A stretch of 64,000 bases of DNA from Nitrospira sp. (GTDB lineage: Bacteria > Nitrospirota > Nitrospiria > Nitrospirales > Nitrospiraceae): positions 2,527,001 through 2,591,000 of the forward strand of contig CP054184.1 in the NCBI GenBank assembly GCA_015709715.1, written 5' to 3'. The notes under the pieces are model-generated. The model saw only the letters and a program-made list of their open reading frames with translations. It searched no databases and was not told where the DNA came from. Both the position numbers and the translations under genes were made by a program. Below, piece after piece: positions 1 through 64,000 of this stretch. How positions within the stretch are numbered: position 1 is the stretch's first letter; each line of letters opens with the position of its first letter.

Positions 1-1
1 G

Positions 2-1213
2 GTCGAAATGCCGCTGGTGCCGGTCCTGGCGGACATCGAGCGCAATGGATTCCTGTTGGACGTGGCGGGCCTGCACACGCTGAGTCAGGAGCTGGATCGG
101 GAGTTGGAGCGGATGGTCGCCGACATTTACCGGCTGGCCGACGGAGAGTTCAACGTCGGGTCCCCCAAGCAACTGGCCGCCGTGCTCTTCGAGAAGCTGG
201 GGCTGAAGCCGCTGCGCAAGACCAAGACAGGTTACTCTACGGACGAGGACACGTTGACCCAGCTGGCCTTGCAGCATGAGTTGCCCGCCCAGATTCTGAA
301 CTACCGCACTCTGACCAAGCTCAAGTCAACATATGTGGACGCCCTGCCGCAGCTGGTGAATCCCGAGACCAACCGCCTGCACACCTCGCTCAACCAGACG
401 GTCGCCGCCACAGGCCGGCTCTCGTCCACCGACCCCAATCTGCAGAACATTCCCGTGAAGGGCGACTACGGCCTTCGCATCCGCGAAGCCTTCATCGCGC
501 CGCCGGGCCATCAGCTCCTCTGCGCCGATTACAGCCAGGTAGAGCCGAGGATCTTGGCGCACCTCTCGCAGGATCCTCGCCTCCTGCAGGTGTTCGAGCG
601 TGGGGAGGACATTCATATGGCCACGGCCATGGAAATTTTTAATCGCCCTGCCGATCAAGTCACCAGGGAGATGCGTCGGGCCGCAAAGAGCGTGGTGTTC
701 GGCATTGTGTATGGGATCAGTCCCTTCGGGCTGGCCTCGAATATCGGGGTCTCGCAAGCCGACGCCAAGACCTACATCGACACCTTCTTTGAGAAATTCG
801 CGGCCGTCCGAGCCCTGATGGATCGCAACATCGAGGACGGCAAGACCAAGGGCTACACGACCACGATTCTCGGACGGCGACGTCCGATTCCGGAACTGCA
901 GAGCGGCGACCAGACGCAGCGTGCGATGGGGGAGCGCATGGCCGTCAACAGCCCGATCCAAGGCTCGGCCGCCGACCTCATCAAGGTGGCGATGATCCGG
1001 GTCCACAAACGGCTTCGTGAAACCTTGCCGACCACTAAGATGATTCTGCAGGTCCACGACGAACTGATCTTCGAAACGCCCGAATCCGACCTTGAACGGG
1101 CCAAACAGCTTGTGAAGCAGGAAATGGAGGCGACGGGCGAAGCCCTCGGCCTCTCGGTTCCGCTCAAGGTGGATGTGGGTGTGGGAAAGAACTGGCGGGT
1201 GGCGCATCCGTAA
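2..1213 (+). CDS. polA: DNA polymerase I, polymerase domain (5' end outside window)
   Basis: Repair and Okazaki-fragment DNA polymerase of family A; only the C-terminal roughly 404 residues are present because the reading frame runs open to the left window edge. Counting from the Met codon at base 8, motif A (DYSQVEPR, residues 174-181, with catalytic Asp174), the O-helix motif B (RRAAKSVVFGIVYG, 223-236) and motif C (VHDE, 349-352) are all intact, so the polymerase active site should work. The TGRLSSTDPNLQNIP segment of the fingers/palm is also present. Whether the exonuclease domains are present cannot be judged from this fragment. The next gene follows after 27 bases on the same strand. 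Confidence 0.97.
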   Translation, partial: VEMPLVPVLADIERNGFLLDVAGLHTLSQELDRELERMVADIYRLADGEFNVGSPKQLAAVLFEKLGLKPLRKTKTGYSTDEDTLTQLALQHELPAQILNYRTLTKLKSTYVDALPQLVNPETNRLHTSLNQTVAATGRLSSTDPNLQNIPVKGDYGLRIREAFIAPPGHQLLCADYSQVEPRILAHLSQDPRLLQVFERGEDIHMATAMEIFNRPADQVTREMRRAAKSVVFGIVYGISPFGLASNIGVSQADAKTYIDTFFEKFAAVRALMDRNIEDGKTKGYTTTILGRRRPIPELQSGDQTQRAMGERMAVNSPIQGSAADLIKVAMIRVHKRLRETLPTTKMILQVHDELIFETPESDLERAKQLVKQEMEATGEALGLSVPLKVDVGVGKNWRVAHP

Positions 1214-1240
1214 CGAGAACGGGGTAGTGCTCTATCGGTG

Positions 1241-1633
1241 ATGGAGATGGCGCGGAAGCGGGCGAAACTCTCGGTCACGGAATCGGAATTTCAGACATTG
1301 GTGCAGCAGGCGCTGGACGGCCTGCCGGATGAATACGCCAAACTCCTGACCAACGTCGCGGTGGTGGTGGAGGAAGAGCCCTCACCCGACGTGCGCGAAG
1401 ACCTGGAGATGGACGAAGACGAGGATCTTCTCGGTCTCTATCGAGGGCTCTCCATCGACAAGGATTCCTTCTTCGAACCCGGTGGGCAACTACCGGCCAA
1501 GATTTCCATCTATCGCGGACCGATCCTTCGACTCTGCCGCACCAAGGAGGACGTGGTGCAGGAAGTGCGCGACACGGTCGTGCACGAGATCGGGCATCAT
1601 TTTGGCCTGGACGACGACGAAATGCCGTACTGA
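1241..1633 (+). CDS. Zincin-like metallopeptidase family protein (DUF1025 type)
   Basis: Small cytoplasmic protein of about 130 residues with the zincin signature HEIGHHFGLDD near the C terminus (His116, Glu117, His120 counting from a GTG codon at 1238). The compact size, acidic middle part and C-terminal HExxH followed by GLDDxE match the bacterial metallopeptidase family formerly called DUF1025. No signal peptide or membrane segment is seen. ATG codons at 1241 and 1247 and a GTG at 1238 are all possible starts; 1241 is used here. The substrate is unknown. It lies between polA and two lipoprotein genes in the same direction and may be co-transcribed with polA. Confidence 0.85.
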   Translation: MEMARKRAKLSVTESEFQTLVQQALDGLPDEYAKLLTNVAVVVEEEPSPDVREDLEMDEDEDLLGLYRGLSIDKDSFFEPGGQLPAKISIYRGPILRLCRTKEDVVQEVRDTVVHEIGHHFGLDDDEMPY

Positions 1634-1648
1634 GGCTGGGAAGAGGCT

Positions 1649-2317
1649 ATGAGGGTACAGAGTTTTCTTCGGACTCGGTATCTTATCATCGTGGCTATCT
1701 TCTTCTCGGTCGTAATGCCGGGATGTGCTATTCATGCCTGGCGGGTTGCGCCGACCGACGTTTTGGACGAATCAATCTCTTCGTATGCTCAACAACCAGG
1801 CGCAGTTATTTACTACAACGTGCCGGCAGTGTTTGAGAAACCGCCTGCTAGAGAAACGGTCGATTCATTTGAAAGCGCCAGGTCGACCCAACAGTTTGCG
1901 GAATTGTTGGGGAAGGCGCTCACCAAGAATCCTACTTTCGAAAAAGCGATTCTCACGTCTGAGGCGCCGGAGCGTGGCTATTATGTTTCTGTGGATGTCA
2001 CTCACACGCCTCGCATGAATCTTCAAGCTGCTTGGAAGTTGCTCTGGTGTTCTCTGACCATTCTGGTGATCCCCTGTTATGTTGAAGACGCTGCCGAGTA
2101 TAGGATCGGTTATCAATTAGTTAGCGACAGGAAAGAGCTGGGCACCTATCGTGGGCTGGTCCAACAAAAGACGCTTATCTGGGGACTTCTCTTGCTGGGG
2201 CTCCCATTTATCGGAGACTCCTGGACGGAATCACCGTGGACGTTTTCGAAGGAAGAGGCGTTTGCAGAAACATCAGTGAAATTCTGGCGAGATGCGCGAG
2301 CAGATGGGCATTTTTAG
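1649..2317 (+). CDS. Putative lipoprotein, paralogue of the next gene
   Basis: Predicted 222-residue exported lipoprotein: a hydrophobic N terminus ends in a lipobox-like VMPGC with Cys26. I recognise no family. The middle holds a hydrophobic stretch (about residues 128-144) and a region rich in Tyr and Leu. It aligns by eye with the following gene in several blocks: a YYNV/YYNI block, a block of alternating hydrophobics followed by a Pro (YYVSVDVTHTPR against FYKVTLDHQPH), and a Tyr/Leu-rich block before the C terminus. The two are therefore a tandem duplication. The start has a purine-rich ribosome site (GGGAAGAGG) just upstream. Function unknown. Confidence 0.75.
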   Translation: MRVQSFLRTRYLIIVAIFFSVVMPGCAIHAWRVAPTDVLDESISSYAQQPGAVIYYNVPAVFEKPPARETVDSFESARSTQQFAELLGKALTKNPTFEKAILTSEAPERGYYVSVDVTHTPRMNLQAAWKLLWCSLTILVIPCYVEDAAEYRIGYQLVSDRKELGTYRGLVQQKTLIWGLLLLGLPFIGDSWTESPWTFSKEEAFAETSVKFWRDARADGHF

Positions 2318-2948
2318 GTGTGCCACATGGCGAGCGTCCCTTCGAACCCTTCCCGGTGCCCTCCTTGCTGTGGGCCTGGCGATCATACTCTCGTCTTGTT
2401 CGTGGATGGGGGCCGGATCGGTGAGTCCTTTGTGGAGAGAGGCCGATGCTCCAGCCGTCGCACCCTCGACCAAGCGGGTGTATTACAACATCGACTTGCG
2501 TGTCGAGTATCGAGCCATTGCCGACGCCATTCGACAAGGGCTCGGAAAGGAGGCAGGTCAATCCGAAGCAGTCTACATGTGGGAACCACCAGACCATGGG
2601 TTGTTCTACAAGGTCACATTGGATCACCAGCCTCATACGGCGTTGTCGAATTTCTGGATGTTCGTGTCCGTGCTCAGTCTTGGAATTCTTCCCTTCTATG
2701 ACTATGAAGGTGAGCGGGTGAGCGTTCGATACGATCTGTATACGGACCGGCAGCTCAAACGGTCCTATACCTATCTGATCAGTCGAAGAGGGCTCTTTTG
2801 GTTGGGTACTCCGCTGATCAAATCGCTTCTCCCCTCGGATTGGTCGGAGAGCATAATTGACGAGCAGGTATGGCACGGTGCTTTTCGGACTACGGCGCGG
2901 CAGTTTGTGAGAGACATTACCAAAGATGGTAGTCAGGTCTTTCAATGA
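2292..2948 (+). CDS. Putative lipoprotein, paralogue of the previous gene
   Basis: Predicted 218-residue lipoprotein with an N-terminal hydrophobic segment and lipobox ILSSC (Cys36). It overlaps the end of the preceding paralogue by 26 bases, so the two are translated from one message. It carries two internal hydrophobic stretches (about residues 120-140 and 165-180), as the paralogue does. No enzymatic motif is visible. Downstream, 23 bases later, begins the decayed glycosyltransferase duplicate, so this gene is the last intact one of its transcript. Function unknown. Confidence 0.75.
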   Translation: MREQMGIFRCATWRASLRTLPGALLAVGLAIILSSCSWMGAGSVSPLWREADAPAVAPSTKRVYYNIDLRVEYRAIADAIRQGLGKEAGQSEAVYMWEPPDHGLFYKVTLDHQPHTALSNFWMFVSVLSLGILPFYDYEGERVSVRYDLYTDRQLKRSYTYLISRRGLFWLGTPLIKSLLPSDWSESIIDEQVWHGAFRTTARQFVRDITKDGSQVFQ

Positions 2949-2971
2949 GAACGCTGGGGACGGAAAGGTGG

Positions 2972-3675
2972 TCTTGCCTCGCTCGTATAGGACGGGTCTT
3001 CGGCCAACGTGTGATAGAGGGGGGCCGGTGTAAGGATGACGGGGAAGTGACGCACCGTTTCCTGCCCCTCATTGTCCGGGAACTCACGGAGGGCCAGGCG
3101 TCCGCCTGAGAGGAGCCGGATTTGGTTGGCTACCGAGTACCGCGCCGACTCCCGTAGCCGCTCTGAAGACCCATTGGAGGATGTGCTGGATCACCCTCGC
3201 AGGTCGGCCTTGCATCGTCTGTTGCAGCCGGTTGAAGAGCAGTTCCGTCGCCCCCCACAGGCTGAGTGTGATGAACAGACATTGCAAAATATCCGGGGTC
3301 GCCTTGGTGGCGGACTCCATGAATAGAATGTTGGAACCAAGGAGGGCCGCTGCCAACAGGCCGATCCGTGGATCCTGCGTCACGGAGCGCGCCAGGCGAT
3401 AGGTCACCCACAGCGTGGCGCAGGCAGCCAGCAGGAAGGGAAGTCGCGAGGAGACTAGGCCAATGCCCAGGGTTGCATAACTCGTGGCGAGCACCCAGTA
3501 GGTCAGGATCGGTTTCCGAAAACGAAGGGAGCCATCGGCATATCGTGGCGTGACATAGTCGCCGCTCTGCACCATCTGGATGGCAGCGTGGCCGTAGTAG
3601 TGGTCGTGGACGTTGGTTGAGCCGCGCAGTCTTTGTCATCCACCAGCAGGAACTGGCCTTCGCTTGGGAAGCGGC
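2972..3675 (-). pseudogene. Collapsed duplicate of the glycosyltransferase / hydrolase-like gene pair
   Basis: This otherwise gene-free stretch is a shortened copy of the region 4739-6490. Four blocks line up in the same order and orientation: 2981-3138 with 4739-4896, 3134-3228 with 5161-5255, 3229-3589 with 5796-6156, and about 3590-3675 with about 6404-6490. The first three are pieces of the glycosyltransferase gene and the last is the C-terminal coding part of the hydrolase-like gene. The first junction shares a 5-base CGAGT, the second only about 2 bases. Block three looks identical over 361 bases while block four is only about 80 percent identical. Reading frames are broken at the junctions, so no full protein can be made. 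No transposase or terminal repeat is present. Confidence 0.88.
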
Positions 3676-3719
3676 CGGGATGGAGTAATTCCGCCATACT
3701 TCTTAAAATCCTCCCCCAC

Positions 3720-4256
3720 CTAACGGTCAGCAAGTCCGAGCATCGTTTTCCAGCGGTCAACGTACGTCCAGTCGACGTGTAAGTCTGCCTGGCGCGCGCG
3801 GATTTTCTCCAAATCGGCATGATCCTGGAGTCGTCCTGCCACCATCTTTAGGATGACGAGATCCTCGATCGACAGCATAGGGACTTGGAGTGTGCCAAAT
3901 GGGACCGTCTGTCTCCTCTCCAATGCGGTTCGAAGATAGGCCGTGTTTGCCACAAGAAAATCGATCACGACTTCCTGTCCGGATCGGATTCCCACAATTC
4001 GCCAAATTGAGATCCCCTGAAAGACCATAGGGCTCGGATGGATGATGGTGGAGTCGAAGAGGGATGAGACGAGCGTCTGTATCTGTTCGCGTGAAGGCGG
4101 GTCTAGCAATATGAGGAGGTCGATGTCCGTGGTGGCTCGAGGCTCCACCAAGGCGCTGTAGGCCCAGCCCCCGGCCAGCGCATAAATCACGCCGCGTCGG
4201 TTGAAGTCGGTGATGAGGTCGGAGAACGCCCGGACTAGGATTGGCTCTGCTGCCAT
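3720..4256 (-). CDS. Nucleotidyltransferase-fold protein
   Basis: A 178-residue protein with the hallmark of the DNA polymerase-beta-like nucleotidyltransferase fold: GGWAYSAL (residues 29-36) followed by a DID pair (Asp44, Asp46) and a third acidic strand VIDFLV (Asp99). This is the minimal catalytic domain pattern of AbiEii/MNT-type proteins, which act as toxins or as modifiers in two-gene modules. The upstream small gene overlaps it by 22 bases, which supports a translationally coupled pair. What it modifies cannot be told from sequence. It lies between a decayed duplicate and the intact copy of that same region, a place where inserted or rearranged genes are expected. Confidence 0.72.
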   Translation of the reverse strand: MAAEPILVRAFSDLITDFNRRGVIYALAGGWAYSALVEPRATTDIDLLILLDPPSREQIQTLVSSLFDSTIIHPSPMVFQGISIWRIVGIRSGQEVVIDFLVANTAYLRTALERRQTVPFGTLQVPMLSIEDLVILKMVAGRLQDHADLEKIRARQADLHVDWTYVDRWKTMLGLADR

Positions 4257-4438
4257 GCCTGCTCTTTGGCCAGTCGGATTTCGTGCATGACCTGCGCGAT
4301 TCCCCCACCCTCGCTAGGCCCATTCCGCTGTTCAATCACGGCTCGACGCAAGGCCAGTCCCAACTCCGTCAGTTCGATTGTGCGGCGCAAATTGTTGGCA
4401 ATACGGACGTCGTCTGGAGATGGGGACGATGGTGACAT
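4235..4438 (-). CDS. Small helical partner of the nucleotidyltransferase
   Basis: Predicted 67-residue protein, Pro/Ser-rich for the first nine residues and then mostly charged and likely alpha-helical to the end. The ATG at 4438 has a GGAG 8 bases upstream and is preferred to an upstream TTG at 4456. It overlaps the start of the nucleotidyltransferase gene by 22 bases, so the two are probably coupled. Position and size suit an antitoxin or an accessory subunit, but I recognise no family and this role is inference only. Confidence 0.55.
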   Translation of the reverse strand: MSPSSPSPDDVRIANNLRRTIELTELGLALRRAVIEQRNGPSEGGGIAQVMHEIRLAKEQAWQQSQS

Positions 4439-4582
4439 GACCGGGGCTCCGAGCAAGCGCGTACGCTGAAGCAGAGTCTACGCGACGATCCTGTCTGGAG
4501 CAAGCAGGAGGGCGCGCTCTGCCGGCGTTTTCTCTCACAGAAAGGCTGGCGCCCTTCCTGGTGTGCGGGGCATTGATCTTCG

Positions 4583-6283
4583 TCACGACGGTCGTTCACT
4601 TGTCCCGTTCCCTGCCTGCTTCCTGATCAAATAGTACCGTTTCTGATCCTTTTCATGCTTGGGTGCTCGCTCCCCCGTCTTCAGCGCCGACCAGAGCTCC
4701 TCCGCGCTGAGCGGCTGGTACTCGAGTACGCAGGCCTTGCTCGTATAGGACGGGTCTTCGGCCAACGTGTGATAGAGGGGGGGCGGCGCGAGGATGACGG
4801 GGAAGTGACGCACCGTTTCCTGCCCCTCATTGTCCGGGAACTCACGGAGGGCCAGGCGTCCGCCTGAGAGAAGCCGGATTTGGTTGGCCACCGAGTGGCG
4901 CAGGCCGACGGTAGCGATGCGCTCAGGAGGCGGATTGAGCGCGAGTAGTCGTTGGGTGAGTTCGGCGGCAGGCGAAGTAATGACGACCGGTTTGAGAAAT
5001 TGCTCCAAGGTGCCGAACGCCACCATGATGGCCAGCCCGAGGGCGATCAGCTGCGGCAAGGCTGAGCGGCGGAACGCCGCCCAGTCAAGCAACAGCAGCA
5101 CCCCGCTCAGGCAGAATCCGCCGATCGCAAAGCGTTGGTCGATGCGCCAGCCCACGAGCGCGAGTACCACGCCGACTCCCGTGGCCGCCCTGAAGACCCA
5201 TTGGAGGATGTGCTGGATCACCCTCGCAGGTCGGCCTTGCATCGTCTGTTGCAGCAGGCCCGCAAGCAGAACGGCTAGGAGAGGAAAGGTGGGCAACAGA
5301 TATCGAGGACGCATGAGATTCCCGAAGGAAAAGACGGCCACGTTCACGAGCAGCCAGCCGAGCACGAACCAGAACCAGCGGCCTTGCTGGCGCACAGAGG
5401 CCCGCAGCAGGTCCCGCTGCACCACCGCGAGAATACCCAGCATCACGAACCAGGGCGCGAAGAAGCGGAAGGGCGTCAGCAGGTACAAGGCGATATTGCT
5501 GAGGAAGAGCCGATGGGCCCCCTCCAAGCGCTGGCCGACTTGATCCTCGAACAGGGTCGTGGCGACCTCGGGGCCGCGTAGCAGCAGGCTGCCGGCCAGC
5601 CAGGAGAGTCCCACGACCAGTCCCGCCATCAACCAGCCAACGTGAAACAGTCGCGGCGGCCGATCCGTCTCTGAAGGAAGGAGCCGAGTGAAGAGCAGCG
5701 GCCAGGCAATCACGGCGAACGGCAGCAGGCCTTTCGTCGCGATGCCGAGTCCGGCTCCGACATAGAACAGGGCGTACCAGCGGGGATCGTCCCGCCGGTT
5801 GAAGAGCAGTTCCGTCGCCCCCCACAGGCTGAGTGTGATGAACAGACATTGCAAAATATCCGGGGTCGCCTTGGTGGCGGACTCCATGAATAGAATGTTG
5901 GAACCAAGGAGGGCCGCTGCCAACAGGCCGATCCGTGGATCCTGCGTCACGGAGCGCGCCAGGCGATAGGTCACCCACAGCGTGGCGCAGGCAGCCAGCA
6001 GGAAGGGAAGTCGCGAGGAGACTAGGCCAATGCCCAGGGTTGCATAACTCGTGGCGAGCACCCAGTAGGTCAGGATCGGTTTCCGAAAACGAAGGGAGCC
6101 ATCGGCATATCGTGGCGTGACATAGTCGCCGCTCTGCACCATCTGGATGGCAGCGTTGGTATACCACCCTTCATCGAGGTGATAGCGAGAGACGAGGGGC
6201 AAGGAGCCTAGCAGCGAGAGCAGGAAGACCAGGATGATGACGGCAACGGAGGGGGGAGGCCCTCCGCGCGCGGCGGCCGCCAT
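4583..6283 (-). CDS. ArnT/PMT-like membrane glycosyltransferase
   Basis: Integral membrane protein of about 566 residues, with roughly ten or more hydrophobic segments. After the first membrane helix comes the luminal loop YHLDEGWYTNAA with the acidic DE pair, then FRKPILTYW; this is the arrangement of GT-C fold enzymes of the ArnT/PMT (GT39/GT83) group, which move a sugar from a polyprenyl-phosphate donor to lipid A, glycan or protein. The frame is open up to 6556, but the upstream part reads as low-complexity Arg-rich shadow sequence, so I place the start at the ATG at 6283; the exact start is uncertain. The hydrolase-like gene lies 53 bases upstream. A truncated duplicate of this gene sits at 2972-3675. 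The acceptor is unknown. Confidence 0.85.
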   Translation of the reverse strand: MAAAARGGPPPSVAVIILVFLLSLLGSLPLVSRYHLDEGWYTNAAIQMVQSGDYVTPRYADGSLRFRKPILTYWVLATSYATLGIGLVSSRLPFLLAACATLWVTYRLARSVTQDPRIGLLAAALLGSNILFMESATKATPDILQCLFITLSLWGATELLFNRRDDPRWYALFYVGAGLGIATKGLLPFAVIAWPLLFTRLLPSETDRPPRLFHVGWLMAGLVVGLSWLAGSLLLRGPEVATTLFEDQVGQRLEGAHRLFLSNIALYLLTPFRFFAPWFVMLGILAVVQRDLLRASVRQQGRWFWFVLGWLLVNVAVFSFGNLMRPRYLLPTFPLLAVLLAGLLQQTMQGRPARVIQHILQWVFRAATGVGVVLALVGWRIDQRFAIGGFCLSGVLLLLDWAAFRRSALPQLIALGLAIMVAFGTLEQFLKPVVITSPAAELTQRLLALNPPPERIATVGLRHSVANQIRLLSGGRLALREFPDNEGQETVRHFPVILAPPPLYHTLAEDPSYTSKACVLEYQPLSAEELWSALKTGERAPKHEKDQKRYYLIRKQAGNGTSERPS

Positions 6284-6336
6284 GGATGAACTCGCGGGCG
6301 CGTCGGGTGGTAAGGAGGGCACGACAGCAACAGGCG

Positions 6337-7590
6337 TTATGTGTAGCAGCGGGTGACGATCTCGCCGAAGTTGAAGAGAAGTGCGTTCGCCCGGGTGTAG
6401 GCCGCATGACCGTAGTAGTGGTCGCGAACGTTTGCGGAGCCCGTGCAGTCCTTGTAATCCACGAGCAGGCACCGGCCTTCGCTGGGGAAGCGCACGGCGC
6501 GCCTGGCGCATTCCACCCAGCGCTCGAAGCCGTCGTAGGGCTCCATCAATTCCCACACGGCCTTGTTCGCCGCCTTTGCGCTGTCAGGTGGGAGCGCGTC
6601 GCTGCCGGCCACGGCCAGTTCCTGCACGTAATCGCCGCCCCAGGCGATCGGCATCTCGACGGTAATCTGAGGGAGATCCATTTTGGAGAGCCAGGTCTTG
6701 CCGTCGGTGCGGAGATTGCGATGGTTCACGATGTGGAGCAAGGTGCCGATGCCGGAGGGATCCCACCCGTACCGGACCGGCGTGCCGAGGGTCACGATAT
6801 CAAGGGCGACGCCGTTGAGCAGCGTCCCCTGCGCGAGCGGTTGGTCGATGCGCCGGATCGCCTGGGCGTCAGAGCCCTCACCCGCATAAGCCAAGAGCAC
6901 CTCGAATAGGGTCTTTCGGCCAGTGATTGGAGAAGGGCACAGCAGGTTAGAGGCCAGCGCGAGGACCAGCCCGGCTTGGCCGTGCGCCTGCACCAGGACG
7001 CGGTCGCCCGGTCCCAATTGCTGCTCGGCCACCACGGCATGGAGACGATCCAGCAGGCGGCAGGCAGCCAGCGCGCGTCCAAGATGGTGGTGTTCGCAGG
7101 ACCAGAGACTCCGCAGGCAGGTGATCGGCTTTGCCGGCTCCTGGTTCAGGGCTTTGCGGCACAGCTCGATGGTGGCGGCGGTGAAATTGCCGGCATCGCC
7201 GATCTGGGTATCGAGGATTTTTCGGGTGGCTTCGTCGTCAGGGAGCGGCGGTATGAGCCCGCCGGGTAACGGCGTGATGCCATTGGATCCTTCGCGCATG
7301 AAGGAGAGCAAGGAATCCAATCCGGAGATTCCACGGGAATACCCTCGCTTGAGACCACCCGCTTCGTCGAGGCGTCCGAGGCCGAACACATCGGTGCCTG
7401 AAATCGAACCGTGCAGAAACAGCACTGCTCGTACCCCGGCTCGCGAGAGCGCGCGGCCGATCTGTGCCATGCCTTCCTGCCATGCCGGGGACCCGGGCTC
7501 GGGGGGCGGGGTCCAGTCCGTATAGGCCAGCCGGTCGCCGGGGTTCTTGCGAGACAGTTCGTCGTGCTGAAAATTGTTCTCGATGGGCAT
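6337..7590 (-). CDS. Hydrolase-like protein of unknown function, possible alpha/beta fold with altered nucleophile elbow
   Basis: A 417-residue protein without signal peptide. Two segments resemble an alpha/beta-hydrolase: VLFLHGSISGTD (residues 57-68), like an oxyanion strand, and VLVQAHGQAG (198-207), where the usual G-x-S-x-G elbow would lie. In the second the expected Ser is a Gly, so if the fold is right the enzyme is either inactive or uses another residue. No known family is firmly recognised. Its C-terminal coding part is also found, at about 80 percent identity, in the decayed duplicate at 3590-3675. The ATG at 7590 is preceded by a weak AGAGAAG ribosome site. Confidence 0.6.
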   Translation of the reverse strand: MPIENNFQHDELSRKNPGDRLAYTDWTPPPEPGSPAWQEGMAQIGRALSRAGVRAVLFLHGSISGTDVFGLGRLDEAGGLKRGYSRGISGLDSLLSFMREGSNGITPLPGGLIPPLPDDEATRKILDTQIGDAGNFTAATIELCRKALNQEPAKPITCLRSLWSCEHHHLGRALAACRLLDRLHAVVAEQQLGPGDRVLVQAHGQAGLVLALASNLLCPSPITGRKTLFEVLLAYAGEGSDAQAIRRIDQPLAQGTLLNGVALDIVTLGTPVRYGWDPSGIGTLLHIVNHRNLRTDGKTWLSKMDLPQITVEMPIAWGGDYVQELAVAGSDALPPDSAKAANKAVWELMEPYDGFERWVECARRAVRFPSEGRCLLVDYKDCTGSANVRDHYYGHAAYTRANALLFNFGEIVTRCYT

Positions 7591-7661
7591 CGTTGCTTCT
7601 CTTACCTGAAACGGCGCGCGAAGTTCAATGGAGCGTTCGTGCGCCGGGGGGAGGCTCTCGC

Positions 7662-8120
7662 TCAGCGACGGGGAGGAGAATCGGGTGCGGCGGCGTCCAG
7701 AGGCGAGGGCAAGACGAGGCGGTTCTTCGGCATGATGGCCACGGCAGAACAGGTTTTCTGAGCTTCGTCGGTTCGGCGCTCGACGAGCGTGACGCCCTGC
7801 AGATATTCCTGCACCACCTCTTCCCGCAGGATCTCGATGTCTTGCTCCGCGTCATGGCCGGTTCGCTCGCGGACACGGTCGATTGCGCGTTCCTTGACCA
7901 GCACCCGGATCTGTTTGGCGATGTCGGCCCTGGCTGCCAGCTCTGCGACACGGCGGCAGACTAGGAGGCCTTTCCCAAGATCACCCTGGCCTTCACCGAT
8001 TAAATAGTGCTCTCGATCGTGGGCAGGGTCGGTCGCGTCCGCCGCCATGGCCGGTGTGGTCAGGAGGAGGGTGCAGAAGAGCCAGAGCGGTCGGCGTCTC
8101 GGTCGAAGCGTCCTCGGCAT
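7662..8120 (-). CDS. Exported LPP20-like protein
   Basis: Predicted 152-residue exported protein: an Arg-rich N terminus, a hydrophobic core (LWLFCTLLLTTPAMA) and a likely cleavage site after about residue 26. The mature part contains YLIGEGQGDLGKG followed by a helical segment rich in Ala, Arg and Asp (AARADIAKQIRVLVKE), which resembles the LPP20 / flagellar-assembly T type fold in which a short beta-strand is followed by long helices. It begins 2 bases after the end of the next gene upstream, so the two form an operon. Family assignment is by pattern only. Confidence 0.6.
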   Translation of the reverse strand: MPRTLRPRRRPLWLFCTLLLTTPAMAADATDPAHDREHYLIGEGQGDLGKGLLVCRRVAELAARADIAKQIRVLVKERAIDRVRERTGHDAEQDIEILREEVVQEYLQGVTLVERRTDEAQKTCSAVAIMPKNRLVLPSPLDAAAPDSPPRR

Positions 8121-8122
8121 GG

Positions 8123-9148
8123 TTACGGCTCTTTCGTCTCCGGCTCTCGACTGCCTGCTTGATAGGTGTGAAGCGTCGGCAGGGTTGAGCGTCCGTCGGG
8201 CAGCGGGACCAGTTGATACATCGATGTGAGGCGGTCTTGGTTGGGCGAGGAGGGGACCTCCTTGCCGGGTTCTTGCGGTACCCGATTGTAACCGGGCAGG
8301 AACGGCACTGTATGGGGCACCGGCGGTTTGGGCGGCTGCGGCGGAGTCTTTGCTCCCACAGCCTGTCGGGCGCTGCCGAGATGGGGATTGTCCGGATGCA
8401 GTTGCGCGGCCAGCAGGAGCAGCGCGTGAACCTGCGCAAGACCGCCTGCGGGGAAGGACTGACTAGTGGGCGCGGCGAGCACCCAATCGTTCCAGGCCTG
8501 GGCGACCAGAGCGTTCGACTGGACCTGATCCAGGAGGTCGTGCCGCCGTTGGGTGAGCTGTCGGTTCTGTTCCGGCGTGGCAGCGGTGGCGAGTGCCCGA
8601 TTGGCCGCCTGCAGGTCCTGTCGGAGGCGATCGACATCCTTTTTCAACGCGAGCAGTTCCTGCCGGGCGTCCTGATTTTCTCGGAGCGCGGTGATCGCCC
8701 GCGCCACGTCGTCGGTATCGACTTGGGCCGTCAAGGTGACGCGAATCACGGTTGCGCCGCTGTCCACGTCCGTGGTGACACGCTGGTCGAGAACCAGCAC
8801 CGTCCCGGCCGTGTAGCTCCGTAGTTCGTCCCTTGTGACGTCCAGGTTCCTGACGACCGTGACACTTTCTAAGTAAGTTGCGACCTGCTCCAGCGCTGCG
8901 CTCTTGGCCTGCTCGGTGGCGAGCCGGACGGCTTCTGCCCTGGTTTCGCCGGCGGCCAGGCGATGTTCGCCTTCCGCCGACACGATGCGAATGTCCGCTC
9001 GAGCCGGACTGCCCGTCAGCAATAGGAGGCCGATCAGGAATGGGAGGTGCAGACGTAAGGAAGGCGGCGTCGATTGCCGGTGAGACGGTCGTGGCCCTTG
9101 CGAATGATGCGGTTGACGCCCCATGCTCCTCACCGACGAGCTGCTCAT
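8123..9148 (-). CDS. Exported protein with FlgT-N-like domain and coiled coil
   Basis: Predicted 341-residue exported protein. After a signal peptide (hydrophobic LPFLIGLLLLTGSPARA, cleavage near residue 51) comes a domain with repeated Ala-rich helix and strand elements (residues 55-150) like the N-terminal domain of FlgT and related envelope proteins. A Leu/Gln/Arg-rich coiled coil follows (about 155-215), then a helical part with a Pro-rich C-terminal third. Two starts have ribosome sites: ATG 9148 (AGGGA) and ATG 9121 (GAGGAG); the second gives a more usual signal peptide length. It is transcribed with the LPP20-like gene directly downstream. No flagellar genes are seen in the window, so a flagellar role is not claimed. 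Confidence 0.65.
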   Translation of the reverse strand: MSSSSVRSMGRQPHHSQGPRPSHRQSTPPSLRLHLPFLIGLLLLTGSPARADIRIVSAEGEHRLAAGETRAEAVRLATEQAKSAALEQVATYLESVTVVRNLDVTRDELRSYTAGTVLVLDQRVTTDVDSGATVIRVTLTAQVDTDDVARAITALRENQDARQELLALKKDVDRLRQDLQAANRALATAATPEQNRQLTQRRHDLLDQVQSNALVAQAWNDWVLAAPTSQSFPAGGLAQVHALLLLAAQLHPDNPHLGSARQAVGAKTPPQPPKPPVPHTVPFLPGYNRVPQEPGKEVPSSPNQDRLTSMYQLVPLPDGRSTLPTLHTYQAGSREPETKEP

Positions 9149-9234
9149 GTGTCCCTGCCCGGTGGAAGATCACCGCTGCCCGTCAGGATAACATCGATCC
9201 CGCAGAATGCACCATGACGCGCGGTTTCGCGCCT

Positions 9235-9251
9235 TGTTTTCCCGGAAAACA
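9235..9251. promoter_or_regulatory. 17-base palindrome, candidate operator
   Basis: TGTTTTCC-C-GGAAAACA is a perfect 8+1+8 inverted repeat in the 159-base divergent intergenic region between the FlgT-like gene (minus) and the phosphatase-superfamily gene (plus). Size and symmetry fit a dimeric repressor site. No T tract follows directly, so a terminator is less likely. Confidence 0.4.
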
Positions 9252-9307
9252 GCATGCTAAGGTACCTTCTCTTCGCACTCTAACGCGATCCCGTCGTGAG
9301 GCAGGTA

Positions 9308-10354
9308 ATGAAATCTATCAGTCCTGTACGTTGCGCCCTGATGAGCCTGTCGATGGCCCTCGTGGGCACATTCGTCCTTTCCATATCCCATTCGTCCGCT
9401 TTGGCAGCTCGGGGGACCGCAGGGGCTCCGGCCGCGCCGTCCACGGAACAGCGAGCCGAACATGTCATCTTGTTCGTGCTCGAAGGGCTTGGCCAGGATT
9501 CCTTGAAGGCCGGCGCCATGCCCGTGTTGTCGTCGTTGGTGAAGGGTGGGGCCGTGACGTGGTCCGCCACCACCGTCGCACCCGCGCGGCGGTTGCCGAC
9601 GATGGCCTCGCTGGTGACGGGCATGCCGGTCGCCAAACATGGCATCAATTGGAATGTCTTTGAGTTCAGTCGTGGGTATCCCCGTGCCCCGACTGTCTTC
9701 GATTATCTGGATTTGAGCGGCGGCCGCGACAGCACCATTTTCTATATGGATGAGTCGTTGTACCAGCTCGCGAAACCGGAACCCTACACCGATTATCAAC
9801 TCTGCGGCGCGCTCCGGTCGGAATGTAATCCGGATCGGCTGGTCAGTTATGTGCGGGACTATTTCAAGAAGGCGACGAGCGGTTCCGGTTATGGTCATGC
9901 CATTCCGGCCCTGCCGCATTTTCTCGTCGTGCATTTGCCGACACCCGGCCGAGTCGGCGAGGCGCAGGGGTGGAAGTCTCAGGAATACACCACCGCGTTA
10001 AAAATGGTGGATAAGGCCATGGGCGCGGTACTTGATCTGTACCGCGAGTTCGGCCTGCTCAAACGGACCACGGTCTTTGCCACTTCGCTCAGCGCCGTCG
10101 GCGAGACCCAGTTCTCCTCGGGCGAGGTGCCGGGGGATCCAGCCAAGAATCTCCCGATGGTTCCCTGGATCGCGTCAGGAGTCGGGATCAAGGCTGGTTA
10201 TGCGATCCGCCAGCCGGTGTCGATTCTGGATACGGGGGCCACGGTCATGCGGGCGCTAGGACTGCAGACCCATACGGAGTGGGAAAGTCATCCGGTGGAG
10301 GAGATCTTCACCGCGACCTTCTCCCCGGCTCCGAAGACTCCATTGTTGCAATAG
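9308..10354 (+). CDS. Exported alkaline-phosphatase-superfamily protein, probable pseudoenzyme
   Basis: Predicted 348-residue exported protein with a signal peptide (hydrophobic MSLSMALVGTFVLSI, Ala-x-Ala near residue 34). The N-terminal part VILFVLEGLGQDSL, then RRLPTMASLVTGMPVAKHGI (residues 94-113), is the pattern of type I phosphodiesterase/nucleotide pyrophosphatases. However, the first metal-binding Asp is Glu59, the usual D-x-x-G-H segment reads LPTPGRVGE, and the usual D-H-G strand reads FATSLSAVGE. Most zinc ligands are therefore missing although the putative Thr nucleophile (Thr98) is kept. The ATG at 9308 has GAGG upstream and is preferred to a GTG at 9296. It heads a same-strand run that continues through an exported protein into five HEAT-repeat genes. 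Confidence 0.75.
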   Translation: MKSISPVRCALMSLSMALVGTFVLSISHSSALAARGTAGAPAAPSTEQRAEHVILFVLEGLGQDSLKAGAMPVLSSLVKGGAVTWSATTVAPARRLPTMASLVTGMPVAKHGINWNVFEFSRGYPRAPTVFDYLDLSGGRDSTIFYMDESLYQLAKPEPYTDYQLCGALRSECNPDRLVSYVRDYFKKATSGSGYGHAIPALPHFLVVHLPTPGRVGEAQGWKSQEYTTALKMVDKAMGAVLDLYREFGLLKRTTVFATSLSAVGETQFSSGEVPGDPAKNLPMVPWIASGVGIKAGYAIRQPVSILDTGATVMRALGLQTHTEWESHPVEEIFTATFSPAPKTPLLQ

Positions 10355-10361
10355 AGGTGCT

Positions 10362-10844
10362 ATGGCATCGTCATCATCTATAGGTTTCTCTCGGCGACCG
10401 ATTGCCTTGTTCGTCTTGGGTTTGACGGCGGCCTCTCTGGTGAGCGGGCCGGCGGCTGCCGGGCCTCCACCGGCCTATACCAAAGAGCACGCGATTACGA
10501 TCGACCCGACTCCGTTGGTGCCGCAATCCTGGTGGCAAGTGCCAGGGGTGACACCGCAGTTGTGGACCTTGGACCCGGAGACATCCGATGCGTATCGGAC
10601 TACCGAGGTGCGGGAGTTGAAGCTCAAGCCAGGGCAATATAAATTCGTCAGTTTCACGTTCGATTTTCCCTTCAGCGTCAATTTGGATGGGAGATTGGAG
10701 TACTCCAAGTCACTCGATCAATGTGTGGACGGTCGCGGCACCCAGACATTGGTGGTGCGATGCAAACGTACCTATCCGCACGGTGGGCAGCGGGATCCCT
10801 ATTACGGCAACAGCGAGGTTGGTGATGGCACAGGCACTCGATGA
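10362..10844 (+). CDS. Small exported protein of unknown function
   Basis: Predicted 160-residue exported protein with signal peptide (hydrophobic IALFVLGLTAASLVSG, cleavage near residue 33). The mature part contains paired Trp residues (SWWQVPG), beta-rich stretches and two Cys (in DQCVDG and VVRCKR) that could form a disulfide. I recognise no family. It starts 7 bases after the phosphatase-superfamily gene, and its 3' end overlaps the first HEAT-repeat gene by 20 bases, which ties it to the same transcript. The function is unknown; periplasmic location is inferred from the signal peptide. Confidence 0.65.
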   Translation: MASSSSIGFSRRPIALFVLGLTAASLVSGPAAAGPPPAYTKEHAITIDPTPLVPQSWWQVPGVTPQLWTLDPETSDAYRTTEVRELKLKPGQYKFVSFTFDFPFSVNLDGRLEYSKSLDQCVDGRGTQTLVVRCKRTYPHGGQRDPYYGNSEVGDGTGTR

Positions 10845-12192
10845 CCTTCTCGATGCGCTTGAGGACGCAGACGATGCCACTCGTGAAGAGGCGGCAAAGG
10901 CGCTGGCGGAGCTAGGCGACCCCTCAACCTTGGATGCGCTGGTTGGCGCCTGCGGGGATGAGTACTGGTCCGTGCGAGCTCGGGCGGGATGGGGGGTGGC
11001 CAAGATCGGCGGACCGAAAGCCGTCGACGCCCTCATGGGCCTGTTCAACGACCCGATCATGGAAGTCCGCAATGAAGCCGTGGCCGCGGTCGTGTCCTTG
11101 GGGACGGGGCTCATAGACCGGCTCCTGGCGGCCTTGAAGGACGAACGGTGGCGTGTGCGGGAACATGCGGCGAAGGCCTGCGGCGACCTGCGCGATCGGC
11201 GGTCCGTCGACGGACTGGTCTTCGCGTGTCGTGATCGGGACGGTGCGGTGAAAAGCGCGGCGGCAGAGGCACTCGGAAAAATCGGCGACCCCAAGGCGGT
11301 TCCGGCCTTGCTGAAGCTGTTCCGCGACTCCTCGAAAATCGTCCGCGAAACCGCAGGTATTGCCTTGGTGGCCATCGGGCAGCCTTCCGTAGATTTGCTG
11401 ATAGAGACCTTGAGCGATAAGGACTACGTTGTCCGTTGTCATGCAGCCCGTGCTCTGGGTGGCATGACCACCGACTATCAAATCGGACGGAGTTGGGTGC
11501 GCGAGCCGCGAGTGGTCGATGCCCTGATCGGCGCCTTGAAGGATCCGGACCGTGCCGTCCGGGAAGATGCCACGATTGCCTTGGGCATGATCGGCGATCC
11601 GCGCGCGATCGATGCGTTACTCGAAGCCATGAAGGACGGGGCGGTCAAGCGCCATGCCATCGCGTCGTTGGGCATGATCGGCGACCCCCGTGCCCTGCCG
11701 GCCGTGCTGGCCGCCCTCAAGGGGAAGGGAATTCGGCAGGAGGGTACTCCGACGCCCGGCTGCATCGTCAGCGAAGATGCCTTCATCAAGGAGGCGGCGG
11801 CCACCGCCCTTGGGCACTTCCGGGACCCGCGTGTGATCCCCGACCTCATCATGCTGCTCAAAGACGGCGTGTTGCGGGAGAAGGCGGCGGCGGCGCTGGT
11901 GTTGATCGGCGATTCGGCCATCGAACCCCTGGTGTCGTTCCTCTATGATCCCAAGGCCTCCGAGGTCGAATCCGAGGGCGAGCGCGTCTTGTCCTATGCC
12001 TCTGTTCGGTTGACCGCCAAGGACTCGCTCCGTCTCCTGGTCATCGAGACGTTGGAAAAGCTGGGATGGACGCCATCCGACGACGACACCGTGGACTCCA
12101 GTCAAGCGGACAACCTCCGTGTCGATCGGCCCCTGGGTGATACGGGCCGGTTTGGTCCCAGCGGGGACTTTGCCAAGGGGTCCGTCCGGTAG
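10825..12192 (+). CDS. HEAT-repeat protein 1 (PBS-lyase-type repeats)
   Basis: Predicted 455-residue cytoplasmic protein built almost wholly from about twelve HEAT-like repeats of 30-31 residues with the consensus (D/S)P.AV.AL...L.D....VR..AA.ALG.IGD. One insertion (about residues 214-230) and a loop rich in Gly/Pro/Thr (near 305) break the series. Such solenoids bind other proteins. The last repeat ends ETLEKLGWTP, followed by a disordered acidic tail. The start at ATG 10825 has GAGG 8 bases upstream and lies inside the end of the preceding gene. It is the first of five adjacent HEAT genes. No enzymatic domain is visible. Confidence 0.85.
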   Translation: MAQALDDLLDALEDADDATREEAAKALAELGDPSTLDALVGACGDEYWSVRARAGWGVAKIGGPKAVDALMGLFNDPIMEVRNEAVAAVVSLGTGLIDRLLAALKDERWRVREHAAKACGDLRDRRSVDGLVFACRDRDGAVKSAAAEALGKIGDPKAVPALLKLFRDSSKIVRETAGIALVAIGQPSVDLLIETLSDKDYVVRCHAARALGGMTTDYQIGRSWVREPRVVDALIGALKDPDRAVREDATIALGMIGDPRAIDALLEAMKDGAVKRHAIASLGMIGDPRALPAVLAALKGKGIRQEGTPTPGCIVSEDAFIKEAAATALGHFRDPRVIPDLIMLLKDGVLREKAAAALVLIGDSAIEPLVSFLYDPKASEVESEGERVLSYASVRLTAKDSLRLLVIETLEKLGWTPSDDDTVDSSQADNLRVDRPLGDTGRFGPSGDFAKGSVR

Positions 12193-12282
12193 CGTGGTCG
12201 GTCCATCGTGCTCTCCGTTCCCTTCCTTATCGACCGGCGGCGTCGCGTGCTGTCGAGGCCGGTCCGCACGAGTCAGCGCGCG

Positions 12283-12311
12283 TTGACCCTTCAAAAAAAC
12301 CTGTGTTAAGG
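12283..12311 (+). promoter_or_regulatory. Possible promoter of HEAT-repeat gene 2
   Basis: TTGACC, a 17-base spacer and TTAAGG lie in the 146-base gap before the second HEAT gene. The -35 is good and the -10 poor, so this may be a weak internal promoter of the cassette. Confidence 0.3.
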
Positions 12312-12338
12312 TCGATGGCTTCTGGAGTCCGAGGGACC

Positions 12339-13421
12339 ATGGCCGACACCATCAGCGAACAGATCGCCGCCCTCTCGGATGAGGATTGGGCTATCCGAGA
12401 AGAGGCCGCGGCCCTGTTGGGATCGCTCAAGGATCCACGGGCGGTCTTGCCCCTGACGAGAGCCCTCCATGATACCGACCGCGCCGTGCGCGACGCCGCG
12501 ATCGGAGCCTTGGCTTCCATCGGAGAACCCTCGATGATGGCCTTGGCGACCTGTCTCACCGATCCCGCGCTGCATGTGCAGGAGGCGGCATCGGCGGTGC
12601 TGGCGACCCTGGCTGACTCCCGGGTGTTTGTGCCGTTGGTTGAGGCTTTAGGGAGTCGGGACTGGATCGTCCGTATGCATGCCGCCAAGGGCTTGGGACG
12701 AATCGGGGATCCGTCTGCCGTGTCGGCCTTGATGCCTCTGTTGCAGGACAAGGTCAAGGCCGTTCGCGAGGAAGCGGCCGCCGCCCTCGCCGCGCTCGGA
12801 ACAGCGGCCGTGGCTGCGTTGATCGACGCGCTGCAGCATGAAGAATGGCTGGTGCGGCTGCATGCGATCGAGGCGTTGGGGAAACTGAAGTCTCCGGAGG
12901 CAGTGGAGCCGCTGCTGCGGACCTTGTTCAATGATCGGGATTCGGCCGTCCGCGAAGATGTGGTCCGTGCGCTGGGTGCGATCGGCGACGCCAGGGCGGT
13001 GGACTATTTGGTGTTGATTATGAAAGAGCCGAGCCTGCGGCTTTATGCTGTTGAAGCACTCGGCCACATCGGGGATCCCCGAGCCGTTCCTATCCTGCGC
13101 CTCATCGTGGAGGGGGCTCCGCAGGGCGAACCGAGCCGTCCGACCGCCGCTTGCGCCGACGGTTGGACCGATGAGATGGCCACGATGGGGATGGCGGCTC
13201 GCGCATTGGGTATGATTGCCGACGCGGATGCCATTCCATCGTTGTTGGTGGCCTTGCGCAACACGGTGACTCGCGCGGAAGCGGCAGCCTCATTGGCCAA
13301 GTTCGGGCCGTCGGTCATTCCATCGTTGCTGTCGATGCTGTCCGCCGAGCGTGATGAGAACATCCGATACCACGTCCGGGAAACCCTGACGGCCGTGGGA
13401 TGGCGCCCGGGACGGATGTGA
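12339..13421 (+). CDS. HEAT-repeat protein 2
   Basis: Predicted 360-residue all-helical HEAT solenoid of about ten to eleven repeats with the pattern VR..AA.ALG.IGDP.AV..L. The ATG at 12339 has a strong GAGGG ribosome site 4 bases upstream and replaces an upstream in-frame ATG-less extension starting at 12303. A less regular insert (about residues 255-285, containing several Met and one Cys) interrupts the repeats near the C terminus. The protein ends ETLTAVGWRPGRM, the same ending style as HEAT proteins 1, 4 and 5. No signal peptide, so it acts in the cytoplasm. Partner unknown. Confidence 0.85.
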   Translation: MADTISEQIAALSDEDWAIREEAAALLGSLKDPRAVLPLTRALHDTDRAVRDAAIGALASIGEPSMMALATCLTDPALHVQEAASAVLATLADSRVFVPLVEALGSRDWIVRMHAAKGLGRIGDPSAVSALMPLLQDKVKAVREEAAAALAALGTAAVAALIDALQHEEWLVRLHAIEALGKLKSPEAVEPLLRTLFNDRDSAVREDVVRALGAIGDARAVDYLVLIMKEPSLRLYAVEALGHIGDPRAVPILRLIVEGAPQGEPSRPTAACADGWTDEMATMGMAARALGMIADADAIPSLLVALRNTVTRAEAAASLAKFGPSVIPSLLSMLSAERDENIRYHVRETLTAVGWRPGRM

Positions 13422-13465
13422 GCCGGCCGGTGAGCTATGGTGTGAAGGTCGGCGGGTGATGGGAG

Positions 13466-14566
13466 ATGCCTAAAGAGACGATCGAGACACTGGTCTCCGA
13501 GCTGACCCACGAGGAGGAGTGGCGGCGCATGCGGGCGACAGCCGCCTGCTTGGCCGGCGGGCCTCGTGCAGTGCGGGCTCTGACGGGCGTATTGCGAGCC
13601 GGGGACGGCCCGTTGCGCGTCGAAGCGGCTGCGATGTTATCCCGCATCAAGGACCCGGCGGCGGGGCCGGCCTTGGTCGGCCTACTGGGCGATACCGACG
13701 ATGCGGTGCGTCGAGCCGGGTTTGCCGCGCTGGAGCAGATGGCCGGTGTGCTCAACGACGAAACGGCGGCGGGTTTGGTCCGCCATCTGCATGAATCGTC
13801 CGGCGACGACGTGCGGATGCGCGTGCGCCACTTGTTGGGGTTGATCCCCAATGCCATTGCGCCGCTGTGCGAGATGCTCCGCCATCCGGAGAGCGAAGCC
13901 CAGGTGACGGCTGCGACGATTCTCGAGCACTTGCTCGATCCTCGTTCCGCGGACGGATTGATCGATGCCATGGCATCCCCGACCGTCCGCGACATCGCCG
14001 TGCGGACGCTGAAGAAACTGGGTGCCATTCGTGAGCGGATCGACGACGCGTTCAATGCCTTACGGGATATCGAGGGCGCGAGCGAACGGGAAGAGGCCAG
14101 GATGGCGACGGTCATGGACCTGCTCGGAATCGGGCGGCCCAGCGTCGAGATCCTGATCGAGTATTTGGAAGACGACGACTGGGTGGTGCGCGAGGCCGCT
14201 GCGGACTTGCTCGGCAAGATCGGTGACGTGCGCGCCGTGGAACCGCTCATGAAACGGCTGCAGGTGGATAAGGATACCGGCGTCAAAGAATATGCGCTCA
14301 AATCGCTGGGCCTCATCGGCGATCCGCGTCCGGCGCAGCTCTACATCGAAGCGATTCCGATTCGACCCTTGCGTGTGATCGCGATCGAATCGTTGGCCAA
14401 GATCAAAGACGTGGAGGTTCTGCGCCCGCATAGCGAGTTGTTCAACCGGTTGCGGACTGACCGGGATGGTATCGTCTCATACAGTGCCGGGCTCATTGCA
14501 GACAAACTTGCCGCGCTGGAAGGCGCGCAACCGGTCGGACAGGAGGATGCGGAGGATCATGAATGA
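13466..14566 (+). CDS. HEAT-repeat protein 3
   Basis: Predicted 366-residue HEAT-repeat protein. The repeats are more divergent than in its neighbours: the first half keeps L..D.D..VR.A...AL spacing, and the second half has clear repeats (VREAAADLLGKIGDVRAVEP, then ALKSLGLIGDPRPAQLY). The middle (about residues 170-215) is helical and charged. It does not end in the Gly-Trp-x-Pro motif of the others but in an acidic tail. The stop codon overlaps the next gene's ATG by 8 bases (ATGAATGA), which indicates translational coupling. Scaffold role inferred from fold only. Confidence 0.82.
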   Translation: MPKETIETLVSELTHEEEWRRMRATAACLAGGPRAVRALTGVLRAGDGPLRVEAAAMLSRIKDPAAGPALVGLLGDTDDAVRRAGFAALEQMAGVLNDETAAGLVRHLHESSGDDVRMRVRHLLGLIPNAIAPLCEMLRHPESEAQVTAATILEHLLDPRSADGLIDAMASPTVRDIAVRTLKKLGAIRERIDDAFNALRDIEGASEREEARMATVMDLLGIGRPSVEILIEYLEDDDWVVREAAADLLGKIGDVRAVEPLMKRLQVDKDTGVKEYALKSLGLIGDPRPAQLYIEAIPIRPLRVIAIESLAKIKDVEVLRPHSELFNRLRTDRDGIVSYSAGLIADKLAALEGAQPVGQEDAEDHE

Positions 14567-15320
14567 GGCCGAAAGAATCCAACAGTTGATCGCGGCTCTT
14601 CGGGACGAGAACGAAGCGTTGCGGGACCATGCGATGGCGAGCTTGGGCCAGATGGGGAGTGAAGCGGTGCCGCAATTGATCGGCCTGATGGCGGACGAGG
14701 ATGTCGTGATTCGTGAAGCGGCCACGACCGCCGTCGTCCGCATCGGGCCCGTGGCGTTCGATCAGTTGCTGGAGGCGTTACAGGACGACGAATGGGCCAT
14801 TCGCGAGCAGGCGGCGAACGCACTCGGGCGTCTGCGTGATCCGCGGGCGGTCGATCCGTTGATGCGGGCGCTCAAGGATAAAGACGGCGCCGTTCGAACC
14901 GCCGCGGTGTGGGCGTTGGAGCGCATCGGCGATTCGAGGGCGACGCCGGGTCTGATCGAGGCCTTGGGGGATGGCACGCTCCGCGAAGATGTCGCGCGAG
15001 TGTTGAAGAAGATCGGAGACAGCCGGGCGGTCGATGCCTTGATCGACGGTCTGCTGGGTCCCAACTGGATGGTGCGCCGTCATGCTGCCGAGGCCTTGGG
15101 CAAAATCGGCGACCCTCGGAGCACCCAGGCGTTGATCCAATCATTGCAGGATGAAGACTGGCTCGTGCGCCGGAATGCTGCGGAATCACTCGCGCGGCTG
15201 GGGGCGAAACAGGCCATCGAACCCTTGTTGCCCCTGTTGGAAGACGAAAATACCATGGTCCAGGAAACGGTCGAAGGTGTGCTTGCGAGTTTAGGATGGA
15301 AAGAGGCGACCTCGTCATAA
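14559..15320 (+). CDS. HEAT-repeat protein 4
   Basis: Predicted 253-residue protein of about eight very regular HEAT repeats, each near 31 residues, with LRDPRAVDPL and IGDPRSTQAL type turns. The ATG at 14559 is preceded by GGAGGA and overlaps the stop of HEAT gene 3. It ends GVLASLGWKEATSS, again a Leu-Gly-Trp ending. The regularity of the repeats suggests a single continuous superhelix without extra domains. Cytoplasmic, partner unknown. Confidence 0.85.
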   Translation: MNEAERIQQLIAALRDENEALRDHAMASLGQMGSEAVPQLIGLMADEDVVIREAATTAVVRIGPVAFDQLLEALQDDEWAIREQAANALGRLRDPRAVDPLMRALKDKDGAVRTAAVWALERIGDSRATPGLIEALGDGTLREDVARVLKKIGDSRAVDALIDGLLGPNWMVRRHAAEALGKIGDPRSTQALIQSLQDEDWLVRRNAAESLARLGAKQAIEPLLPLLEDENTMVQETVEGVLASLGWKEATSS

Positions 15321-15341
15321 CCGCATAAAAGGAACTCAATT

Positions 15342-16052
15342 ATGGCAGATGAAGCACCGGTAAAACTGATTCAAATCGGACCGAAGGGCGGACCCAAGAA
15401 AGACGGGTTCAATTTGGTGACAGAACGGGTGGTCGCCGTCAATCCGGAGGCCCGACAATTGGAGGTGGAACTTCTGGCCTACGACGGCAAGACCGTCGTG
15501 CTCGACGTCGGCGAAGAGGCGCTGGAAGACTTCCTCAAGATCAAGCCCGGTGATGGGGCGACGATTCGGGTGGTCGAAGAAGGCGGCAAGCGCGTCGCCA
15601 AGAGCTTTCGGGTTCGTGCGAAGGACCCCAACGCCGCCAAGGCCGATGCCATGTTGGTGGACCTGAAGGACTCGCATTGGCTCAACCGCAAATATGCGGC
15701 GGAGGTGCTCGGGGAGCTGAAGGATCCGCGGGCGGTCGAGCCGTTGGTCGGCGCCCTCACGGATGAGGTGGGCGATGTGCGGCAACGGGCTTATGATTCG
15801 TTGATCAAGATCGGCGGGGTGGCCGTGCCGTCACTGGTGCCGTTGTTGGTGTCGGAAGAGGACGAGGTCCGTCAGTCCGCGACGGAAATCATCCGCAAAA
15901 TCGGCAAGCCGGCCGTCGAACCCCTGGCTACCGCATTGGCGGAAGCCGATGATCGGTTGCGGACGAGAATTATGAAGGTCCTCGACCGGATGGGCTATAA
16001 ACCGAAGCCCAAAGAGAGTGTGGGGGCTGAAGCCACGAAATTGATTGGATAA
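15342..16052 (+). CDS. HEAT-repeat protein 5 with N-terminal beta domain
   Basis: Predicted 236-residue protein with two parts. Residues 1-100 are beta-rich (VERVVAVN-like strands followed by DGKTVVLDVGEEAL and DGATIRVVEEGGKRVAKSF) and look like a small barrel; the remainder is four HEAT repeats (residues about 105-225) ending KVLDRMGYKPKP. The N-terminal part sets it apart from the four other HEAT proteins and may give the binding specificity. It is last in the cassette, and a 12-base perfect hairpin lies 9 bases after its stop codon. Function unknown. Confidence 0.8.
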   Translation: MADEAPVKLIQIGPKGGPKKDGFNLVTERVVAVNPEARQLEVELLAYDGKTVVLDVGEEALEDFLKIKPGDGATIRVVEEGGKRVAKSFRVRAKDPNAAKADAMLVDLKDSHWLNRKYAAEVLGELKDPRAVEPLVGALTDEVGDVRQRAYDSLIKIGGVAVPSLVPLLVSEEDEVRQSATEIIRKIGKPAVEPLATALAEADDRLRTRIMKVLDRMGYKPKPKESVGAEATKLIG

Positions 16053-16060
16053 ATGGTGTG

Positions 16061-16090
16061 AGGAGCCGGCCGATTAGACGGCCGGCTCCT
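16061..16090. terminator. Bidirectional hairpin terminator between HEAT cassette and ugd
   Basis: A perfect 12-base stem (AGGAGCCGGCCG / CGGCCGGCTCCT) with loop ATTAGA lies between two convergent genes and overlaps the last codons of ugd. There is no long T tract on either side, so it may act as a transcript end or roadblock for both directions. Confidence 0.7.
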
Positions 16091-17393
16091 TGGTCGTGCG
16101 ACCGACCGACACGTGACGGAATCCGAATCCCACCACGCGGTCCGAATCGTAGACGTTCCGCAAGTCCAGTAAGAGTGCCTGTTTCATCGACTTTTTCAAT
16201 CGTTCGAAATCCAGGTTTCTGAACTGGTTCCACTCGGTCATGATGATCAGTGCATCCGCCCCTTCCGCCACAGCATACGTGTCGGCGCAGGGGATGAGGC
16301 CGGGCAAGAGCTTGACGGATTCTTCCAGCGACGCCGGGTCATATGCTCGGATCGTCGCTCCTTCCTTCATCAATTCGCTGAGGATCGTCAGAGACGGCGC
16401 CTCACGCATGTCGTTGGTGTTGGGCTTGAACGATAAACCCAGCACCCCTAGGATTTTGCCCTTCACGTCTCCGCAGGCTTCGCGGATTTTCGTCACCATC
16501 CGCAAGTGTTGTTCACAATTCACCTTGGCGGCGGCACCGGCGATCTGAAACGGATACCCCACTCGTTCTCCGGTCTGGACCAGGGCGGCCAGATCCTTCG
16601 GAAAACAGGACCCACCGAACCCCGGACCGGCATGGAGAAACTTGTTGCCGATGCGGTTGTCGAGGCCCATGCCCTTCGAGACCATCTGGACGTCGGCTCC
16701 AACTTTCTCGCACACGGTGGCGATTTCGTTGATGAAGGAAATCTTCACGGCGAGGAAGGCGTTAGACGCGTACTTGATCATTTCTGCCGTCGGGATGTCG
16801 GTCACGATGATCGGCGTTTCCAACAGATAGAGGGGGCGATAGAGATCTTTCATGATCGCGACGGCTTGTTCGCTATCCGCACCGATGACGACGCGGTTCG
16901 GGCGCATGAAATCTTCAATGGCCGAGCCTTCGCGCAGAAACTCCGGATTCGAAACGATGTCGAATCGGAATCGGCCCGTTTGGCTGGCTTTGATCACCTC
17001 GCGCAGTTTTTCTCCGGTTCCGACCGGGACGGTGGATTTGGTCACGATGACCTTATAACCGGTCATGTTCTTGGCGATGCCGCGGCCTACCTCTTCGACA
17101 TAGGACAGGTCAGCCGACCCGTCCGACTTGGGAGGGGTTCCGACGGCGATGAAGATGACCAACGCCTTGTCCACGGCCTTGGCCACGTCGGTCGTGAAGT
17201 GGAGCCGGCCTTCTTTGATCCCCTTCCCCACCAGTTCCGTGATGCCGGGTTCGAAGAAGGGAACCTCGCCCTTTTCCAGTTTGGCGATACGGCGCGCGTC
17301 GGTGTCCATGCAGGTGACGTTCACGCCGAATTCTGCAAAACAAGCCCCGGTCACCAGCCCGACATAACCCGTACCAATCACGCTGATATGCAT
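16074..17393 (-). CDS. ugd: UDP-glucose 6-dehydrogenase
   Basis: Oxidises UDP-glucose to UDP-glucuronate with two NAD+; the product feeds capsule, exopolysaccharide or lipid A sugars. The 439-residue length is normal for the family. Visible are the NAD-binding GTGYVG (residues 7-12), the TKSTVPVGTG segment (118-127), the central dimerisation helix, and the catalytic Cys263 in GGSCFPKD. The gene is alone on the minus strand with its own promoter (17459-17487), and its 3' end runs into a shared terminator hairpin. The nearby ArnT-like transferase could use a sugar made from this pathway, but that link is inference. Confidence 0.95.
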   Translation of the reverse strand: MHISVIGTGYVGLVTGACFAEFGVNVTCMDTDARRIAKLEKGEVPFFEPGITELVGKGIKEGRLHFTTDVAKAVDKALVIFIAVGTPPKSDGSADLSYVEEVGRGIAKNMTGYKVIVTKSTVPVGTGEKLREVIKASQTGRFRFDIVSNPEFLREGSAIEDFMRPNRVVIGADSEQAVAIMKDLYRPLYLLETPIIVTDIPTAEMIKYASNAFLAVKISFINEIATVCEKVGADVQMVSKGMGLDNRIGNKFLHAGPGFGGSCFPKDLAALVQTGERVGYPFQIAGAAAKVNCEQHLRMVTKIREACGDVKGKILGVLGLSFKPNTNDMREAPSLTILSELMKEGATIRAYDPASLEESVKLLPGLIPCADTYAVAEGADALIIMTEWNQFRNLDFERLKKSMKQALLLDLRNVYDSDRVVGFGFRHVSVGRTTKEPAV

Positions 17394-17458
17394 GGACGTC
17401 TCTCCTTATGAAGAAAAAACTGCGGGAGGTCTTGTGCGTGCCTTCGTGCAGTGCGGTC

Positions 17459-17487
17459 AGTATAACAATGCGTAGGGAGGCGAGCAA
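17459..17487 (-). promoter_or_regulatory. Promoter of ugd
   Basis: On the minus strand: TTGCTC, a 17-base spacer and TATACT, about 65 bases upstream of the ugd ATG. The -10 is near consensus. It is divergent from the CBS-gene promoter. Confidence 0.55.
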
Positions 17488-17523
17488 ATGAAACGAACCT
17501 TTCGCGTCCTAATTCGAGGAGAA

Positions 17524-17552
17524 TTGCAGATTGCGACGCACTCCAGTAGAAT
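17524..17552 (+). promoter_or_regulatory. Promoter of the CBS-domain gene
   Basis: TTGCAG, a 17-base spacer and TAGAAT. Predicted transcription would begin near 17559, which excludes the in-frame TTG at 17531 as a start and favours the ATG at 17585. Confidence 0.5.
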
Positions 17553-17584
17553 TTCGCCTTCTTTCGCAGGGAGAGGGCTGGCGA

Positions 17585-17995
17585 ATGGCGGTGGCAGGTG
17601 GACCGATCCAACGACCCTTGGCCATGATGATGCGGCCTATCACACGGACCGTGCGGCCCGATGATACGTTGTTGACCGTCGCGCGGCAGCTGCGGGATGC
17701 CAGAGTGGGTGCGCTGCTCGTCGAGGACCACGGGGACTACGTGGGTATTGTAAGCGAGGCCGATCTGGTGCGGAAAGCGATGGCGAGCGGCGCAGCGGCG
17801 GAGCAGGTGCAGGTGCGGGCCGTCATGAGCGCGCCGGTCATGAGCATCGATATCGCACAGTCCGCCCATGAGGCCAGCGACGTCATGGCGGAACGCGGGA
17901 TCCGACACCTTGTCATCACCGATGGAGGCCGCGTGGTCGGTTTAATCTCCGTACGCGACCTTCTACGCTATTTCAAGAATTGGGGCACGTTGTAG
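17585..17995 (+). CDS. Two-CBS-domain protein
   Basis: Predicted 136-residue protein consisting of two CBS domains: the first around MMRPITRTVRPDDTLLTVA to SEADLVRK, the second around VMSAPVMSIDIAQSAHEA to ISVRDLL. Paired CBS domains form a Bateman module that binds adenine nucleotides. No catalytic domain is attached, so it is a stand-alone sensor or regulator. The ATG at 17585 has an AGGGAGAGGG ribosome site; an in-frame TTG at 17531 lies upstream of the predicted transcript start. The gene downstream (membrane spermidine-synthase-like) is 64 bases away. Target unknown. Confidence 0.85.
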   Translation: MAVAGGPIQRPLAMMMRPITRTVRPDDTLLTVARQLRDARVGALLVEDHGDYVGIVSEADLVRKAMASGAAAEQVQVRAVMSAPVMSIDIAQSAHEASDVMAERGIRHLVITDGGRVVGLISVRDLLRYFKNWGTL

Positions 17996-18059
17996 AGGTG
18001 CCACCCCTCGCGCTCTTGCCTCACCGATTTGCAGGCCTCTTGGACGCGGTCCCTCCGCA

Positions 18060-19637
18060 ATGCTAACCTCGCCGCCTTCCTCCCATCATAAGATTTCTCG
18101 GCTGTTCCTGCTCCTGACGGCACTGGTGACCGGCGCCATCGTCATGGCCCTGGAAATTTTGGGCAGTCGTTTGCTCGCCCCGGTTTTCGGTAATTCCTTG
18201 TTTGTCTGGGGGGCCTTGATCGGCATCATCTTGGCCGCCATGAGTTCAGGGTACGCATTCGGCGGATGGGCCTCGGATCGCTATCGGGTGGCGTCGGTCT
18301 TGGCGTGGCTGCTGCTCGGTTCGGGCGCCTGGACCCTGTTGATGGCATGGATGGGACAGACGACGATCCTCAAGGTGGCCAATGCCATTGAAGATCCTCG
18401 GTGGGGCCCCAGTCTGGCCGCTTGCGTGCTGCTTGCTCCGCCGGCGTTTGGGTTGAGCGGGGTGATGCCGGCGCTTTTGCGGTTGGCCGTGGTGGATATG
18501 GGCTACGTCGGCCGGCACACCGGCAGCATGATTGCGTTATCGACGGTCGGAAGCTTAGCCGGAACCTGGGGCACAGCGTTTTTTCTCCTGTCGTGGTTGG
18601 GGACCCATACGTTGGTGGCGTCACTCGGGGTTGCGCAGTTGCTGCTGGGGTTGTTGTGGCTGCAGCAGGGAAGTGCCAAGGGCTTGAAACTGGCGGGCTT
18701 GGCCCTGACTGGCCTGCTGATCGGCGGGTGGCAATTGTTCGGCCAGGCTCCCCCCGTCTCGGGCTTGGTCCATCAGGAGGACAGCCCTTACCAGCAGGTT
18801 CGGGTCCGTGACGATGATTTGTTTCGCTATTTGGTGCTCGACAGGACCTGGCATGCGGTGATGTGGCGGTCGGATCCCACGACGCTGTTCCTCCCCTATA
18901 GCCAATTGATGGTTGCGGCAGTGGCCCTGGCGCCAGAGCCGAAGCGGGGGCTGATTTTGGGGCACGGAGGCGGTTCGCTGGCGAAGTGGCTTGCGGTCGT
19001 CTGGCCGGAGTTGGAGTTGGATGTGGTGGAGTTCGACCCAGTGGTCGTGCGGATGGCGGAACAGTATTTTGACTATCGGCCCCCTGCCAACCACCATGTG
19101 CACGTGAAGGATGCACGGGTGTTTTTGCGAAATGCCCCGGCCACCTACGATGTCATCTGGGTGGATGCCTTCGCCCGGCATCTGATCCCGTTTCATCTGA
19201 CCACAGTGGAGTTCTTTTCGGAACTCCGCGGCCGGTTGAATCCGAATGGAGTGCTGGCCCTGAATTTGGCTTCTTCCGGAGAGGGTGGAGATCTCCAGCG
19301 GGCGGGGGCGGTCGTGCAGACATTGAAGACGGCCTTTCCGACGATCGAGAGCTTTGGCGTCAAAGGCCCGTGGCGGGCGCATCTCACCACCGCCGAAAAT
19401 CTGATCTTCTTCGGCGGGGCGCCCATCGACCGTTTGCCCTATGAGGAGATCGTGTCGCGCATCCAGGCCGGCGTCGAGGCGCGTCGATTGCCCCCGGAGG
19501 CTATGGCCCTCTTGGCCTCGCGGCGGACCAGCATATGGCCACCGGGTCTGACCTTGACGGATGATTACACCCCCTATGACCTCCTGGTCGGCTCGCAAGT
19601 TCGTGAGTTTGCCCCTGAGGGAAAGTCCACGCAATAG
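18060..19637 (+). CDS. Membrane-fused spermidine-synthase-like protein
   Basis: A 525-residue fusion. Residues 15-220 form about seven membrane helices, including the conserved EILGSRLLAPVFGNSLFVWG of the fused MFS/spermidine-synthase family. Residues 240-500 form a class I SAM-methyltransferase-like domain with GLILGHGGGSLAKW (nucleotide loop), VVEFDPVVVRMA and VIWVDAF. In true spermidine synthases the loop is G-L-G-G-G and D-x-x-D residues hold the substrate; here the loop is G-H-G-G-G and polyamine-binding residues are not obvious. Aminopropyl transfer is therefore not assured. The start is an ATG with no clear ribosome site. Confidence 0.83.
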   Translation: MLTSPPSSHHKISRLFLLLTALVTGAIVMALEILGSRLLAPVFGNSLFVWGALIGIILAAMSSGYAFGGWASDRYRVASVLAWLLLGSGAWTLLMAWMGQTTILKVANAIEDPRWGPSLAACVLLAPPAFGLSGVMPALLRLAVVDMGYVGRHTGSMIALSTVGSLAGTWGTAFFLLSWLGTHTLVASLGVAQLLLGLLWLQQGSAKGLKLAGLALTGLLIGGWQLFGQAPPVSGLVHQEDSPYQQVRVRDDDLFRYLVLDRTWHAVMWRSDPTTLFLPYSQLMVAAVALAPEPKRGLILGHGGGSLAKWLAVVWPELELDVVEFDPVVVRMAEQYFDYRPPANHHVHVKDARVFLRNAPATYDVIWVDAFARHLIPFHLTTVEFFSELRGRLNPNGVLALNLASSGEGGDLQRAGAVVQTLKTAFPTIESFGVKGPWRAHLTTAENLIFFGGAPIDRLPYEEIVSRIQAGVEARRLPPEAMALLASRRTSIWPPGLTLTDDYTPYDLLVGSQVREFAPEGKSTQ

Positions 19638-19732
19638 CGCATTGAAAAAGTAGGAGAATTGGTGCGTCGGGTCGCTGAAGGCTTCGGGAGGTGTCCGGCG
19701 GGCGCCGCTGCCGTGATCCCTTAAGAACTTTC

Positions 19733-19762
19733 TTGCTTCCTTTTTCACCCCTGTGCTATAAG
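19733..19762 (+). promoter_or_regulatory. Promoter of the cupredoxin gene
   Basis: TTGCTT, 18-base spacer, TATAAG, in the 278-base gap before the cupredoxin. It would give a leader of about 145 bases, otherwise without a recognised element. Confidence 0.5.
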
Positions 19763-19915
19763 GGGTCCCTCGTTAGCCTTTATTTAGGACATCTTCGATT
19801 CGTAGCAACTGTGCTCCGGTGCAGGGCAGGGCGTCCCACAGAGGTTACTGAGCGCGGTGGTCATTATTCACCAACCTAATCACATCTCTTCTTAATCTCT
19901 TTAAGGAGGTAGGTC

Positions 19916-20395
19916 ATGGGTAAGACGATGGTGGCAGTGTTTTTTGGCCTGGTCATGCTGGTGGCTGGGGCATCAGGCGCGTATGCGCTGCAGGCTGGCG
20001 GTGTCGAGGTCGGCGACTTGGAGACCGGCTCCGTCGTCGGTCAGCCGTTTAAGGAATTAGTGGTCGATGGCGAGCTGTTTGCCGTAGAAATCGGGAACAT
20101 GAAGGCCTGGTATCCGCCGGTCACGGTCATCGATTTCAAGGTGCGTCCGGGCCGTCCGGTGGTGCTCAAAGTCACCAACAGCTCGTCCGCTGAGCATGGT
20201 TTCCAGATGACCGATGCGGTCAATGCCGGATCACCTTTCGTGATGAAGGCGGAAGTCGTCCTGAAGCCGGGCGAGACGAAGTACATCGGTGTGCCCACCA
20301 GCGACATGTTCTATGCCACGCAGGGGAACACGCTGACCTATCGTTGCCATCTGCACCCGGCTCACGTCGGTGGCAAGATCTTGATGATCAAGTAA
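19916..20395 (+). CDS. Exported cupredoxin-like copper protein
   Basis: Predicted 159-residue exported protein: signal peptide to about residue 24 (AYA-L), then a beta-sandwich with the copper-ligand pattern of cupredoxins, His94 in AEHGF and Cys144-x2-His147-x2-His150 in RCHLHPAH. In place of the usual axial Met a His is present at 150, so the copper geometry may differ from that of plastocyanin. It probably carries electrons in the periplasm. A very strong ribosome site (TAAGGAGGTAGG) and a dedicated promoter and hairpin terminator indicate high, independent expression. Confidence 0.87.
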   Translation: MGKTMVAVFFGLVMLVAGASGAYALQAGGVEVGDLETGSVVGQPFKELVVDGELFAVEIGNMKAWYPPVTVIDFKVRPGRPVVLKVTNSSSAEHGFQMTDAVNAGSPFVMKAEVVLKPGETKYIGVPTSDMFYATQGNTLTYRCHLHPAHVGGKILMIK

Positions 20396-20418
20396 TTCGC
20401 CGTCACAGCGTGTGAATG

Positions 20419-20456
20419 ACAACGCCCCGGTTGCGGTGACGCGGCCGGGGCGTTGT
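20419..20456. terminator. Hairpin terminator after the cupredoxin gene
   Basis: A perfect 12-base stem (ACAACGCCCCGG / CCGGGGCGTTGT) with a 14-base loop, 23 bases after the cupredoxin stop codon and before the end of a convergent gene. No T tract; probably serves both directions. Confidence 0.65.
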
Positions 20457-20494
20457 GCTATCCGGTGAAACGGCTGCGCATGGGGCCGTATCGC

Positions 20495-20833
20495 TTACAC
20501 TTCCTCCTCTCTCTGGCATTCTGCAACCGCATCCAAGGGAATGCTCTGGGCCGCCTCCAACTTACCTGCCACAATCAACAACAGAAACCGGTTGGCCACC
20601 GGCTCCGGCTGTTGAGGCGGGACGACGATCGCATTCACGTCCACGATCATTTCATCACCATCCCATTGGGTCTCATTGACCACCCAAAAATGACTGGCAG
20701 CGTCAGGGAACTGTTTGGTGACGAAGTTTTCGATGATGGTGCCGATATCGCCGGTGCTAGCTCCGGCTGGAGCCGATAATAGAGGGAAAATGGTCAGAGA
20801 ACTGAGTAGGGCCAAGCGGATGAAGCATGTCAT
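20495..20833 (-). CDS. Small exported protein of unknown function
   Basis: Predicted 112-residue exported protein. The ATG at 20833 has GGAGG upstream and gives a good signal peptide (hydrophobic LALLSSLTIFPLLSAPAGA, cleavage near residue 25). The mature part is acidic, with the strand DEMIVDVNAIVV followed by VANRFLLLIVAGKLE. No family is recognised. It is a single gene, convergent with the cupredoxin gene. Upstream (20834-21056) there is no other gene, only the ferredoxin terminator. Confidence 0.65.
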   Translation of the reverse strand: MTCFIRLALLSSLTIFPLLSAPAGASTGDIGTIIENFVTKQFPDAASHFWVVNETQWDGDEMIVDVNAIVVPPQQPEPVANRFLLLIVAGKLEAAQSIPLDAVAECQREEEV

Positions 20834-21001
20834 AGGTGCCTCCTCGGTGAGAGGATGATGGGTAGGCGGGTTGGAGCGGCCCAAGAGGAAGGCGCGACCA
20901 CTCGGCATCCGCGAGTCCGTCTTCTCTAGAGTCTACTGCCATTGACTGTGGAAAGCTAGGAAGGCGTGCGTCTGGACGCAATAGGACTTGCGCCTAAAAT
21001 A

Positions 21002-21027
21002 GCGAAGGCTCCCGGAGGAGCCTTCGC
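21002..21027 (-). terminator. Intrinsic terminator of the ferredoxin gene
   Basis: An 11-base perfect stem (GCGAAGGCTCC / GGAGCCTTCGC) with a 4-base loop, followed on the minus strand by TATTTTAG. It lies about 30 bases after the ferredoxin stop codon. Confidence 0.75.
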
Positions 21028-21056
21028 GTGGCACGATGGAAATGTGCAAACGGTGG

Positions 21057-21404
21057 TCAGTTGCGGACGCCGCTCCAGACCTTGGCAGGATCGATCTGCT
21101 TGTCGGGATTCAGCGTCTTGGCCTTTTCCAGTAGCACATCGGTCGTCTCCGGATAGGCGGGGTCTGAAATGCAGCAATTGTCGACCGGGCAGACAGCCGC
21201 GCACTGTGGTTCGTCAAAATGGCCGACGCACTCCGTGCAGCGATCATGGGTGATGACATAGATGTTGTCGCCGACGCCCTGCCCATCACCCACATGGTGG
21301 CCTTTGCCCTCGGCATCGCTGCGCGTTTCAAAAATCGCTTCGTTCGGACATTCTGGCAGGCATGCCCCGCAGGAAATGCATTCGTCGGTGATCAGAAGCG
21401 CCAT
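21057..21404 (-). CDS. 2[4Fe-4S] ferredoxin (YfhL-like)
   Basis: Predicted 115-residue soluble electron carrier with two cluster motifs: CISCGACLPEC plus P-N-E-A (residues 9-19) and CTECVGHFDEPQCAAVCPVD (57-75), in which the two halves of the second motif are separated by 8 residues as in YfhL/FdxA-type ferredoxins. The tail after residue 80 is a helix. Strong GGAGG ribosome site before the ATG at 21404, and an intrinsic terminator follows. Such ferredoxins pass electrons to oxidoreductases. The neighbours do not reveal its partner. Confidence 0.92.
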   Translation of the reverse strand: MALLITDECISCGACLPECPNEAIFETRSDAEGKGHHVGDGQGVGDNIYVITHDRCTECVGHFDEPQCAAVCPVDNCCISDPAYPETTDVLLEKAKTLNPDKQIDPAKVWSGVRN

Positions 21405-21448
21405 GGCCTATGCCTCCTTCTCCAGTGCTTGATAACGGATAAGATATG

Positions 21449-21478
21449 TTGACAATTTCGCGTCGCCGCGACCATAGT
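21449..21478 (+). promoter_or_regulatory. Possible promoter of the DUF192 gene
   Basis: A consensus TTGACA, 18-base spacer and CATAGT lie 175 bases upstream of the DUF192 ATG and just upstream of the divergent ferredoxin gene. Confidence 0.45.
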
Positions 21479-21652
21479 TCGCGACAAAACAGGAGCGCAT
21501 TCTATGCCGCGATTCTTTGGCAAGTCAACAGAGTGACCGTTGGGAAGAAGGCCTAGGGTGCTGAAAGTCATGGGGCTTTGGGCCCAATGTACATGCGGCT
21601 TCGCGCGTGTCCGAATGCATGGAGCTTGTTCGATGGGTGGCAATCGTTCGTC

Positions 21653-22150
21653 ATGGTGAAGAAAACAGGCGGGTCTGAGTCCGACCCGCGTCGCAAGAAA
21701 ATCGTGACGCTGGTTTTGTTGGTGATCCTGTTGTTCAGCGTGGCGGTGTTTCTCGGGGGGCCTAAGGAATCCGAGATCATCATTGTAGAATTTCCGAACG
21801 GCAAGACGATTGAGACTGAAGTGGCGAGTACGCCCGAGAAGCTGCTCTTCGGCTTGGCGTTCCGCGAAGGATTGCCAGCCGACACAGGGATGCTTTATAT
21901 CTTCGAATCGACGGGGCTGCACCGGGTTCGAACCAGGCAGTTCCGCTTTGCCGTCGATATGCTGTGGGTGGATGAAAGCCATCACATTGTCCAGATTCTG
22001 GAAGGGGTGCCGCCTTGTGCCCAGGACCCTTGCCCGCTCTATGGACCGCCGCCTGAGCCGGTGCGCTACCTGATCGAAGCGAATGCGGGCTACGTCAAGC
22101 AGGCAGGCATCACGACCGGGATGGAACTCAAATTTACGCTCCGCATGTGA
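21653..22150 (+). CDS. DUF192 family membrane-anchored protein
   Basis: Predicted 165-residue protein: one N-terminal membrane helix (residues about 17-35, VTLVLLVILLFSVAVFLGG) then a DUF192 domain with the typical T-P-E-K-L-L-F-G-L-A-F-R motif, TGMLYIF, and FAVDMLWVD. The fold is known, but the function of the family is not. The start at 21653 (ATGGTGAAG) is preferred because upstream codons in this frame read as out-of-family sequence, but the ribosome site is weak. The Rieske gene follows 18 bases after the stop, which suggests an operon. Confidence 0.83.
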   Translation: MVKKTGGSESDPRRKKIVTLVLLVILLFSVAVFLGGPKESEIIIVEFPNGKTIETEVASTPEKLLFGLAFREGLPADTGMLYIFESTGLHRVRTRQFRFAVDMLWVDESHHIVQILEGVPPCAQDPCPLYGPPPEPVRYLIEANAGYVKQAGITTGMELKFTLRM

Positions 22151-22168
22151 GGGGAGTTGACTCGCTGT

Positions 22169-22486
22169 ATGGAAGGGTTTCTGTGCGTGGCTAAAGTGGA
22201 GGAGATTCCGCCGGGCCAGGTCAAACTGGTGCAGGTGAACGAGCGTGCGATCGCCGTCTTCAATGTCGACGGACGGTTTCATGCGATTTACAATGAATGC
22301 CCGCACGAAGGCGGTCCCTTGCACAAGGGGCGACTCAAAGGGCATGTGGTCTCCTGTCCATGGCACGACTTGGCCTTTGACGTGCGAAATGGGCAAGGCA
22401 CGGACGGAGGAGGCTACTGTGTCGGGAGCTACGATGTGCGGGTGGAGGATGGGCAGATTTTTGTCGGCGGGCGTCGTAGGGTGTGA
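22169..22486 (+). CDS. Rieske [2Fe-2S] ferredoxin-like protein
   Basis: Predicted 105-residue soluble Rieske protein with both ligand boxes: ECPHEGG (Cys-x-His) and SCPWHDLAFD (Cys-x-x-His), which bind a [2Fe-2S] cluster. No signal peptide. The size and motif fit NirD/BphF-like ferredoxins, which supply electrons to oxygenases or reductases, but no such enzyme is adjacent. The start is taken at the ATG at 22169; a TTG at 22157 is also in frame. The next gene's extended frame begins before its stop codon, showing tight packing. Confidence 0.9.
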   Translation: MEGFLCVAKVEEIPPGQVKLVQVNERAIAVFNVDGRFHAIYNECPHEGGPLHKGRLKGHVVSCPWHDLAFDVRNGQGTDGGGYCVGSYDVRVEDGQIFVGGRRRV

Positions 22487-22512
22487 CGGGTTCGACCGAC
22501 CGAGAGGGGCGC

Positions 22513-22845
22513 ATGAGTCCGACCAGTAAACCATTTCCCACCGGCACGGAGCCGGAAGCCGGGGCGAAAGCCCTTACGGTTCGCGTGGGCGCACCGGTCC
22601 GCATTCATCTGTGGGAGGATCGCACTCGGGGCGAACTGTGGGTGCCGAATTACGATCCTGCCGTGATGGCTCTCGTGGAGGATGACTACCTGCGCGTCGC
22701 GGGCAACAACGCCGTGGACAACGGTAGGCGCACGTTTGAATTCATCGCCGCCGCAGTCGGTACCCATCAGCTCGTGTTCGAAAAGCGGATGGGATGGAAA
22801 TTTACAGCGGAAGACCGGCAAATTTTTTATGTGACCGCCGCCTAA
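22513..22845 (+). CDS. Chagasin-like (I42) protease-inhibitor domain protein
   Basis: Predicted 110-residue protein with the layout of the chagasin/amoebiasin I42 family: a VRVGAPVRIHL strand, a W-containing first loop (EDRTRGELWVPN, in place of the classical NPTTG-x-x-W), a middle strand block RRTFEFIAAAVGTHQLVF, and the RMGWKF segment in the position of the usual RPW loop. No signal peptide is visible, whereas most I42 proteins are exported, and the inhibitory loop 1 is degenerate, so inhibition of papain-type proteases is unproven. Start ATG 22513 with GAGAGGGG upstream. It lies between a Rieske protein and an aminotransferase. Confidence 0.65.
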   Translation: MSPTSKPFPTGTEPEAGAKALTVRVGAPVRIHLWEDRTRGELWVPNYDPAVMALVEDDYLRVAGNNAVDNGRRTFEFIAAAVGTHQLVFEKRMGWKFTAEDRQIFYVTAA

Positions 22846-22870
22846 CCACCTGACGCCGAGACTCTGCCTC

Positions 22871-23710
22871 ATGCCCGATATCGCCTATGTGAACGGTCGT
22901 TTTGTCCCCCTTGAGGCTGCGGTGGTCAGCATTGAGGACCGCGGATTTCAATTCGGCGACGGCGTCTACGAGGTCATTCGTACCTACCATGGCCGGCCGT
23001 TTGCTTTGGACGCGCATCTGGCTCGACTGGAACGAAGCGCACAAGCCTTACGGCTTTCCCTCGGCCACAGCATCGCGGAGTGGGTGTCCCTCATTCATGA
23101 AGGCCTTGAGCGGAGCCGTTTCCCTGAAACGAAGATCTATCTGCAAGTCACGCGAGGGCAAGCCCCTCGGGACCATCCCTTCCCCGGCAATGCGCCGCCT
23201 ACGACGGTCCTGACCTTCCGCGCGTTTCATCCGCTTTCATCGGCGGTCCGGATGGCCGGCGTCGATGCCATTACGCATGATGACATTCGATGGGGGCGGT
23301 GCGACATCAAGAGCGTCAATTTGCTGGCGAATGTGTTGGCACGTCAGCGCGCCAAAGAGGCCGGGGTCTTCGAAGCCATTCTCGTTCGGGACGGGCGCGT
23401 GACCGAAGGCTCCGTCAGCAACGTCATGGTCATGCGGGATCGGGTCCTGCAGACGGCGCCAGAAGGCCCCAGCATTTTGTCCGGGGTAACGCGGGCGCTG
23501 GTGCTGGAATTGGCGCGCAAGGAAGGGATGGCGGTGGTGGAACAGTTCGTGACCGCCGCCGACCTTCTGACAGCTTCCGAGGTCTTTCTTACGGGAACCA
23601 CCGTGGAGATCCTCCCGGTCGTGCGGGTCGACGGGCGGGTGATCGGGACCGGTTCGCCGGGCCCTGTGGCCACTCGGTTATCGAAGTGCTGGGAGACGCT
23701 CTGCGGGTAG
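22871..23710 (+). CDS. dat: Class IV PLP aminotransferase, D-alanine transaminase type
   Basis: Predicted 279-residue fold-type IV PLP enzyme. Key features: the start SIEDRGFQFGDGVYEVIRTYHG, PLP-lysine Lys147 in IKSVNLLAN, the EGSVSNVMV segment and the TGTTVEI C-terminal motif. The APRDHPFP segment has Arg100 and His102 in the place of the Arg/His pair that binds the substrate carboxylate in D-amino acid transaminases, so I favour D-alanine:2-oxoglutarate transaminase (for cell-wall D-Glu) over branched-chain aminotransferase. It is 25 bases after the chagasin-like gene. A promoter and hairpin for rimP lie just downstream. Confidence 0.83.
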   Translation: MPDIAYVNGRFVPLEAAVVSIEDRGFQFGDGVYEVIRTYHGRPFALDAHLARLERSAQALRLSLGHSIAEWVSLIHEGLERSRFPETKIYLQVTRGQAPRDHPFPGNAPPTTVLTFRAFHPLSSAVRMAGVDAITHDDIRWGRCDIKSVNLLANVLARQRAKEAGVFEAILVRDGRVTEGSVSNVMVMRDRVLQTAPEGPSILSGVTRALVLELARKEGMAVVEQFVTAADLLTASEVFLTGTTVEILPVVRVDGRVIGTGSPGPVATRLSKCWETLCG

Positions 23711-23716
23711 CGGGCC

Positions 23717-23745
23717 TTGCTTTCACTGCCATGGCGTGGTAAGGT
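23717..23745 (+). promoter_or_regulatory. Promoter of the rimP-nusA-infB operon
   Basis: TTGCTT, 17-base spacer, TAAGGT. The predicted transcript start (about 23752) is only about 5 bases upstream of a hairpin with a T tract. Confidence 0.4.
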
Positions 23746-23756
23746 GCCTCCGCTTT

Positions 23757-23780
23757 AAGTGGGCCCAGGCCCACTTTTTT
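23757..23780 (+). terminator. Hairpin with T tract ahead of rimP
   Basis: An 8-base perfect stem (AAGTGGGC / GCCCACTT) with loop CCAG, followed by T6. It can end the upstream aminotransferase transcript; it would also lie at the very 5' end of a rimP transcript made from 23717-23745. Confidence 0.75.
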
Positions 23781-23800
23781 GTTTGAGCTTCTTTTTGGTC

Positions 23801-24316
23801 ATGAGTGAGGGGGGAACAACGTCGGCCGACAAGTCCACGGCGAAACGTGCCGAGGCACTGAATGCGCGCATCCAGGAGCTCGCGGCGCCGATTCTCCAGA
23901 CGCACGGTTTGGAACTGGTCGAAGTAGCCTGCGTCGGTCAGGGCTCTCGCACAGTGGTGCGTGTCTTCATCGATAAACCGGGTGGAATTACCCTGACAGA
24001 TTGTGAGCAGGCCCACCGCTCCCTGAGCCCGGCGCTGGATGTGATCGATCCCTTCCCCCATGCGTACACGTTGGAGATTTCATCGCCCGGGTTGGATCGC
24101 CCCTTGCGGAAAATTCAGGACTACCGTCGTGTGGTCGGTCACCCGGTGAATATCAAGTTGCGGGAGCCTCTGAACGGACAATGGAGGCTGGAGGGGACAT
24201 TGGCAGCCGTGGAGGACGACGCCGTGACGCTGACCATCCAGCAGAAAAAAACAACGGAAACCGTTCGGGTTGCCTTTGATCACATTGCCCTGGCGCGCCG
24301 GAGTGTGGAGTTTTGA
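23801..24316 (+). CDS. rimP: Ribosome maturation factor RimP
   Basis: Assists late assembly of the 30S ribosomal subunit. The 171-residue protein has the RimP signature: an N-terminal ELVEV, then VRVFIDKPGG and LEISSPGLDRPL, with a C-terminal small beta barrel (NIKLREPL, VTLTIQQKK). The ATG at 23801 follows the hairpin region, and the frame upstream has no plausible start. It opens the rimP-nusA-infB translation operon found in most bacteria, and nusA starts 40 bases later. Confidence 0.93.
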   Translation: MSEGGTTSADKSTAKRAEALNARIQELAAPILQTHGLELVEVACVGQGSRTVVRVFIDKPGGITLTDCEQAHRSLSPALDVIDPFPHAYTLEISSPGLDRPLRKIQDYRRVVGHPVNIKLREPLNGQWRLEGTLAAVEDDAVTLTIQQKKTTETVRVAFDHIALARRSVEF

Positions 24317-24356
24317 GAGGGCATTGGGGCAGCGGGGACATCATGAGGTGTGAGCT

Positions 24357-25496
24357 ATGAACCGAGAGTTGATCGCGGTCATCGATGAAATCGGGCGTCA
24401 AAAGGGGATCGATAAGGCCAGGGTGATAGGAGCCATCGAATCCGCCTTGCAGACCGCTGCGAAGAAACGATTCGGTCAGGCTGAGAACATCCAGGTCGAA
24501 ATCGATCCCAAGACCGGTGAGATCTCCGTGGTGTCGAAGAAGGTCATCGTCGAGACGGTGTCGAATCCGAAGGCCGAAATTTCGCTGAAGGAAGCGCGCG
24601 AATACGACGAGGGGGCGGAGATCGGCGACGAAATCGGATCGCTAATCGAGATGGATGAGCTGGGCCGTATTGCCGCGCAAACGGCGAAGCAGGTGATTTT
24701 CCAGAAGGTGCGCGAAGCGGAGTGGGAAGCGGTTCAGAAAGAGTACTCGACGCGCCAAGGTGATTTGGTCAACGGCATCATTTTGGGGATGGAGCGGCGA
24801 AACTTTTTGGTCGATCTTGGAAAAACCGAAGCGATCCTGCCGATTCAGGAGCAAATCCCCCGCGAGACCTATCGGCGCGGAGATCGGGTAAAGGCGTTGC
24901 TGCTGGAAGTGCGCCGGACCCCGAAGGATGTCCAAGTTATTCTCTCCCGCAGTCATCCCCAATTCGTCGCGAAGCTGTTCGAATTGGAGGTGCCGGAGGT
25001 CGGGGAGAAGATCGTCGAAATCAAGTCGATCGTGCGCGAACCGGGCGATCGGACGAAGATTGCCGTCTCGTCGCGGGACAAGGCGGTCGATCCGGTGGGA
25101 GCCTGTGTCGGCATCAAAGGCTCGCGGGTGCAGGCCGTGGTGCGGGAGTTGCGCGGCGAAAAGATCGACATCATCACGTGGACGCAGGATCCGCGCGTGT
25201 TCATCGCGGAGGCCTTGAATCCCGCCACGATCGAAAAGGTGGGCATCGACGAAGAGAAGAAGTCGGCTCTGGTGGTGGTGGCGGATTCTCAGTTGTCGCT
25301 GGCGATCGGAAAGAACGGGCAAAACGTGCGGTTGGCCGCCAGGTTGACTGGATGGAAGATCGACATCATCAGCGCGACGGAATACGAGAAGGAAAAGGCC
25401 GAGCGGGATCGGGAAATCAAGGCGGCGCTGGCGGAAGAGACCGAAGCGCAGCGGCAGCAGGAAGAGGCGCGGGCGGCGGCCCAACAGGCGGAGTGA
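24357..25496 (+). CDS. nusA: Transcription elongation/termination factor NusA
   Basis: Binds RNA polymerase and RNA, modulating pausing, termination and antitermination. The 379-residue length matches the short NusA of Gram-positive and deep-branching bacteria without the C-terminal acidic repeats of E. coli. Order: N-terminal polymerase-binding domain (1-125), S1 domain around GIILGMERRNFLVDLG (about 140-155) and KH domains around CVGIKGSRVQAVVREL and AIGKNGQNVRLAARL. A Lys/Glu/Ala-rich tail ends the protein. It follows rimP and precedes infB in the standard order. Confidence 0.97.
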   Translation: MNRELIAVIDEIGRQKGIDKARVIGAIESALQTAAKKRFGQAENIQVEIDPKTGEISVVSKKVIVETVSNPKAEISLKEAREYDEGAEIGDEIGSLIEMDELGRIAAQTAKQVIFQKVREAEWEAVQKEYSTRQGDLVNGIILGMERRNFLVDLGKTEAILPIQEQIPRETYRRGDRVKALLLEVRRTPKDVQVILSRSHPQFVAKLFELEVPEVGEKIVEIKSIVREPGDRTKIAVSSRDKAVDPVGACVGIKGSRVQAVVRELRGEKIDIITWTQDPRVFIAEALNPATIEKVGIDEEKKSALVVVADSQLSLAIGKNGQNVRLAARLTGWKIDIISATEYEKEKAERDREIKAALAEETEAQRQQEEARAAAQQAE

Positions 25497-25558
25497 AGCG
25501 GCCTGCGCTGTGTGGGTCGATGGCAATTTCTTAAGCGGGTGGAGCTGAGCGGGAGCGT

Positions 25559-28150
25559 ATGCGGGTTTACGAATTGGCAAAGCAGCTGGGGGTGGAAAAT
25601 CGGGAGCTGATTCCTGAGCTGAAACGGCTCGGAATTCCGGTGGCGTCCCACAGTAGTGCCTTGGATGAGGATGCCGTCCGTCTTGCGCTGGAGAAGTTGG
25701 GGGCAAAGGCGCGGACCGGAGAGGCGGGCTCTGGCGGGCACGAGGGGCGAAAGGGCTCACGCTCGACCAAGGAGGTTGCCGCGCCGCATGAGGAGCCTCC
25801 CAAGCCCGATAAGAAGCGCATCCTCATCAAGAAGAAGAAAGAGGAGATTATTGAGGAGTCGCCTGCTCCTCTTGCCGCGGCAGAGGCTGTGTTTGCGGCG
25901 ACTCCGTCCGCGCCCCCTGCAACAGAGGCGGCGGTCCCAGCACCGGGTGTCGGTCCTGTCGCGGAAGAGCCGGTTGTCACACCGTCCGAACCGGTTTCAG
26001 CCGAAGCGGGTGTCGCACCCCCGGTTAGCCAGCCGCCTTCCCTCGAAGCGCCGGTCAAGCCGGCGCCGCTCGGCCAGCCCCCCTCGACGACCGCCCCAGC
26101 CGCGGATGCGTTGGCGAGCCTCAAGAAGAAGAGTCTGGCTGCCGAGGCGTTGGAAAGTGAGGCGGCGGCTCGCGAGAAGTTGAAGAAAGCGAAGAAGGGC
26201 CCGCGTACCCGTGAGGAAGACGAAGTTAAGTTTAAAGACGATGCCACCCGGTGGGGTGACCTGCGGGCCATTCCCGTACAGCGGCGTGAGGACCGATCCA
26301 AGCACATTCACCATGCCTCGCCGACGGAAGTCACGAAGCCGAGAAAGAAAAGCGTGAAACTAAGCGCAGGAGTGAGTGTCAAAGAGTTTGCGGAATTGAT
26401 CGGCCAACGCCCGGCCGAAATTGTGAAGAAGCTGATGGATATGGGACAGATGGTCACCTTCAATCAGCCGATTAATCATGAGGCCGCAGCCCTGATTGCC
26501 GAAGAATATGGGGCCCGGGTGGAGGTCGCCACAGAGAAGGTGGGCGAGGCCTTGCTTGAAGAGGCCGCACAGTCGGAGGGGGAGGAGCATGCCATCCCCA
26601 GGCCGCCTGTCGTCACGATTATGGGGCACGTCGACCACGGCAAAACGTCGTTGCTCGATGCGATCCGTCAGACCAAGGTTGCGGAGGGTGAGGCCGGTGG
26701 AATCACCCAACATATCGGAGCCTATACGGTCGGGGTGCGCGACAAGCAGGTCACGTTCCTCGATACGCCGGGTCACGAGGCTTTCACAGCCATGCGGGCG
26801 CGAGGGGCAAAAGCCACGGACATCGTCATTTTGGTGGTGGCGGCCGACGATGGCGTCATGCCTCAGACGGTGGAGGCTATTCATCATGCCAAGGCCGCTG
26901 GGGTGCCGTTAATTGTCGCCATCAACAAGATCGATAAACCAGGAGCCAATCCGGATCGTGTGAAAAACGCCCTGACCGAGCATGGGCTGATTCCGGAAGC
27001 CTGGGGTGGCGATACGATCATGGTCGAGGTGTCCGCGAAACAGCGGACCGGCTTGGATCAGTTGTTGGAAATGATTCTGTTGCAGGCGGAAGTATTGGAG
27101 CTGAAGGCGGATCCTGCGCGGATGGCGAAGGGGTTGGTGATCGAGGCGAAGTTGGACCGCGGGCGCGGTCCGGTGGCGACGGTCCTCGTTCAGAGCGGAA
27201 CGCTCCGGGTCGGAGACGCATTCGTCGTCGGCAACTTCAGCGGGCGTGTCCGGGCGCTTGTCACGGATACGGGCCGCAAGACACAGGATGCCGGGCCGTC
27301 CGTTCCGGTCGAAGTGATCGGGTTGCCCGGCGTGCCCTCTGCCGGGGATCAGTTCACGATTGTGAAGGATGAGCGGGTAGCCCGTGAGATTGCCGAAGAG
27401 CGTGCCCGTAAGCAGCGGGCGGCGGAGTTGGCCGGTCCCGCCAAGGTGAGTCTGGATGACTTATTCGCTAAGATTCAGGAAGGGCAAGTCAAGGAGTTGC
27501 CCATCGTGATCAAGGCCGACGTGCAGGGATCGGCCGAAGCCTTGGCTGCGGCGGTGGAAAAGATGCCGGTCGGGGCGGTCAAGCTGCGGGTCATGCATAG
27601 CGGCGTCGGAGGGATTACGGAAACGGACGTGCTCCTGGCTGCCGCGTCCAAGGCCATCGTCATCGGCTTCAACATCCGTCCCGAACCCAAGGCAGCTGCC
27701 TTGGCTGAGCGCGAAGGCGTCGATGTGCGTCTCTACAGCATCATCTATGATGCGCTCAATGATATTCGTGCCGCTATGGAGGGGCTCTTGGAGCCCCTGT
27801 TGAAAGAGCGAGTCATGGGACGGGCGGAAGTGCGACAGGTGTTCACGATTCCGAAAGCCGGTCTTGTCGCTGGCTGTTATGTTCTCGACGGACTCATTTC
27901 CCGTGCCAGTGCCGGTGCGCGTGTGATTCGCGATCACGTGGTTGTCTACGAAGGCAAGCTCGGCTCGCTCCGGCGCTTCAAAGACGATGTGCGCGAAGTG
28001 CAGCAGGGATATGAGTGCGGCATCACGATTGAAAATTTCAACGACCTCAAGGCCGGCGATATCATCGAAACTTATGTCGTTGAAAAGGTGGCCGCGAAGC
28101 TCGAATCAACGAACCGAGGTGCGTCTCCGCAACAAAGTCAACGAACATGA
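25559..28150 (+). CDS. infB: Translation initiation factor IF-2
   Basis: GTPase that places initiator tRNA on the ribosome. The 863-residue protein begins with an IF2N domain ([17 protein letters not shown]), then a long Pro/Ala/Glu/Lys-rich linker (about residues 60-260), a second IF2N-like segment ([18 protein letters not shown]) and the G domain: G1 GHVDHGKT (about residue 356), DTPGHEAF and NKID. Domains II, III and IV follow ([24 protein letters not shown]-terminal). The stop codon overlaps the following DUF503 ATG by 4 bases (ATGA), so the two are coupled. Confidence 0.98.
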
Positions 28151-28428
28151 TCGTCGGTGTCTGTACGGTTGAATTGTTCATCCCCGACGGCCATTCACTG
28201 AAAGACAAGCGGCAGGTCCTTCAGAGCGTCAAGACCCGGTTGCGGGCGAAGTTCAATATCTCGGTTGCGGAGGTGGGCGACCACGACCTGTGGCAGAAAG
28301 CGGTGCTCGGGATGGCCTGTGTGGCCAATGAGTCTGTCCATGTCAATCAGGTGCTGGATCAGGCCATGAACCTGATTTACGGGGTTCCCACTGTTCAGGT
28401 GGTGCGTTCGCAAATCGAGTTGCTGTAG
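28147..28428 (+). CDS. DUF503 protein (YlxP-like)
   Basis: Predicted 93-residue protein of the DUF503 family, usually found between infB and rbfA. The pattern [35 protein letters not shown] is typical. It overlaps infB by 4 bases. The family is small and cytoplasmic, and its function is not established; the constant neighbourhood points to a role in ribosome maturation or translation initiation. The 72 bases after it hold a small hairpin and then rbfA. Confidence 0.92.
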
Positions 28429-28445
28429 TGTCGTCTGTCCTGCGA

Positions 28446-28462
28446 CGTTCGCTCTGCGAACG
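28446..28462. other. Small hairpin between DUF503 and rbfA
   Basis: CGTTCGC-TCT-GCGAACG, a perfect 7-base stem with a 3-base loop and no T tract. It may be a processing site or chance. Confidence 0.3.
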
Positions 28463-28500
28463 GACTGGGGCGGCGGATTCTACCACGACAGGGCGGCGAC

Positions 28501-28899
28501 ATGGCGAAATCGACATACAGTCGGGCTGAGCGCGTAGCGGATCAGATTCGGATGGAAGTAGCGGATATCCTGATGCGCAAGATCAAGGACCCGCGCGTGC
28601 GTTCTGTGACGGTGACCGATGTGGAGTTGACCAAAGATCTGCGCATCGCCAGGGTCTTTGTCACCACTATGGAGCGCGATGAGGCCGAGCGGGAAGTCTT
28701 CGACGGATTGGCCAAGGCGAGCGGGTTCGTGCGGGTTGAATTGGGGCGGCGGCTGACGCTCCGGTATTTGCCCGAGCTCATTTTCATGAAGGATATCAGC
28801 GGCCCGAGAGGCGATCGAGTGTTGCAGTTGCTTGAAGACCTCCATCGCGACGAGACGCCGGAGCAGGCGGCCGATACGCCGGCTCGCCCCACGGTCTAG
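28501..28899 (+). CDS. rbfA: Ribosome-binding factor A
   Basis: A 132-residue KH-like protein that binds 16S rRNA during 30S assembly. RADQIRMEVADILMRKIKDPRV is the conserved N-terminal helix, followed by VTVTDVELTKDLRIARVFV and PELIFMKD. A short acidic Pro-rich tail is present. It lies between DUF503 and truB, 3 bases before truB, as in most rimP-to-rpsO operons. Confidence 0.96.
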   Translation: MAKSTYSRAERVADQIRMEVADILMRKIKDPRVRSVTVTDVELTKDLRIARVFVTTMERDEAEREVFDGLAKASGFVRVELGRRLTLRYLPELIFMKDISGPRGDRVLQLLEDLHRDETPEQAADTPARPTV

Positions 28900-28902
28900 C
28901 CT

Positions 28903-29907
28903 ATGGCCGCTGCCTCGCTGACAGATGCTTATGTGACCGCCACGTTCCGGGACGGCGTGTTGAATGTCCGCAAAGAAGCGGACTGGACCTCGCATGACGT
29001 CGTCGCGCGCCTGCGCGGCAGACTGCGGGGCCTGAAAGTCGGTCATGCCGGTACCTTGGATCCGGCGGCTACCGGGGTGTTGCCCGTGCTGGTGGGGCGT
29101 GGAACTCGTATCGCGGAGTATCTGGTCGAGTGGGACAAGACTTATCTGGCCGAACTGCGATTAGGCGAAACGACCGATACGCAGGACGCGACCGGGACCT
29201 TGCTGAGCCGGTCGCCTATCGATGGGGTGACGGAAGCGCAGGTTCGTGCGATTGCGTCGGGGTTCATCGGGCGTATTCAGCAGATTCCCCCGATGTACTC
29301 GGCAGTCAAGGTTGGCGGGGTGCCCTTGTATAAGGCGGCCAGAGCCGGCCGCGATGTGGCGCGCGAGGCACGCGAAGTCACCGTGTTTCGCCTCGATCTT
29401 GTTCGAATCTACCTGCCGGATGTGACGCTGCGGGTCGTCTGTTCAAAGGGGACCTACATTCGGACGCTCTGTGCGGACATCGGGCAGAGGCTAGGGGTCG
29501 GGGGGCACATGCGTTCGTTGGTTCGTGAGCGGGTCGGCCCGTTGGCTCTTGAGCAGGCCCTCACAGTAGGGGAGTTGGAATCGCGTCTTGCGCAAGGGGC
29601 ATTCATTACCGCGATGCTCACGTTAGACGAGGCGCTGGCAGGACTCCCTGTCTGCCGTGTGGGCGAGGTCATGGCCCGGCGCGTGATGCACGGGATGCCT
29701 GTGCCTCCCGCCGAAGTGCGTCACTGGGCGGGGCTGCAGGCCATTCGAACTGCATCGGAAAATCAGGCTGTCCGGATTCAGGACGAGGCGGGCCGGTTGC
29801 TGGCGATCGGGATCCTTCCACCGGATGTGGAGGCTGCGCGACCGGGGAGCAGTCGTCAACCGATTGCAGTGGCCAAGGTATTGGTCACGGAGGACTCTCA
29901 CGTATAG
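28903..29907 (+). CDS. truB: tRNA pseudouridine(55) synthase
   Basis: Makes pseudouridine 55 in the T-loop of tRNAs. The 334-residue protein has the catalytic motif GHAGTLDPAATGVL (Asp53), the downstream IPPMYSAVKVGGVPLYK, the CSKGTYIRTLCADIG segment and a C-terminal domain of about 90 residues that is longer than the minimal family. The N terminus has about 20 extra residues before the first conserved strand (NVRKEADWTSHDVV). The gene starts 3 bases after rbfA and ends 31 bases before rpsO. Confidence 0.96.
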   Translation: MAAASLTDAYVTATFRDGVLNVRKEADWTSHDVVARLRGRLRGLKVGHAGTLDPAATGVLPVLVGRGTRIAEYLVEWDKTYLAELRLGETTDTQDATGTLLSRSPIDGVTEAQVRAIASGFIGRIQQIPPMYSAVKVGGVPLYKAARAGRDVAREAREVTVFRLDLVRIYLPDVTLRVVCSKGTYIRTLCADIGQRLGVGGHMRSLVRERVGPLALEQALTVGELESRLAQGAFITAMLTLDEALAGLPVCRVGEVMARRVMHGMPVPPAEVRHWAGLQAIRTASENQAVRIQDEAGRLLAIGILPPDVEAARPGSSRQPIAVAKVLVTEDSHV

Positions 29908-29938
29908 AGGATTGTATTCACTGGAGGAGTAGAGACGT

Positions 29939-30208
29939 ATGGCACTCGTGAAAGAAGTCAAAACGGAGTTGGTGAAAGGTTTTCAGCAACATGAGAAAGA
30001 TACCGGCTCACCGGAGGTGCAAATCGCCATCCTGACGAACCGGATCACCTACCTGACGGAACATTTCAAATTGCACAAGAAGGACCACCATTCCCGCCGC
30101 GGCCTGTTGACGTTGGTCGGTCGTCGTCGGCGTTTGCTGGACTATCTGCGCCACATCGACGAGGCGCGGTACCGTGCGATTCTGGAGCGCCTGGGGATTC
30201 GGAAGTAA
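29939..30208 (+). CDS. rpsO: 30S ribosomal protein S15
   Basis: The 89-residue S15 protein binds 16S rRNA early in 30S assembly. The sequence shows [31 protein letters not shown] and [12 protein letters not shown], all typical. A GGAG ribosome site precedes the ATG. A strong hairpin follows 14 bases after the stop, before pnp. Confidence 0.98.
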
Positions 30209-30222
30209 TCAAGTTGACCGAA

Positions 30223-30248
30223 GGCCGCCACGTGGGTACGTGGCGGCC
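30223..30248 (+). other. Intergenic hairpin between rpsO and pnp
   Basis: A perfect 11-base stem (GGCCGCCACGT / ACGTGGCGGCC) with loop GGGT and no T tract. In E. coli the rpsO-pnp gap holds a terminator and an RNase III site; this hairpin may serve a similar purpose. Confidence 0.6.
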
Positions 30249-30348
30249 AAACCATCGTCCCTGCAGGTGAACACTGACATAGGCTCGGCGTCATGCTCTG
30301 AGCTTATCTCTGTGGGCATCTGTGGGACTTAACGGAAGGAAACCATAG

Positions 30349-32466
30349 ATGAAACAAGTCGTCGAGTTGGAGTTGGCGGGGCGCCGCTTAACCTTGGAAA
30401 CGGGGCGTATTGCAAAACAGGCGGACGGTGCCATTTGGGCTACGTATGGGGATACGGTCGTGTTGGCCACGGCGGTGGCTTCGCAGACCGTCAAGCCGGG
30501 TGTCGATTTTCTGCCGTTGACGGTTGATTACCAGGAAAAGACCTATGCGGCGGGGAAGATTCCTGGCGGATATTTCAAGCGGGAGGGGCGCCCGTCGGAA
30601 CGGGAGGTGCTCACCAGTCGATTGATCGATCGGCCGCTTCGACCACTTTTTCCGGAAGGATATTATTTTGACACGCAAGTGATTGCCTCAGTGCTGTCGG
30701 CGGACAGGAGCGGGGTGTCGGACGTCATCGGCATCATCGCGGCTTCCGCGGCCTTGGCGGTCTCTACGATTCCTTTCAACGGTCCGATCGCCGGCGTCAA
30801 GATCGGCCGTGTCAACGGACAATTCGTCGTGAATCCGGATTTGGAGGTCTTGGAAACCAGCGAACTCAATCTGGTGGTGGCCGGCACGGCCGACGCGGTG
30901 ATGATGGTCGAGGCAGGGGCCAGTGAATTGCCGGAAGCGACTATGTTGGACGCCATCGAGTTGGCGCATCGCGAGATTAAGAAGATCGTGGCGAAGATCG
31001 AGGAACTGCGCGCCTTGGCCGGAAAGCCCAAGCGGGTGGTGACGCAGGAGCCCATCGATGCCGGGTTGAGCGAGCAGGTGCGGGCGTTGGTCGCCGGCCC
31101 CATCCGTGAAGCCATTCTCATTCCCAACAAGAGCGCCCGCCAAGAGCGGCTCGATCAAGTCCTGGCGGAGACGATCGAGAAATTGAAGAGCGACGACCCC
31201 AATCGGGCGCGTCATGTAAAAATCATTTTCCACGGCCTGGAATACACGGAAGTGCGGAACATGATTCTGGAGCGGCGGGTGCGTGCCGACGGGCGTGGTC
31301 CGGCGGATATCCGTCCGATCACCTGCGAAGTAGGCGTGTTGCCGCGCGCGCACGGGTCGGCGGTCTTCACCCGTGGAGAGACACAGAGCTTGGCCGTCGT
31401 GACCCTCGGGACTACGGACGACGAGCAGCGGATCGATGCCTTGGAGGGCGAGTACATGCGCACCTTCATGCTGCATTACAACTTTCCACCGTTCAGTGTC
31501 GGCGAGGCTCGGCCGCTCCGCTCTCCGGGCCGACGCGAAGTGGGCCATGGCGCCCTCGCCGAGCGGGCGCTGAAATCCGTGATTCCCGGAAAGGACAAAT
31601 TCCCCTATACGGTGCGGATCGTGTCCGAAATTCTAGAGTCGAATGGGTCGTCCTCCATGGCGACGGTCTGCGGCGGAACGCTGGCGCTGCTGGACGCCGG
31701 GGTGCCGATCAAGGAGCCGGTGGCCGGCATCGCGATGGGTTTGATCAAGGAAGGGGACCAGGTCCTTGTCCTCTCCGATATTCTGGGGTTGGAAGACCAC
31801 TTGGGCGATATGGACTTTAAAGTCACCGGCACCAAAAACGGCGTGACAGCGCTGCAGATGGATATCAAGATCGGCGGCATCACCTCGGAGCTTATGCGCG
31901 AGGCGCTGGCTCAGGCCAAGACGGGTCGGCTGCATATCTTGGAGCGCATGGCGGGGGCGCTGAACGAACCGCGTACGAAGTTGTCCGCCTTTGCCCCGCG
32001 TATTTATCCGATGAAGATCAAGCAGGACAAGATCCGCGACGTGATCGGGCCGGGCGGGAAGATGATCCGGAGCATCATTGCGGAGACCGGCGTCAAGATC
32101 AACGTCGAGGACACCGGTGACGTCACGATTGCCTCATCCGACGAAGCATCGGCTCAAAAGGCCATCGAGATGATCAAGCGGCTGACCGAGGAGGTGGAGG
32201 TCGGAAAGATTTATCTCGGGACGGTCCGCAAAATCATGGATTTCGGCGCCTTCGTCGAAGTGTTGCCCGGCACCGATGGTCTGGTGCATATCTCACAGTT
32301 GGCTCATCACCGTGTCAAAGCAGTGGCGGACGAAGTGTCCGAGGGCGACCAGATCATGGTGAAAGTACTGGAAATCGATAAGCAAGGGAAAATTCGGCTG
32401 AGTCGGAAGGAAGCGATGCCGGCACCGACGGGATCGCCGACGAACGAGCCGACGCCGGCGGGATAA
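30349..32466 (+). CDS. pnp: Polyribonucleotide nucleotidyltransferase (PNPase)
   Basis: 3'-5' phosphorolytic exoribonuclease of RNA decay. The 705-residue protein has two RNase PH-like domains (the second beginning near EVRNMILERRVRADGRGP and containing GTTDDEQ and SPGRREVGHGALAERAL), a KH domain (IGPGGKMIRSIIAETGVKI, about 565-585) and an S1 domain (VGKIYLGTVRKIMDFGAFVE). All expected domains are in order and the length is normal. A hairpin upstream may be part of the usual PNPase autocontrol. The M16 peptidase begins 6 bases later. Confidence 0.97.
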   Translation: MKQVVELELAGRRLTLETGRIAKQADGAIWATYGDTVVLATAVASQTVKPGVDFLPLTVDYQEKTYAAGKIPGGYFKREGRPSEREVLTSRLIDRPLRPLFPEGYYFDTQVIASVLSADRSGVSDVIGIIAASAALAVSTIPFNGPIAGVKIGRVNGQFVVNPDLEVLETSELNLVVAGTADAVMMVEAGASELPEATMLDAIELAHREIKKIVAKIEELRALAGKPKRVVTQEPIDAGLSEQVRALVAGPIREAILIPNKSARQERLDQVLAETIEKLKSDDPNRARHVKIIFHGLEYTEVRNMILERRVRADGRGPADIRPITCEVGVLPRAHGSAVFTRGETQSLAVVTLGTTDDEQRIDALEGEYMRTFMLHYNFPPFSVGEARPLRSPGRREVGHGALAERALKSVIPGKDKFPYTVRIVSEILESNGSSSMATVCGGTLALLDAGVPIKEPVAGIAMGLIKEGDQVLVLSDILGLEDHLGDMDFKVTGTKNGVTALQMDIKIGGITSELMREALAQAKTGRLHILERMAGALNEPRTKLSAFAPRIYPMKIKQDKIRDVIGPGGKMIRSIIAETGVKINVEDTGDVTIASSDEASAQKAIEMIKRLTEEVEVGKIYLGTVRKIMDFGAFVEVLPGTDGLVHISQLAHHRVKAVADEVSEGDQIMVKVLEIDKQGKIRLSRKEAMPAPTGSPTNEPTPAG

Positions 32467-32472
32467 CCGACT

Positions 32473-33726
32473 GTGTATCGAAAAATCGTGCTCGACAATC
32501 GGCTGCGCATCGTGGCCGAACATATTCCGACGTTGAAGTCGGTCACCATCGGGATTTGGGTCAACGTCGGTTCCCGCGACGAGCAGCCCGGTGAGGAAGG
32601 GCTCTCCCACTTCCTCGAGCATATGTTCTTCAAGGGAACACGAAGCCGGTCGGCGACGCAGATCTCCCGGGAAATCGATGCCCTAGGGGGCGAGATGAAC
32701 GCCTTTACGACCAGGGAGACCACCACGTTCTATGTGAAGGTGCTTGACCAGCAGTTGGATACCGCGTTGGAACTGCTGGCGGATCTGTTTTATCGTTCTC
32801 GCTTCGAGTCGAAGGAGGTGGAGAAGGAAAAGCAGGTGGTGCTGGAGGAAATCCGGATGGTGCAGGATGATCCGGAGGACCTGGTTCAGGAACTTCACAT
32901 GAAACATATTCTCGGCAACCACCCACTAGGCCGGCCGATTCTTGGGCAGGCTCCACGGATCAAGGCGCTCAACCGTAGTGATTTGTTGGCCTATGTCCGT
33001 TCTCACTATGACCCGCAACGCACAGTGGTGGCCGTGGCAGGAAATTTTTCCTGGAAGCGGCTCGAACAGCTGATGGCGCGCTACTTTTCCGGTTCGCATA
33101 AAGGATCGGCGCTCAAGCCCGATCGCCGCCCTCCCGTGGTGAAGGGAGGAGTCTTTGTGCAGCGCAAACCATTGGAACAGGTTCATCTCTGCCTTGGCCT
33201 ACAAGGCCTCGGTGCCGGCCACAAGGATCGGTACGCTGCGCATGCACTTAACGGCGTGCTGGGAGGCAGTGTGAGTTCGCGGTTGTTTCAGGAGGTGCGT
33301 GAAAAGCGGGGGTTGGTGTATTCGATCTACTCGTTCCTCTCGACCTACTCCGACGGTGGCATGCTCACGGTGTATGCCGGGACCAGGCCGAAAGAGGTCC
33401 AGCGCGTCGTGGAGGTCGTCTGTCGAGAACTCAAAAAGCTCCGAACGCGTGGCATCGATGGGAAAGATTTAGCCCGGGTCAAAAACCAAATGAAGGGCAG
33501 CCTGATGCTCAGCCTTGAAAGCTCCCATAGCCGCATGAGTAAGCTGGCGAAGGATGAACTGGCGCAGGGGGGGCACGCGTCACTTGAGCAGATCACGGCC
33601 GATATCGATCGTGTCACCATAGGACAAGTTCACGAAGTGGCGCAAAGCCTGCTGGATCAACGGTGCCTGTCGGTGACGGCGCTGGGACCGATCGCCACGA
33701 ATAGTCTGCAAGCCATCGCCTTGTAA
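32473..33726 (+). CDS. M16 family zinc peptidase
   Basis: A 417-residue processing-protease-like enzyme. The inverted zinc motif SHFLEHMFFKGT gives His46, Glu49 and His50, with a later helix KEKQVVLEEIRMVQDDPED supplying the third ligand. The second half has the non-catalytic M16 repeat, with RKPLEQVHLCLGLQG and KRGLVYSIYSF. GTG start, 6 bases after pnp; this pnp-M16 order is common in bacteria. No signal peptide is seen, so it is probably cytoplasmic or acts at the inner face of the membrane. Substrate unknown. Confidence 0.93.
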   Translation: MYRKIVLDNRLRIVAEHIPTLKSVTIGIWVNVGSRDEQPGEEGLSHFLEHMFFKGTRSRSATQISREIDALGGEMNAFTTRETTTFYVKVLDQQLDTALELLADLFYRSRFESKEVEKEKQVVLEEIRMVQDDPEDLVQELHMKHILGNHPLGRPILGQAPRIKALNRSDLLAYVRSHYDPQRTVVAVAGNFSWKRLEQLMARYFSGSHKGSALKPDRRPPVVKGGVFVQRKPLEQVHLCLGLQGLGAGHKDRYAAHALNGVLGGSVSSRLFQEVREKRGLVYSIYSFLSTYSDGGMLTVYAGTRPKEVQRVVEVVCRELKKLRTRGIDGKDLARVKNQMKGSLMLSLESSHSRMSKLAKDELAQGGHASLEQITADIDRVTIGQVHEVAQSLLDQRCLSVTALGPIATNSLQAIAL

Positions 33727-34096
33727 CGAGGATCGAAGTGAAAAGCGATGGAGTGACGGTTTCAAGGTTGGACGAGCAGTTGAAGAAGGAATGCGCGAAG
33801 TCGTGGCGATAAACTATTGATAACGTAATGACTTATTGCGCGAGACCATGAGGCATGTTCGGCAAAACATTTTCTTGACAGGGTTATTGGATTTCAGTAC
33901 GATGGCCGCGTTTTTCACTACCCGAGTCAGAATTTTTTCGACTGTATCACAGGGGAAGGTAAGCAGAGAGAAAGGGGGTGTGGAGCGCACTTCCTCCTGC
34001 TAGCGCGTTCTCTGAATTTTGTTTTTTTCGAACTCTTTTTTTGCATACTGGGATTCACAGTTCTCTGGTCATCATTTTTCCAAGGAGGGTAGGGTT
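33727..34096 (+). other. 370-base gene-free region with promoter and long leader
   Basis: No protein gene is seen. The region contains the promoter at 33875-33903 and then a leader of about 185 bases. In the leader, AGAGAA (33967-33972) can pair with TTCTCT (34008-34013), and a T-rich run (ATTTTGTTTTTTT) follows, so a terminator-like or attenuator structure is possible. A strong GGAGGG ribosome site ends the region. Confidence 0.45.
33875..33903 (+). promoter_or_regulatory. Promoter of the exported-protein pair
   Basis: Consensus TTGACA, a 17-base spacer and TACGAT, with the transcript start near 33910. It is one of the best sigma-70-type promoters in the window. Confidence 0.65.
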
Positions 34097-34606
34097 ATGA
34101 ATAGGGTCGGAATTCTAGCCGCACTTGCAGTGTCCTCCGTTGTCGGCTTGTTGACCGCCGAAATCTCGGTGGCGGCCGATGATGCTGGGGGAGGGGTTAG
34201 CGAGGTCATCACTGGTAGCGGAAAGCTTTTTAAGGGTGAGCCTACCAACACCCTAAAAGGCCGAGTATGGTCGCAGTGGGCCGACAATCCTGATGGAGAG
34301 ATTTTGTTCGGTATTCAGTATTGGAATACCGGCGAGCCCGCCTCTGGTGAGGGCGGTGGCCGATCTTCAACCTCCATGGATGTGAAGCCGCCGGATCCTT
34401 TGTTCGTTTGCTGTGCGTGGGGGTACACTGGCGGTACTGAAAAAAACAACCCATACGCTGGGTGGCATCAGGCGGCAACCACCGTCCGGTTGGCTGTCAA
34501 GGACAAGAACCTGATGGACCAGATCATCAAGGCTTCGCAGGAGCTTGTGGCGATGGAAGTGACCCTTGATGGTCGTACCATCACCGGCTTCAAGGTCTTG
34601 AAGTAA
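34097..34606 (+). CDS. Exported protein of unknown function, first of a pair
   Basis: Predicted 169-residue exported protein with a signal peptide (ILAALAVSSVVGLLTAEISVAA, cleavage near residue 29). The mature part is acidic near the start, has a Gly-rich stretch (GEGGGRSS) and a Cys pair followed by an aromatic (FVCCAWGYTGG), and ends with alternating strands. I recognise no family. The start ATG at 34097 has a strong GGAGGGTAGGG ribosome site. It has its own promoter and precedes a second exported gene by 60 bases; together they form a two-gene unit closed by an intrinsic terminator. Confidence 0.7.
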   Translation: MNRVGILAALAVSSVVGLLTAEISVAADDAGGGVSEVITGSGKLFKGEPTNTLKGRVWSQWADNPDGEILFGIQYWNTGEPASGEGGGRSSTSMDVKPPDPLFVCCAWGYTGGTEKNNPYAGWHQAATTVRLAVKDKNLMDQIIKASQELVAMEVTLDGRTITGFKVLK

Positions 34607-34666
34607 GATTTATATCCACGTCGATATTATGCAGGATCTTTTGTCTTCTTTAAGGAGGATGTGATT

Positions 34667-35335
34667 ATGAAGCTTCAAAAGCAAGGGTGGTCATTCATGG
34701 CCGCCGTGGCTCTTGTGGTGGCGTTTGCCTCCAATGCGATGGCCATTGAGGCATTCCAAGAGCGGTTCGAGTGGGGTGACCTGAGCAAGCCCACCACACT
34801 GCAGGGGCGTGTGATTATCTTGGATCCCTATGATGAAGCCGTATGGATTAACATTGCCGTATTCGGCGGAAATGCCGAGAGCAATCTATTTTGGCAGAGA
34901 ATTCATCCGGGAAAGAATCTCAAATTCTATCCTGGGGATAAGAATGTGTGGGAGCAGCTCAAGTCTATGGCGCGTCCTCATGCAGGACCGGCTGCGGCAA
35001 AGGAAGTTCCTCCAGGATCCCCCACCACGCTCGTCGAGTTCGTGGCTCAGGAGACCGAGCAGAACCATCGTGTGATCTCGTCCGTCAAGAAGTTGCAAGA
35101 CAATGCCGGTGAAATGGGCAAACCGAAGAGCATCTCGTCTCTCCGCTTGAAGGAATGCGAAGGCAAGACCGAAGTGGACGCCGCCTGCGCCGCCGCTAAG
35201 CAGGGATTGAACACCTCTCCGAAGGGTGGCGACAAGGTGTTGATGCAGTACGACGTGTTGTTGCCGAACGGCAAGCCGCTGGCCAACCTGATTCCCTGGA
35301 CCGCTCAATACAATCGGGGTGGCGGCGCGCACTGA
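34667..35335 (+). CDS. Exported protein of unknown function, second of a pair
   Basis: Predicted 222-residue exported protein with signal peptide (MAAVALVVAFASNAMA, cleavage near residue 27). The mature part begins with a beta-rich domain (TLQGRVIILDPYDEAVWINIAVFG), has a middle helical segment and two Cys (KECEGK and DAACAA) that may pair. The preferred ATG has TAAGGAGG upstream. No family is recognised and it is not similar by eye to the first gene of the pair. A 13-base hairpin and T tract follow 28 bases after the stop. Confidence 0.7.
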   Translation: MKLQKQGWSFMAAVALVVAFASNAMAIEAFQERFEWGDLSKPTTLQGRVIILDPYDEAVWINIAVFGGNAESNLFWQRIHPGKNLKFYPGDKNVWEQLKSMARPHAGPAAAKEVPPGSPTTLVEFVAQETEQNHRVISSVKKLQDNAGEMGKPKSISSLRLKECEGKTEVDAACAAAKQGLNTSPKGGDKVLMQYDVLLPNGKPLANLIPWTAQYNRGGGAH

Positions 35336-35363
35336 GCCTTTTCAAGATTTCATCTTGAGGGAC

Positions 35364-35396
35364 AAGGCGGTACTCCTCACGGGGTGCCGCCTTTTT
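35364..35396 (+). terminator. Intrinsic terminator of the exported-protein pair
   Basis: A 13-pair stem with two G-T wobbles (AAGGCGGTACTCC / GGGGTGCCGCCTT), loop TCAC and a T run. It also lies before the 3' end of the convergent mutS. Confidence 0.8.
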
Positions 35397-35438
35397 CTTT
35401 GCGGTCCTTCCGTATAGTCCCTATGGGGAAAAACGTGC

Positions 35439-38087
35439 TTATTCGTCTCGGAGCCGCTGCTGAAGGGAAGCCAGGCGGTTGAGGGCATCCAGAGGAGTCA
35501 TGGAAAACAGGTCTATCTGACGGACTTCATCCAGAATGGGATGCGGTGTTGGGAGGGTGGCGTCGAAAGCCAACGACTGCTGAGAATCTGTGATCGGAGC
35601 AGAGGAAGTGTTGGACGATTCCAACTGAATAAGGACTGCTTTGGCTCGCTGGATGACCGTCTCAGGAAGCCCGGCTAGTTGCGCCACATGAATGCCGTAA
35701 CTCCGGTCGGCTCCTCCTGGGATGATCCGTCGCAGAAAGATGACTTCACCGTCCCGTTCCTGTACGGCCACGCAATAATTGGCGATTCCCTCTCGGAGAC
35801 TCTCCAGTTGTGTCATCTCGTGGTAATGGGTGGCGAAGAGGGTGCGAGCCCCGAGACGCCGGGGGTCCTGAATAAATTCCGCGATGGCCCAGGCAATGCT
35901 CAATCCGTCATAGGTGCTCGTCCCGCGGCCGATCTCGTCCAACAAAATCAGGCTACGAGCCGTCGCGCAATTGAGAATGTGTGCGGTCTCTGTCATTTCC
36001 ACCATGAACGTGCTTTGCCCTCCGGCCAGATTGTCGGAGGCACCGACACGGGTAAAGATGCGGTCAACCAATCCGATATGCGCTTCCTTCGCGGGCACGA
36101 AACTCCCCATTTGGGCCAGCAGGGTGATCAAGGCCGTTTGCCGAAGGTAGGTGCTTTTCCCGGCCATGTTCGGTCCGGTCAGAATGTGCAGTCGACTTGT
36201 GGTGAGGTCGAGATGCGTGTCGTTGGGGATGAATCCGCCGTTTAGGTTGAGTCGCTCCACGACGGGATGCCGGCCTTGCACAATGTCGATCCGGCTGCCT
36301 TCATCGATGGTGGGCCGGATGTAGCGGTTGAGCGCTGCTGTTTCGGCTAAGGCGGCGAACACGTCGATGGAGGCGAGCCTCTGACTGATGTCCTGTAGGC
36401 GCCCGGTTTCCCCGGCCAATCGCGCTCGCAATGCTTCAAAGAGTTCTTGTTCGAGGGCGGTGAGCTTGGTCTCGGCCCCGGTGACGCGCTCCTCCAGCTC
36501 CTTCAGTTCCGCCGTCATGAAGCGCTCGGCGTTGGCCAACGTCTGCTTCCGAATATAGTCGGCGGGGACTTTGCCGAGATTGGCCTTGGTCAGCTCGATG
36601 TAATATCCGAACACCTGGTTGTAACGGATCTTTAGGGATTCCACGCCGGTTCGGGCGCGTTCTCGCGCCTCCAGCTCTGCGATCCATTGTTTCCCTTCGC
36701 GGCTGGCCTTGCGGAGCTCATCGATGCCGGGGTCATACCCCGTTCTGAAAATGTTCCCGTCGCGAATGGAGACGGGAGGATCTGGGGCCAGGGCCTGCTC
36801 GATCAGTTCGTAGAGGTCCTGGGCATTGTCCCATGCCGCTGAGAGCGCGGCCAGGAGTGGCGCGCGCAAGGCCGCCAGGAGTGCGTGGATGGCCGGGAGC
36901 GAGGCCAGCGACAGCTTGAGCGCTAAGAGGTCCCGTGGATTGGCTGCTCCAAGCGAAATGCGGCTGCAGAGACGCGAAATATCCTGCACGCTCCTTAATG
37001 CTGTCCGTAGGGCGACACGACTGTCGAGGTTGATTTTTAGTTCATCGACTGCGGTCAGACGGGCCTCGATGCCGGCGCAGTCGAGCAGCGGACGAAGCAC
37101 CCACTCGCGTAACAGGCGCCCTCCCATGGCGGTGACGGTTCGGTCGATTACCTCCAACAGTGTGCGAGGTTGGTGCGAGGAGTGATCTTCCACGGAGCCT
37201 ATCGGTCTGACCAATTCCAGATTCCGGACGGTCGCGCTATCCAAGTGCATGGCCGCATGGTGGTGCCGTACGCGTATGTGTCGGATATGGTCGAGGGGCG
37301 CGGTCGGCTGGGTTTCCCGTACGTACCGTAGAATGGCTGCGCCAGCCTGGATGGCCAGCGGGAGTGCGTGGCATCCGAACGCCTCCAGGGAATGTACGCG
37401 AAAGTGTTGTTGCAGCCGGGTCCGGCCGTCTTCCAAGTCGAACCAGGCGGTGGGTCGCATGCAACACCGTGGTCCGGACAACTCCTCCACCCATCGCCGC
37501 TCATCCGGTGAGAGGGTTTCCGGGAGTAGAAGTTCTTTCGGTTCAAGGCGGATGAGTTCGTCGACCAGAGCCGTGGTTGCTTGTGGCCCATGAAACTCAC
37601 TCACCCAGTATTCGCCGGTCGACAGCTCCAGGGTCGCCAATCCGAACGACCATGCTCGTTGTCCGCCGCCGGCTGACTGGGAGCGAGAGACCACGGCTGT
37701 CAGGAGATTGGATTCGGCGGAAGAGAGGAACTCGCTGTCGATCAGTGTGCCGGGCGTATACAGCCGGACCACTTCTCGGCGGACCAGTCCCTTGGTGAGT
37801 TTGGGATCCTCGACTTGCTCGCAGAGCGCTACCGTTCTGCCCGCGCTCAGCAATTTGGCGATATAGTTTGTCGCGGCGTGATAGGGAACTCCGCAGAGAG
37901 GGATCGGTGTTTCGCTCGACTTGTCCCGAGAGGTCAGTGCGATCGAGAGCAGTTTGGAGGCTTCGACGGCGTCCTCCTGAAACATTTCGTAGAAGTCGCC
38001 GACGCGAAAAAACAGGATGGCATCTCGGTAGGCCTGCTTGATCTCGCGGTACTGCCGCATCAAGGGCGTGCCGTCGCTGTCACCCAT
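35439..38087 (-). CDS. mutS: DNA mismatch repair protein MutS
   Basis: Recognises base mismatches and starts repair with MutL. The 882-residue protein has the N-terminal mismatch-binding FFRVGDFYEMF motif (Phe/Glu at residues 32-36), the connector, lever and clamp regions and the C-terminal ABC ATPase: Walker A GPNMAGKST near residue 637 and Walker B/signature LILLDEIGRGTSTYDG, followed by TLFATHYHEM. The length and order are standard. It is last in the pdxJ-nnr-tsaE-lapA-mutS run and overlaps lapA by 8 bases. MutL is not in the window. Confidence 0.97.
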   Translation of the reverse strand: MGDSDGTPLMRQYREIKQAYRDAILFFRVGDFYEMFQEDAVEASKLLSIALTSRDKSSETPIPLCGVPYHAATNYIAKLLSAGRTVALCEQVEDPKLTKGLVRREVVRLYTPGTLIDSEFLSSAESNLLTAVVSRSQSAGGGQRAWSFGLATLELSTGEYWVSEFHGPQATTALVDELIRLEPKELLLPETLSPDERRWVEELSGPRCCMRPTAWFDLEDGRTRLQQHFRVHSLEAFGCHALPLAIQAGAAILRYVRETQPTAPLDHIRHIRVRHHHAAMHLDSATVRNLELVRPIGSVEDHSSHQPRTLLEVIDRTVTAMGGRLLREWVLRPLLDCAGIEARLTAVDELKINLDSRVALRTALRSVQDISRLCSRISLGAANPRDLLALKLSLASLPAIHALLAALRAPLLAALSAAWDNAQDLYELIEQALAPDPPVSIRDGNIFRTGYDPGIDELRKASREGKQWIAELEARERARTGVESLKIRYNQVFGYYIELTKANLGKVPADYIRKQTLANAERFMTAELKELEERVTGAETKLTALEQELFEALRARLAGETGRLQDISQRLASIDVFAALAETAALNRYIRPTIDEGSRIDIVQGRHPVVERLNLNGGFIPNDTHLDLTTSRLHILTGPNMAGKSTYLRQTALITLLAQMGSFVPAKEAHIGLVDRIFTRVGASDNLAGGQSTFMVEMTETAHILNCATARSLILLDEIGRGTSTYDGLSIAWAIAEFIQDPRRLGARTLFATHYHEMTQLESLREGIANYCVAVQERDGEVIFLRRIIPGGADRSYGIHVAQLAGLPETVIQRAKAVLIQLESSNTSSAPITDSQQSLAFDATLPTPHPILDEVRQIDLFSMTPLDALNRLASLQQRLRDE

Positions 38088-38424
38088 CGGTCGCGTCTCC
38101 TTCGGCTTCCGAGAGGGTCGGCATGTCGGCCCGGCGCGTGGCTCGGTCGAGCGCCTGTCGGAGGCGCTCCAAGTCTACTTCCGCCTCTTGCAGCGCTTTC
38201 GTCTTCCGGCGTAACTCGATGCGGCCTCGCACCCATGCGGGAAACAGCAGGATGCCCGTGACGAGCAGGCCGACCCCGAACGCGGCCAGAATGGGCTTGT
38301 AGATCAATGTGGAGGCGGATCGAAGGCCGAAGAAGTAACGCAGCGTAACTTCCTGCTCCTGGTTCTGCAGAAAAAACGACAGCGAGAGCAGCAGCAGCAG
38401 CCCGACCAATATCAACCGAATCAC
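38080..38424 (-). CDS. LapA/DUF1049 membrane protein
   Basis: Predicted 114-residue protein: two membrane helices (residues 2-20 and 44-62) separated by the short NQEQEVTLRYFFG loop characteristic of LapA/DUF1049, then a cytoplasmic coiled coil (RIELRRKTKALQEAEVDLER) and a charged tail. The family in E. coli (LapA) helps control LPS synthesis with LapB, but here LapB is not adjacent, so that role is uncertain. It overlaps tsaE by 4 bases and mutS by 8, so the run is translationally coupled. Confidence 0.83.
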   Translation of the reverse strand: MIRLILVGLLLLLSLSFFLQNQEQEVTLRYFFGLRSASTLIYKPILAAFGVGLLVTGILLFPAWVRGRIELRRKTKALQEAEVDLERLRQALDRATRRADMPTLSEAEGDATDG

Positions 38425-39041
38425 CGTTCAGTCCTCCTCTGGCGCCGCAATTGTACACGGGTTTGCCCGGCCCCTCTAGGGGGCGTGGCGGCGGTCCAGC
38501 GAGCATGCAGGGCTGCCAGCAGCTCTTGCGCAGAAGGGCCGATGGCGATCAGGCTGGCGCGTCGTCCTGCCGCGCCCTGATGAGCCAGGTGAATTTCCAA
38601 CCGGTCCGTCGGAAGGCTCCAGCCCCACCGATCGGCCCATTCGACGGCTGTCACGGTCTGTTCATCCAAATAATCGTCGAGGCCGGTATCTTCGAGCTGC
38701 TCGGCCGCCAGGCGATAGAGGTCGGCATGAACCAGGCGAAGGCGTCCGCGGTATTCGTGGATCAAGGTGAAAGTGGGACTGCTCACGGCCGTCGGTTCGG
38801 CCCGTAGTCCGGCCGCGATGCCCTTCACGAGCGTCGTTTTACCCGCTCCTAGCTCACCGAAGAGGGCTAAGATTTCGCCCCCTGTGGCCAGTTTGCCGAT
38901 CCAGGTTCCCAAACGACGGGTCTGTTGCGGGGATGGGAGCCGCAGTTGCCACGGCTTTTCAGCAGGGCCGCGGACCGGTTTTGGTTGACCGGTCGATGAG
39001 ACCCGCGTCGCTCTACGATTGCGTGAGGGATGTGAGGGCAT
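38421..39041 (-). CDS. tsaE: tRNA threonylcarbamoyladenosine biosynthesis ATPase TsaE
   Basis: Part of the t6A tRNA modification machinery with TsaB and TsaD. The 206-residue protein is longer than the usual 150: about 30 extra N-terminal and 40 extra C-terminal residues, both Arg-rich. Visible: P-loop GELGAGKTT (62-70), SSPTFTLIHEY and VEWADRW. It overlaps nnr by 29 bases, an unusually large overlap for such a gene. TsaB and TsaD are not in the window. Confidence 0.93.
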   Translation of the reverse strand: MPSHPSRNRRATRVSSTGQPKPVRGPAEKPWQLRLPSPQQTRRLGTWIGKLATGGEILALFGELGAGKTTLVKGIAAGLRAEPTAVSSPTFTLIHEYRGRLRLVHADLYRLAAEQLEDTGLDDYLDEQTVTAVEWADRWGWSLPTDRLEIHLAHQGAAGRRASLIAIGPSAQELLAALHARWTAATPPRGAGQTRVQLRRQRRTER

Positions 39042-40584
39042 GGGGTAGGTGGTGGATTACGTCTCCCGCGATCATGCCGGGTTGTCCCAGGTCGGCGGCG
39101 GCGCGATCTCCCGCGAGGCCGTGGAGATAGGTCGCGGCGCAGGCGGCCTCCCACGGGCCGACCCCTTGGGCCAACAGCCCGCCCACCATGCCGGTCAAGA
39201 CATCGCCGGTACCGGCCGTGGCCATCCCTGGATTCCCGGTTGGACAGATCGCTGCCATACCATCCGGGCGTGCGATGACCGTCCGTGCGCCCTTGAGCAC
39301 CACGAAGACGCCACGCTCGTGCGCGAAGCGAACGGCCGTTCCCAAGCGGTCCTGATTGACGGATTGCGTCGTCGCTTCCGCTTCCAACCGAGCCATTTCT
39401 CCGGGGTGAGGGGTGATTATGGGGGGATGCTTACACTCGGTCAGCAGCGAGGCCTTCCCGGCCAGGGCATTAAGCGCATCCGCGTCCAACACGCAGGGCT
39501 GATCGACACGTTTAATGAACTCCTGCACCAGATCGACGGTTTCCGGGTGGGTCGTGAGACCAGGACCAAGAGCGATCGCATCCCGGGTACCTGCAAAGGT
39601 CAGCAGCCGGTCCAAGCCGGACCGCGCGAAGGTGCGAGCCTTGGTTTCCGGCATCGGCCATGTCATAGCTTCCAGGAGTTTTGCTTCGAGTATATCGTTG
39701 ACGCTCGAAGGGACTGCAACGGTGACCAATCCCGTACCTACACGCAGGGCGGCGGTGGCTGCCATGGCCGCGGCACCGGTCTTCCCGACCGAGCCGGCCA
39801 CGAGCCCGAGGTGGCCGTAGGTTCCCTTATGGGCCGTCAGATGCCTGGCGGGGAGCGCGGCGCGCGCGAAGGTGCCACTGATGAGCATGACACGGGAGCC
39901 GACAGCGTCGACGAAGGAGGAAGGAATGCCGATATTAACGAGCCGGACTGCTCCCGCGTGCTCAATGCCGGCCCCGCAGTATAGGCCCAGCTTGGGCAGT
40001 CCGAGTGTGACCGTGAGGTTTGCGCGGACAGCAGTTCCCATGACGGCTCCCGTATCAGCCTGTAAGCCGGATGGAAGATCGACTGCGATGGTGGGACGGC
40101 CGGCTGTATTGATGGCTTCGATCACATCGAAATAGAGGCCCGTGACGGGCGTCGACAGTCCGGTGCCTAGAATGGCATCCACTATGAGCTCACTGCTTTC
40201 CAAGCGGCGCCGCATCGTATCGGAACCGGTCGGGCGTGTCACGGCTGAAGGTCCGGCACTCCTGAGAAATCGCTGATACATAGTTTTCGCGTCCCTCGCC
40301 AGATCCTGAGGGGAGACGAGCAGTAGTACATGGACCTTGGCTTTCTTTCGTTTCAGGAGGCGGCCGATTACGAATCCGTCGCCGCCGTTATTGCCTTTCC
40401 CACAGACAATGGTCACCACTTTTCCGGCCGGGGACCCATACCGTTGCTCAAGGTGCGCCACCACACCGGTGCCGGCTCGCTCCATCAGCGTGAGCCCGGG
40501 CACCTGGGCTTCGGTGATCGTCCGGCGGTCCAAGGTGCGCATCTGCTCTGCGGTGACAATGGGAATCATGTCGGTGCCGCTCAC
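39013..40584 (-). CDS. nnr: Bifunctional NAD(P)H-hydrate repair enzyme
   Basis: Repairs damaged NADHX and NADPHX. The 523-residue fusion has an N-terminal epimerase domain (YjeF_N, containing GKGNNGGDGFVIGRLL and VDLPSGL) and a C-terminal ADP-dependent dehydratase (GLVAGSVGKTGAAAMA, DADALNAL, TPHPGEMARLE, GTGDVLTGMVGGLLAQG). The start is GTG at 40584 or ATG at 40569; neither has a strong ribosome site. It begins 3 bases after pdxJ ends. The gene acpS, often placed between pdxJ and nnr, is absent here. Confidence 0.95.
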   Translation of the reverse strand: MSGTDMIPIVTAEQMRTLDRRTITEAQVPGLTLMERAGTGVVAHLEQRYGSPAGKVVTIVCGKGNNGGDGFVIGRLLKRKKAKVHVLLLVSPQDLARDAKTMYQRFLRSAGPSAVTRPTGSDTMRRRLESSELIVDAILGTGLSTPVTGLYFDVIEAINTAGRPTIAVDLPSGLQADTGAVMGTAVRANLTVTLGLPKLGLYCGAGIEHAGAVRLVNIGIPSSFVDAVGSRVMLISGTFARAALPARHLTAHKGTYGHLGLVAGSVGKTGAAAMAATAALRVGTGLVTVAVPSSVNDILEAKLLEAMTWPMPETKARTFARSGLDRLLTFAGTRDAIALGPGLTTHPETVDLVQEFIKRVDQPCVLDADALNALAGKASLLTECKHPPIITPHPGEMARLEAEATTQSVNQDRLGTAVRFAHERGVFVVLKGARTVIARPDGMAAICPTGNPGMATAGTGDVLTGMVGGLLAQGVGPWEAACAATYLHGLAGDRAAADLGQPGMIAGDVIHHLPHALTSLTQS

Positions 40585-40587
40585 GTG

Positions 40588-41301
40588 TCAGGCGACCAAT
40601 TCTTTCATTTCGCGGACCGCCTGGACTATTCCGACCAGTACAGCACGGGAGATGATGCTGTGGCCGATGTTGAACTCGACGATTTCCGGCAATCGAGCCA
40701 GGCGTTTAACATTGCGATAGGTGAGACCGTGGCCGGCATTGACGCCGAGGCCGAGCTTGTAGGCCAATTTGGCGGCCTGGGTGATCGCTTCGAATTCCTC
40801 GTCTTCTTCTTTTGAGCGCTTGGCGTTGGCGTAACGACCGGTGTGGAGTTCGACATAGGCCGCGCCGATCTTGTGGGCCGCCTTGATTTGCTCGAGGCTG
40901 GGTTCAACGAATAGGCTGGTGGGAATGCCTCCGTCACGCAGCAAGTCCACGATTTTTTGCACGCGCTCACGATGGGTGACGATGTCCAGCCCGCCTTCTG
41001 TCGTCAATTCCTGGCGTCGTTCGGGCACCAGCGTCACCAGGTCCGGTTTGACGTTCAAGGCGATCTTGGCCATGGCCTCGTCGGCGGCCATTTCGAGGTC
41101 AAGCTTGGTGCGCACGATTTCCCGCAGCATGGTCAGGTCGCGATCTTGGATATGCCGCCGGTCTTCGCGCAGGTGCACCACCAATCCGTCCGCGCCGGCC
41201 AATTCGACCAACAGGGCCGCACTCAACGGATCGGGATCATTGCCGCCTCGCGCTTGGCGGAGGGTTGCCACGTGATCGATATTCACTCCCAGTCGAGCCA
41301 T
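40588..41301 (-). CDS. pdxJ: Pyridoxine 5'-phosphate synthase
   Basis: Last step of the deoxyxylulose-dependent vitamin B6 pathway, joining 3-amino-2-oxopropyl phosphate with deoxyxylulose phosphate. The 237-residue TIM barrel shows the full signature: [21 protein letters not shown] at the start, [11 protein letters not shown], the [18 protein letters not shown] segment and the C-terminal [11 protein letters not shown]. The ATG at 41301 has GGAGG upstream. It opens the minus-strand run; no promoter was clearly recognised in the 263 bases up to the divergent aminotransferase gene. Confidence 0.97.
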
Positions 41302-41464
41302 CACACCTCCGAGTCGTCCCGCAGTTTCATTGGGAAAAGTTTCAGAACCATTGGAAATTCATAGACAATTTGCCCGTCGCTGAGGCATTATTAACAGAAT
41401 CGGGCGGGCGCGAGCAAGCGGGCTGATCGCAGGCCCATTTCAACTCTTCATGATCGTGGCGAAA

Positions 41465-41493
41465 TTGACTCGTTCTGAGGGCTCCATTACAAT
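41465..41493 (+). promoter_or_regulatory. Promoter of the aminotransferase-hom-thrC operon
   Basis: TTGACT, 17-base spacer, TACAAT, giving a transcript start near 41500 and a leader of about 65 bases. It is close to consensus. Confidence 0.65.
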
Positions 41494-41564
41494 ACGGCCC
41501 TTCCAGAACGATGACGACGTAACCTGTTGCAATTAGACCCCGCCCTTAGGAGTCAGACGCATCC

Positions 41565-42761
41565 ATGGCAATCGGAGACGGTTTTTACCGAATCAAGAGA
41601 CTCCCTCCGTACGTCTTCGCGCAAGTACAAACCCTGAAGCTCGAGGCGCGGCAGCGAGGTGAAGACATCATCGACTTCGGAATGGGTAACCCGGACCAGC
41701 CTACTCCTGGTCATATCGTCGATAAACTCATTGAGGCGTCGAAGAAGGCGAAGAACCATCGCTATTCGGCCTCGCGCGGAATCACGAAACTTCGTCATGC
41801 CATCACGGGCTGGTACAAGCGCAACTACGATGTCGACCTGGACCCTGAGACTGAGGCGATCGTCACCATCGGTTCCAAAGAAGGGATCGCGCACCTGGCC
41901 TTGGCGACCATCGGTCCCGGTGACGTGGTCCTGACACCGACGCCGACCTATCCCATCCATATGTACAGCTTCATCATCGCCGGTGGGGAGGTGCGAGGGA
42001 TCGAACTGCGTCAGGACAGCGACTTTTTCGACGATCTTTTGAGGGTCTACCGCCAAACCCTCCCCCGGCCGCGCATCTTAGTGATCAACTTCCCGCACAA
42101 TCCGACGACCGCGGTGGTCGATCTGGAGTTCTTCAAAAAGATCGTCGCATTTGCGAAAGAACATGACGTGATCGTGATCCACGATTTGGCCTATGCGGAC
42201 ATCGCCTTCGACGGATATAAGGCGCCGAGTTTTCTGCAAGTACCCGAGGCGAAAGATGTCGGCGTGGAATTTTACACCCTGTCCAAGGCGTACAACATGC
42301 CGGGGTGGCGGGTGGGCTTCTGCGTCGGTAATCGCGAGGTGGTTGGGGCGTTGGCCAAGATCAAGAGTTATCTCGATTACGGGATTTTCCAGCCGATTCA
42401 AATCGCCAGCACTGTCGCACTGAACGGCCCTCAAGATTGCGTGAAGGAAGTGGTGCAGCGTTATCAAAGTCGCCGCAATGTGCTGGTGAACGGGCTCAAT
42501 CGCATCGGCTGGTCGGTGCCCTTGCCGCGTGCGACCATGTTTGTGTGGGCGCGTATTCCGGATCCCTATCGACACATGGGGTCTCTGGAGTTCTCCAAGT
42601 TGTTGCTGAAAGAGGCCAAGGTGGCCGTGTCTCCCGGGATCGGTTTCGGAGAAGGCGGAGATGAGTTCGTGCGGTTCGCGCTGGTGGAGAATGAGCATCG
42701 GACGCGGCAGGCCCTGCGCGGGATTCGCAAGGCGTTGAAGTTGGACGAGCAGGACGTATGA
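41565..42761 (+). CDS. Class I aminotransferase (AlaC/DapL-like)
   Basis: Predicted 398-residue fold-type I PLP enzyme with [19 protein letters not shown], the [12 protein letters not shown] segment, the [13 protein letters not shown] region and PLP lysine Lys241 in [15 protein letters not shown]. It belongs to the AlaC / LL-diaminopimelate aminotransferase-like group. Its first place in an aspartate-family operon suggests a role in glutamate-pyruvate or diaminopimelate amino transfer, but the substrate cannot be fixed from sequence. The stop overlaps the hom ATG by 4 bases (ATGA). Confidence 0.9.
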
Positions 42762-44071
42762 CACGCGAAATCGGAGTGGGGATGATCGGCTTCGGGACGG
42801 TCGGTACGGGTGTCGCCCGTATCTTGATCGAGAATGCCGAGTTGATCCGTCGGCGCGTGGGAGTGCCGATCAAACTGGTGCGCATTGCGGATCTGGATAT
42901 CACGCGGGACCGCGGGGTGCCGTTGTCCCCCGGGGTTTTGACCACTGACCTCCAACAGATTCTGAGCGATCCTCAGGTCGACATCGTCATCGAGTTGATG
43001 GGCGGCTATGACGCAGCCAAGCGCGTCATTCTGGACGCGGTGCAGCGGGGCAAACACGTCGTCACTGCGAACAAGGCCTTGTTGGCGGTGCATGGGGAAG
43101 ACATTTTTGCGGTGGCTTCTCGGCAGGGTGTCGATCTTGGGTTTGAAGCCAGCGTCGGCGGCGGGATTCCCGTGATTCGGGCCTTGATGGAGGGATTGGC
43201 GGCAAACAACATTCAATCCATCTACGGCATCATCAACGGCACGTCCAACTATATCCTCAGCCGGATGACCAGCGAGGGTCAGCGGTTCGATGTGGTATTG
43301 GAAGAAGCGAAACGAGCCGGGTACGCGGAGGCTGATCCGACGTTCGACGTCGCCGGCATCGATTCCGCACACAAGCTGACCATTATGGTGAGCCTGGCCT
43401 ATGGGACACCCGTGAATTTCAAGGAAGTGTACACGGAGGGCATTACCGGACTGACCCCGCTCGATATTGCCTATGCTAAGGAGTTCGGTTTTACGATCAA
43501 GTTGTTGGCGATCGCAAAGTATTCCGACGGTGAGATCGAAGCGCGCGTGCATCCCACGATGGTGCCGTCTGCCTCTCAGATTGCCAAGGTCGACGGGGTC
43601 TACAATGCCATCCAATTGGTCGGGGATGCCGTCGAAGACGTCGTGTTATATGGGCGCGGGGCCGGGTCCATGCCGACAGGCAGTGCCGTCGTCAGCGATG
43701 TCATGTCCATTGCGCGTAACATGCTGAAGAACGCCAGCGGCCGTGTTCCTCCCGCCTCGTTTCAGCCGGATCAACGGCGGCCCTTGCGGATGCGTCCGAT
43801 GGAAGAGATCACCTCGCTCTACTACATTCGCTTCATGGTCTTGGATCGACCGGGTGTGTTGTCGCAGATTGCCGGGGTGTTGGGGCGCTGCGGTATCAGC
43901 ATCTCTTCCGTGCTGCAGCAAGGTCGGAAGGAGGGACAAACGGTGCCAGTCGTCATCATGACGCACATGGCGAAAGAACGGGATATTCAACGGGCCTTGA
44001 AAGAGATCAACACCATGCCCTACATTTCGGAACCCACGACGCTCATCAGGGTGGAGGGGCGTGACGAATGA
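42758..44071 (+). CDS. hom: Homoserine dehydrogenase
   Basis: Reduces aspartate semialdehyde to homoserine with NAD(P)H. The 437-residue monofunctional enzyme has the nucleotide-binding [11 protein letters not shown] (8-18), the [11 protein letters not shown] segment, the [10 protein letters not shown] region, [11 protein letters not shown] and a C-terminal ACT domain ([19 protein letters not shown]) that can give threonine feedback control. It is coupled to the aminotransferase by a 4-base overlap and followed 45 bases later by thrC. Confidence 0.97.
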
Positions 44072-44116
44072 TGCGGAGCATCGGTCCTCTGAAGACCGCA
44101 GATTGGTGACGAGGTC

Positions 44117-45175
44117 ATGATTCGCTGGCGCGGCATCATCGAAGAGTACCGGAAGTTCCTTCCGGTCACCGTTCACACTCCCGTCGTGACCTTGGGCGAG
44201 GGCAATACGCCGTTGATCCGGGCCGCACGACTGGCGAAGAAAATCGCCCCCGGTATCGATCTCTATCTCAAGTACGAGGGGATGAACCCCACCGGGTCTT
44301 TCAAGGATCGCGGCATGACCCTGGCGATCTCGAAGGCCTTGGAGGGCGGTGCTCGAGCGGTGATTTGTGCCTCGACGGGGAACACGTCGGCCTCGGCGGC
44401 GGCCTATGGGGCGCGCGCCGGACTCGCAGTGTACGTCTTGATTCCTGCCGGGAAGATCGCCTTGGGTAAATTGTCGCAGGCGATGATGCACCAGGCGACG
44501 GTCATCCAGGTGGAAGGGAATTTCGATCAAGCGTTGACCATCGTCAAGGAGTTGTCGGCCACCTATCCGGTGGAACTGGTCAATTCGTTGAACCCGTTCC
44601 GCATCGAAGGGCAAAAAACGGCGGCCATGGAGATCTGTGACGATCTGGGCGATGCGCCGACCCTGCATGTACTTCCTGTGGGCAATGCGGGTAATATTAC
44701 CGCCTACTGGAGCGGTTATAAGGAATATCGCGCTGCGAATCAGACGACGCGTGTCCCGCAGATGATGGGGTTCCAGGCTGCGGGAGCGGCCCCGATCGTG
44801 TTGGGGCACGTGGTGGAGGCTCCGCAGACTGTCGCCACCGCCATCCGTATCGGCAATCCGGCCAGCTGGCAATCGGCGTTGACAGCCGTGCGGGAGTCCT
44901 CGGGGGCCATCGATATGGTGACCGACGAAGAGATTCTCCACGCCTATGCGCTGGTGGCAAGCGAAGAAGGAGTGTTTTGCGAGCCGGCGTCCGCAACGTC
45001 GGTGGCCGGTGTCATCAAGATGAGCCAGGCCGGCTTGTTGAAAGAAGGTGTCACAGTCGTCTGCACGTTGACAGGCCATGGTCTAAAAGATGCCGATACG
45101 GCGATCAGCATTTCGCGTCAGCCTAAAACGGTAAAAGCCACCCGCGATGATGTGGCCCGCCTCCTTGATGTGTGA
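44117..45175 (+). CDS. thrC: Threonine synthase
   Basis: Converts O-phosphohomoserine to threonine using PLP. The 352-residue length fits the short bacterial class. PLP lysine Lys63 lies in GSFKDRG; the phosphate-binding [18 protein letters not shown] and the [10 protein letters not shown] segment are intact. It follows hom and precedes the phosphoglycerate-mutase homologue. No thrB is adjacent, although this enzyme needs its product. Confidence 0.95.
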
Positions 45176-45193
45176 TTATCTCGAGACCATCGC

Positions 45194-46444
45194 ATGAAAT
45201 ACGTCATTCTCCATGCCGACGGCATGGCTGATATTCCCTGTTCTGAACTCGGCGGAAAAACGCCGCTGGAGGCGGCTGCGACGCCACACCTGGATCGGAT
45301 TGCGCAGAGCGGAGAATTCGGGCTGCTGAGTTTCCCGTTTGATACGGGTCCGGCGGCGAGCGAAGTTACAAGCGTGGCTATCCTAGGATATGATCCCCGG
45401 AAATACTATCCGGGACCTGGTCCGCTGGAAGCCGCCGGATTGGGCGTGACGGTCGGCGAGCAGGATGTGGTCTTTCGCTGCACGATGGTGACGGTGCGGG
45501 GCGAACACACGGCCGGTTCGAAGGATCGCGTTGCCGATATCAAGAAATTAGGGCCGCATGTAGTGATGGACGATGCCACAGCCGGTCTGATTGAGACAGA
45601 GCAGGCGCGTGAGTTATTGGAGGCGGTCAACGAGCAACTCGGTTCGGAATCGATTCAGTTCTATCCCGGCTCGGGCCATCGGCATTTGATGGTGTGGGTC
45701 GGGGGGAAAGCCCGTTCCCTCTGCGTCGATCCGCAGCAATTGGTCGGCGCGTCGATTGCCGATGCGCTGCCCGGCGGCGACGGGGCTGATGTCTTGCGCA
45801 AGATCATGGATGCCTCGCTGTTTATCCTGCGGGGTCATCCGGTCAACGACGAACGGGAACAGGAAGGGTTGAAACCGGCGAATTGTCTGTGGCTCTGGGG
45901 GCAGGGGCGCGCATCCCTCTGGCCGCCGCTTCCGGAGCGGTATGAGGTGACCGGCGCGGTCGTAGCGTTCAGCGATGTCCACCGGGGAGCCGGTGTCTGT
46001 GCTGGGTTGGAGCCGGTGGAACTTCCGAGCCATGACATGACGGAAGCGGAAAAATTTTCGGCCTGCGTCGAGGCGGCAGAGCGAGAGCTGGGGCGGAAGG
46101 ATTTCGTCTATCTTCATGCGGGACTTTCCGATGACGTGCTCCATGCCCCTGATGTGCAGGACAAGGTGCGAGCGATCGAACGGTTCGATGCAGCGGTCGT
46201 GGGGCCGATACTTACGGCCTTGGCCGCCCATCCGTCTTACCGACTTTTGCTGGTCTGTGATCCCGGTTTGGCGAAGGCCAAGGGATCGGACGTTCCGCCG
46301 ATTCTCTACGCCCTGTGCGATAAGGTGGCCCCGGCTCAAGCGGAGGCCGGTAAGCGATTCCATGAACGAGACGCGTCGGCTTCCGGAGCGGGGCCGCGCG
46401 ATGCGACCAAATTGTTGGCGCGCCTGTTTCCTCGCGGAGCCTAA
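45194..46444 (+). CDS. apgM: Archaeal-type phosphoglycerate mutase homologue, proposed homoserine kinase analogue
   Basis: A 416-residue protein of the cofactor-independent, archaeal-type phosphoglycerate mutase group of the alkaline phosphatase superfamily. HADGMADIP supplies the metal-binding Asp9, and [18 protein letters not shown] carries a candidate Ser nucleophile (Ser56). The gene lies between thrC and lysC and no thrB is in the operon. In other bacteria this homologue, in the same place, has been proposed to replace homoserine kinase (a named TIGRFAM, proposed homoserine kinase, describes this). Either that or a second glycolytic mutase is possible; I favour the former from context. 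Confidence 0.87.
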
Positions 46445-46449
46445 CGGTC

Positions 46450-47685
46450 GTGGCATTGATCGTTCAGAAATACGGCGGGACCTCCGTCGGAACTATCGAA
46501 CGGATTCACCGGGTGGCCGAGCGGGTTGAGCGGGCCCACAAAGACGGCCATGGTGTGGTAGTTGTGCTGTCGGCGATGAGCGGTGAGACGGATCGGCTCA
46601 TCAAGCTGGCCCATGAGGTCACCGGCACGCCCGACGAGCGTGAAATGGACATGCTGCTCTCGACAGGGGAGCGGGTGACCATTGCGCTGTTGGCCATGGA
46701 CTTGCGTGGGCGCGGAGTGAACGCCCGCTCCTTTACCGGTCGGCAGGTCGGCATCCATACCGACAGCGCCCATACCAAAGCCAGAATTTCCCGCGTGACC
46801 GCCGATCGTATTCGGAATGCGTTGGCGGAAGGTATTGTGCCTGTCGTGGCCGGGTTCCAGGGCATTAATGCCAGTTCGGATGTGACCACCCTGGGGCGCG
46901 GCGGGTCGGATTTGACTGCGGTCGCCCTTGCGGCGGCATTGAAGGCCGATCGATGCATCATTTACACGGATGTGGACGGCGTCTACACGGCCGATCCGAA
47001 TATCGTGCCTGCCGCGCGGCGCCTCGAGAAGATTTCTTATGAAGAGATGCTCGAGATGGCGAGCCTCGGGGCCAAAGTATTACAGAGCCGATCGGTGGAG
47101 TTTGCGGCCAAGTATGCGGTGCCGGTCGAGGTCAATTCGAGTTTCAAGGAAGGAAAGGGAACGCTCGTGACACGTGAAGATGCCGATATGGAAGGGGTCA
47201 TGGTATCCGGGGTCACGGGCGACCGTAATCAGGCCAAGATTACGATTGTCGGCGTGCCGGATCGTCCGGGCATCGCCGCGCGGGTGTTCGGCGCGGTGGC
47301 CGCAGCCAACATCGTGGTCGACATGATCATCCAGAACGTGAGTCAGGCCTCCATGACGGACATCTCGTTCACGGTCCCCAAGCCGGACTTGCGCAAGGCC
47401 GTCGACCTCGTACAGCAGTTGGCGCAGGAAGTTGGTGCTCGGTCGGTGGCGGTCACGGAAGCCATCGCCAAAGTTTCATTGATCGGCGTGGGGATGCGCT
47501 CTCACTCCGGCGTGGCGGCAAAAATGTTCGAGGTGTTGTCCCGCGAAGGCGTCAACATCATGATGATCAGTACGTCGGAGATCAAAATCTCCTGCGTGAT
47601 CGAGGAAAAATATCTGGAGTTGGCGATGCGGACGCTCCATACGGCATTCGGGCTTGATCGGGTGTCGGCTCCTGCGTTGGGCTAG
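46450..47685 (+). CDS. lysC: Aspartate kinase
   Basis: Phosphorylates aspartate, the committed step to lysine, threonine and methionine. The 411-residue enzyme begins [15 protein letters not shown] (the K-F/Y-G-G-T-S signature), has [17 protein letters not shown] and the [14 protein letters not shown] motif, and ends with two ACT domains ([20 protein letters not shown] and [21 protein letters not shown]) for feedback control. It starts 5 bases after apgM, which supports a common message for the pathway. Confidence 0.97.
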
Positions 47686-47727
47686 TCTCGACAGTTCGAC
47701 CGCATCCCTGATACGCTCAGTACACTC

Positions 47728-49368
47728 ATGACCACCCGGCGTACGAAACAACGGCCTCCCAAAGCCGAGCCTGTCACCGTACCGACCTTAACGGCTGCGC
47801 AGACTGCCACGCTCGAAATTTACGACACGACGTTGCGCGACGGTGCTCAGGCGGAAGACGTAAGTTTCTCCGTCGAAGACAAGATCCGTATCGCGCAGCA
47901 ACTGGATGATCTTGGCGTACAGTACATCGAGGGGGGATGGCCGGGCGCCAATCCCAAGGACATCGAATTCTTTCGACAGATCAAAACCCTGCCATTTCGT
48001 CATGCGACGGTGGTCGCGTTCGGCTCGACGCGGAAGGCCAGCAACCCGGTTCGCCAGGACAGAAACCTCCAGGCGTTGCTTGCGTCCGAGATGCAGACCA
48101 TTACGCTGTTCGGCAAGAGCTGGTCGTTTCAGGTAACGGATGCACTGAACATCTCGCTCGCCAAGAATCTGGAATTGATTGAGGACTCCATTCATTATTT
48201 GCGTTCGAAGGGGCGCCGCGTTTTCTATGACGCCGAGCATTTCTTCGACGGCTATAAGGCCAACCCGGAGTACGCCCTGCAGACCATACGGCGAGCCATC
48301 GCCGGTGGAGCCGAGCGCGTGGTCCTGTGCGATACCAACGGCGGCACCATGCCGTGGGAAATTCGCGAAATCTGTCGCGTGGTCAAGCAGGAGTGCCCGG
48401 TGCCGCTGGGGATTCACGCACACAATGACAGCGAAATGGCCGTCGCCAATTCGCTTGTGGCGGTCGAATCCGGCATCCTGCAGGTCCAAGGAACGATCAA
48501 CGGCATCGGCGAACGCTGCGGGAACGCCAACCTGTGTTCGATCATCCCCAACTTGCAACTGAAGATGCAGCGTCCTGCGCTGGGGAAAAATCTTACGCGT
48601 CTCAAGGATGTCTCGGGGTTTGTCACGGAAATCGCCAATTTGATGCCCAACAAGCACCAGCCGTACGTGGGGGATGCGGCGTTCGCACACAAGGGTGGGG
48701 TGCATATCCATGCGGTGTTGAAGAACGCCGCCACCTATGAGCACATCGACCCGGAAGAAGTCGGGAACCGCCGAAGAATTCTCGTTTCGGATTATGCGGG
48801 ACGGAGCGGACTGCTCCAAAAGGTGGAGGCCTACGGTATTTCCCTGGACAAGAATCACGCGAAGCTTCAGGAGCTGGTTGAAACGCTGAAGGAGCGAGAA
48901 AGTCAGGGCTATCAGTTCGAAGGCGCGGAAGGCTCGTTCGAACTGTTGATGCGCAAGGCGATGGGTCATCATCGTCCGTCGTTTGAGTTGCTGGGCTTTC
49001 GGGTCATCGTGGAGAAGAAGCAGGAACAGGGGCTGTTGTTGTCGGAAGCGACCGTGATGGTGAAGGTGGGTCATGTCGTGGAACACACAGCCGCCGTCGG
49101 GACCGGCCCTGTGAACGCACTCGACCATGCGCTGCGAAAGGCGTTGGAAAAGTTTTATCCGCAACTTCGCGAGGTGAAGCTGCTGGATTACAAGGTGCGG
49201 GTGTTGTCTGCCAGCGAAGGGACAGAATCCAAGGTGCGGGTCCTGATCGAATCGGGTGATCATAAAGAGAAATGGGGAACAGTCGGCGTGTCGGAGAACA
49301 TTATGGAGGCCAGCTGGCAGGCCTTGGCTGACAGTATTGAGTATAAATTGTTGCTCGCGGATCGGTAG
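47728..49368 (+). CDS. cimA: Citramalate synthase
   Basis: Condenses pyruvate and acetyl-CoA to (R)-citramalate, an alternative start for isoleucine that bypasses threonine deaminase. The 546-residue protein has the DRE-TIM start IYDTTLRDGAQAEDVSF, the GVQYIEGGWPGANPKD pattern specific to CimA as against IPMS, a HAHNDSEMAVANS metal site and a C-terminal LeuA-type regulatory domain (about residues 430-545). It follows lysC by 42 bases and is the last gene of the operon. Confidence 0.93.
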   Translation: MTTRRTKQRPPKAEPVTVPTLTAAQTATLEIYDTTLRDGAQAEDVSFSVEDKIRIAQQLDDLGVQYIEGGWPGANPKDIEFFRQIKTLPFRHATVVAFGSTRKASNPVRQDRNLQALLASEMQTITLFGKSWSFQVTDALNISLAKNLELIEDSIHYLRSKGRRVFYDAEHFFDGYKANPEYALQTIRRAIAGGAERVVLCDTNGGTMPWEIREICRVVKQECPVPLGIHAHNDSEMAVANSLVAVESGILQVQGTINGIGERCGNANLCSIIPNLQLKMQRPALGKNLTRLKDVSGFVTEIANLMPNKHQPYVGDAAFAHKGGVHIHAVLKNAATYEHIDPEEVGNRRRILVSDYAGRSGLLQKVEAYGISLDKNHAKLQELVETLKERESQGYQFEGAEGSFELLMRKAMGHHRPSFELLGFRVIVEKKQEQGLLLSEATVMVKVGHVVEHTAAVGTGPVNALDHALRKALEKFYPQLREVKLLDYKVRVLSASEGTESKVRVLIESGDHKEKWGTVGVSENIMEASWQALADSIEYKLLLADR

Positions 49369-49398
49369 GTCTCGACCCCCGAGAGGTGCACATAGTCC

Positions 49399-49427
49399 TT
49401 GACAGGGCAGGTAACCTCACGTAACTT
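49399..49427 (+). promoter_or_regulatory. Promoter of ihfA-merR
   Basis: Consensus TTGACA, 17-base spacer, TAACTT, giving a leader of about 75 bases before the IHF gene. Confidence 0.5.
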
Positions 49428-49509
49428 ATGGGAAAATTCTTTTCTTGGACGCTCGACACCAAGAAAGACTTCCTAAGGAACGACTCTAGTGGACGGCGGG
49501 GGGAGAGGC

Positions 49510-49785
49510 ATGAGAAAGGCGGATATTGCGAACGAAATCTTCAAACAGGTTGGCGTGTCCAAGAACGATGCGGCTGATATCGTCGAGCTCGTACTCAACC
49601 TGCTGAAGGAAGTGTTGCAGAAAGGCGATGCGGTCAAGATCGCCGGATTTGGAAATTTCGTGGTTCGGAGCAAAGGAGCCCGCAAGGGACGGAACCCCCG
49701 CACGGGTGAAGAGATCGGGATCACTCCTCGTCGAGTGGTGACCTTTCGGCCCAGTCAGGTCTTTAAGAAGTACGTCAATTCCTAG
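49510..49785 (+). CDS. ihfA: Integration host factor alpha-like / HU family protein
   Basis: Predicted 91-residue DNA-bending protein. RKADIANEIFKQVGVSKNDAADIVELV and the tip VVRSKGARKGRNPRTGEEIGI, with RRVVTFRPSQVFKKYV at the end, are closest to IHF alpha. The ATG at 49510 has GGGGAGAGG upstream and is preferred to a GTG at 49489. The next gene is a MerR regulator, an ihfA-merR-tRNA-Pro order also seen in many proteobacteria. Confidence 0.9.
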   Translation: MRKADIANEIFKQVGVSKNDAADIVELVLNLLKEVLQKGDAVKIAGFGNFVVRSKGARKGRNPRTGEEIGITPRRVVTFRPSQVFKKYVNS

Positions 49786-49826
49786 TTGCCACCTTGCCAC
49801 GAGTCACCGCAGCATGAGGACCGGTC

Positions 49827-50177
49827 ATGGGGAATGATCCCAGACTGGGAAGTAAGGTTTTTTATAAGATCGGAGAAGTCAGCAAGATTGCCAAATTGCC
49901 CGCGTATGTCCTGCGGTTTTGGGAGTCGGAGTTCAGTTTCTTAAAACCACGGAAGAGTCGCGGGAATCAGCGACTGTATGTGCAACGAGATGTGGAGACG
50001 GTGCTGGAGATCAAGCGGATGCTCTATGATGAGGGGCATACGCTGGCCGGAGTGAAACGGTACTGGGCCCGTCGAGGCCGGGTCAACCAGAAGCGCGGTT
50101 CACGGAAAGAGCTGGCGCAACGCGTTAGGGGAGATCTCCAGGCGATCATTCGGTTGATCGACTCATATCCGTCTTGA
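49827..50177 (+). CDS. MerR family transcriptional regulator
   Basis: A 116-residue protein that is almost only the MerR DNA-binding domain: [27 protein letters not shown] (helix-turn-helix), then [36 protein letters not shown], with a short charged C-terminal helix. No effector-binding domain or Cys cluster is present, so it does not sense metal in the usual way. It stands 41 bases after ihfA and 62 bases before tRNA-Pro. Targets unknown. Confidence 0.92.
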
Positions 50178-50239
50178 ACCGTTCCAGTGATGCGGGCGGC
50201 TGCGTCCTCACCACGCAGGTACATCGATGTCGTGTATGT

Positions 50240-50316
50240 CGGGGCGTAGCGCAGCCTGGTAGCGCACTCGCTTGGGGTGCGAGTGGTCGTGGGTTCAAAT
50301 CCCGCCGCCCCGACCA
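50240..50316 (+). tRNA. tRNA-Pro (anticodon GGG)
   Basis: A 77-base cloverleaf ending in encoded CCA. The acceptor stem pairs CGGGGCG with CGCCCCG, the anticodon stem CTCGC/GCGAG encloses TTGGGGT with anticodon GGG, and the T arm is GTGGG-TTCAAAT-CCCGC. It decodes CCC and CCU. Confidence 0.96.
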
Positions 50317-50415
50317 TCGACATGATGAGGTTCCGCAATCGGTTCCGTCCTCCCTCCCTCAGCCCTACCCCGCCGAAGTCCCGTTCTCACAATGTTCTCG
50401 AGAGGAGAAGCGATT

Positions 50416-51231
50416 GTGGCACGTCCGCGCATCCTGGTGACCAACGATGACGGTATCACCTCCCCGGGCCTCCATGCGGTGGCAGGCGCGCTTCGTGCGC
50501 TCGGGGATGTGTGGGTAGTGGCACCTGATCGTGAGCGAACGGCGGTGGGGCATGCCGTGACCCTGCATAAACCGCTTCGGATTACCAAGCTCGCCCCGCG
50601 CGTCTTTGCGGTGAACGGGACGCCTGTGGACTGCGTCAACTTGGCGTTGGTCAAGGTTTTGCCGGCGTCGCCTGCCCTGATCGTGTCCGGCATCAACCGC
50701 GGTGTCAACCTTGGGGATGACGTCATGTACTCAGGCACCGTGTCGGCTGCGCTGGAGGGAGCAATCTTGGGCGTCCCTTCCATGGCCGTTTCACAGGAAG
50801 GCGACGAGACCTTTCGCTTCGAGGTGGGGGCTCTCTATGCGGCACGGGTAGCCCAAGAAGTTCTTACGGAGGGATTGCCGCCGGAAACCATTCTCAATGT
50901 GAATATTCCGAACCGGTCACTGGGGATGATCAAGGGGGTCAAGATCACGTGCCTGAGTCGGCGTCGATTTGAAAATCCCATCGTGGAAAAAGTCGACCCT
51001 AGAGGACGTACATATTATTGGATCGCCGGAACCCGCCAATCATGGGGTCGCCGGGAGAATGCCGACCATGAGGCCTTGGCGCGGCGGATGGTGTCGGTCA
51101 CGCCGATTCATCTCGACACGACGCATTACGGCGTGCTGGATCGCTTCAAACGGTGGGAATCGGCCCTGTCGCGGCCGCCTGTGCGTCGCCGGGCCACCAC
51201 TCGAAAGGTGCGAAAGAGAGGACGCGCATGA
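50416..51231 (+). CDS. surE: 5'/3'-nucleotidase SurE
   Basis: Metal-dependent survival-protein nucleotidase. From the GTG at 50416 (AGAGGAG 8 bases upstream) the 271-residue protein reads RPRILVTNDDGITSPG with the acidic metal pair Asp11-Asp12, then PDRERTAVGHAVTLHKPLRI, NGTPVDC and SGINRGVNLGDDVMYSGTVSAA. An ATG at 50392 is in frame but has no ribosome site. An Arg-rich C-terminal tail (VRRRATTRKVRKRG) extends beyond the family's usual end. It overlaps the DedA gene by 4 bases. Confidence 0.95.
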   Translation: MARPRILVTNDDGITSPGLHAVAGALRALGDVWVVAPDRERTAVGHAVTLHKPLRITKLAPRVFAVNGTPVDCVNLALVKVLPASPALIVSGINRGVNLGDDVMYSGTVSAALEGAILGVPSMAVSQEGDETFRFEVGALYAARVAQEVLTEGLPPETILNVNIPNRSLGMIKGVKITCLSRRRFENPIVEKVDPRGRTYYWIAGTRQSWGRRENADHEALARRMVSVTPIHLDTTHYGVLDRFKRWESALSRPPVRRRATTRKVRKRGRA

Positions 51232-51863
51232 CCGGCCTCATCGAATGGCTGATCGAGCAACTCGGCCGATTCGTCATCGCGACGATTTCGGCCTTTGGTT
51301 ACACCGGCATTGCCATTACCATGGCGATTGAGAGTGCCTGCATTCCACTGCCCAGCGAAATCATCATGCCCTTCTCCGGCTACTTGGTGTCGACCGGCCA
51401 ATTCTCGATGGTCGGAGTGACGCTGGCCGGGGCGATCGGCAACGTGTTGGGGTCACTGGTGGCCTATTATGTCGGCGTGTGGGGGGGGCGTCCCTTCGTG
51501 GAGCGCTACGGCCGGTATTTCCTGATCTCTCAGCATGATTTGGAAATGGCCGATCGGTGGTTTACGAAACATGGAGACGCGGCGGTGCTGGTCAGTCGCC
51601 TCCTGCCGGTCGTGCGAACCTTCATCTCGCTGCCGGCAGGAATCGCTCGGATGAATGTGACGAAGTTCGTAGTCTTTTCCTTCATCGGTGCCGTGCCCTG
51701 GTGTTATGCACTCGCCTACGTGGGGCTCAAAATGGGTGAGCACTGGAATCAGTTGCGGGAATACTTTCATCACGCCGATCTGGCGATCGGACTGGTCCTG
51801 GCTGCCGGGCTTGGGTACTTCCTATGGTCGCACTGGCCGAGGCGCCGAACCTCCATGGAGTAA
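51228..51863 (+). CDS. DedA family membrane protein
   Basis: A 211-residue integral membrane protein with about five helices and the DedA/SNARE-associated signature: ESACIPLPSEIIMPFSG, the YYVGVWGGRPFVERYG segment, FTKHGDAAVLVSRLLPVVRTF and AGIARMNVTKFVVFSFIGAVPW. Members of the family handle lipid carriers such as undecaprenyl phosphate. The ATG at 51228 has AGAGAGGA upstream and overlaps the surE stop by 4 bases. cysS follows 9 bases later. Confidence 0.93.
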   Translation: MTGLIEWLIEQLGRFVIATISAFGYTGIAITMAIESACIPLPSEIIMPFSGYLVSTGQFSMVGVTLAGAIGNVLGSLVAYYVGVWGGRPFVERYGRYFLISQHDLEMADRWFTKHGDAAVLVSRLLPVVRTFISLPAGIARMNVTKFVVFSFIGAVPWCYALAYVGLKMGEHWNQLREYFHHADLAIGLVLAAGLGYFLWSHWPRRRTSME

Positions 51864-51872
51864 CCGTTCATC

Positions 51873-53333
51873 ATGTTGCGTCTCTACAATACGTTGACTG
51901 GAAACAAGGACCAATTTGAACCTCTGGTGCCCGGAAGAGTGCGCATGTACGTTTGTGGCGTCACGGTCTATGATTACTGTCATCTGGGGCATGCCCGAAG
52001 CGCCCTCGTGTTCGATGTCCTCCGACGATTTTTGGAATATGCCGGGTATGCCGTCGAATTCGCGAAGAACTTCACTGATGTGGATGACAAGATCATCAAG
52101 CGGGCCAACGAGCAGGGGGTCAGCTGCGACCGGATCACGGCCACCTATATCGACGCGTACTATGAGGATATGGGCAAGCTTGGCGTGCGCCGGGCCACGG
52201 TGGAGCCGCGAGCAACCGAACACATCGGCGACATTGTCGCCCTGGTCGACCGCTTGGTATCGAAGGGCCTGGCCTATCGGGTCGATGGGGACGTGTATTT
52301 CCAGGTCGATCGTTATCCGATGTATGGTCGACTGTCCAAACGCAAACTGGAGGATTTGCAAGCGGGGGCACGAGTGGATGTGGATGAACGCAAACGGCAT
52401 CCGATGGATTTTGCACTCTGGAAGGGCAGCAAACCCGGGGAGCCGGCTTGGGACAGTCCCTGGGGGCCGGGACGGCCAGGCTGGCACATCGAATGCTCGG
52501 CCATGGCTATGCGGCATCTCGGTGACACATTCGATATCCATGGCGGCGGCATGGATTTGATTTTTCCGCACCATGAAAATGAGATTGCCCAGTCGTGCGG
52601 AGCCACAGGAAAAGAGTTCGCACGTTATTGGGTTCACAATGGATTCGTGCAGACCAATCAGGAAAAGATGTCTAAGTCGTTGGGGAATTTCTTCACGATT
52701 CGCGACATCCTCAAGCAATCCGAATGGCCTGAGGCAATTACCGGCGAAATACTGCGGTACTTCCTCCTCTCCACGCATTACCGGAGTCCGCTGGAATTTT
52801 CGGATCAAAGTCTGCGGGAAGCCAAGTCTGCCTTGAATGGATTCTACGACCTGTTCGAGCGGCTGAAGGAGTCGACTCCGGCCCAAGGGGCTGCCGATAA
52901 CCAGCTGCAGAAAGAAATCGTGCGGTTGCGACAGGAGTTCGTGGAGGCGATGGAAGATGATCTGAACACCCCTGCGGCGGTGGCGGCTCTCCAGAAGCTG
53001 CGTGGGGAGGCGAACAGGTGCCTTGAGGCGGGGGTGGGAGAAGAGGCGCGATCGGCGGTCCGCCAAGAGTTTTGCAAGCTAGGTGATGTGTTGGGGCTGT
53101 TGCAGATGCCCAACTGGCAATTTAAGAGTCAGGTTCCGCAAACGCCGGATGGACAGGGTGCGGAAGGGCACATGACCCTGTCGGACGAAGACATTGCAGC
53201 GCAAATCGCGGCGCGGATCGAGGCCAAGAAAGCGAAAGACTATGGCCGCGCCGATCGGATCAGGGCGGAATTGGCGTCCTTCGGCATCACGATCGAGGAT
53301 CGGCCTGATGGCACGAGTCGATGGAAACGATAA
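51873..53333 (+). CDS. cysS: Cysteinyl-tRNA synthetase
   Basis: Charges tRNA-Cys. The 486-residue class I synthetase has the zinc-binding Cys28, the HIGH-like HLGH (37-40), FAKNFTDVDDKIIKRA, the substrate loop GRPGWHIECSAMA and the KMSKS loop EKMSKSLGN near residue 264, then the helical tRNA-binding end. The length is normal. Its 3' end overlaps rlmB by 26 bases. Confidence 0.98.
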   Translation: MLRLYNTLTGNKDQFEPLVPGRVRMYVCGVTVYDYCHLGHARSALVFDVLRRFLEYAGYAVEFAKNFTDVDDKIIKRANEQGVSCDRITATYIDAYYEDMGKLGVRRATVEPRATEHIGDIVALVDRLVSKGLAYRVDGDVYFQVDRYPMYGRLSKRKLEDLQAGARVDVDERKRHPMDFALWKGSKPGEPAWDSPWGPGRPGWHIECSAMAMRHLGDTFDIHGGGMDLIFPHHENEIAQSCGATGKEFARYWVHNGFVQTNQEKMSKSLGNFFTIRDILKQSEWPEAITGEILRYFLLSTHYRSPLEFSDQSLREAKSALNGFYDLFERLKESTPAQGAADNQLQKEIVRLRQEFVEAMEDDLNTPAAVAALQKLRGEANRCLEAGVGEEARSAVRQEFCKLGDVLGLLQMPNWQFKSQVPQTPDGQGAEGHMTLSDEDIAAQIAARIEAKKAKDYGRADRIRAELASFGITIEDRPDGTSRWKR

Positions 53334-54090
53334 CGGCCCGGAATTGATCTACGGCCTCCATGCCGTTCGGGAAGCGTTGAGAGCAGGCGGCAGGCCTCTG
53401 CAGCGGCTGCTGGTGTTGGGGACCGATCGGCAATTCCGGGACATTGTCCAGCTCGCGAGGGAGAAGCGGGTGCCCGTGCATCTTGAGCCACGGTCGGCGT
53501 TCGATCGTTTGGTGCCTGCCGGCCGCCATCAAGGGGTTGTCGGAGTGGCGGCGGCCAAGGCCTATGCGGAGCCGGGTGCCATTCTGGAACGAGCGAAAGC
53601 GGAGGGGCAGGTGCCGCTTCTGGTTTTGCTGGATGGCGTCGAAGATCCGCACAATCTCGGCGCGATCCTGCGTACGGCTGAAGCTTCTGGTGCTCAGGGC
53701 CTGTTCATTCCCGAGCGACGGGCCGTCGGTCTGACCAGTGTCGTTGCAAAGGCTTCAGCCGGTGCGGTCGATTACATTCCGGTGGGGCGCGTGACCAACT
53801 TGACCCGCTTGATCGAGCGGTTGCAAGCCGAGGGCCTGTGGGTCTATGCCTTAGCCGCCGAAGCCCCCAAGCTTTACACGATGTTGGACCTCCGTGGGCC
53901 GGTTGCGCTGGTGTTGGGGGGGGAAGGGCAGGGGGTACGCCCGTCAGTGTTGAACGCCTGCGACGATGCCGCTCGCATTCCCATGATGGGGCACGTCGGT
54001 TCGCTGAACGTCTCGGCAGCGACGGCGGTCATTCTGTATGAAGCCCTGCGTCAGCGACGAGAGAACCAGCCTGGGGGGGAGCGAGCCTGA
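53308..54090 (+). CDS. rlmB: 23S rRNA / tRNA 2'-O-methyltransferase, SpoU family
   Basis: SPOUT methyltransferase of about 260 residues, closest to RlmB (2'-O-methyl G2251 of 23S rRNA). An N-terminal L30-like domain (ELIYGLHAVREAL, VHLEPRSAFDRLVP, RHQGVVGVAA) is followed by the knotted domain with motif 1 DGVEDPHNLGAILRTAE, motif 2 LVLGGEGQG and motif 3 MMGHVGSLNVSAATAVILYE. The ATG at 53308 lies inside the end of cysS. Convergent with the LuxR-type regulator gene. Confidence 0.93.
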   Translation: MARVDGNDNGPELIYGLHAVREALRAGGRPLQRLLVLGTDRQFRDIVQLAREKRVPVHLEPRSAFDRLVPAGRHQGVVGVAAAKAYAEPGAILERAKAEGQVPLLVLLDGVEDPHNLGAILRTAEASGAQGLFIPERRAVGLTSVVAKASAGAVDYIPVGRVTNLTRLIERLQAEGLWVYALAAEAPKLYTMLDLRGPVALVLGGEGQGVRPSVLNACDDAARIPMMGHVGSLNVSAATAVILYEALRQRRENQPGGERA

Positions 54091-54104
54091 GTTCGAAAGG
54101 GAGG

Positions 54105-54395
54105 CTACCGCAGGCGCAGCAGCTTGCCTTGGATTGCGGCCTTCAGCAGCTGAGCGGTGTTGGAGACGCGGATTTTCTTCATCATGTTTGCTCGATGCGC
54201 TTCCACCGTCTTCACGCTGATTTTCAAGCGCTGGGCGATTTCCTTGTTCTTGAACCCGGTCCAGATCAGTTCGAGAATTTCCTGCTCCCGGGTGGTGAGC
54301 GTTTCCGGCCGCCGCTTGGGCAGCGAAGGGGCGACGTCCAATGGGGAGAGTTTTTTTCGGCTCTTGATGGTCTTGCCCGTTGTGGTCATGTGCAT
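54105..54395 (-). CDS. Orphan LuxR-type DNA-binding regulator
   Basis: A 96-residue protein that contains only a LuxR/GerE helix-turn-helix: LTTREQEILELIWTGFKNKEIAQRLKISVKTVEAHRANMMKKI, then NTAQLLKAAIQG. No receiver or autoinducer domain is present, so control must come from its own level or from a partner. A basic N-terminal stretch precedes the domain. Its promoter shares a -35 element with the divergent pilus operon promoter, which makes it a candidate regulator of the pilus genes. It ends 14 bases from rlmB. Confidence 0.9.
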   Translation of the reverse strand: MHMTTTGKTIKSRKKLSPLDVAPSLPKRRPETLTTREQEILELIWTGFKNKEIAQRLKISVKTVEAHRANMMKKIRVSNTAQLLKAAIQGKLLRLR

Positions 54396-54465
54396 CTGGC
54401 TCCGCTACGAATCCGTCCAACCGTTCGGGTGAGCTCTGCGACGTTCGGCGTCAGAGTACGTACGA

Positions 54466-54494
54466 ATTATACGCAGTTCTCCTAGCTTTTGCAA
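54466..54494 (-). promoter_or_regulatory. Promoter of the LuxR-type regulator
   Basis: On the minus strand: TTGCAA (54489-54494), 17-base spacer, consensus TATAAT (54466-54471), about 70 bases upstream of the regulator start. TTGCAA is palindromic and is used again on the plus strand. Confidence 0.6.
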
Positions 54495-54518
54495 ATAGGG
54501 CGCCGGAGAAAATATAGT
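54489..54518 (+). promoter_or_regulatory. Promoter of the pilD pilus operon
   Basis: On the plus strand the same TTGCAA (54489-54494), 18-base spacer, TATAGT (54513-54518), with the transcript start near 54525. Opposite polymerases would compete for this site. Confidence 0.5.
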
Positions 54519-54610
54519 CGTGAGAATGGTGAAAAACTAGTAGGCAATTATACATATGTTATATGCCGCCCATGCCGTCGGCGTGTGAAACGGGGCCGTC
54601 AGGAACGGAA

Positions 54611-55384
54611 ATGACGTCGTATCTGATCATATTTCTGTTTGGAGCCGTGATCGGCAGTTTCCTCAATGTCTGTATCTATCGATTGCCTCGTGGAGAGTCG
54701 GTCGCGTGGCCGGCTTCGTCATGCCCTTCATGTAGGCAGGGAATCGCTTACTACGACAACATTCCGATTGCGAGCTACCTATGGCTTCGGGGGCGATGCC
54801 GCGTCTGCGAAGTCACCATCTCGCCTCAATACCCGGTGGTGGAAGCGGTGACCGCGTCGGCCTACGTCCTGCTGTTCTGGTGGTTCGGGTTTACAGCGGA
54901 GGCCTGGGCCTATGCCTTGCTGACTTCGGGCCTCATCGTGATCACCGGCACGGACCTCTCGCACACCATGATTCCGGATGTCGTCACGCTGCCGGGTATC
55001 GTGGCTGGGCTGCTCTGTGCCGCCATTGTCCTTCCCATCAGTGTCGTCGACTCGTTGCTGGGCCTCCTCGTAGGAGGGGGGATTCTGTGGTTTCTCGCGT
55101 GGATCAGCCCCTATCTCTTCGGAAAGGAAGGGATGGGCGGCGGTGACATCAAACTCATGGCTATGGTGGGGGCCTTCCTCGGCTGGCAACCGGTGTTGTT
55201 AGCTATCATGCTGGGCTCACTTCTGGGCTCGCTGGTCGGTGGGGGATTGATGATGTCTGGAGTATTACGTCGCGGTCAGTATATTCCGTTCGGACCGTTC
55301 CTCGCACTCGGATCACTGCTTGCCTTGTTTTTTCATCAGCCGCTGTTCACCTGGTACTGGACACTGCTCGACTTGCCGCAGTGA
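54611..55384 (+). CDS. pilD: Type IV prepilin peptidase / N-methyltransferase
   Basis: Inner-membrane aspartyl protease that cuts prepilin leaders and methylates the new N terminus. The 257-residue protein starts FLFGAVIGSFLNVCIYRLPRGES, has the cytoplasmic zinc pair Cys38-x2-Cys41 and Cys63-x2-Cys66, the first active-site Asp115 in TDLSH, and the GGGD motif (Asp179 in KEGMGGGDIK), plus about six to eight membrane helices. The ATG at 54611 has AGGAA upstream; an in-frame ATG at 54563 lacks a ribosome site. It opens the pilus region. Confidence 0.94.
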   Translation: MTSYLIIFLFGAVIGSFLNVCIYRLPRGESVAWPASSCPSCRQGIAYYDNIPIASYLWLRGRCRVCEVTISPQYPVVEAVTASAYVLLFWWFGFTAEAWAYALLTSGLIVITGTDLSHTMIPDVVTLPGIVAGLLCAAIVLPISVVDSLLGLLVGGGILWFLAWISPYLFGKEGMGGGDIKLMAMVGAFLGWQPVLLAIMLGSLLGSLVGGGLMMSGVLRRGQYIPFGPFLALGSLLALFFHQPLFTWYWTLLDLPQ

Positions 55385-55439
55385 ATTCCTGTAAACAGGC
55401 TGCCAGTAATGATTTGCAGCCACTCGTCTGTCGACTGAC

Positions 55440-55470
55440 TGTATCCGAATGGATGAGCGGTTGTATCCGA
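55440..55470 (+). repeat. Direct repeat upstream of the first minor-pilin operon
   Basis: TGTATCCGA occurs twice, starting at 55440 and 55462, that is 22 bases apart (about two helical turns) in the 291-base gap between pilD and fimT. The spacing suits a regulator bound on one face of the DNA. The rest of this gap holds no recognised gene. Confidence 0.35.
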
Positions 55471-55675
55471 TTCGTGACAGTTCAGAAGTGTCCACTCCGC
55501 CGGTTGTGACCATCCGTCCGCATCTCCCGCTGACAGTCTGCCATATTCTCTCGACATCTCCATAGGTTTGCGGATCTCACGTCTGCGCGGTGCCGGTGAT
55601 GGCCCTTGCCGCCTGGATAGAGCCGAACGGCATAGAAATTGGAAATGCCTTACGCGCCGACGAAAAGGAGCTTCT

Positions 55676-56110
55676 ATGAATGAACGTGGTGTGAGTCTCA
55701 TTGAATTGTGCGTGGTCACGGCCATGATCGCGATTGTGGTCGGCGTGAGCCTTCCGAGTTGGGCGACCTTGGTAGCCAAATATCAACACCGCGCGATTGA
55801 GTCGGAAATAGCCTCGGAGTTACGCATGGCTCGTCAGCTGGCGATCGTGCGCCGGGAGCGGATCCGGGTCGTCGTAGACGTCGATCGGTCGGAGTTGCGG
55901 ACCGAGTGCGTGGACTGCGGCATGGGACCCCTCCGTCGGTATGACTTTTCTCGCAAGGGGACGGTGATCAGTTCCATGACGACGGGTCCTGAGGTCGTAT
56001 TCCAGCCCAGTGGGCGGTCTGCTACCGCGACCACCATCATTCTCTTTGACCGAAATCAGACGCCTCATCGTCTGACGGTGAGCATGACCGGGCGGGTGGT
56101 CCTGTCATGA
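55676..56110 (+). CDS. Type IV minor pilin, FimT/GspH-like (set 1)
   Basis: Predicted 144-residue pseudopilin with leader MNERG cut before V: ERGVSLIELCVVTAMIAIVVG, with Glu five residues after the cut as in type IV pilins. The C-terminal part is beta-rich (RIRVVVDVDRSELRTECVDCG) with a Cys pair, the GspH/FimT globular domain. The ATG at 55676 has AAAAGGAG upstream. It overlaps the next gene by 4 bases (ATGA). Minor pilins prime pilus assembly at the inner membrane. Confidence 0.87.
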   Translation: MNERGVSLIELCVVTAMIAIVVGVSLPSWATLVAKYQHRAIESEIASELRMARQLAIVRRERIRVVVDVDRSELRTECVDCGMGPLRRYDFSRKGTVISSMTTGPEVVFQPSGRSATATTIILFDRNQTPHRLTVSMTGRVVLS

Positions 56111-56631
56111 TCGGGAAGAAGAAAGGGATCGGCCGGCCATGGAACGGTTGGAAGAAAGCCGACGGGTGTACCCTGGTGGAGAGTATGGTGGCGTTGGTGG
56201 TTCTTTCCATCGGTGTGATCGGAGGCATGGGAATGTGTGAGTGGGCGGAACAAGGGCTGCAGCGAGGCGTGCTGGCGAATCGGGCGTTGAGCGCCGCTGA
56301 ATCGTGCTTGGAGGCGAAACGTAGCCTCCCATGGGAGGGGCTGTTGTGGGACGACCTGGATCAAGATGGAGTGCTGGAATCCAGGATGCACGACGACGGG
56401 TTGCAAGGCGATGAGATCGCCGGCGACGGTATCTTCACAGGCAGTCTTACGAAAGGCGATATGCGGTTGCTCTGGACGGTGGAGTTCAATCGCAGTGGGC
56501 AGGGTGCGTTTGCCAGCCTGGCGACGATCGAAGCGCGGGCCATGTTCACGACGATCCGTGGCCGCGAACATGCCATCAGACTGCGGACGATTGTGGCGAA
56601 TCCACGTTACGTAGGAGCGTCTTCATTGTGA
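56107..56631 (+). CDS. Type IV minor pilin, PilV-like (set 1)
   Basis: Predicted 174-residue prepilin with a class III type cleavage site (KKADG before CTLVESMVALVVLSIGVIGGMG) and the PilV-like C-terminal half. The residue after the cut is Cys instead of the usual Phe/Met, which is unusual because N-methylation normally falls on a hydrophobic residue. It overlaps fimT by 4 bases and pilW by 4 bases, so the three are coupled. Confidence 0.85.
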   Translation: MIGKKKGIGRPWNGWKKADGCTLVESMVALVVLSIGVIGGMGMCEWAEQGLQRGVLANRALSAAESCLEAKRSLPWEGLLWDDLDQDGVLESRMHDDGLQGDEIAGDGIFTGSLTKGDMRLLWTVEFNRSGQGAFASLATIEARAMFTTIRGREHAIRLRTIVANPRYVGASSL

Positions 56632-57407
56632 GGAATCAGGCCGTGAGCGGACAGAGTTCAACGGTCCTGCCTTCGCAACGGACCGTCGACATGGGGTGTC
56701 GCGGGTTCAGTCTGATCGAGCTGCTTATGGCGCTGACGATCGGGGGCGTCGCAGTAGCCGCGGCTCTTTATATGTTCTCGGCATATGGAGGGCGGTTTCA
56801 TGCGCAGCAGTCGGCTATGGTGAGCAATCAAGAACTACGGCTCGCCATGGACGTACTCTGCAACGAGGTTCGTCTGGCGGGCGCCGGCGTGATGGGCGGT
56901 GACGTGCCGCTTACGACGATGAGGCCCGATGAAATGGAGTTTTTCGCGAATCTGAACGGCACCGCGACCGTGCTGACTCGCCTCGCCCTTCCGGGCGAGG
57001 CGGAGTTATCGGTGGAAAACGCTGCCGGTTGGTCCAAAGGAAAGCAGGTGCTGCTCTGTACGGCGGAGTCCTGCATGTGGAACCGTCTGGCTGCCGAGGG
57101 GCGAAAGCTGGCATTGCCGCTGACGACGCCCTTGGCTGCGGCTCTACCGGCGTGAAGTGCGGCGTTCCTTCTAAATCGAGTTCACTACTATCTGAAGGTC
57201 GACGAGGATGGGACCACGCGCTTGATGCGAGCGGTGGATGGCGGAGCCAGTACCTTGGTGGCCGACGTACGAGAATTTCATCTCCAGTATCTCGATCGGC
57301 ACGGTCGCGAGACGGCAGCGGCCGATGAGGTGGTGCGCGTGCGCGTGCGTGCGCAAGTTGGAGTGTCAGGAACGCCGTTTACGCAGGACATTGCGATCAG
57401 GGCTTGA
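56628..57407 (+). pseudogene. Type IV minor pilin PilW-like, interrupted by an in-frame TGA (set 1)
   Basis: A PilW-like prepilin with a leader ending CRG before FSLIELLMALTIGGVAVAAAL. The frame is open for 175 codons, meets TGA at 57153-57155 and then, in the same frame, continues for 83 codons as AAFLLNRVHYYLKVDEDG and VRVRVRAQV to a TGA at 57405. The continuation has the usual PilW C-terminal pattern (RVxYYL, DG, L-R, VR.RV). One base change accounts for the break, so this is a recent nonsense mutation, a sequencing error or a readthrough site. The 175-residue product would lack about one third of the protein. Confidence 0.75.
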
Positions 57408-57429
57408 ATGTAACAGAAGGAACAGAACG

Positions 57430-58905
57430 ATGAGCAACAATCGAATGCGGTTCAGGTATGCAGAGAATGAACGCGGCGTGGCCTTATTGGCCGTGTTAAT
57501 GGTGGTTTTCTTGATGACGCTGTTGGGGCTGACGTCCGCCCAGCTGGCGGGACAGGAAATGATCATCGCCGGCGCATTGCACGAGGAACGGCTCGCGCAG
57601 CATGCCGTCGATGCTGCCGTGGACGTTGTGACGGGGTGGTTCCACGATCCCGCACTCGTGCCGCACGACATCGCCTCGACGTTCTTGGCCAAACGTACTG
57701 CGAATGCGCAAGGCGCACCGTCCTATGTTGATGCCCAAGGCCGGTCACAATTCATCGGGACCGCGGAGCAGCCGGATCTGGTGTTCGACGCGGCTGTACC
57801 CGCCCAAGACCGCCTGCTCAATGATCCTCTCACCGGCTGGTTTCGGTCGCTCAAGGGCCTAGCCCGTATCCTGAAATTGCGTGTCTATGGTCCGACTAGG
57901 CCTGGGCTGCTCTGTACCGTCGAGGTGATGGCAGGGGCGGGGCGCGTGACGAAATCGGTGGCGATGGAATTGGGAGCCTATGCGATTCCGTCTCTCCATG
58001 CACCGATACAAACCGGCGCATTGGGCAGCGATGTCGAAGGATCGCGTCCCGGGTCGGTCACGGCCCATTGGGGTGATCTGGTTGTGCGCGGCCATGCGTA
58101 TCTGTCTCGAGCCGATGAGATTCCAGCGAAAAGCTCCCTGGCGTCCGTGACGGGGCAATCCTATGCCGAAATGGGCTATCGGGAGGATCGATGGGTGGAT
58201 CTCTGGATCGGTGGAGAGGTGTTTTTTTCTCAGGTCCCATCTGAGACTAAAACGGAGGTTCCGGCCAATGTACATGTACGACAGATGCCCGTTCCCGGTA
58301 TCAAAATGGATCAGTGGGAGTATGAGGCACTGAAGCGGATGGCTAAGCAGTTTGGACGGTATTACGGAATAGATCGTGATGGCTTTCTCTATCTCGGTGG
58401 GGTGATTCAGCCGGGTTCGGGAATCCGAGCGGCCGAGGTGTTCGCCTCGTCCGGAGTCGGCAACCATCAAGGGCTGGTCTTTATCGACACGCTCGATGCC
58501 CAACCGCCACGTGCGGACAATTTGGGAACGATTGTGCTCGACCAGGAGTATGCGGAGGGCATGTTCGTGGTGAATGCTCATGTGCACTGGAGGGTACGGG
58601 AGAAAGGCCAATCTGTTCCGGCACTCAGTCCTCCGCCCGAAGGCGAGACATCCTTGGGCACCCGAGTGCCGGCGCAGCTGAGCGACATCCATCTGCAGGG
58701 CGTGCTGTATACGGCCGGTGATCTGCGGTATGCAGGGCACGTCAAAATTTACGGTGGCATTGCCGCCCAGGGAGCGCTTGTCGATGAGACGAACGGATTT
58801 GGTGCATTGGAGGTGTGGTTCAACCATGAATTGCGGGATGGGTTCGTGCAGGGAGTACCGGTGGTTTTCCAGGCACCGGGTAGTCGTCAGGTGCGAATAA
58901 TGTAA
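57430..58905 (+). CDS. Large PilX-like minor pilin (set 1)
   Basis: Predicted 491-residue protein with a PilX-type N terminus: ERGVALLAVLMVVFLMTLLGL, then GQEMIIAGALHEERLAQHAVDAAVD. It is more than twice as long as an ordinary PilX (about 200 residues). The extra C-terminal part (about 200-480) is beta-rich with repeated Gly-turns (GGVIQPGSG, GDLRYAGHVKIYGGIAAQGAL) and may be a beta-helix. The ATG at 57430 has AAGGAA upstream; a longer in-frame stretch back to 57238 overlaps the pilW end and lacks pilin character. It starts 22 bases after the pilW stop. Confidence 0.78.
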   Translation: MSNNRMRFRYAENERGVALLAVLMVVFLMTLLGLTSAQLAGQEMIIAGALHEERLAQHAVDAAVDVVTGWFHDPALVPHDIASTFLAKRTANAQGAPSYVDAQGRSQFIGTAEQPDLVFDAAVPAQDRLLNDPLTGWFRSLKGLARILKLRVYGPTRPGLLCTVEVMAGAGRVTKSVAMELGAYAIPSLHAPIQTGALGSDVEGSRPGSVTAHWGDLVVRGHAYLSRADEIPAKSSLASVTGQSYAEMGYREDRWVDLWIGGEVFFSQVPSETKTEVPANVHVRQMPVPGIKMDQWEYEALKRMAKQFGRYYGIDRDGFLYLGGVIQPGSGIRAAEVFASSGVGNHQGLVFIDTLDAQPPRADNLGTIVLDQEYAEGMFVVNAHVHWRVREKGQSVPALSPPPEGETSLGTRVPAQLSDIHLQGVLYTAGDLRYAGHVKIYGGIAAQGALVDETNGFGALEVWFNHELRDGFVQGVPVVFQAPGSRQVRIM

Positions 58906-58946
58906 TGTGAGAGTGTCGGCGAGCGAATGGAAGAAAGGAAGAAAGC

Positions 58947-60737
58947 ATGATTCGGGGAGCCGTATCGGGGAGTGAAGCGCTGCAGGGTGTCGCACGTGTG
59001 ACGACAAGGGCGGTGACCGACGCCTATCACAAATTGGTCGACCAGGGCTTTCTTCGGAAGGAAGAATTGATGACTGCGAAAGGAGAGGCCGTTCGCCGAA
59101 CGGTCGATCTCGCGACAGTGTTGATGGATCGGTATCGAATTCCTAAACCAGCGATCGGCGCAGTCCTAACCGAGTTTTACGGTTGTCCCTTTCAGCCCTA
59201 TGACGAGCGCATCGTCATTGACCGGGGGTTGGTGAAGAATCTGAACGTAGACTATCTTCGCCTGAACCACTGGGTGCCTCTCGCACGTCATGGGTCTGTG
59301 GTCGAAATCCTCATCGATGATCCGCACAATTCGGAAAAGGTGCTCGATGTGCGTCGCGCCTTCCCCGGAGCGGTGCTGTCGTATCGAGTGGGATTGCCGC
59401 GCGATATCGAGCGGTTTCTCCTTATGGGGCAGGCCCGGCAACCGGATGACTTGATAACAGACATTTTGGGAGAGCTGGTCAGCGAGGCCCAAATCGAAGA
59501 CCAACAAAATGCGACGATTGCCGCGATTACGGAAAATGACTCCGCGATTGTGCGTCTCGCCAACCAGGTTATCGCTGAGGCCTATCGACAGGGAGCTTCT
59601 GATATTCATATCGAGCCCTACTCCGACCGAAAGGAAACATCGGTACGTTTTCGGGTGGATGGCACGTGCTTTACCTACATGAAGATTCCGGCGGCGTATC
59701 GTCGGGCGATCGTGTCTCGCATCAAGATTATGGCGAACCTGGACATTGCGGAGCGACGCAAGCCACAGGACGGCAAGATTCGATTCAAACTGACGACGGG
59801 GCAAGAGATCGAGTTGCGAGTGGCGACGCTGCCGACAGCTGGGTTCAATGAAGATGTGGTGATTCGCCTGCTGGCAGGAAACGGTCCACGTCGTATGGAG
59901 GACTTGGACTTCAGCACAGAGACCCTGCAACTGCTGACCGAGTTGGCGCAGAAACCCCACGGGATTGTGTTGTGTGCCGGGCCAACCGGCTCGGGCAAGA
60001 CCACGACACTGCACGCTCTCCTGGCGTCGATTAATAACGAGGAGCGAAAGATCTGGACGGCCGAGGATCCTATAGAGATCACCCATGATGGGTTGCGGCA
60101 GGTTCAGGTGCATCCCAAAATCGGTCTGACGTTTGCCGCGACTATGCGGGCATTCCTCCGAGCGGATCCGGACGTCATCATGATCGGAGAAATGCGTGAT
60201 AAGGAAACGGCCGATATTGCGATCGAGGCGTCTCTCACCGGGCATTTGGTCTTCAGTACTATTCATACCAACAGTGCGGTGGAAACGGTGGTGCGGCTCC
60301 TGGATTTGGGGTGCGATCCCTTCAATTTTTCCGATGCCATGCGAGGAGTGTTGGCGATGCGTCTATGCAAACGGATCTGTCTCAACTGTCGAGAGTTTTA
60401 TCAGCCGAATCAGGATGAGTGCGACGAGTTGGCCCGCGCGTACGGACGGCCGGAATGGGAATGTCTAGGCAAGGTGAATGGCCATCCCCTCCGACTCGCA
60501 CGAGGCAGGGGCTGTCCGGCGTGTAATCAGACCGGTTATCGGGGACGGATTCCTATCCATGAGTTGATGGTCGGATCTGAACCTCTGAAAGAATTGATTC
60601 AAAGCCGGGCTCGAACCGCTGAACTGTTGAAGCAGGCCAAGCAAGATGGGATGAAAACGCTGTTGCAAGACGGAATAGAAAAGGTGGTTCGAGGTCTCAC
60701 GACCTACAAACAGGTTCGCGCGGTGGCCATCAAGTGA
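58947..60737 (+). CDS. pilB: Type IV pilus assembly ATPase PilB
   Basis: Hexameric cytoplasmic ATPase that powers pilus extension. The 596-residue protein has an N-terminal MshEN/T2SSE_N region (AVLTEFYGCPFQPYDE), the Walker A GPTGSGKTTT near residue 346, Asp box RADPDVIMIGEMRDKETADIA, the His box GHLVFSTIHTN and a four-Cys zinc motif (CLNC and CPAC with about 50 residues between). It lies between the two minor-pilin sets. PilC and PilT are not in the window. Confidence 0.93.
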   Translation: MIRGAVSGSEALQGVARVTTRAVTDAYHKLVDQGFLRKEELMTAKGEAVRRTVDLATVLMDRYRIPKPAIGAVLTEFYGCPFQPYDERIVIDRGLVKNLNVDYLRLNHWVPLARHGSVVEILIDDPHNSEKVLDVRRAFPGAVLSYRVGLPRDIERFLLMGQARQPDDLITDILGELVSEAQIEDQQNATIAAITENDSAIVRLANQVIAEAYRQGASDIHIEPYSDRKETSVRFRVDGTCFTYMKIPAAYRRAIVSRIKIMANLDIAERRKPQDGKIRFKLTTGQEIELRVATLPTAGFNEDVVIRLLAGNGPRRMEDLDFSTETLQLLTELAQKPHGIVLCAGPTGSGKTTTLHALLASINNEERKIWTAEDPIEITHDGLRQVQVHPKIGLTFAATMRAFLRADPDVIMIGEMRDKETADIAIEASLTGHLVFSTIHTNSAVETVVRLLDLGCDPFNFSDAMRGVLAMRLCKRICLNCREFYQPNQDECDELARAYGRPEWECLGKVNGHPLRLARGRGCPACNQTGYRGRIPIHELMVGSEPLKELIQSRARTAELLKQAKQDGMKTLLQDGIEKVVRGLTTYKQVRAVAIK

Positions 60738-60932
60738 AAGGCAAGCCGTTGTCGGCCCGTTATATATTCGTCGCTGGGAGTTCGCAGGGCGACAAAATTT
60801 GTCAATGTCAGGAGGTCTGAACGCTCGGAATTGTACTGCCCCTCGCCAGATCCCTAAGAAAAATATCAAAGAATTAGAGTGGGATAGGGAGACCATCATG
60901 ACGGCATGGCATTTGCTCCCCTCCTGCTCGCC

Positions 60933-61409
60933 ATGGAAGCGCCTGCGTGTTCGCGACAATCTCCTCTTGCCTTGAGGCAACAGGGTTTTACTCTGGTGGA
61001 GGTCATGATTGCGGTCGCCATCGTCAGCATTCTCACGATGGTGGCCATTCCGAATTACCTTCAGTGGAACGCCCGCTATCAACTCAAGCAGGCCACGACC
61101 GAACTGGCTGGAAGCCTGACCCTGGCTCGATTAGCGGCGATGAACAGAAACCTTACCGTTAGCGTTCAACTGACATTGGTTGCCGGGAGGGTCACAGTCG
61201 ACTTCGGAGGCGCACTGGCTCCAGTGACCCTTCCGCCCCAAATTGTCTCCTTCGCCGGCGGCCCGACGATCCAATTTACGCCCCAAGGGTTAAGTGGAGC
61301 ATCCACCACACAAACCGTGATCCTCACATCCGAACAGGGAACGATGTACGCGGTCGTCGTCACTCCGGCCGGCAAGGTGAATTGGTGTGCCAAGTCAACC
61401 TGCCCCTAA
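60933..61409 (+). CDS. Type IV minor pilin, FimT/GspH-like (set 2)
   Basis: Predicted prepilin of about 158 residues. The leader ends RQQG before FTLVEVMIAVAIVSILTMVA, with Glu five after the cut. The C-terminal domain is beta-rich and ends with a Cys pair (WCAKSTCP) that can form a small loop. The start is uncertain: ATG at 60906 and 60933 both lack a ribosome site, and a TTG at 60972 gives a very short leader. The best ribosome site in the region (AGGGA before ATG 60898) opens only a 25-codon frame. Confidence 0.82.
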   Translation: MEAPACSRQSPLALRQQGFTLVEVMIAVAIVSILTMVAIPNYLQWNARYQLKQATTELAGSLTLARLAAMNRNLTVSVQLTLVAGRVTVDFGGALAPVTLPPQIVSFAGGPTIQFTPQGLSGASTTQTVILTSEQGTMYAVVVTPAGKVNWCAKSTCP

Positions 61410-61416
61410 GTCGCGC

Positions 61417-61941
61417 ATGAACGCTATGAGTTATGGTCGACCCACGTCAGTCGAAGGCCCTATGCATCAGCGGGGCTTTACTATTCTAGAAGCGATGGTG
61501 GCCGCTGGGGTGCTTTCGGTGGGGTTGTTGGGACTGGCAGGTCTTCAAGGAATGTCGCTCGGGAAAAATGTCGATGCGAATGATGTAACTCGCGTGACAA
61601 ATCTCGCGGCCGACATGGCCGAGCGAATCCAAAACAATCGGCAGTACGTTTTGGATTACCACAACACGGATACTGGCGTTGCCTGCCCGCAGAATGTGAG
61701 CACGCAACGAATGGCTCTCGGAGATTGCGCCCAATGGCAGACGCTTGTGGCAAATTCCAGGCTTGCTGGAGCTCGTGGGGTCATCACGGTGACCAGTCTG
61801 GATCCAAACCCCACAGCGAATCCAGTCACAATGAACCGATTCTTGGTCACGATCACCGTAAGCTGGCAAACCATGCGTACTGATGTCAGTACAGCGCGAA
61901 CCAAGACCGTGACCTTCACCAGTTTGGTTGCACCCGAATAA
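61417..61941 (+). CDS. Type IV minor pilin, PilV-like (set 2)
   Basis: Predicted 174-residue prepilin. The leader ends MHQRG before FTILEAMVAAGVLSVGLLGLA, then DVTRVTNLAADMAERIQNNRQ, a PilV hallmark (LA.DMAERI..N). The C-terminal domain is beta-rich with two Cys pairs' worth of cysteines (ACPQN and GDCAQW). It starts 7 bases after fimT and ends 18 bases before pilW, so it is part of one operon. The upstream 61387 extension is in frame but overlaps fimT and is not favoured. Confidence 0.87.
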   Translation: MNAMSYGRPTSVEGPMHQRGFTILEAMVAAGVLSVGLLGLAGLQGMSLGKNVDANDVTRVTNLAADMAERIQNNRQYVLDYHNTDTGVACPQNVSTQRMALGDCAQWQTLVANSRLAGARGVITVTSLDPNPTANPVTMNRFLVTITVSWQTMRTDVSTARTKTVTFTSLVAPE

Positions 61942-61959
61942 TTGAAGAGGGTGGAAGTT

Positions 61960-63066
61960 ATGAGAATGCGTCAATGCGCAGCGAGCGAGCATGGGTTTAC
62001 GCTTGTGGAATTGATGATCGCCGTTCTGATCACGGTAGTCATTGTGGCGGCCACCCTGACGATGGTCGTCACATCGAATCGCGCCAATGTCGTCAATACT
62101 CAAGTTGCGGATGCGCAACAAAATGTTCGATTGGGCATTGATCTGATCGCGCGTGACATCAAGCTTGCCGGTTATAACTACAACGCCACCGATCCAGGGA
62201 CAGCAGCTGTGGGTGCGTGTAACACTACGATCGGCGCTATCGTAAGGCCAGTCGGTTTGCTGCCTCAGGACCAGGCTCCGGCAGCCGCTGATACCGGCCC
62301 GGACGGTGTGTCCATGGTGCTTCCAATCAACGCGACCGGATGGACGCTGACTGCGGCGGTAGGGGGGACGCAGAATGCGCCTGCTCAGGACAATTCGATC
62401 ACTCTCTCGAGCACGGCCATTGCCGAAATGAGTGCCCGCGGGCTTGGCGTCGGATCAACAATTTCGATCGGAGGGGCGCTGTCCAAGACTGTGGCATCTG
62501 TGGGCGCCACCTCAATCGGCTTTGGAACAAACAACTATGTCGATGGGAAGTTTCCCATCGGCACACCTATTTATCTCATGCAATGCGTTCGGTATCAAGT
62601 CGTAACCAACACGCCGGCGACGTGCGGGGGTGATGCGCCATGCCTGGTCAGAGACAATGTGCCGATAGTCGACGGGGTTGAAGATCTCCAAATTACCTAT
62701 GCCTGCGATGGGTGCAATCAAACGGCTCCAAATCCACTTCTGCCAGATGGGGTTGTGGACAACCAAGACGGGTCGTCATCCATGGGATTGCCTACCTTCA
62801 CCCAAGGAGATTTCATTTCGAACAACTCGTGGGCCGTCACTCCGTGGACGCCGGACAAGATTAAGATGGCGCAGGTCAGCCTCGTCGTTCGGCAAACCAA
62901 GGAGGACCAGGGGTTAAACGAAAGAGGCACGCGTGGTATTAACACCACCGGCCCCGTCGTGGTCGGCGACCACGACCCTTCTGCAGATCCCACCTATAAC
63001 GAAACGACATATCAGCAGCAGCGACGGCGCGTCTTGGTCAGGACCATACAACCACGGAATCTGTAG
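61960..63066 (+). CDS. Type IV minor pilin, PilW-like (set 2)
   Basis: Predicted 368-residue prepilin, full length. Leader SEHG before FTLVELMIAVLITVVIVAATL, with the PilW segment QVADAQQNVRLGIDLIARDIKLAGYN. The C-terminal half contains several Cys, including a CxxC (ACDGCNQ), and a VRQTKEDQGLNERG region. Unlike the set 1 homologue it has no internal stop. The ATG at 61960 has GAGGG upstream; a TTG at 61942 is also in frame. Confidence 0.88.
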   Translation: MRMRQCAASEHGFTLVELMIAVLITVVIVAATLTMVVTSNRANVVNTQVADAQQNVRLGIDLIARDIKLAGYNYNATDPGTAAVGACNTTIGAIVRPVGLLPQDQAPAAADTGPDGVSMVLPINATGWTLTAAVGGTQNAPAQDNSITLSSTAIAEMSARGLGVGSTISIGGALSKTVASVGATSIGFGTNNYVDGKFPIGTPIYLMQCVRYQVVTNTPATCGGDAPCLVRDNVPIVDGVEDLQITYACDGCNQTAPNPLLPDGVVDNQDGSSSMGLPTFTQGDFISNNSWAVTPWTPDKIKMAQVSLVVRQTKEDQGLNERGTRGINTTGPVVVGDHDPSADPTYNETTYQQQRRRVLVRTIQPRNL

Positions 63067-63084
63067 CGGGCTGGCGTAATACGT

Positions 63085-63696
63085 GTGAAACACGAACGAA
63101 TCGAGATTGGCATGCAGGATCAGCGTGGGATTGCCTTACTGACGGTGCTCTTGATGCTATTGATCCTCACCGTCTTGGGCATTGCTGCCATTACGGTGAC
63201 GGGTTTGGAGAATCGCATGGCTGGGTTCTTTCGCGGCACTGAAGCCGTGGTTGCAGCGGCGGATTCGTGCGAAGGTCTTGCGGCAAACATTATTCAGCAG
63301 ACGCTGGCCCCTCCTGGCGTGCTTCCGCCTTCCTTTGTTGCTCCGGCCGGTCCGGTTCCCACGGCCAATGCAGCTACGCTGTATGCGGAAATCTATGGGT
63401 ATGACCTGCCTTCTCCGCCGGCTGCGTCGAACACGCCTGCCTATAACCACTCAGACACTGCCAGCATCACACCAAATTTTGTGATGGATAACCTGCCCGG
63501 ATTTACGGTGAATGGCGACATTGATCTCCTCTACACCCATCAAAAGTACGGTCAAGGGGCAGGAGGGACAGGGTCTGTTGAAAAGGTCTACAGAATTACC
63601 TGCATGGCAAGCAACCCTGCGACCGGGTCGAATAGCACCGTCACGTCGGTGTATGGGTGCCTAGAGGGTGAAACGTGCGTGAAGAAAATCAACTAG
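63085..63696 (+). CDS. Type IV minor pilin, PilX-like (set 2)
   Basis: Predicted 203-residue protein of ordinary PilX size. MQDQRG before IALLTVLLMLLILTVLGIAAI, then TGLENRMAGFFRGTEAVVAAADSCEGLA, match the PilX N-terminal family. The C terminus ends with Cys residues (YGCLEGETCVKK). GTG at 63085 and ATG at 63112 are both possible; neither has a strong ribosome site. It follows pilW by 18 bases and precedes the last, truncated gene by 25 bases. Confidence 0.87.
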   Translation: MKHERIEIGMQDQRGIALLTVLLMLLILTVLGIAAITVTGLENRMAGFFRGTEAVVAAADSCEGLAANIIQQTLAPPGVLPPSFVAPAGPVPTANAATLYAEIYGYDLPSPPAASNTPAYNHSDTASITPNFVMDNLPGFTVNGDIDLLYTHQKYGQGAGGTGSVEKVYRITCMASNPATGSNSTVTSVYGCLEGETCVKKIN

Positions 63697-63721
63697 GCGA
63701 ACGGAATCAACGAGGTATGTC

Positions 63722-64000
63722 ATGAGCCACCAAGGCATGGTGCTGCGAGTGGTCCTGACGATGGCGCTCGGCTGCCCGCTGATGGCAGTTGTCGTGTCGG
63801 CTCAGACAACAGAGGGCGTCCTGCCCTTTTCGACTGTCGGGTTCCAGTCCGGTGTTGTAGACGAACTACAGAGCGCAACGATCCGTATCGACGGGCGGAG
63901 TTATGTGTTGAAGCCTAACGTCCTGGTGATCGACCACGAGGGCCAGCCCTTGGAGTTGGCGCGAATCGTGCGCACCTCACTGGTGTACTTTCATCTCAAG
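63722..64000 (+). CDS. Exported protein, possibly PilY2-like (3' end outside window)
   Basis: An open frame of 93 codons that runs to the window edge. The first 25 or so residues form a signal peptide (MVLRVVLTMALGCPLMAVVVSAQ). The mature start is TTEGVLPFSTVGFQSG, then a beta pattern IRIDGRSYVLKPNVLVID. The ATG is preceded by GAGG. In pilus operons a small exported protein or the large tip protein PilY1 often follows PilX; the beta pattern is closer to the small PilY2 type, but this is tentative. Confidence 0.6.
   Translation, partial: MSHQGMVLRVVLTMALGCPLMAVVVSAQTTEGVLPFSTVGFQSGVVDELQSATIRIDGRSYVLKPNVLVIDHEGQPLELARIVRTSLVYFHLK

Follow-up and report, generated by a model that had tools for sequence, protein, structure and literature searches.

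Gene pair and intergenic region

The question raised by this locus is whether a gene for a LuxR-type regulator and the divergently transcribed pilD are expressed from promoters that share one palindromic -35 hexamer, and whether such sharing acts as a switch. The window is the whole stretch of Nitrospira DNA that was analysed (64 kb). There is a hexamer, TTGCAA, at 54489-54494 that is its own reverse complement. At a distance of 17 bases to its left lies TATAAT on the minus strand (plus-strand ATTATA, 54466-54471), and 18 bases to its right lies TATAGT (54513-54518, plus strand). The initial annotation read these as the -10 hexamers of the luxR-type gene and of pilD, and the letters and distances are as it described. 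The two -10 hexamers are separated by 41 bases (54471 to 54513), and on geometric grounds two polymerases should indeed be unable to occupy the site together.

The leftward gene (54105-54395, minus strand) encodes a 96-aa LuxR-type (GerE) DNA-binding protein (Pfam GerE, 2.7e-20, residues 32-84), in which the Pfam search detected no sensor, receiver or other kind of domain. There is an orthologue in 29/29 genomes of the genus. The rightward gene, pilD (54611-55384, plus strand), encodes a type IV prepilin peptidase (A24_N_bact and Peptidase_A24). Alignment with relatives and an upstream AGGA place its start at 54611 and not at the upstream ATG at 54563. The two genes are divergent neighbours in 107 of the 109 loci of Nitrospira and its kin that carry the LuxR-type gene, with an intergenic distance of about 158-244 bp, and the GerE-only/pilD arrangement is a conserved gene pair. 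The other two loci were excluded because pilD is missing from them: in L042 the contig stops 139 bp upstream, and in L059 there is no pilD match in 3,000 bp. Neither a published function or study of this pair nor a map of transcription start sites for Nitrospira appeared among the literature records listed. A gap of about 291 bp (55385-55675) lies between pilD and the following pilin-like gene, whose true start is likely at 55676, so that a single operon led by pilD is not assured and the proposal that pilD heads a pilus operon is unproven.

For comparison, 108 intergenic regions, including that of the window, were collapsed to 88 distinct sequences. We defined close relatives by a pilD identity of at least 73%, which gave 28 relatives plus the window; the 59 other distinct regions are called distant. 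The pilD of the window has a best identity of 78%, and its branch in the pilD tree is unusually long, at 0.36 changes per column where the median end branch has 0.04. One record titled 'uncultured Nitrosospira' (L027) falls within Nitrospira in the pilD tree and is probably misnamed.

Promoter of the luxR-type gene

The plus-strand ATTATA is identical in 28/28 close relatives (agreement 1.00), and the five bases that follow it, CGCAG, are about 99% conserved. This -10 and its neighbours, ATTATACGCAG, form the most conserved non-coding stretch in the close relatives, and TTTGTAAAT comes after it at a fixed distance. Read on the minus strand the two become ATTTACAAA, which gives a -35 of TTTACA (5/6 of the consensus) and an 18-bp spacer. 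In the window this -35 is TTTGCA (54490-54495, minus strand). A promoter scan of 45000-64000 finds the leftward site in two equal registers, TTTGCA-18 and TTGCAA-17, each with 10/12 consensus letters. Homology sets the -35 at TTTGCA/TTTACA, and the TTGCAA register of the initial annotation is therefore one base off.

The same arrangement is found in the distant clades, where TATAAT or, in one clade, CATAAT is combined with TTTACA (33/52) or TTTACT (19/52) at 17-18 bp. A strict form of the pattern, ATTAT[AG]-N17-18-[TA]GTAAA, is present in 28/28 close and 52/59 distant distinct regions, compared with 0.034% of shuffled sequences. The seven distant regions without it are L033, L051, L053, L070, L077, L078 and L120, and the window itself fails it because of a private base at 54492. 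Hexamers conserved at the proper spacing are what a sigma-70-type promoter predicts, and the comparison strongly supports the leftward promoter as real and very old. This bears out the part of the initial annotation that assigned a promoter to the luxR-type gene. One ancient housekeeping (sigma-70-type) promoter would transcribe the small LuxR-type gene leftward, with an expected start about 7 bp past the -10, near 54459.

The same bases could instead be kept as an operator, for example for LuxR-type autoregulation, with dyad symmetry in TTTG[C/T]AAAT and its flanks being conserved and not promoter function. In the close relatives 26-bp dyad symmetry peaks at this place, with 0.50 paired where the mean is 0.26, and bases 54488 to 54497 are almost invariant in them. 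However, the dyad of this length in the window scores lower (0.38), and the distant clades lack the symmetry: all that persists in them is TTTAC[A/T], spaced from TATAAT as in a promoter. A -35 fits this pattern better than an operator does, and we regard the operator as improbable.

There is also a conserved plus-strand GGTATAAT or GGTATACT in the luxR leader of L060, L063, L065 and L076, between the luxR start and the leftward -10. This could be a rightward -10 on the luxR side, which would give a face-to-face overlap in distant clades.

The palindrome depends on one private base

TTGCAA lies inside an 8-bp palindrome, TTTGCAAA (54488-54495). The window has C in column 54492, where 28/28 close relatives have T, and among the 88 distinct regions TTGCAA, or TTTGCAAA, is found at this place in the window only (1/88). 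In the sequence of the relatives, TTTGTAAA, the outer three bases are symmetric as they stand, and a single substitution therefore suffices to complete the 8-bp palindrome. The other members of the clade and the distant clades have GTAAA, which makes the C at 54492 the derived state. In the pilD tree the window stands alone on its long end branch (0.36) and joins none of the supported subgroups of its clade, and parsimony therefore places the change on that branch.

A single substitution would thus have replaced T by C on the plus strand and turned TTTACA into TTTGCA in the window genome. It moves the luxR -35 away from the consensus, from 5/6 to 4/6. As the palindrome comes from one base change found in the window genome only, it is no conserved switch but, at the very most, a recent oddity of this locus. 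The idea of a shared palindromic -35 as a built-in device of this gene pair is not supported, since it is absent from all 28 close relatives.

The region upstream of pilD

The initial annotation took TATAGT as the -10 that serves pilD. This hexamer is not conserved (rank 182 of 210 hexamers by conservation), and none of the 28 close relatives has a -10-like hexamer 16-18 bp to the right of the position of the shared hexamer. The rightward match TTGCAA-18-TATAGT has 9/12 consensus letters in the window and lacks the conservation of the -10 in relatives that marks the leftward site; as a promoter of pilD it is unproven, and the relatives have another candidate nearer to pilD.

Close relatives (e.g. 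L100, L020, L025) keep CTTATT..CCTAGG.....ATACGTATACTTAG upstream of pilD. Their plus-strand candidate site is about 40 bp closer to pilD than TATAGT, and consists of TATACT or TATAAT, located about 55 bp ahead of the pilD start, and of TTATT[G/A] 17 bp further upstream, a poor -35 by the sigma-70 consensus. The place of TTATT[G/A] corresponds to 54532-54537 (plus strand), where the TTATT columns are kept in 24-26 of the 28 relatives; the window has lost it and reads AAAAAC. The place of the -10 corresponds to 54555-54560 (plus strand), where 22/28 relatives have a -10-like hexamer (mean 4.75/6), 6/28 are without one and the window has TATGTT (4/6). There is also a conserved block, TAG...TAC[G/A]TAT, at 54541-54557 (plus strand), which is a possible protein-binding site. 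Its columns in the 28 relatives are T27 A28 G24 followed by T28 A28 C27 .. T28 A27 T26, and the window retains TAG and TACATAT.

Close relatives therefore have a promoter-like site for each gene of the pair. The region 54541-54560 may be the real pilD promoter together with a regulator site, and we infer that the downstream site is the ancestral pilD promoter. In relatives pilD is probably served by this separate site (54532-54560 in window coordinates), which implies that the gene pair normally has non-overlapping divergent promoters. In the window, either the old pilD site would still be weakly active, perhaps aided by an activator at the block, or the new upstream match would have taken over.

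The block CTTATT..CCTAGG.....ATACGTATACTTAG (up to 3 mismatches) occurs once in each of 13/29 genomes of the genus, in all 13 directly upstream of the luxR orthologue; as it occurs once per genome, it is locus-specific. The leftward promoter pattern and the window's CTAGTAGG...ATACATATG were also considered as regulon motifs and rejected, each occurring once in the window's own genome at up to 3 mismatches. Together with the distribution of the block this gives no evidence of a regulon.

Distant clades carry a different element at the downstream site, which counts against the reading given above. Several of them (L039, L076, L045, L077, L086, L031, L060) keep GGCCCTAGT.....TAC upstream of pilD, and in one distant clade the stretch from the GGCCCTAGT element to the pilD start (GGGAAAG.ACTCTG.GCAATTATGCATG) is near-invariant. 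When near-duplicates were removed, which left 42 of the 88 regions, a small EM motif script picked up GGCCCTAGT..GG.TAC in other clades. For the window and the relatives close to it, the motif fell on the luxR ribosome-binding site, so that no common motif is shown. The GGCCCTAGT element was found once in one of four genomes tested.

Other candidates upstream of pilD were rejected. The consensus of sigma-54 sites is GG-N10-GC, and the letters that suggest such a site in one clade are not kept in other clades. For structured RNAs of known families, Rfam gave no matches at gathering scores in eight whole relative loci and none up to an E value of 1 in the window between 54380 and 54640.

How unusual is the rightward match?

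Shuffling the intergenic region 20,000 times with its dinucleotides preserved never reproduced the full geometry (a palindromic hexamer with 10 and 9 of 12 consensus letters). This overstates its rarity because it includes the leftward promoter, which is real on independent grounds. If the leftward promoter is taken as given, chance would put a -10 of at least 5/6 at 16-18 bp to its right in about 0.9% of cases, and one of 4/6 in 4.7%. A plus-strand score of at least 10.6 is reached in 2.4% of intergenic shuffles and in 7 of 594 window tiles, the place of the finding included. These scores, in the shuffle and tile comparisons as well as in the comparison with relatives given below, come from a rounded E. 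coli hexamer matrix; the counts of consensus letters (out of 12 or 6) are independent of it.

Nowhere else in the 64 kb does a single palindromic hexamer serve the two directions at 9/12 or better, and the geometry has one exact match in the 4.16-Mb genome and three other places with 2-3 mismatches. A promoter scan of 45000-64000 gave five promoter-like rows at four places, three of them (at two places) belonging to the finding; overall the five matches are no excess over the shuffle mean of 7.3. The rightward match is thus mildly unusual, but not extraordinary for a feature chosen out of 64 kb.

Being somewhat above chance (1-2%), the match leaves room for a new pilD promoter in the lineage of the window. 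On this account the old pilD promoter was lost by decay, and TTGCAA-18-TATAGT came into being as a functional replacement, back to back with that of luxR. The two genes would then draw on common DNA for polymerase binding and, at basal levels, compete modestly or not at all. The TATAGT site is the best-scoring plus-strand site of the window's intergenic region, and only one of the 28 relatives, L096, has a plus-strand site that scores higher than its 10.6 (10.8, at the downstream site). Its presence coincides with the loss of the relatives' -35 (AAAAAC), as a functional replacement would look, and there is a purine at the expected start, 54525. Against this, the arrangement is found in one genome only, and the old site may still work since the window keeps part of the downstream block. 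Moreover, new -10/-35 boxes rarely give promoter activity, the share being only about 0.3% in a mutagenesis screen in E. coli (PMC11661796). We treat promoter turnover as a serious minority explanation. A fuller version, in which the proximal site was stripped of its -35 and a small number of base changes created a functional promoter that backs onto the luxR promoter and shares its -35, so that the pilD promoter has moved, is rather doubtful. If true, independent divergent promoters would have become mutually exclusive, a natural and datable case at a single gene pair.

The explanation that we prefer, and think probable, is an ancient luxR promoter with a private palindrome, the rightward overlap being a coincidence or at most a recent gain. 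Both the palindrome and the TATAGT 18 bp away are confined to the window, and the 'shared -35' has accordingly arisen by chance in this lineage or, at most, reflects a second promoter acquired recently.

Comparison with known divergent promoters

Overlapping divergent promoters are a kind already known. Those described by Warman, Grainger and colleagues (PMC12825309, PMC10268837) resemble the window in that near-palindromic DNA is read both ways and one polymerase excludes the other. In those promoters a symmetric -10 is shared and the starts lie 7-25 bp apart, most often 18. In the window, by contrast, the -35 would be shared and the predicted starts are about 66 bp apart, so that it falls outside the bidirectional promoters in the sense of Warman et al. 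The Pr/Pc pair of pLS20 (PMC4207663) is alike in that a regulator gene and a target operon diverge from overlapping promoters. In pLS20 the -10 and -35 boxes coincide reciprocally, the starts are mapped and the regulator and DNA looping have been demonstrated, whereas in the window the overlap is known from sequence alone and in one genome only. A third likeness is to ordinary divergent promoters of a regulator and its neighbour, with a conserved gene pair and a promoter-like site for each gene in close relatives. The window differs from these in that one site has decayed and a new match overlaps the other.

The initial annotation proposed that mutual exclusion makes a switch between the regulator and the pilus operon. 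A genuine switch of this kind, in which the shared palindromic -35 makes expression of the regulator and of pilin processing mutually exclusive, would be consistent with the geometry of the two promoters. It also has a precedent in pLS20 Pr/Pc, where an overlapping pair forms a switch because the regulator acts unequally on the promoters, with DNA looping. However, the arrangement is not kept where the gene pair is kept (pair in 107/109 loci, TTGCAA in 1/88 regions, rightward -10 in 0/28 close relatives). The substitution that made the palindrome leaves the leftward -35 with fewer consensus letters, and the regulator site is only putative. Exclusion alone need not make a switch either: in E. 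coli, the two directions of five bidirectional promoters did not compete at basal activity, and competition arose only once one direction was strongly activated (PMC12825309). Taken together, the data make such a switch very unlikely.

Implications

The locus illustrates that an eye-catching promoter geometry can depend on a single private base. Comparison with relatives sorts the real part, a promoter of the luxR-type gene that is conserved across Nitrospira, from the accidental part. It also yields a firmly placed promoter, a corrected -35 register and a conserved luxR-pilD pair. The conserved element upstream of pilD is a better candidate for the regulation of pilin processing in these nitrifiers.
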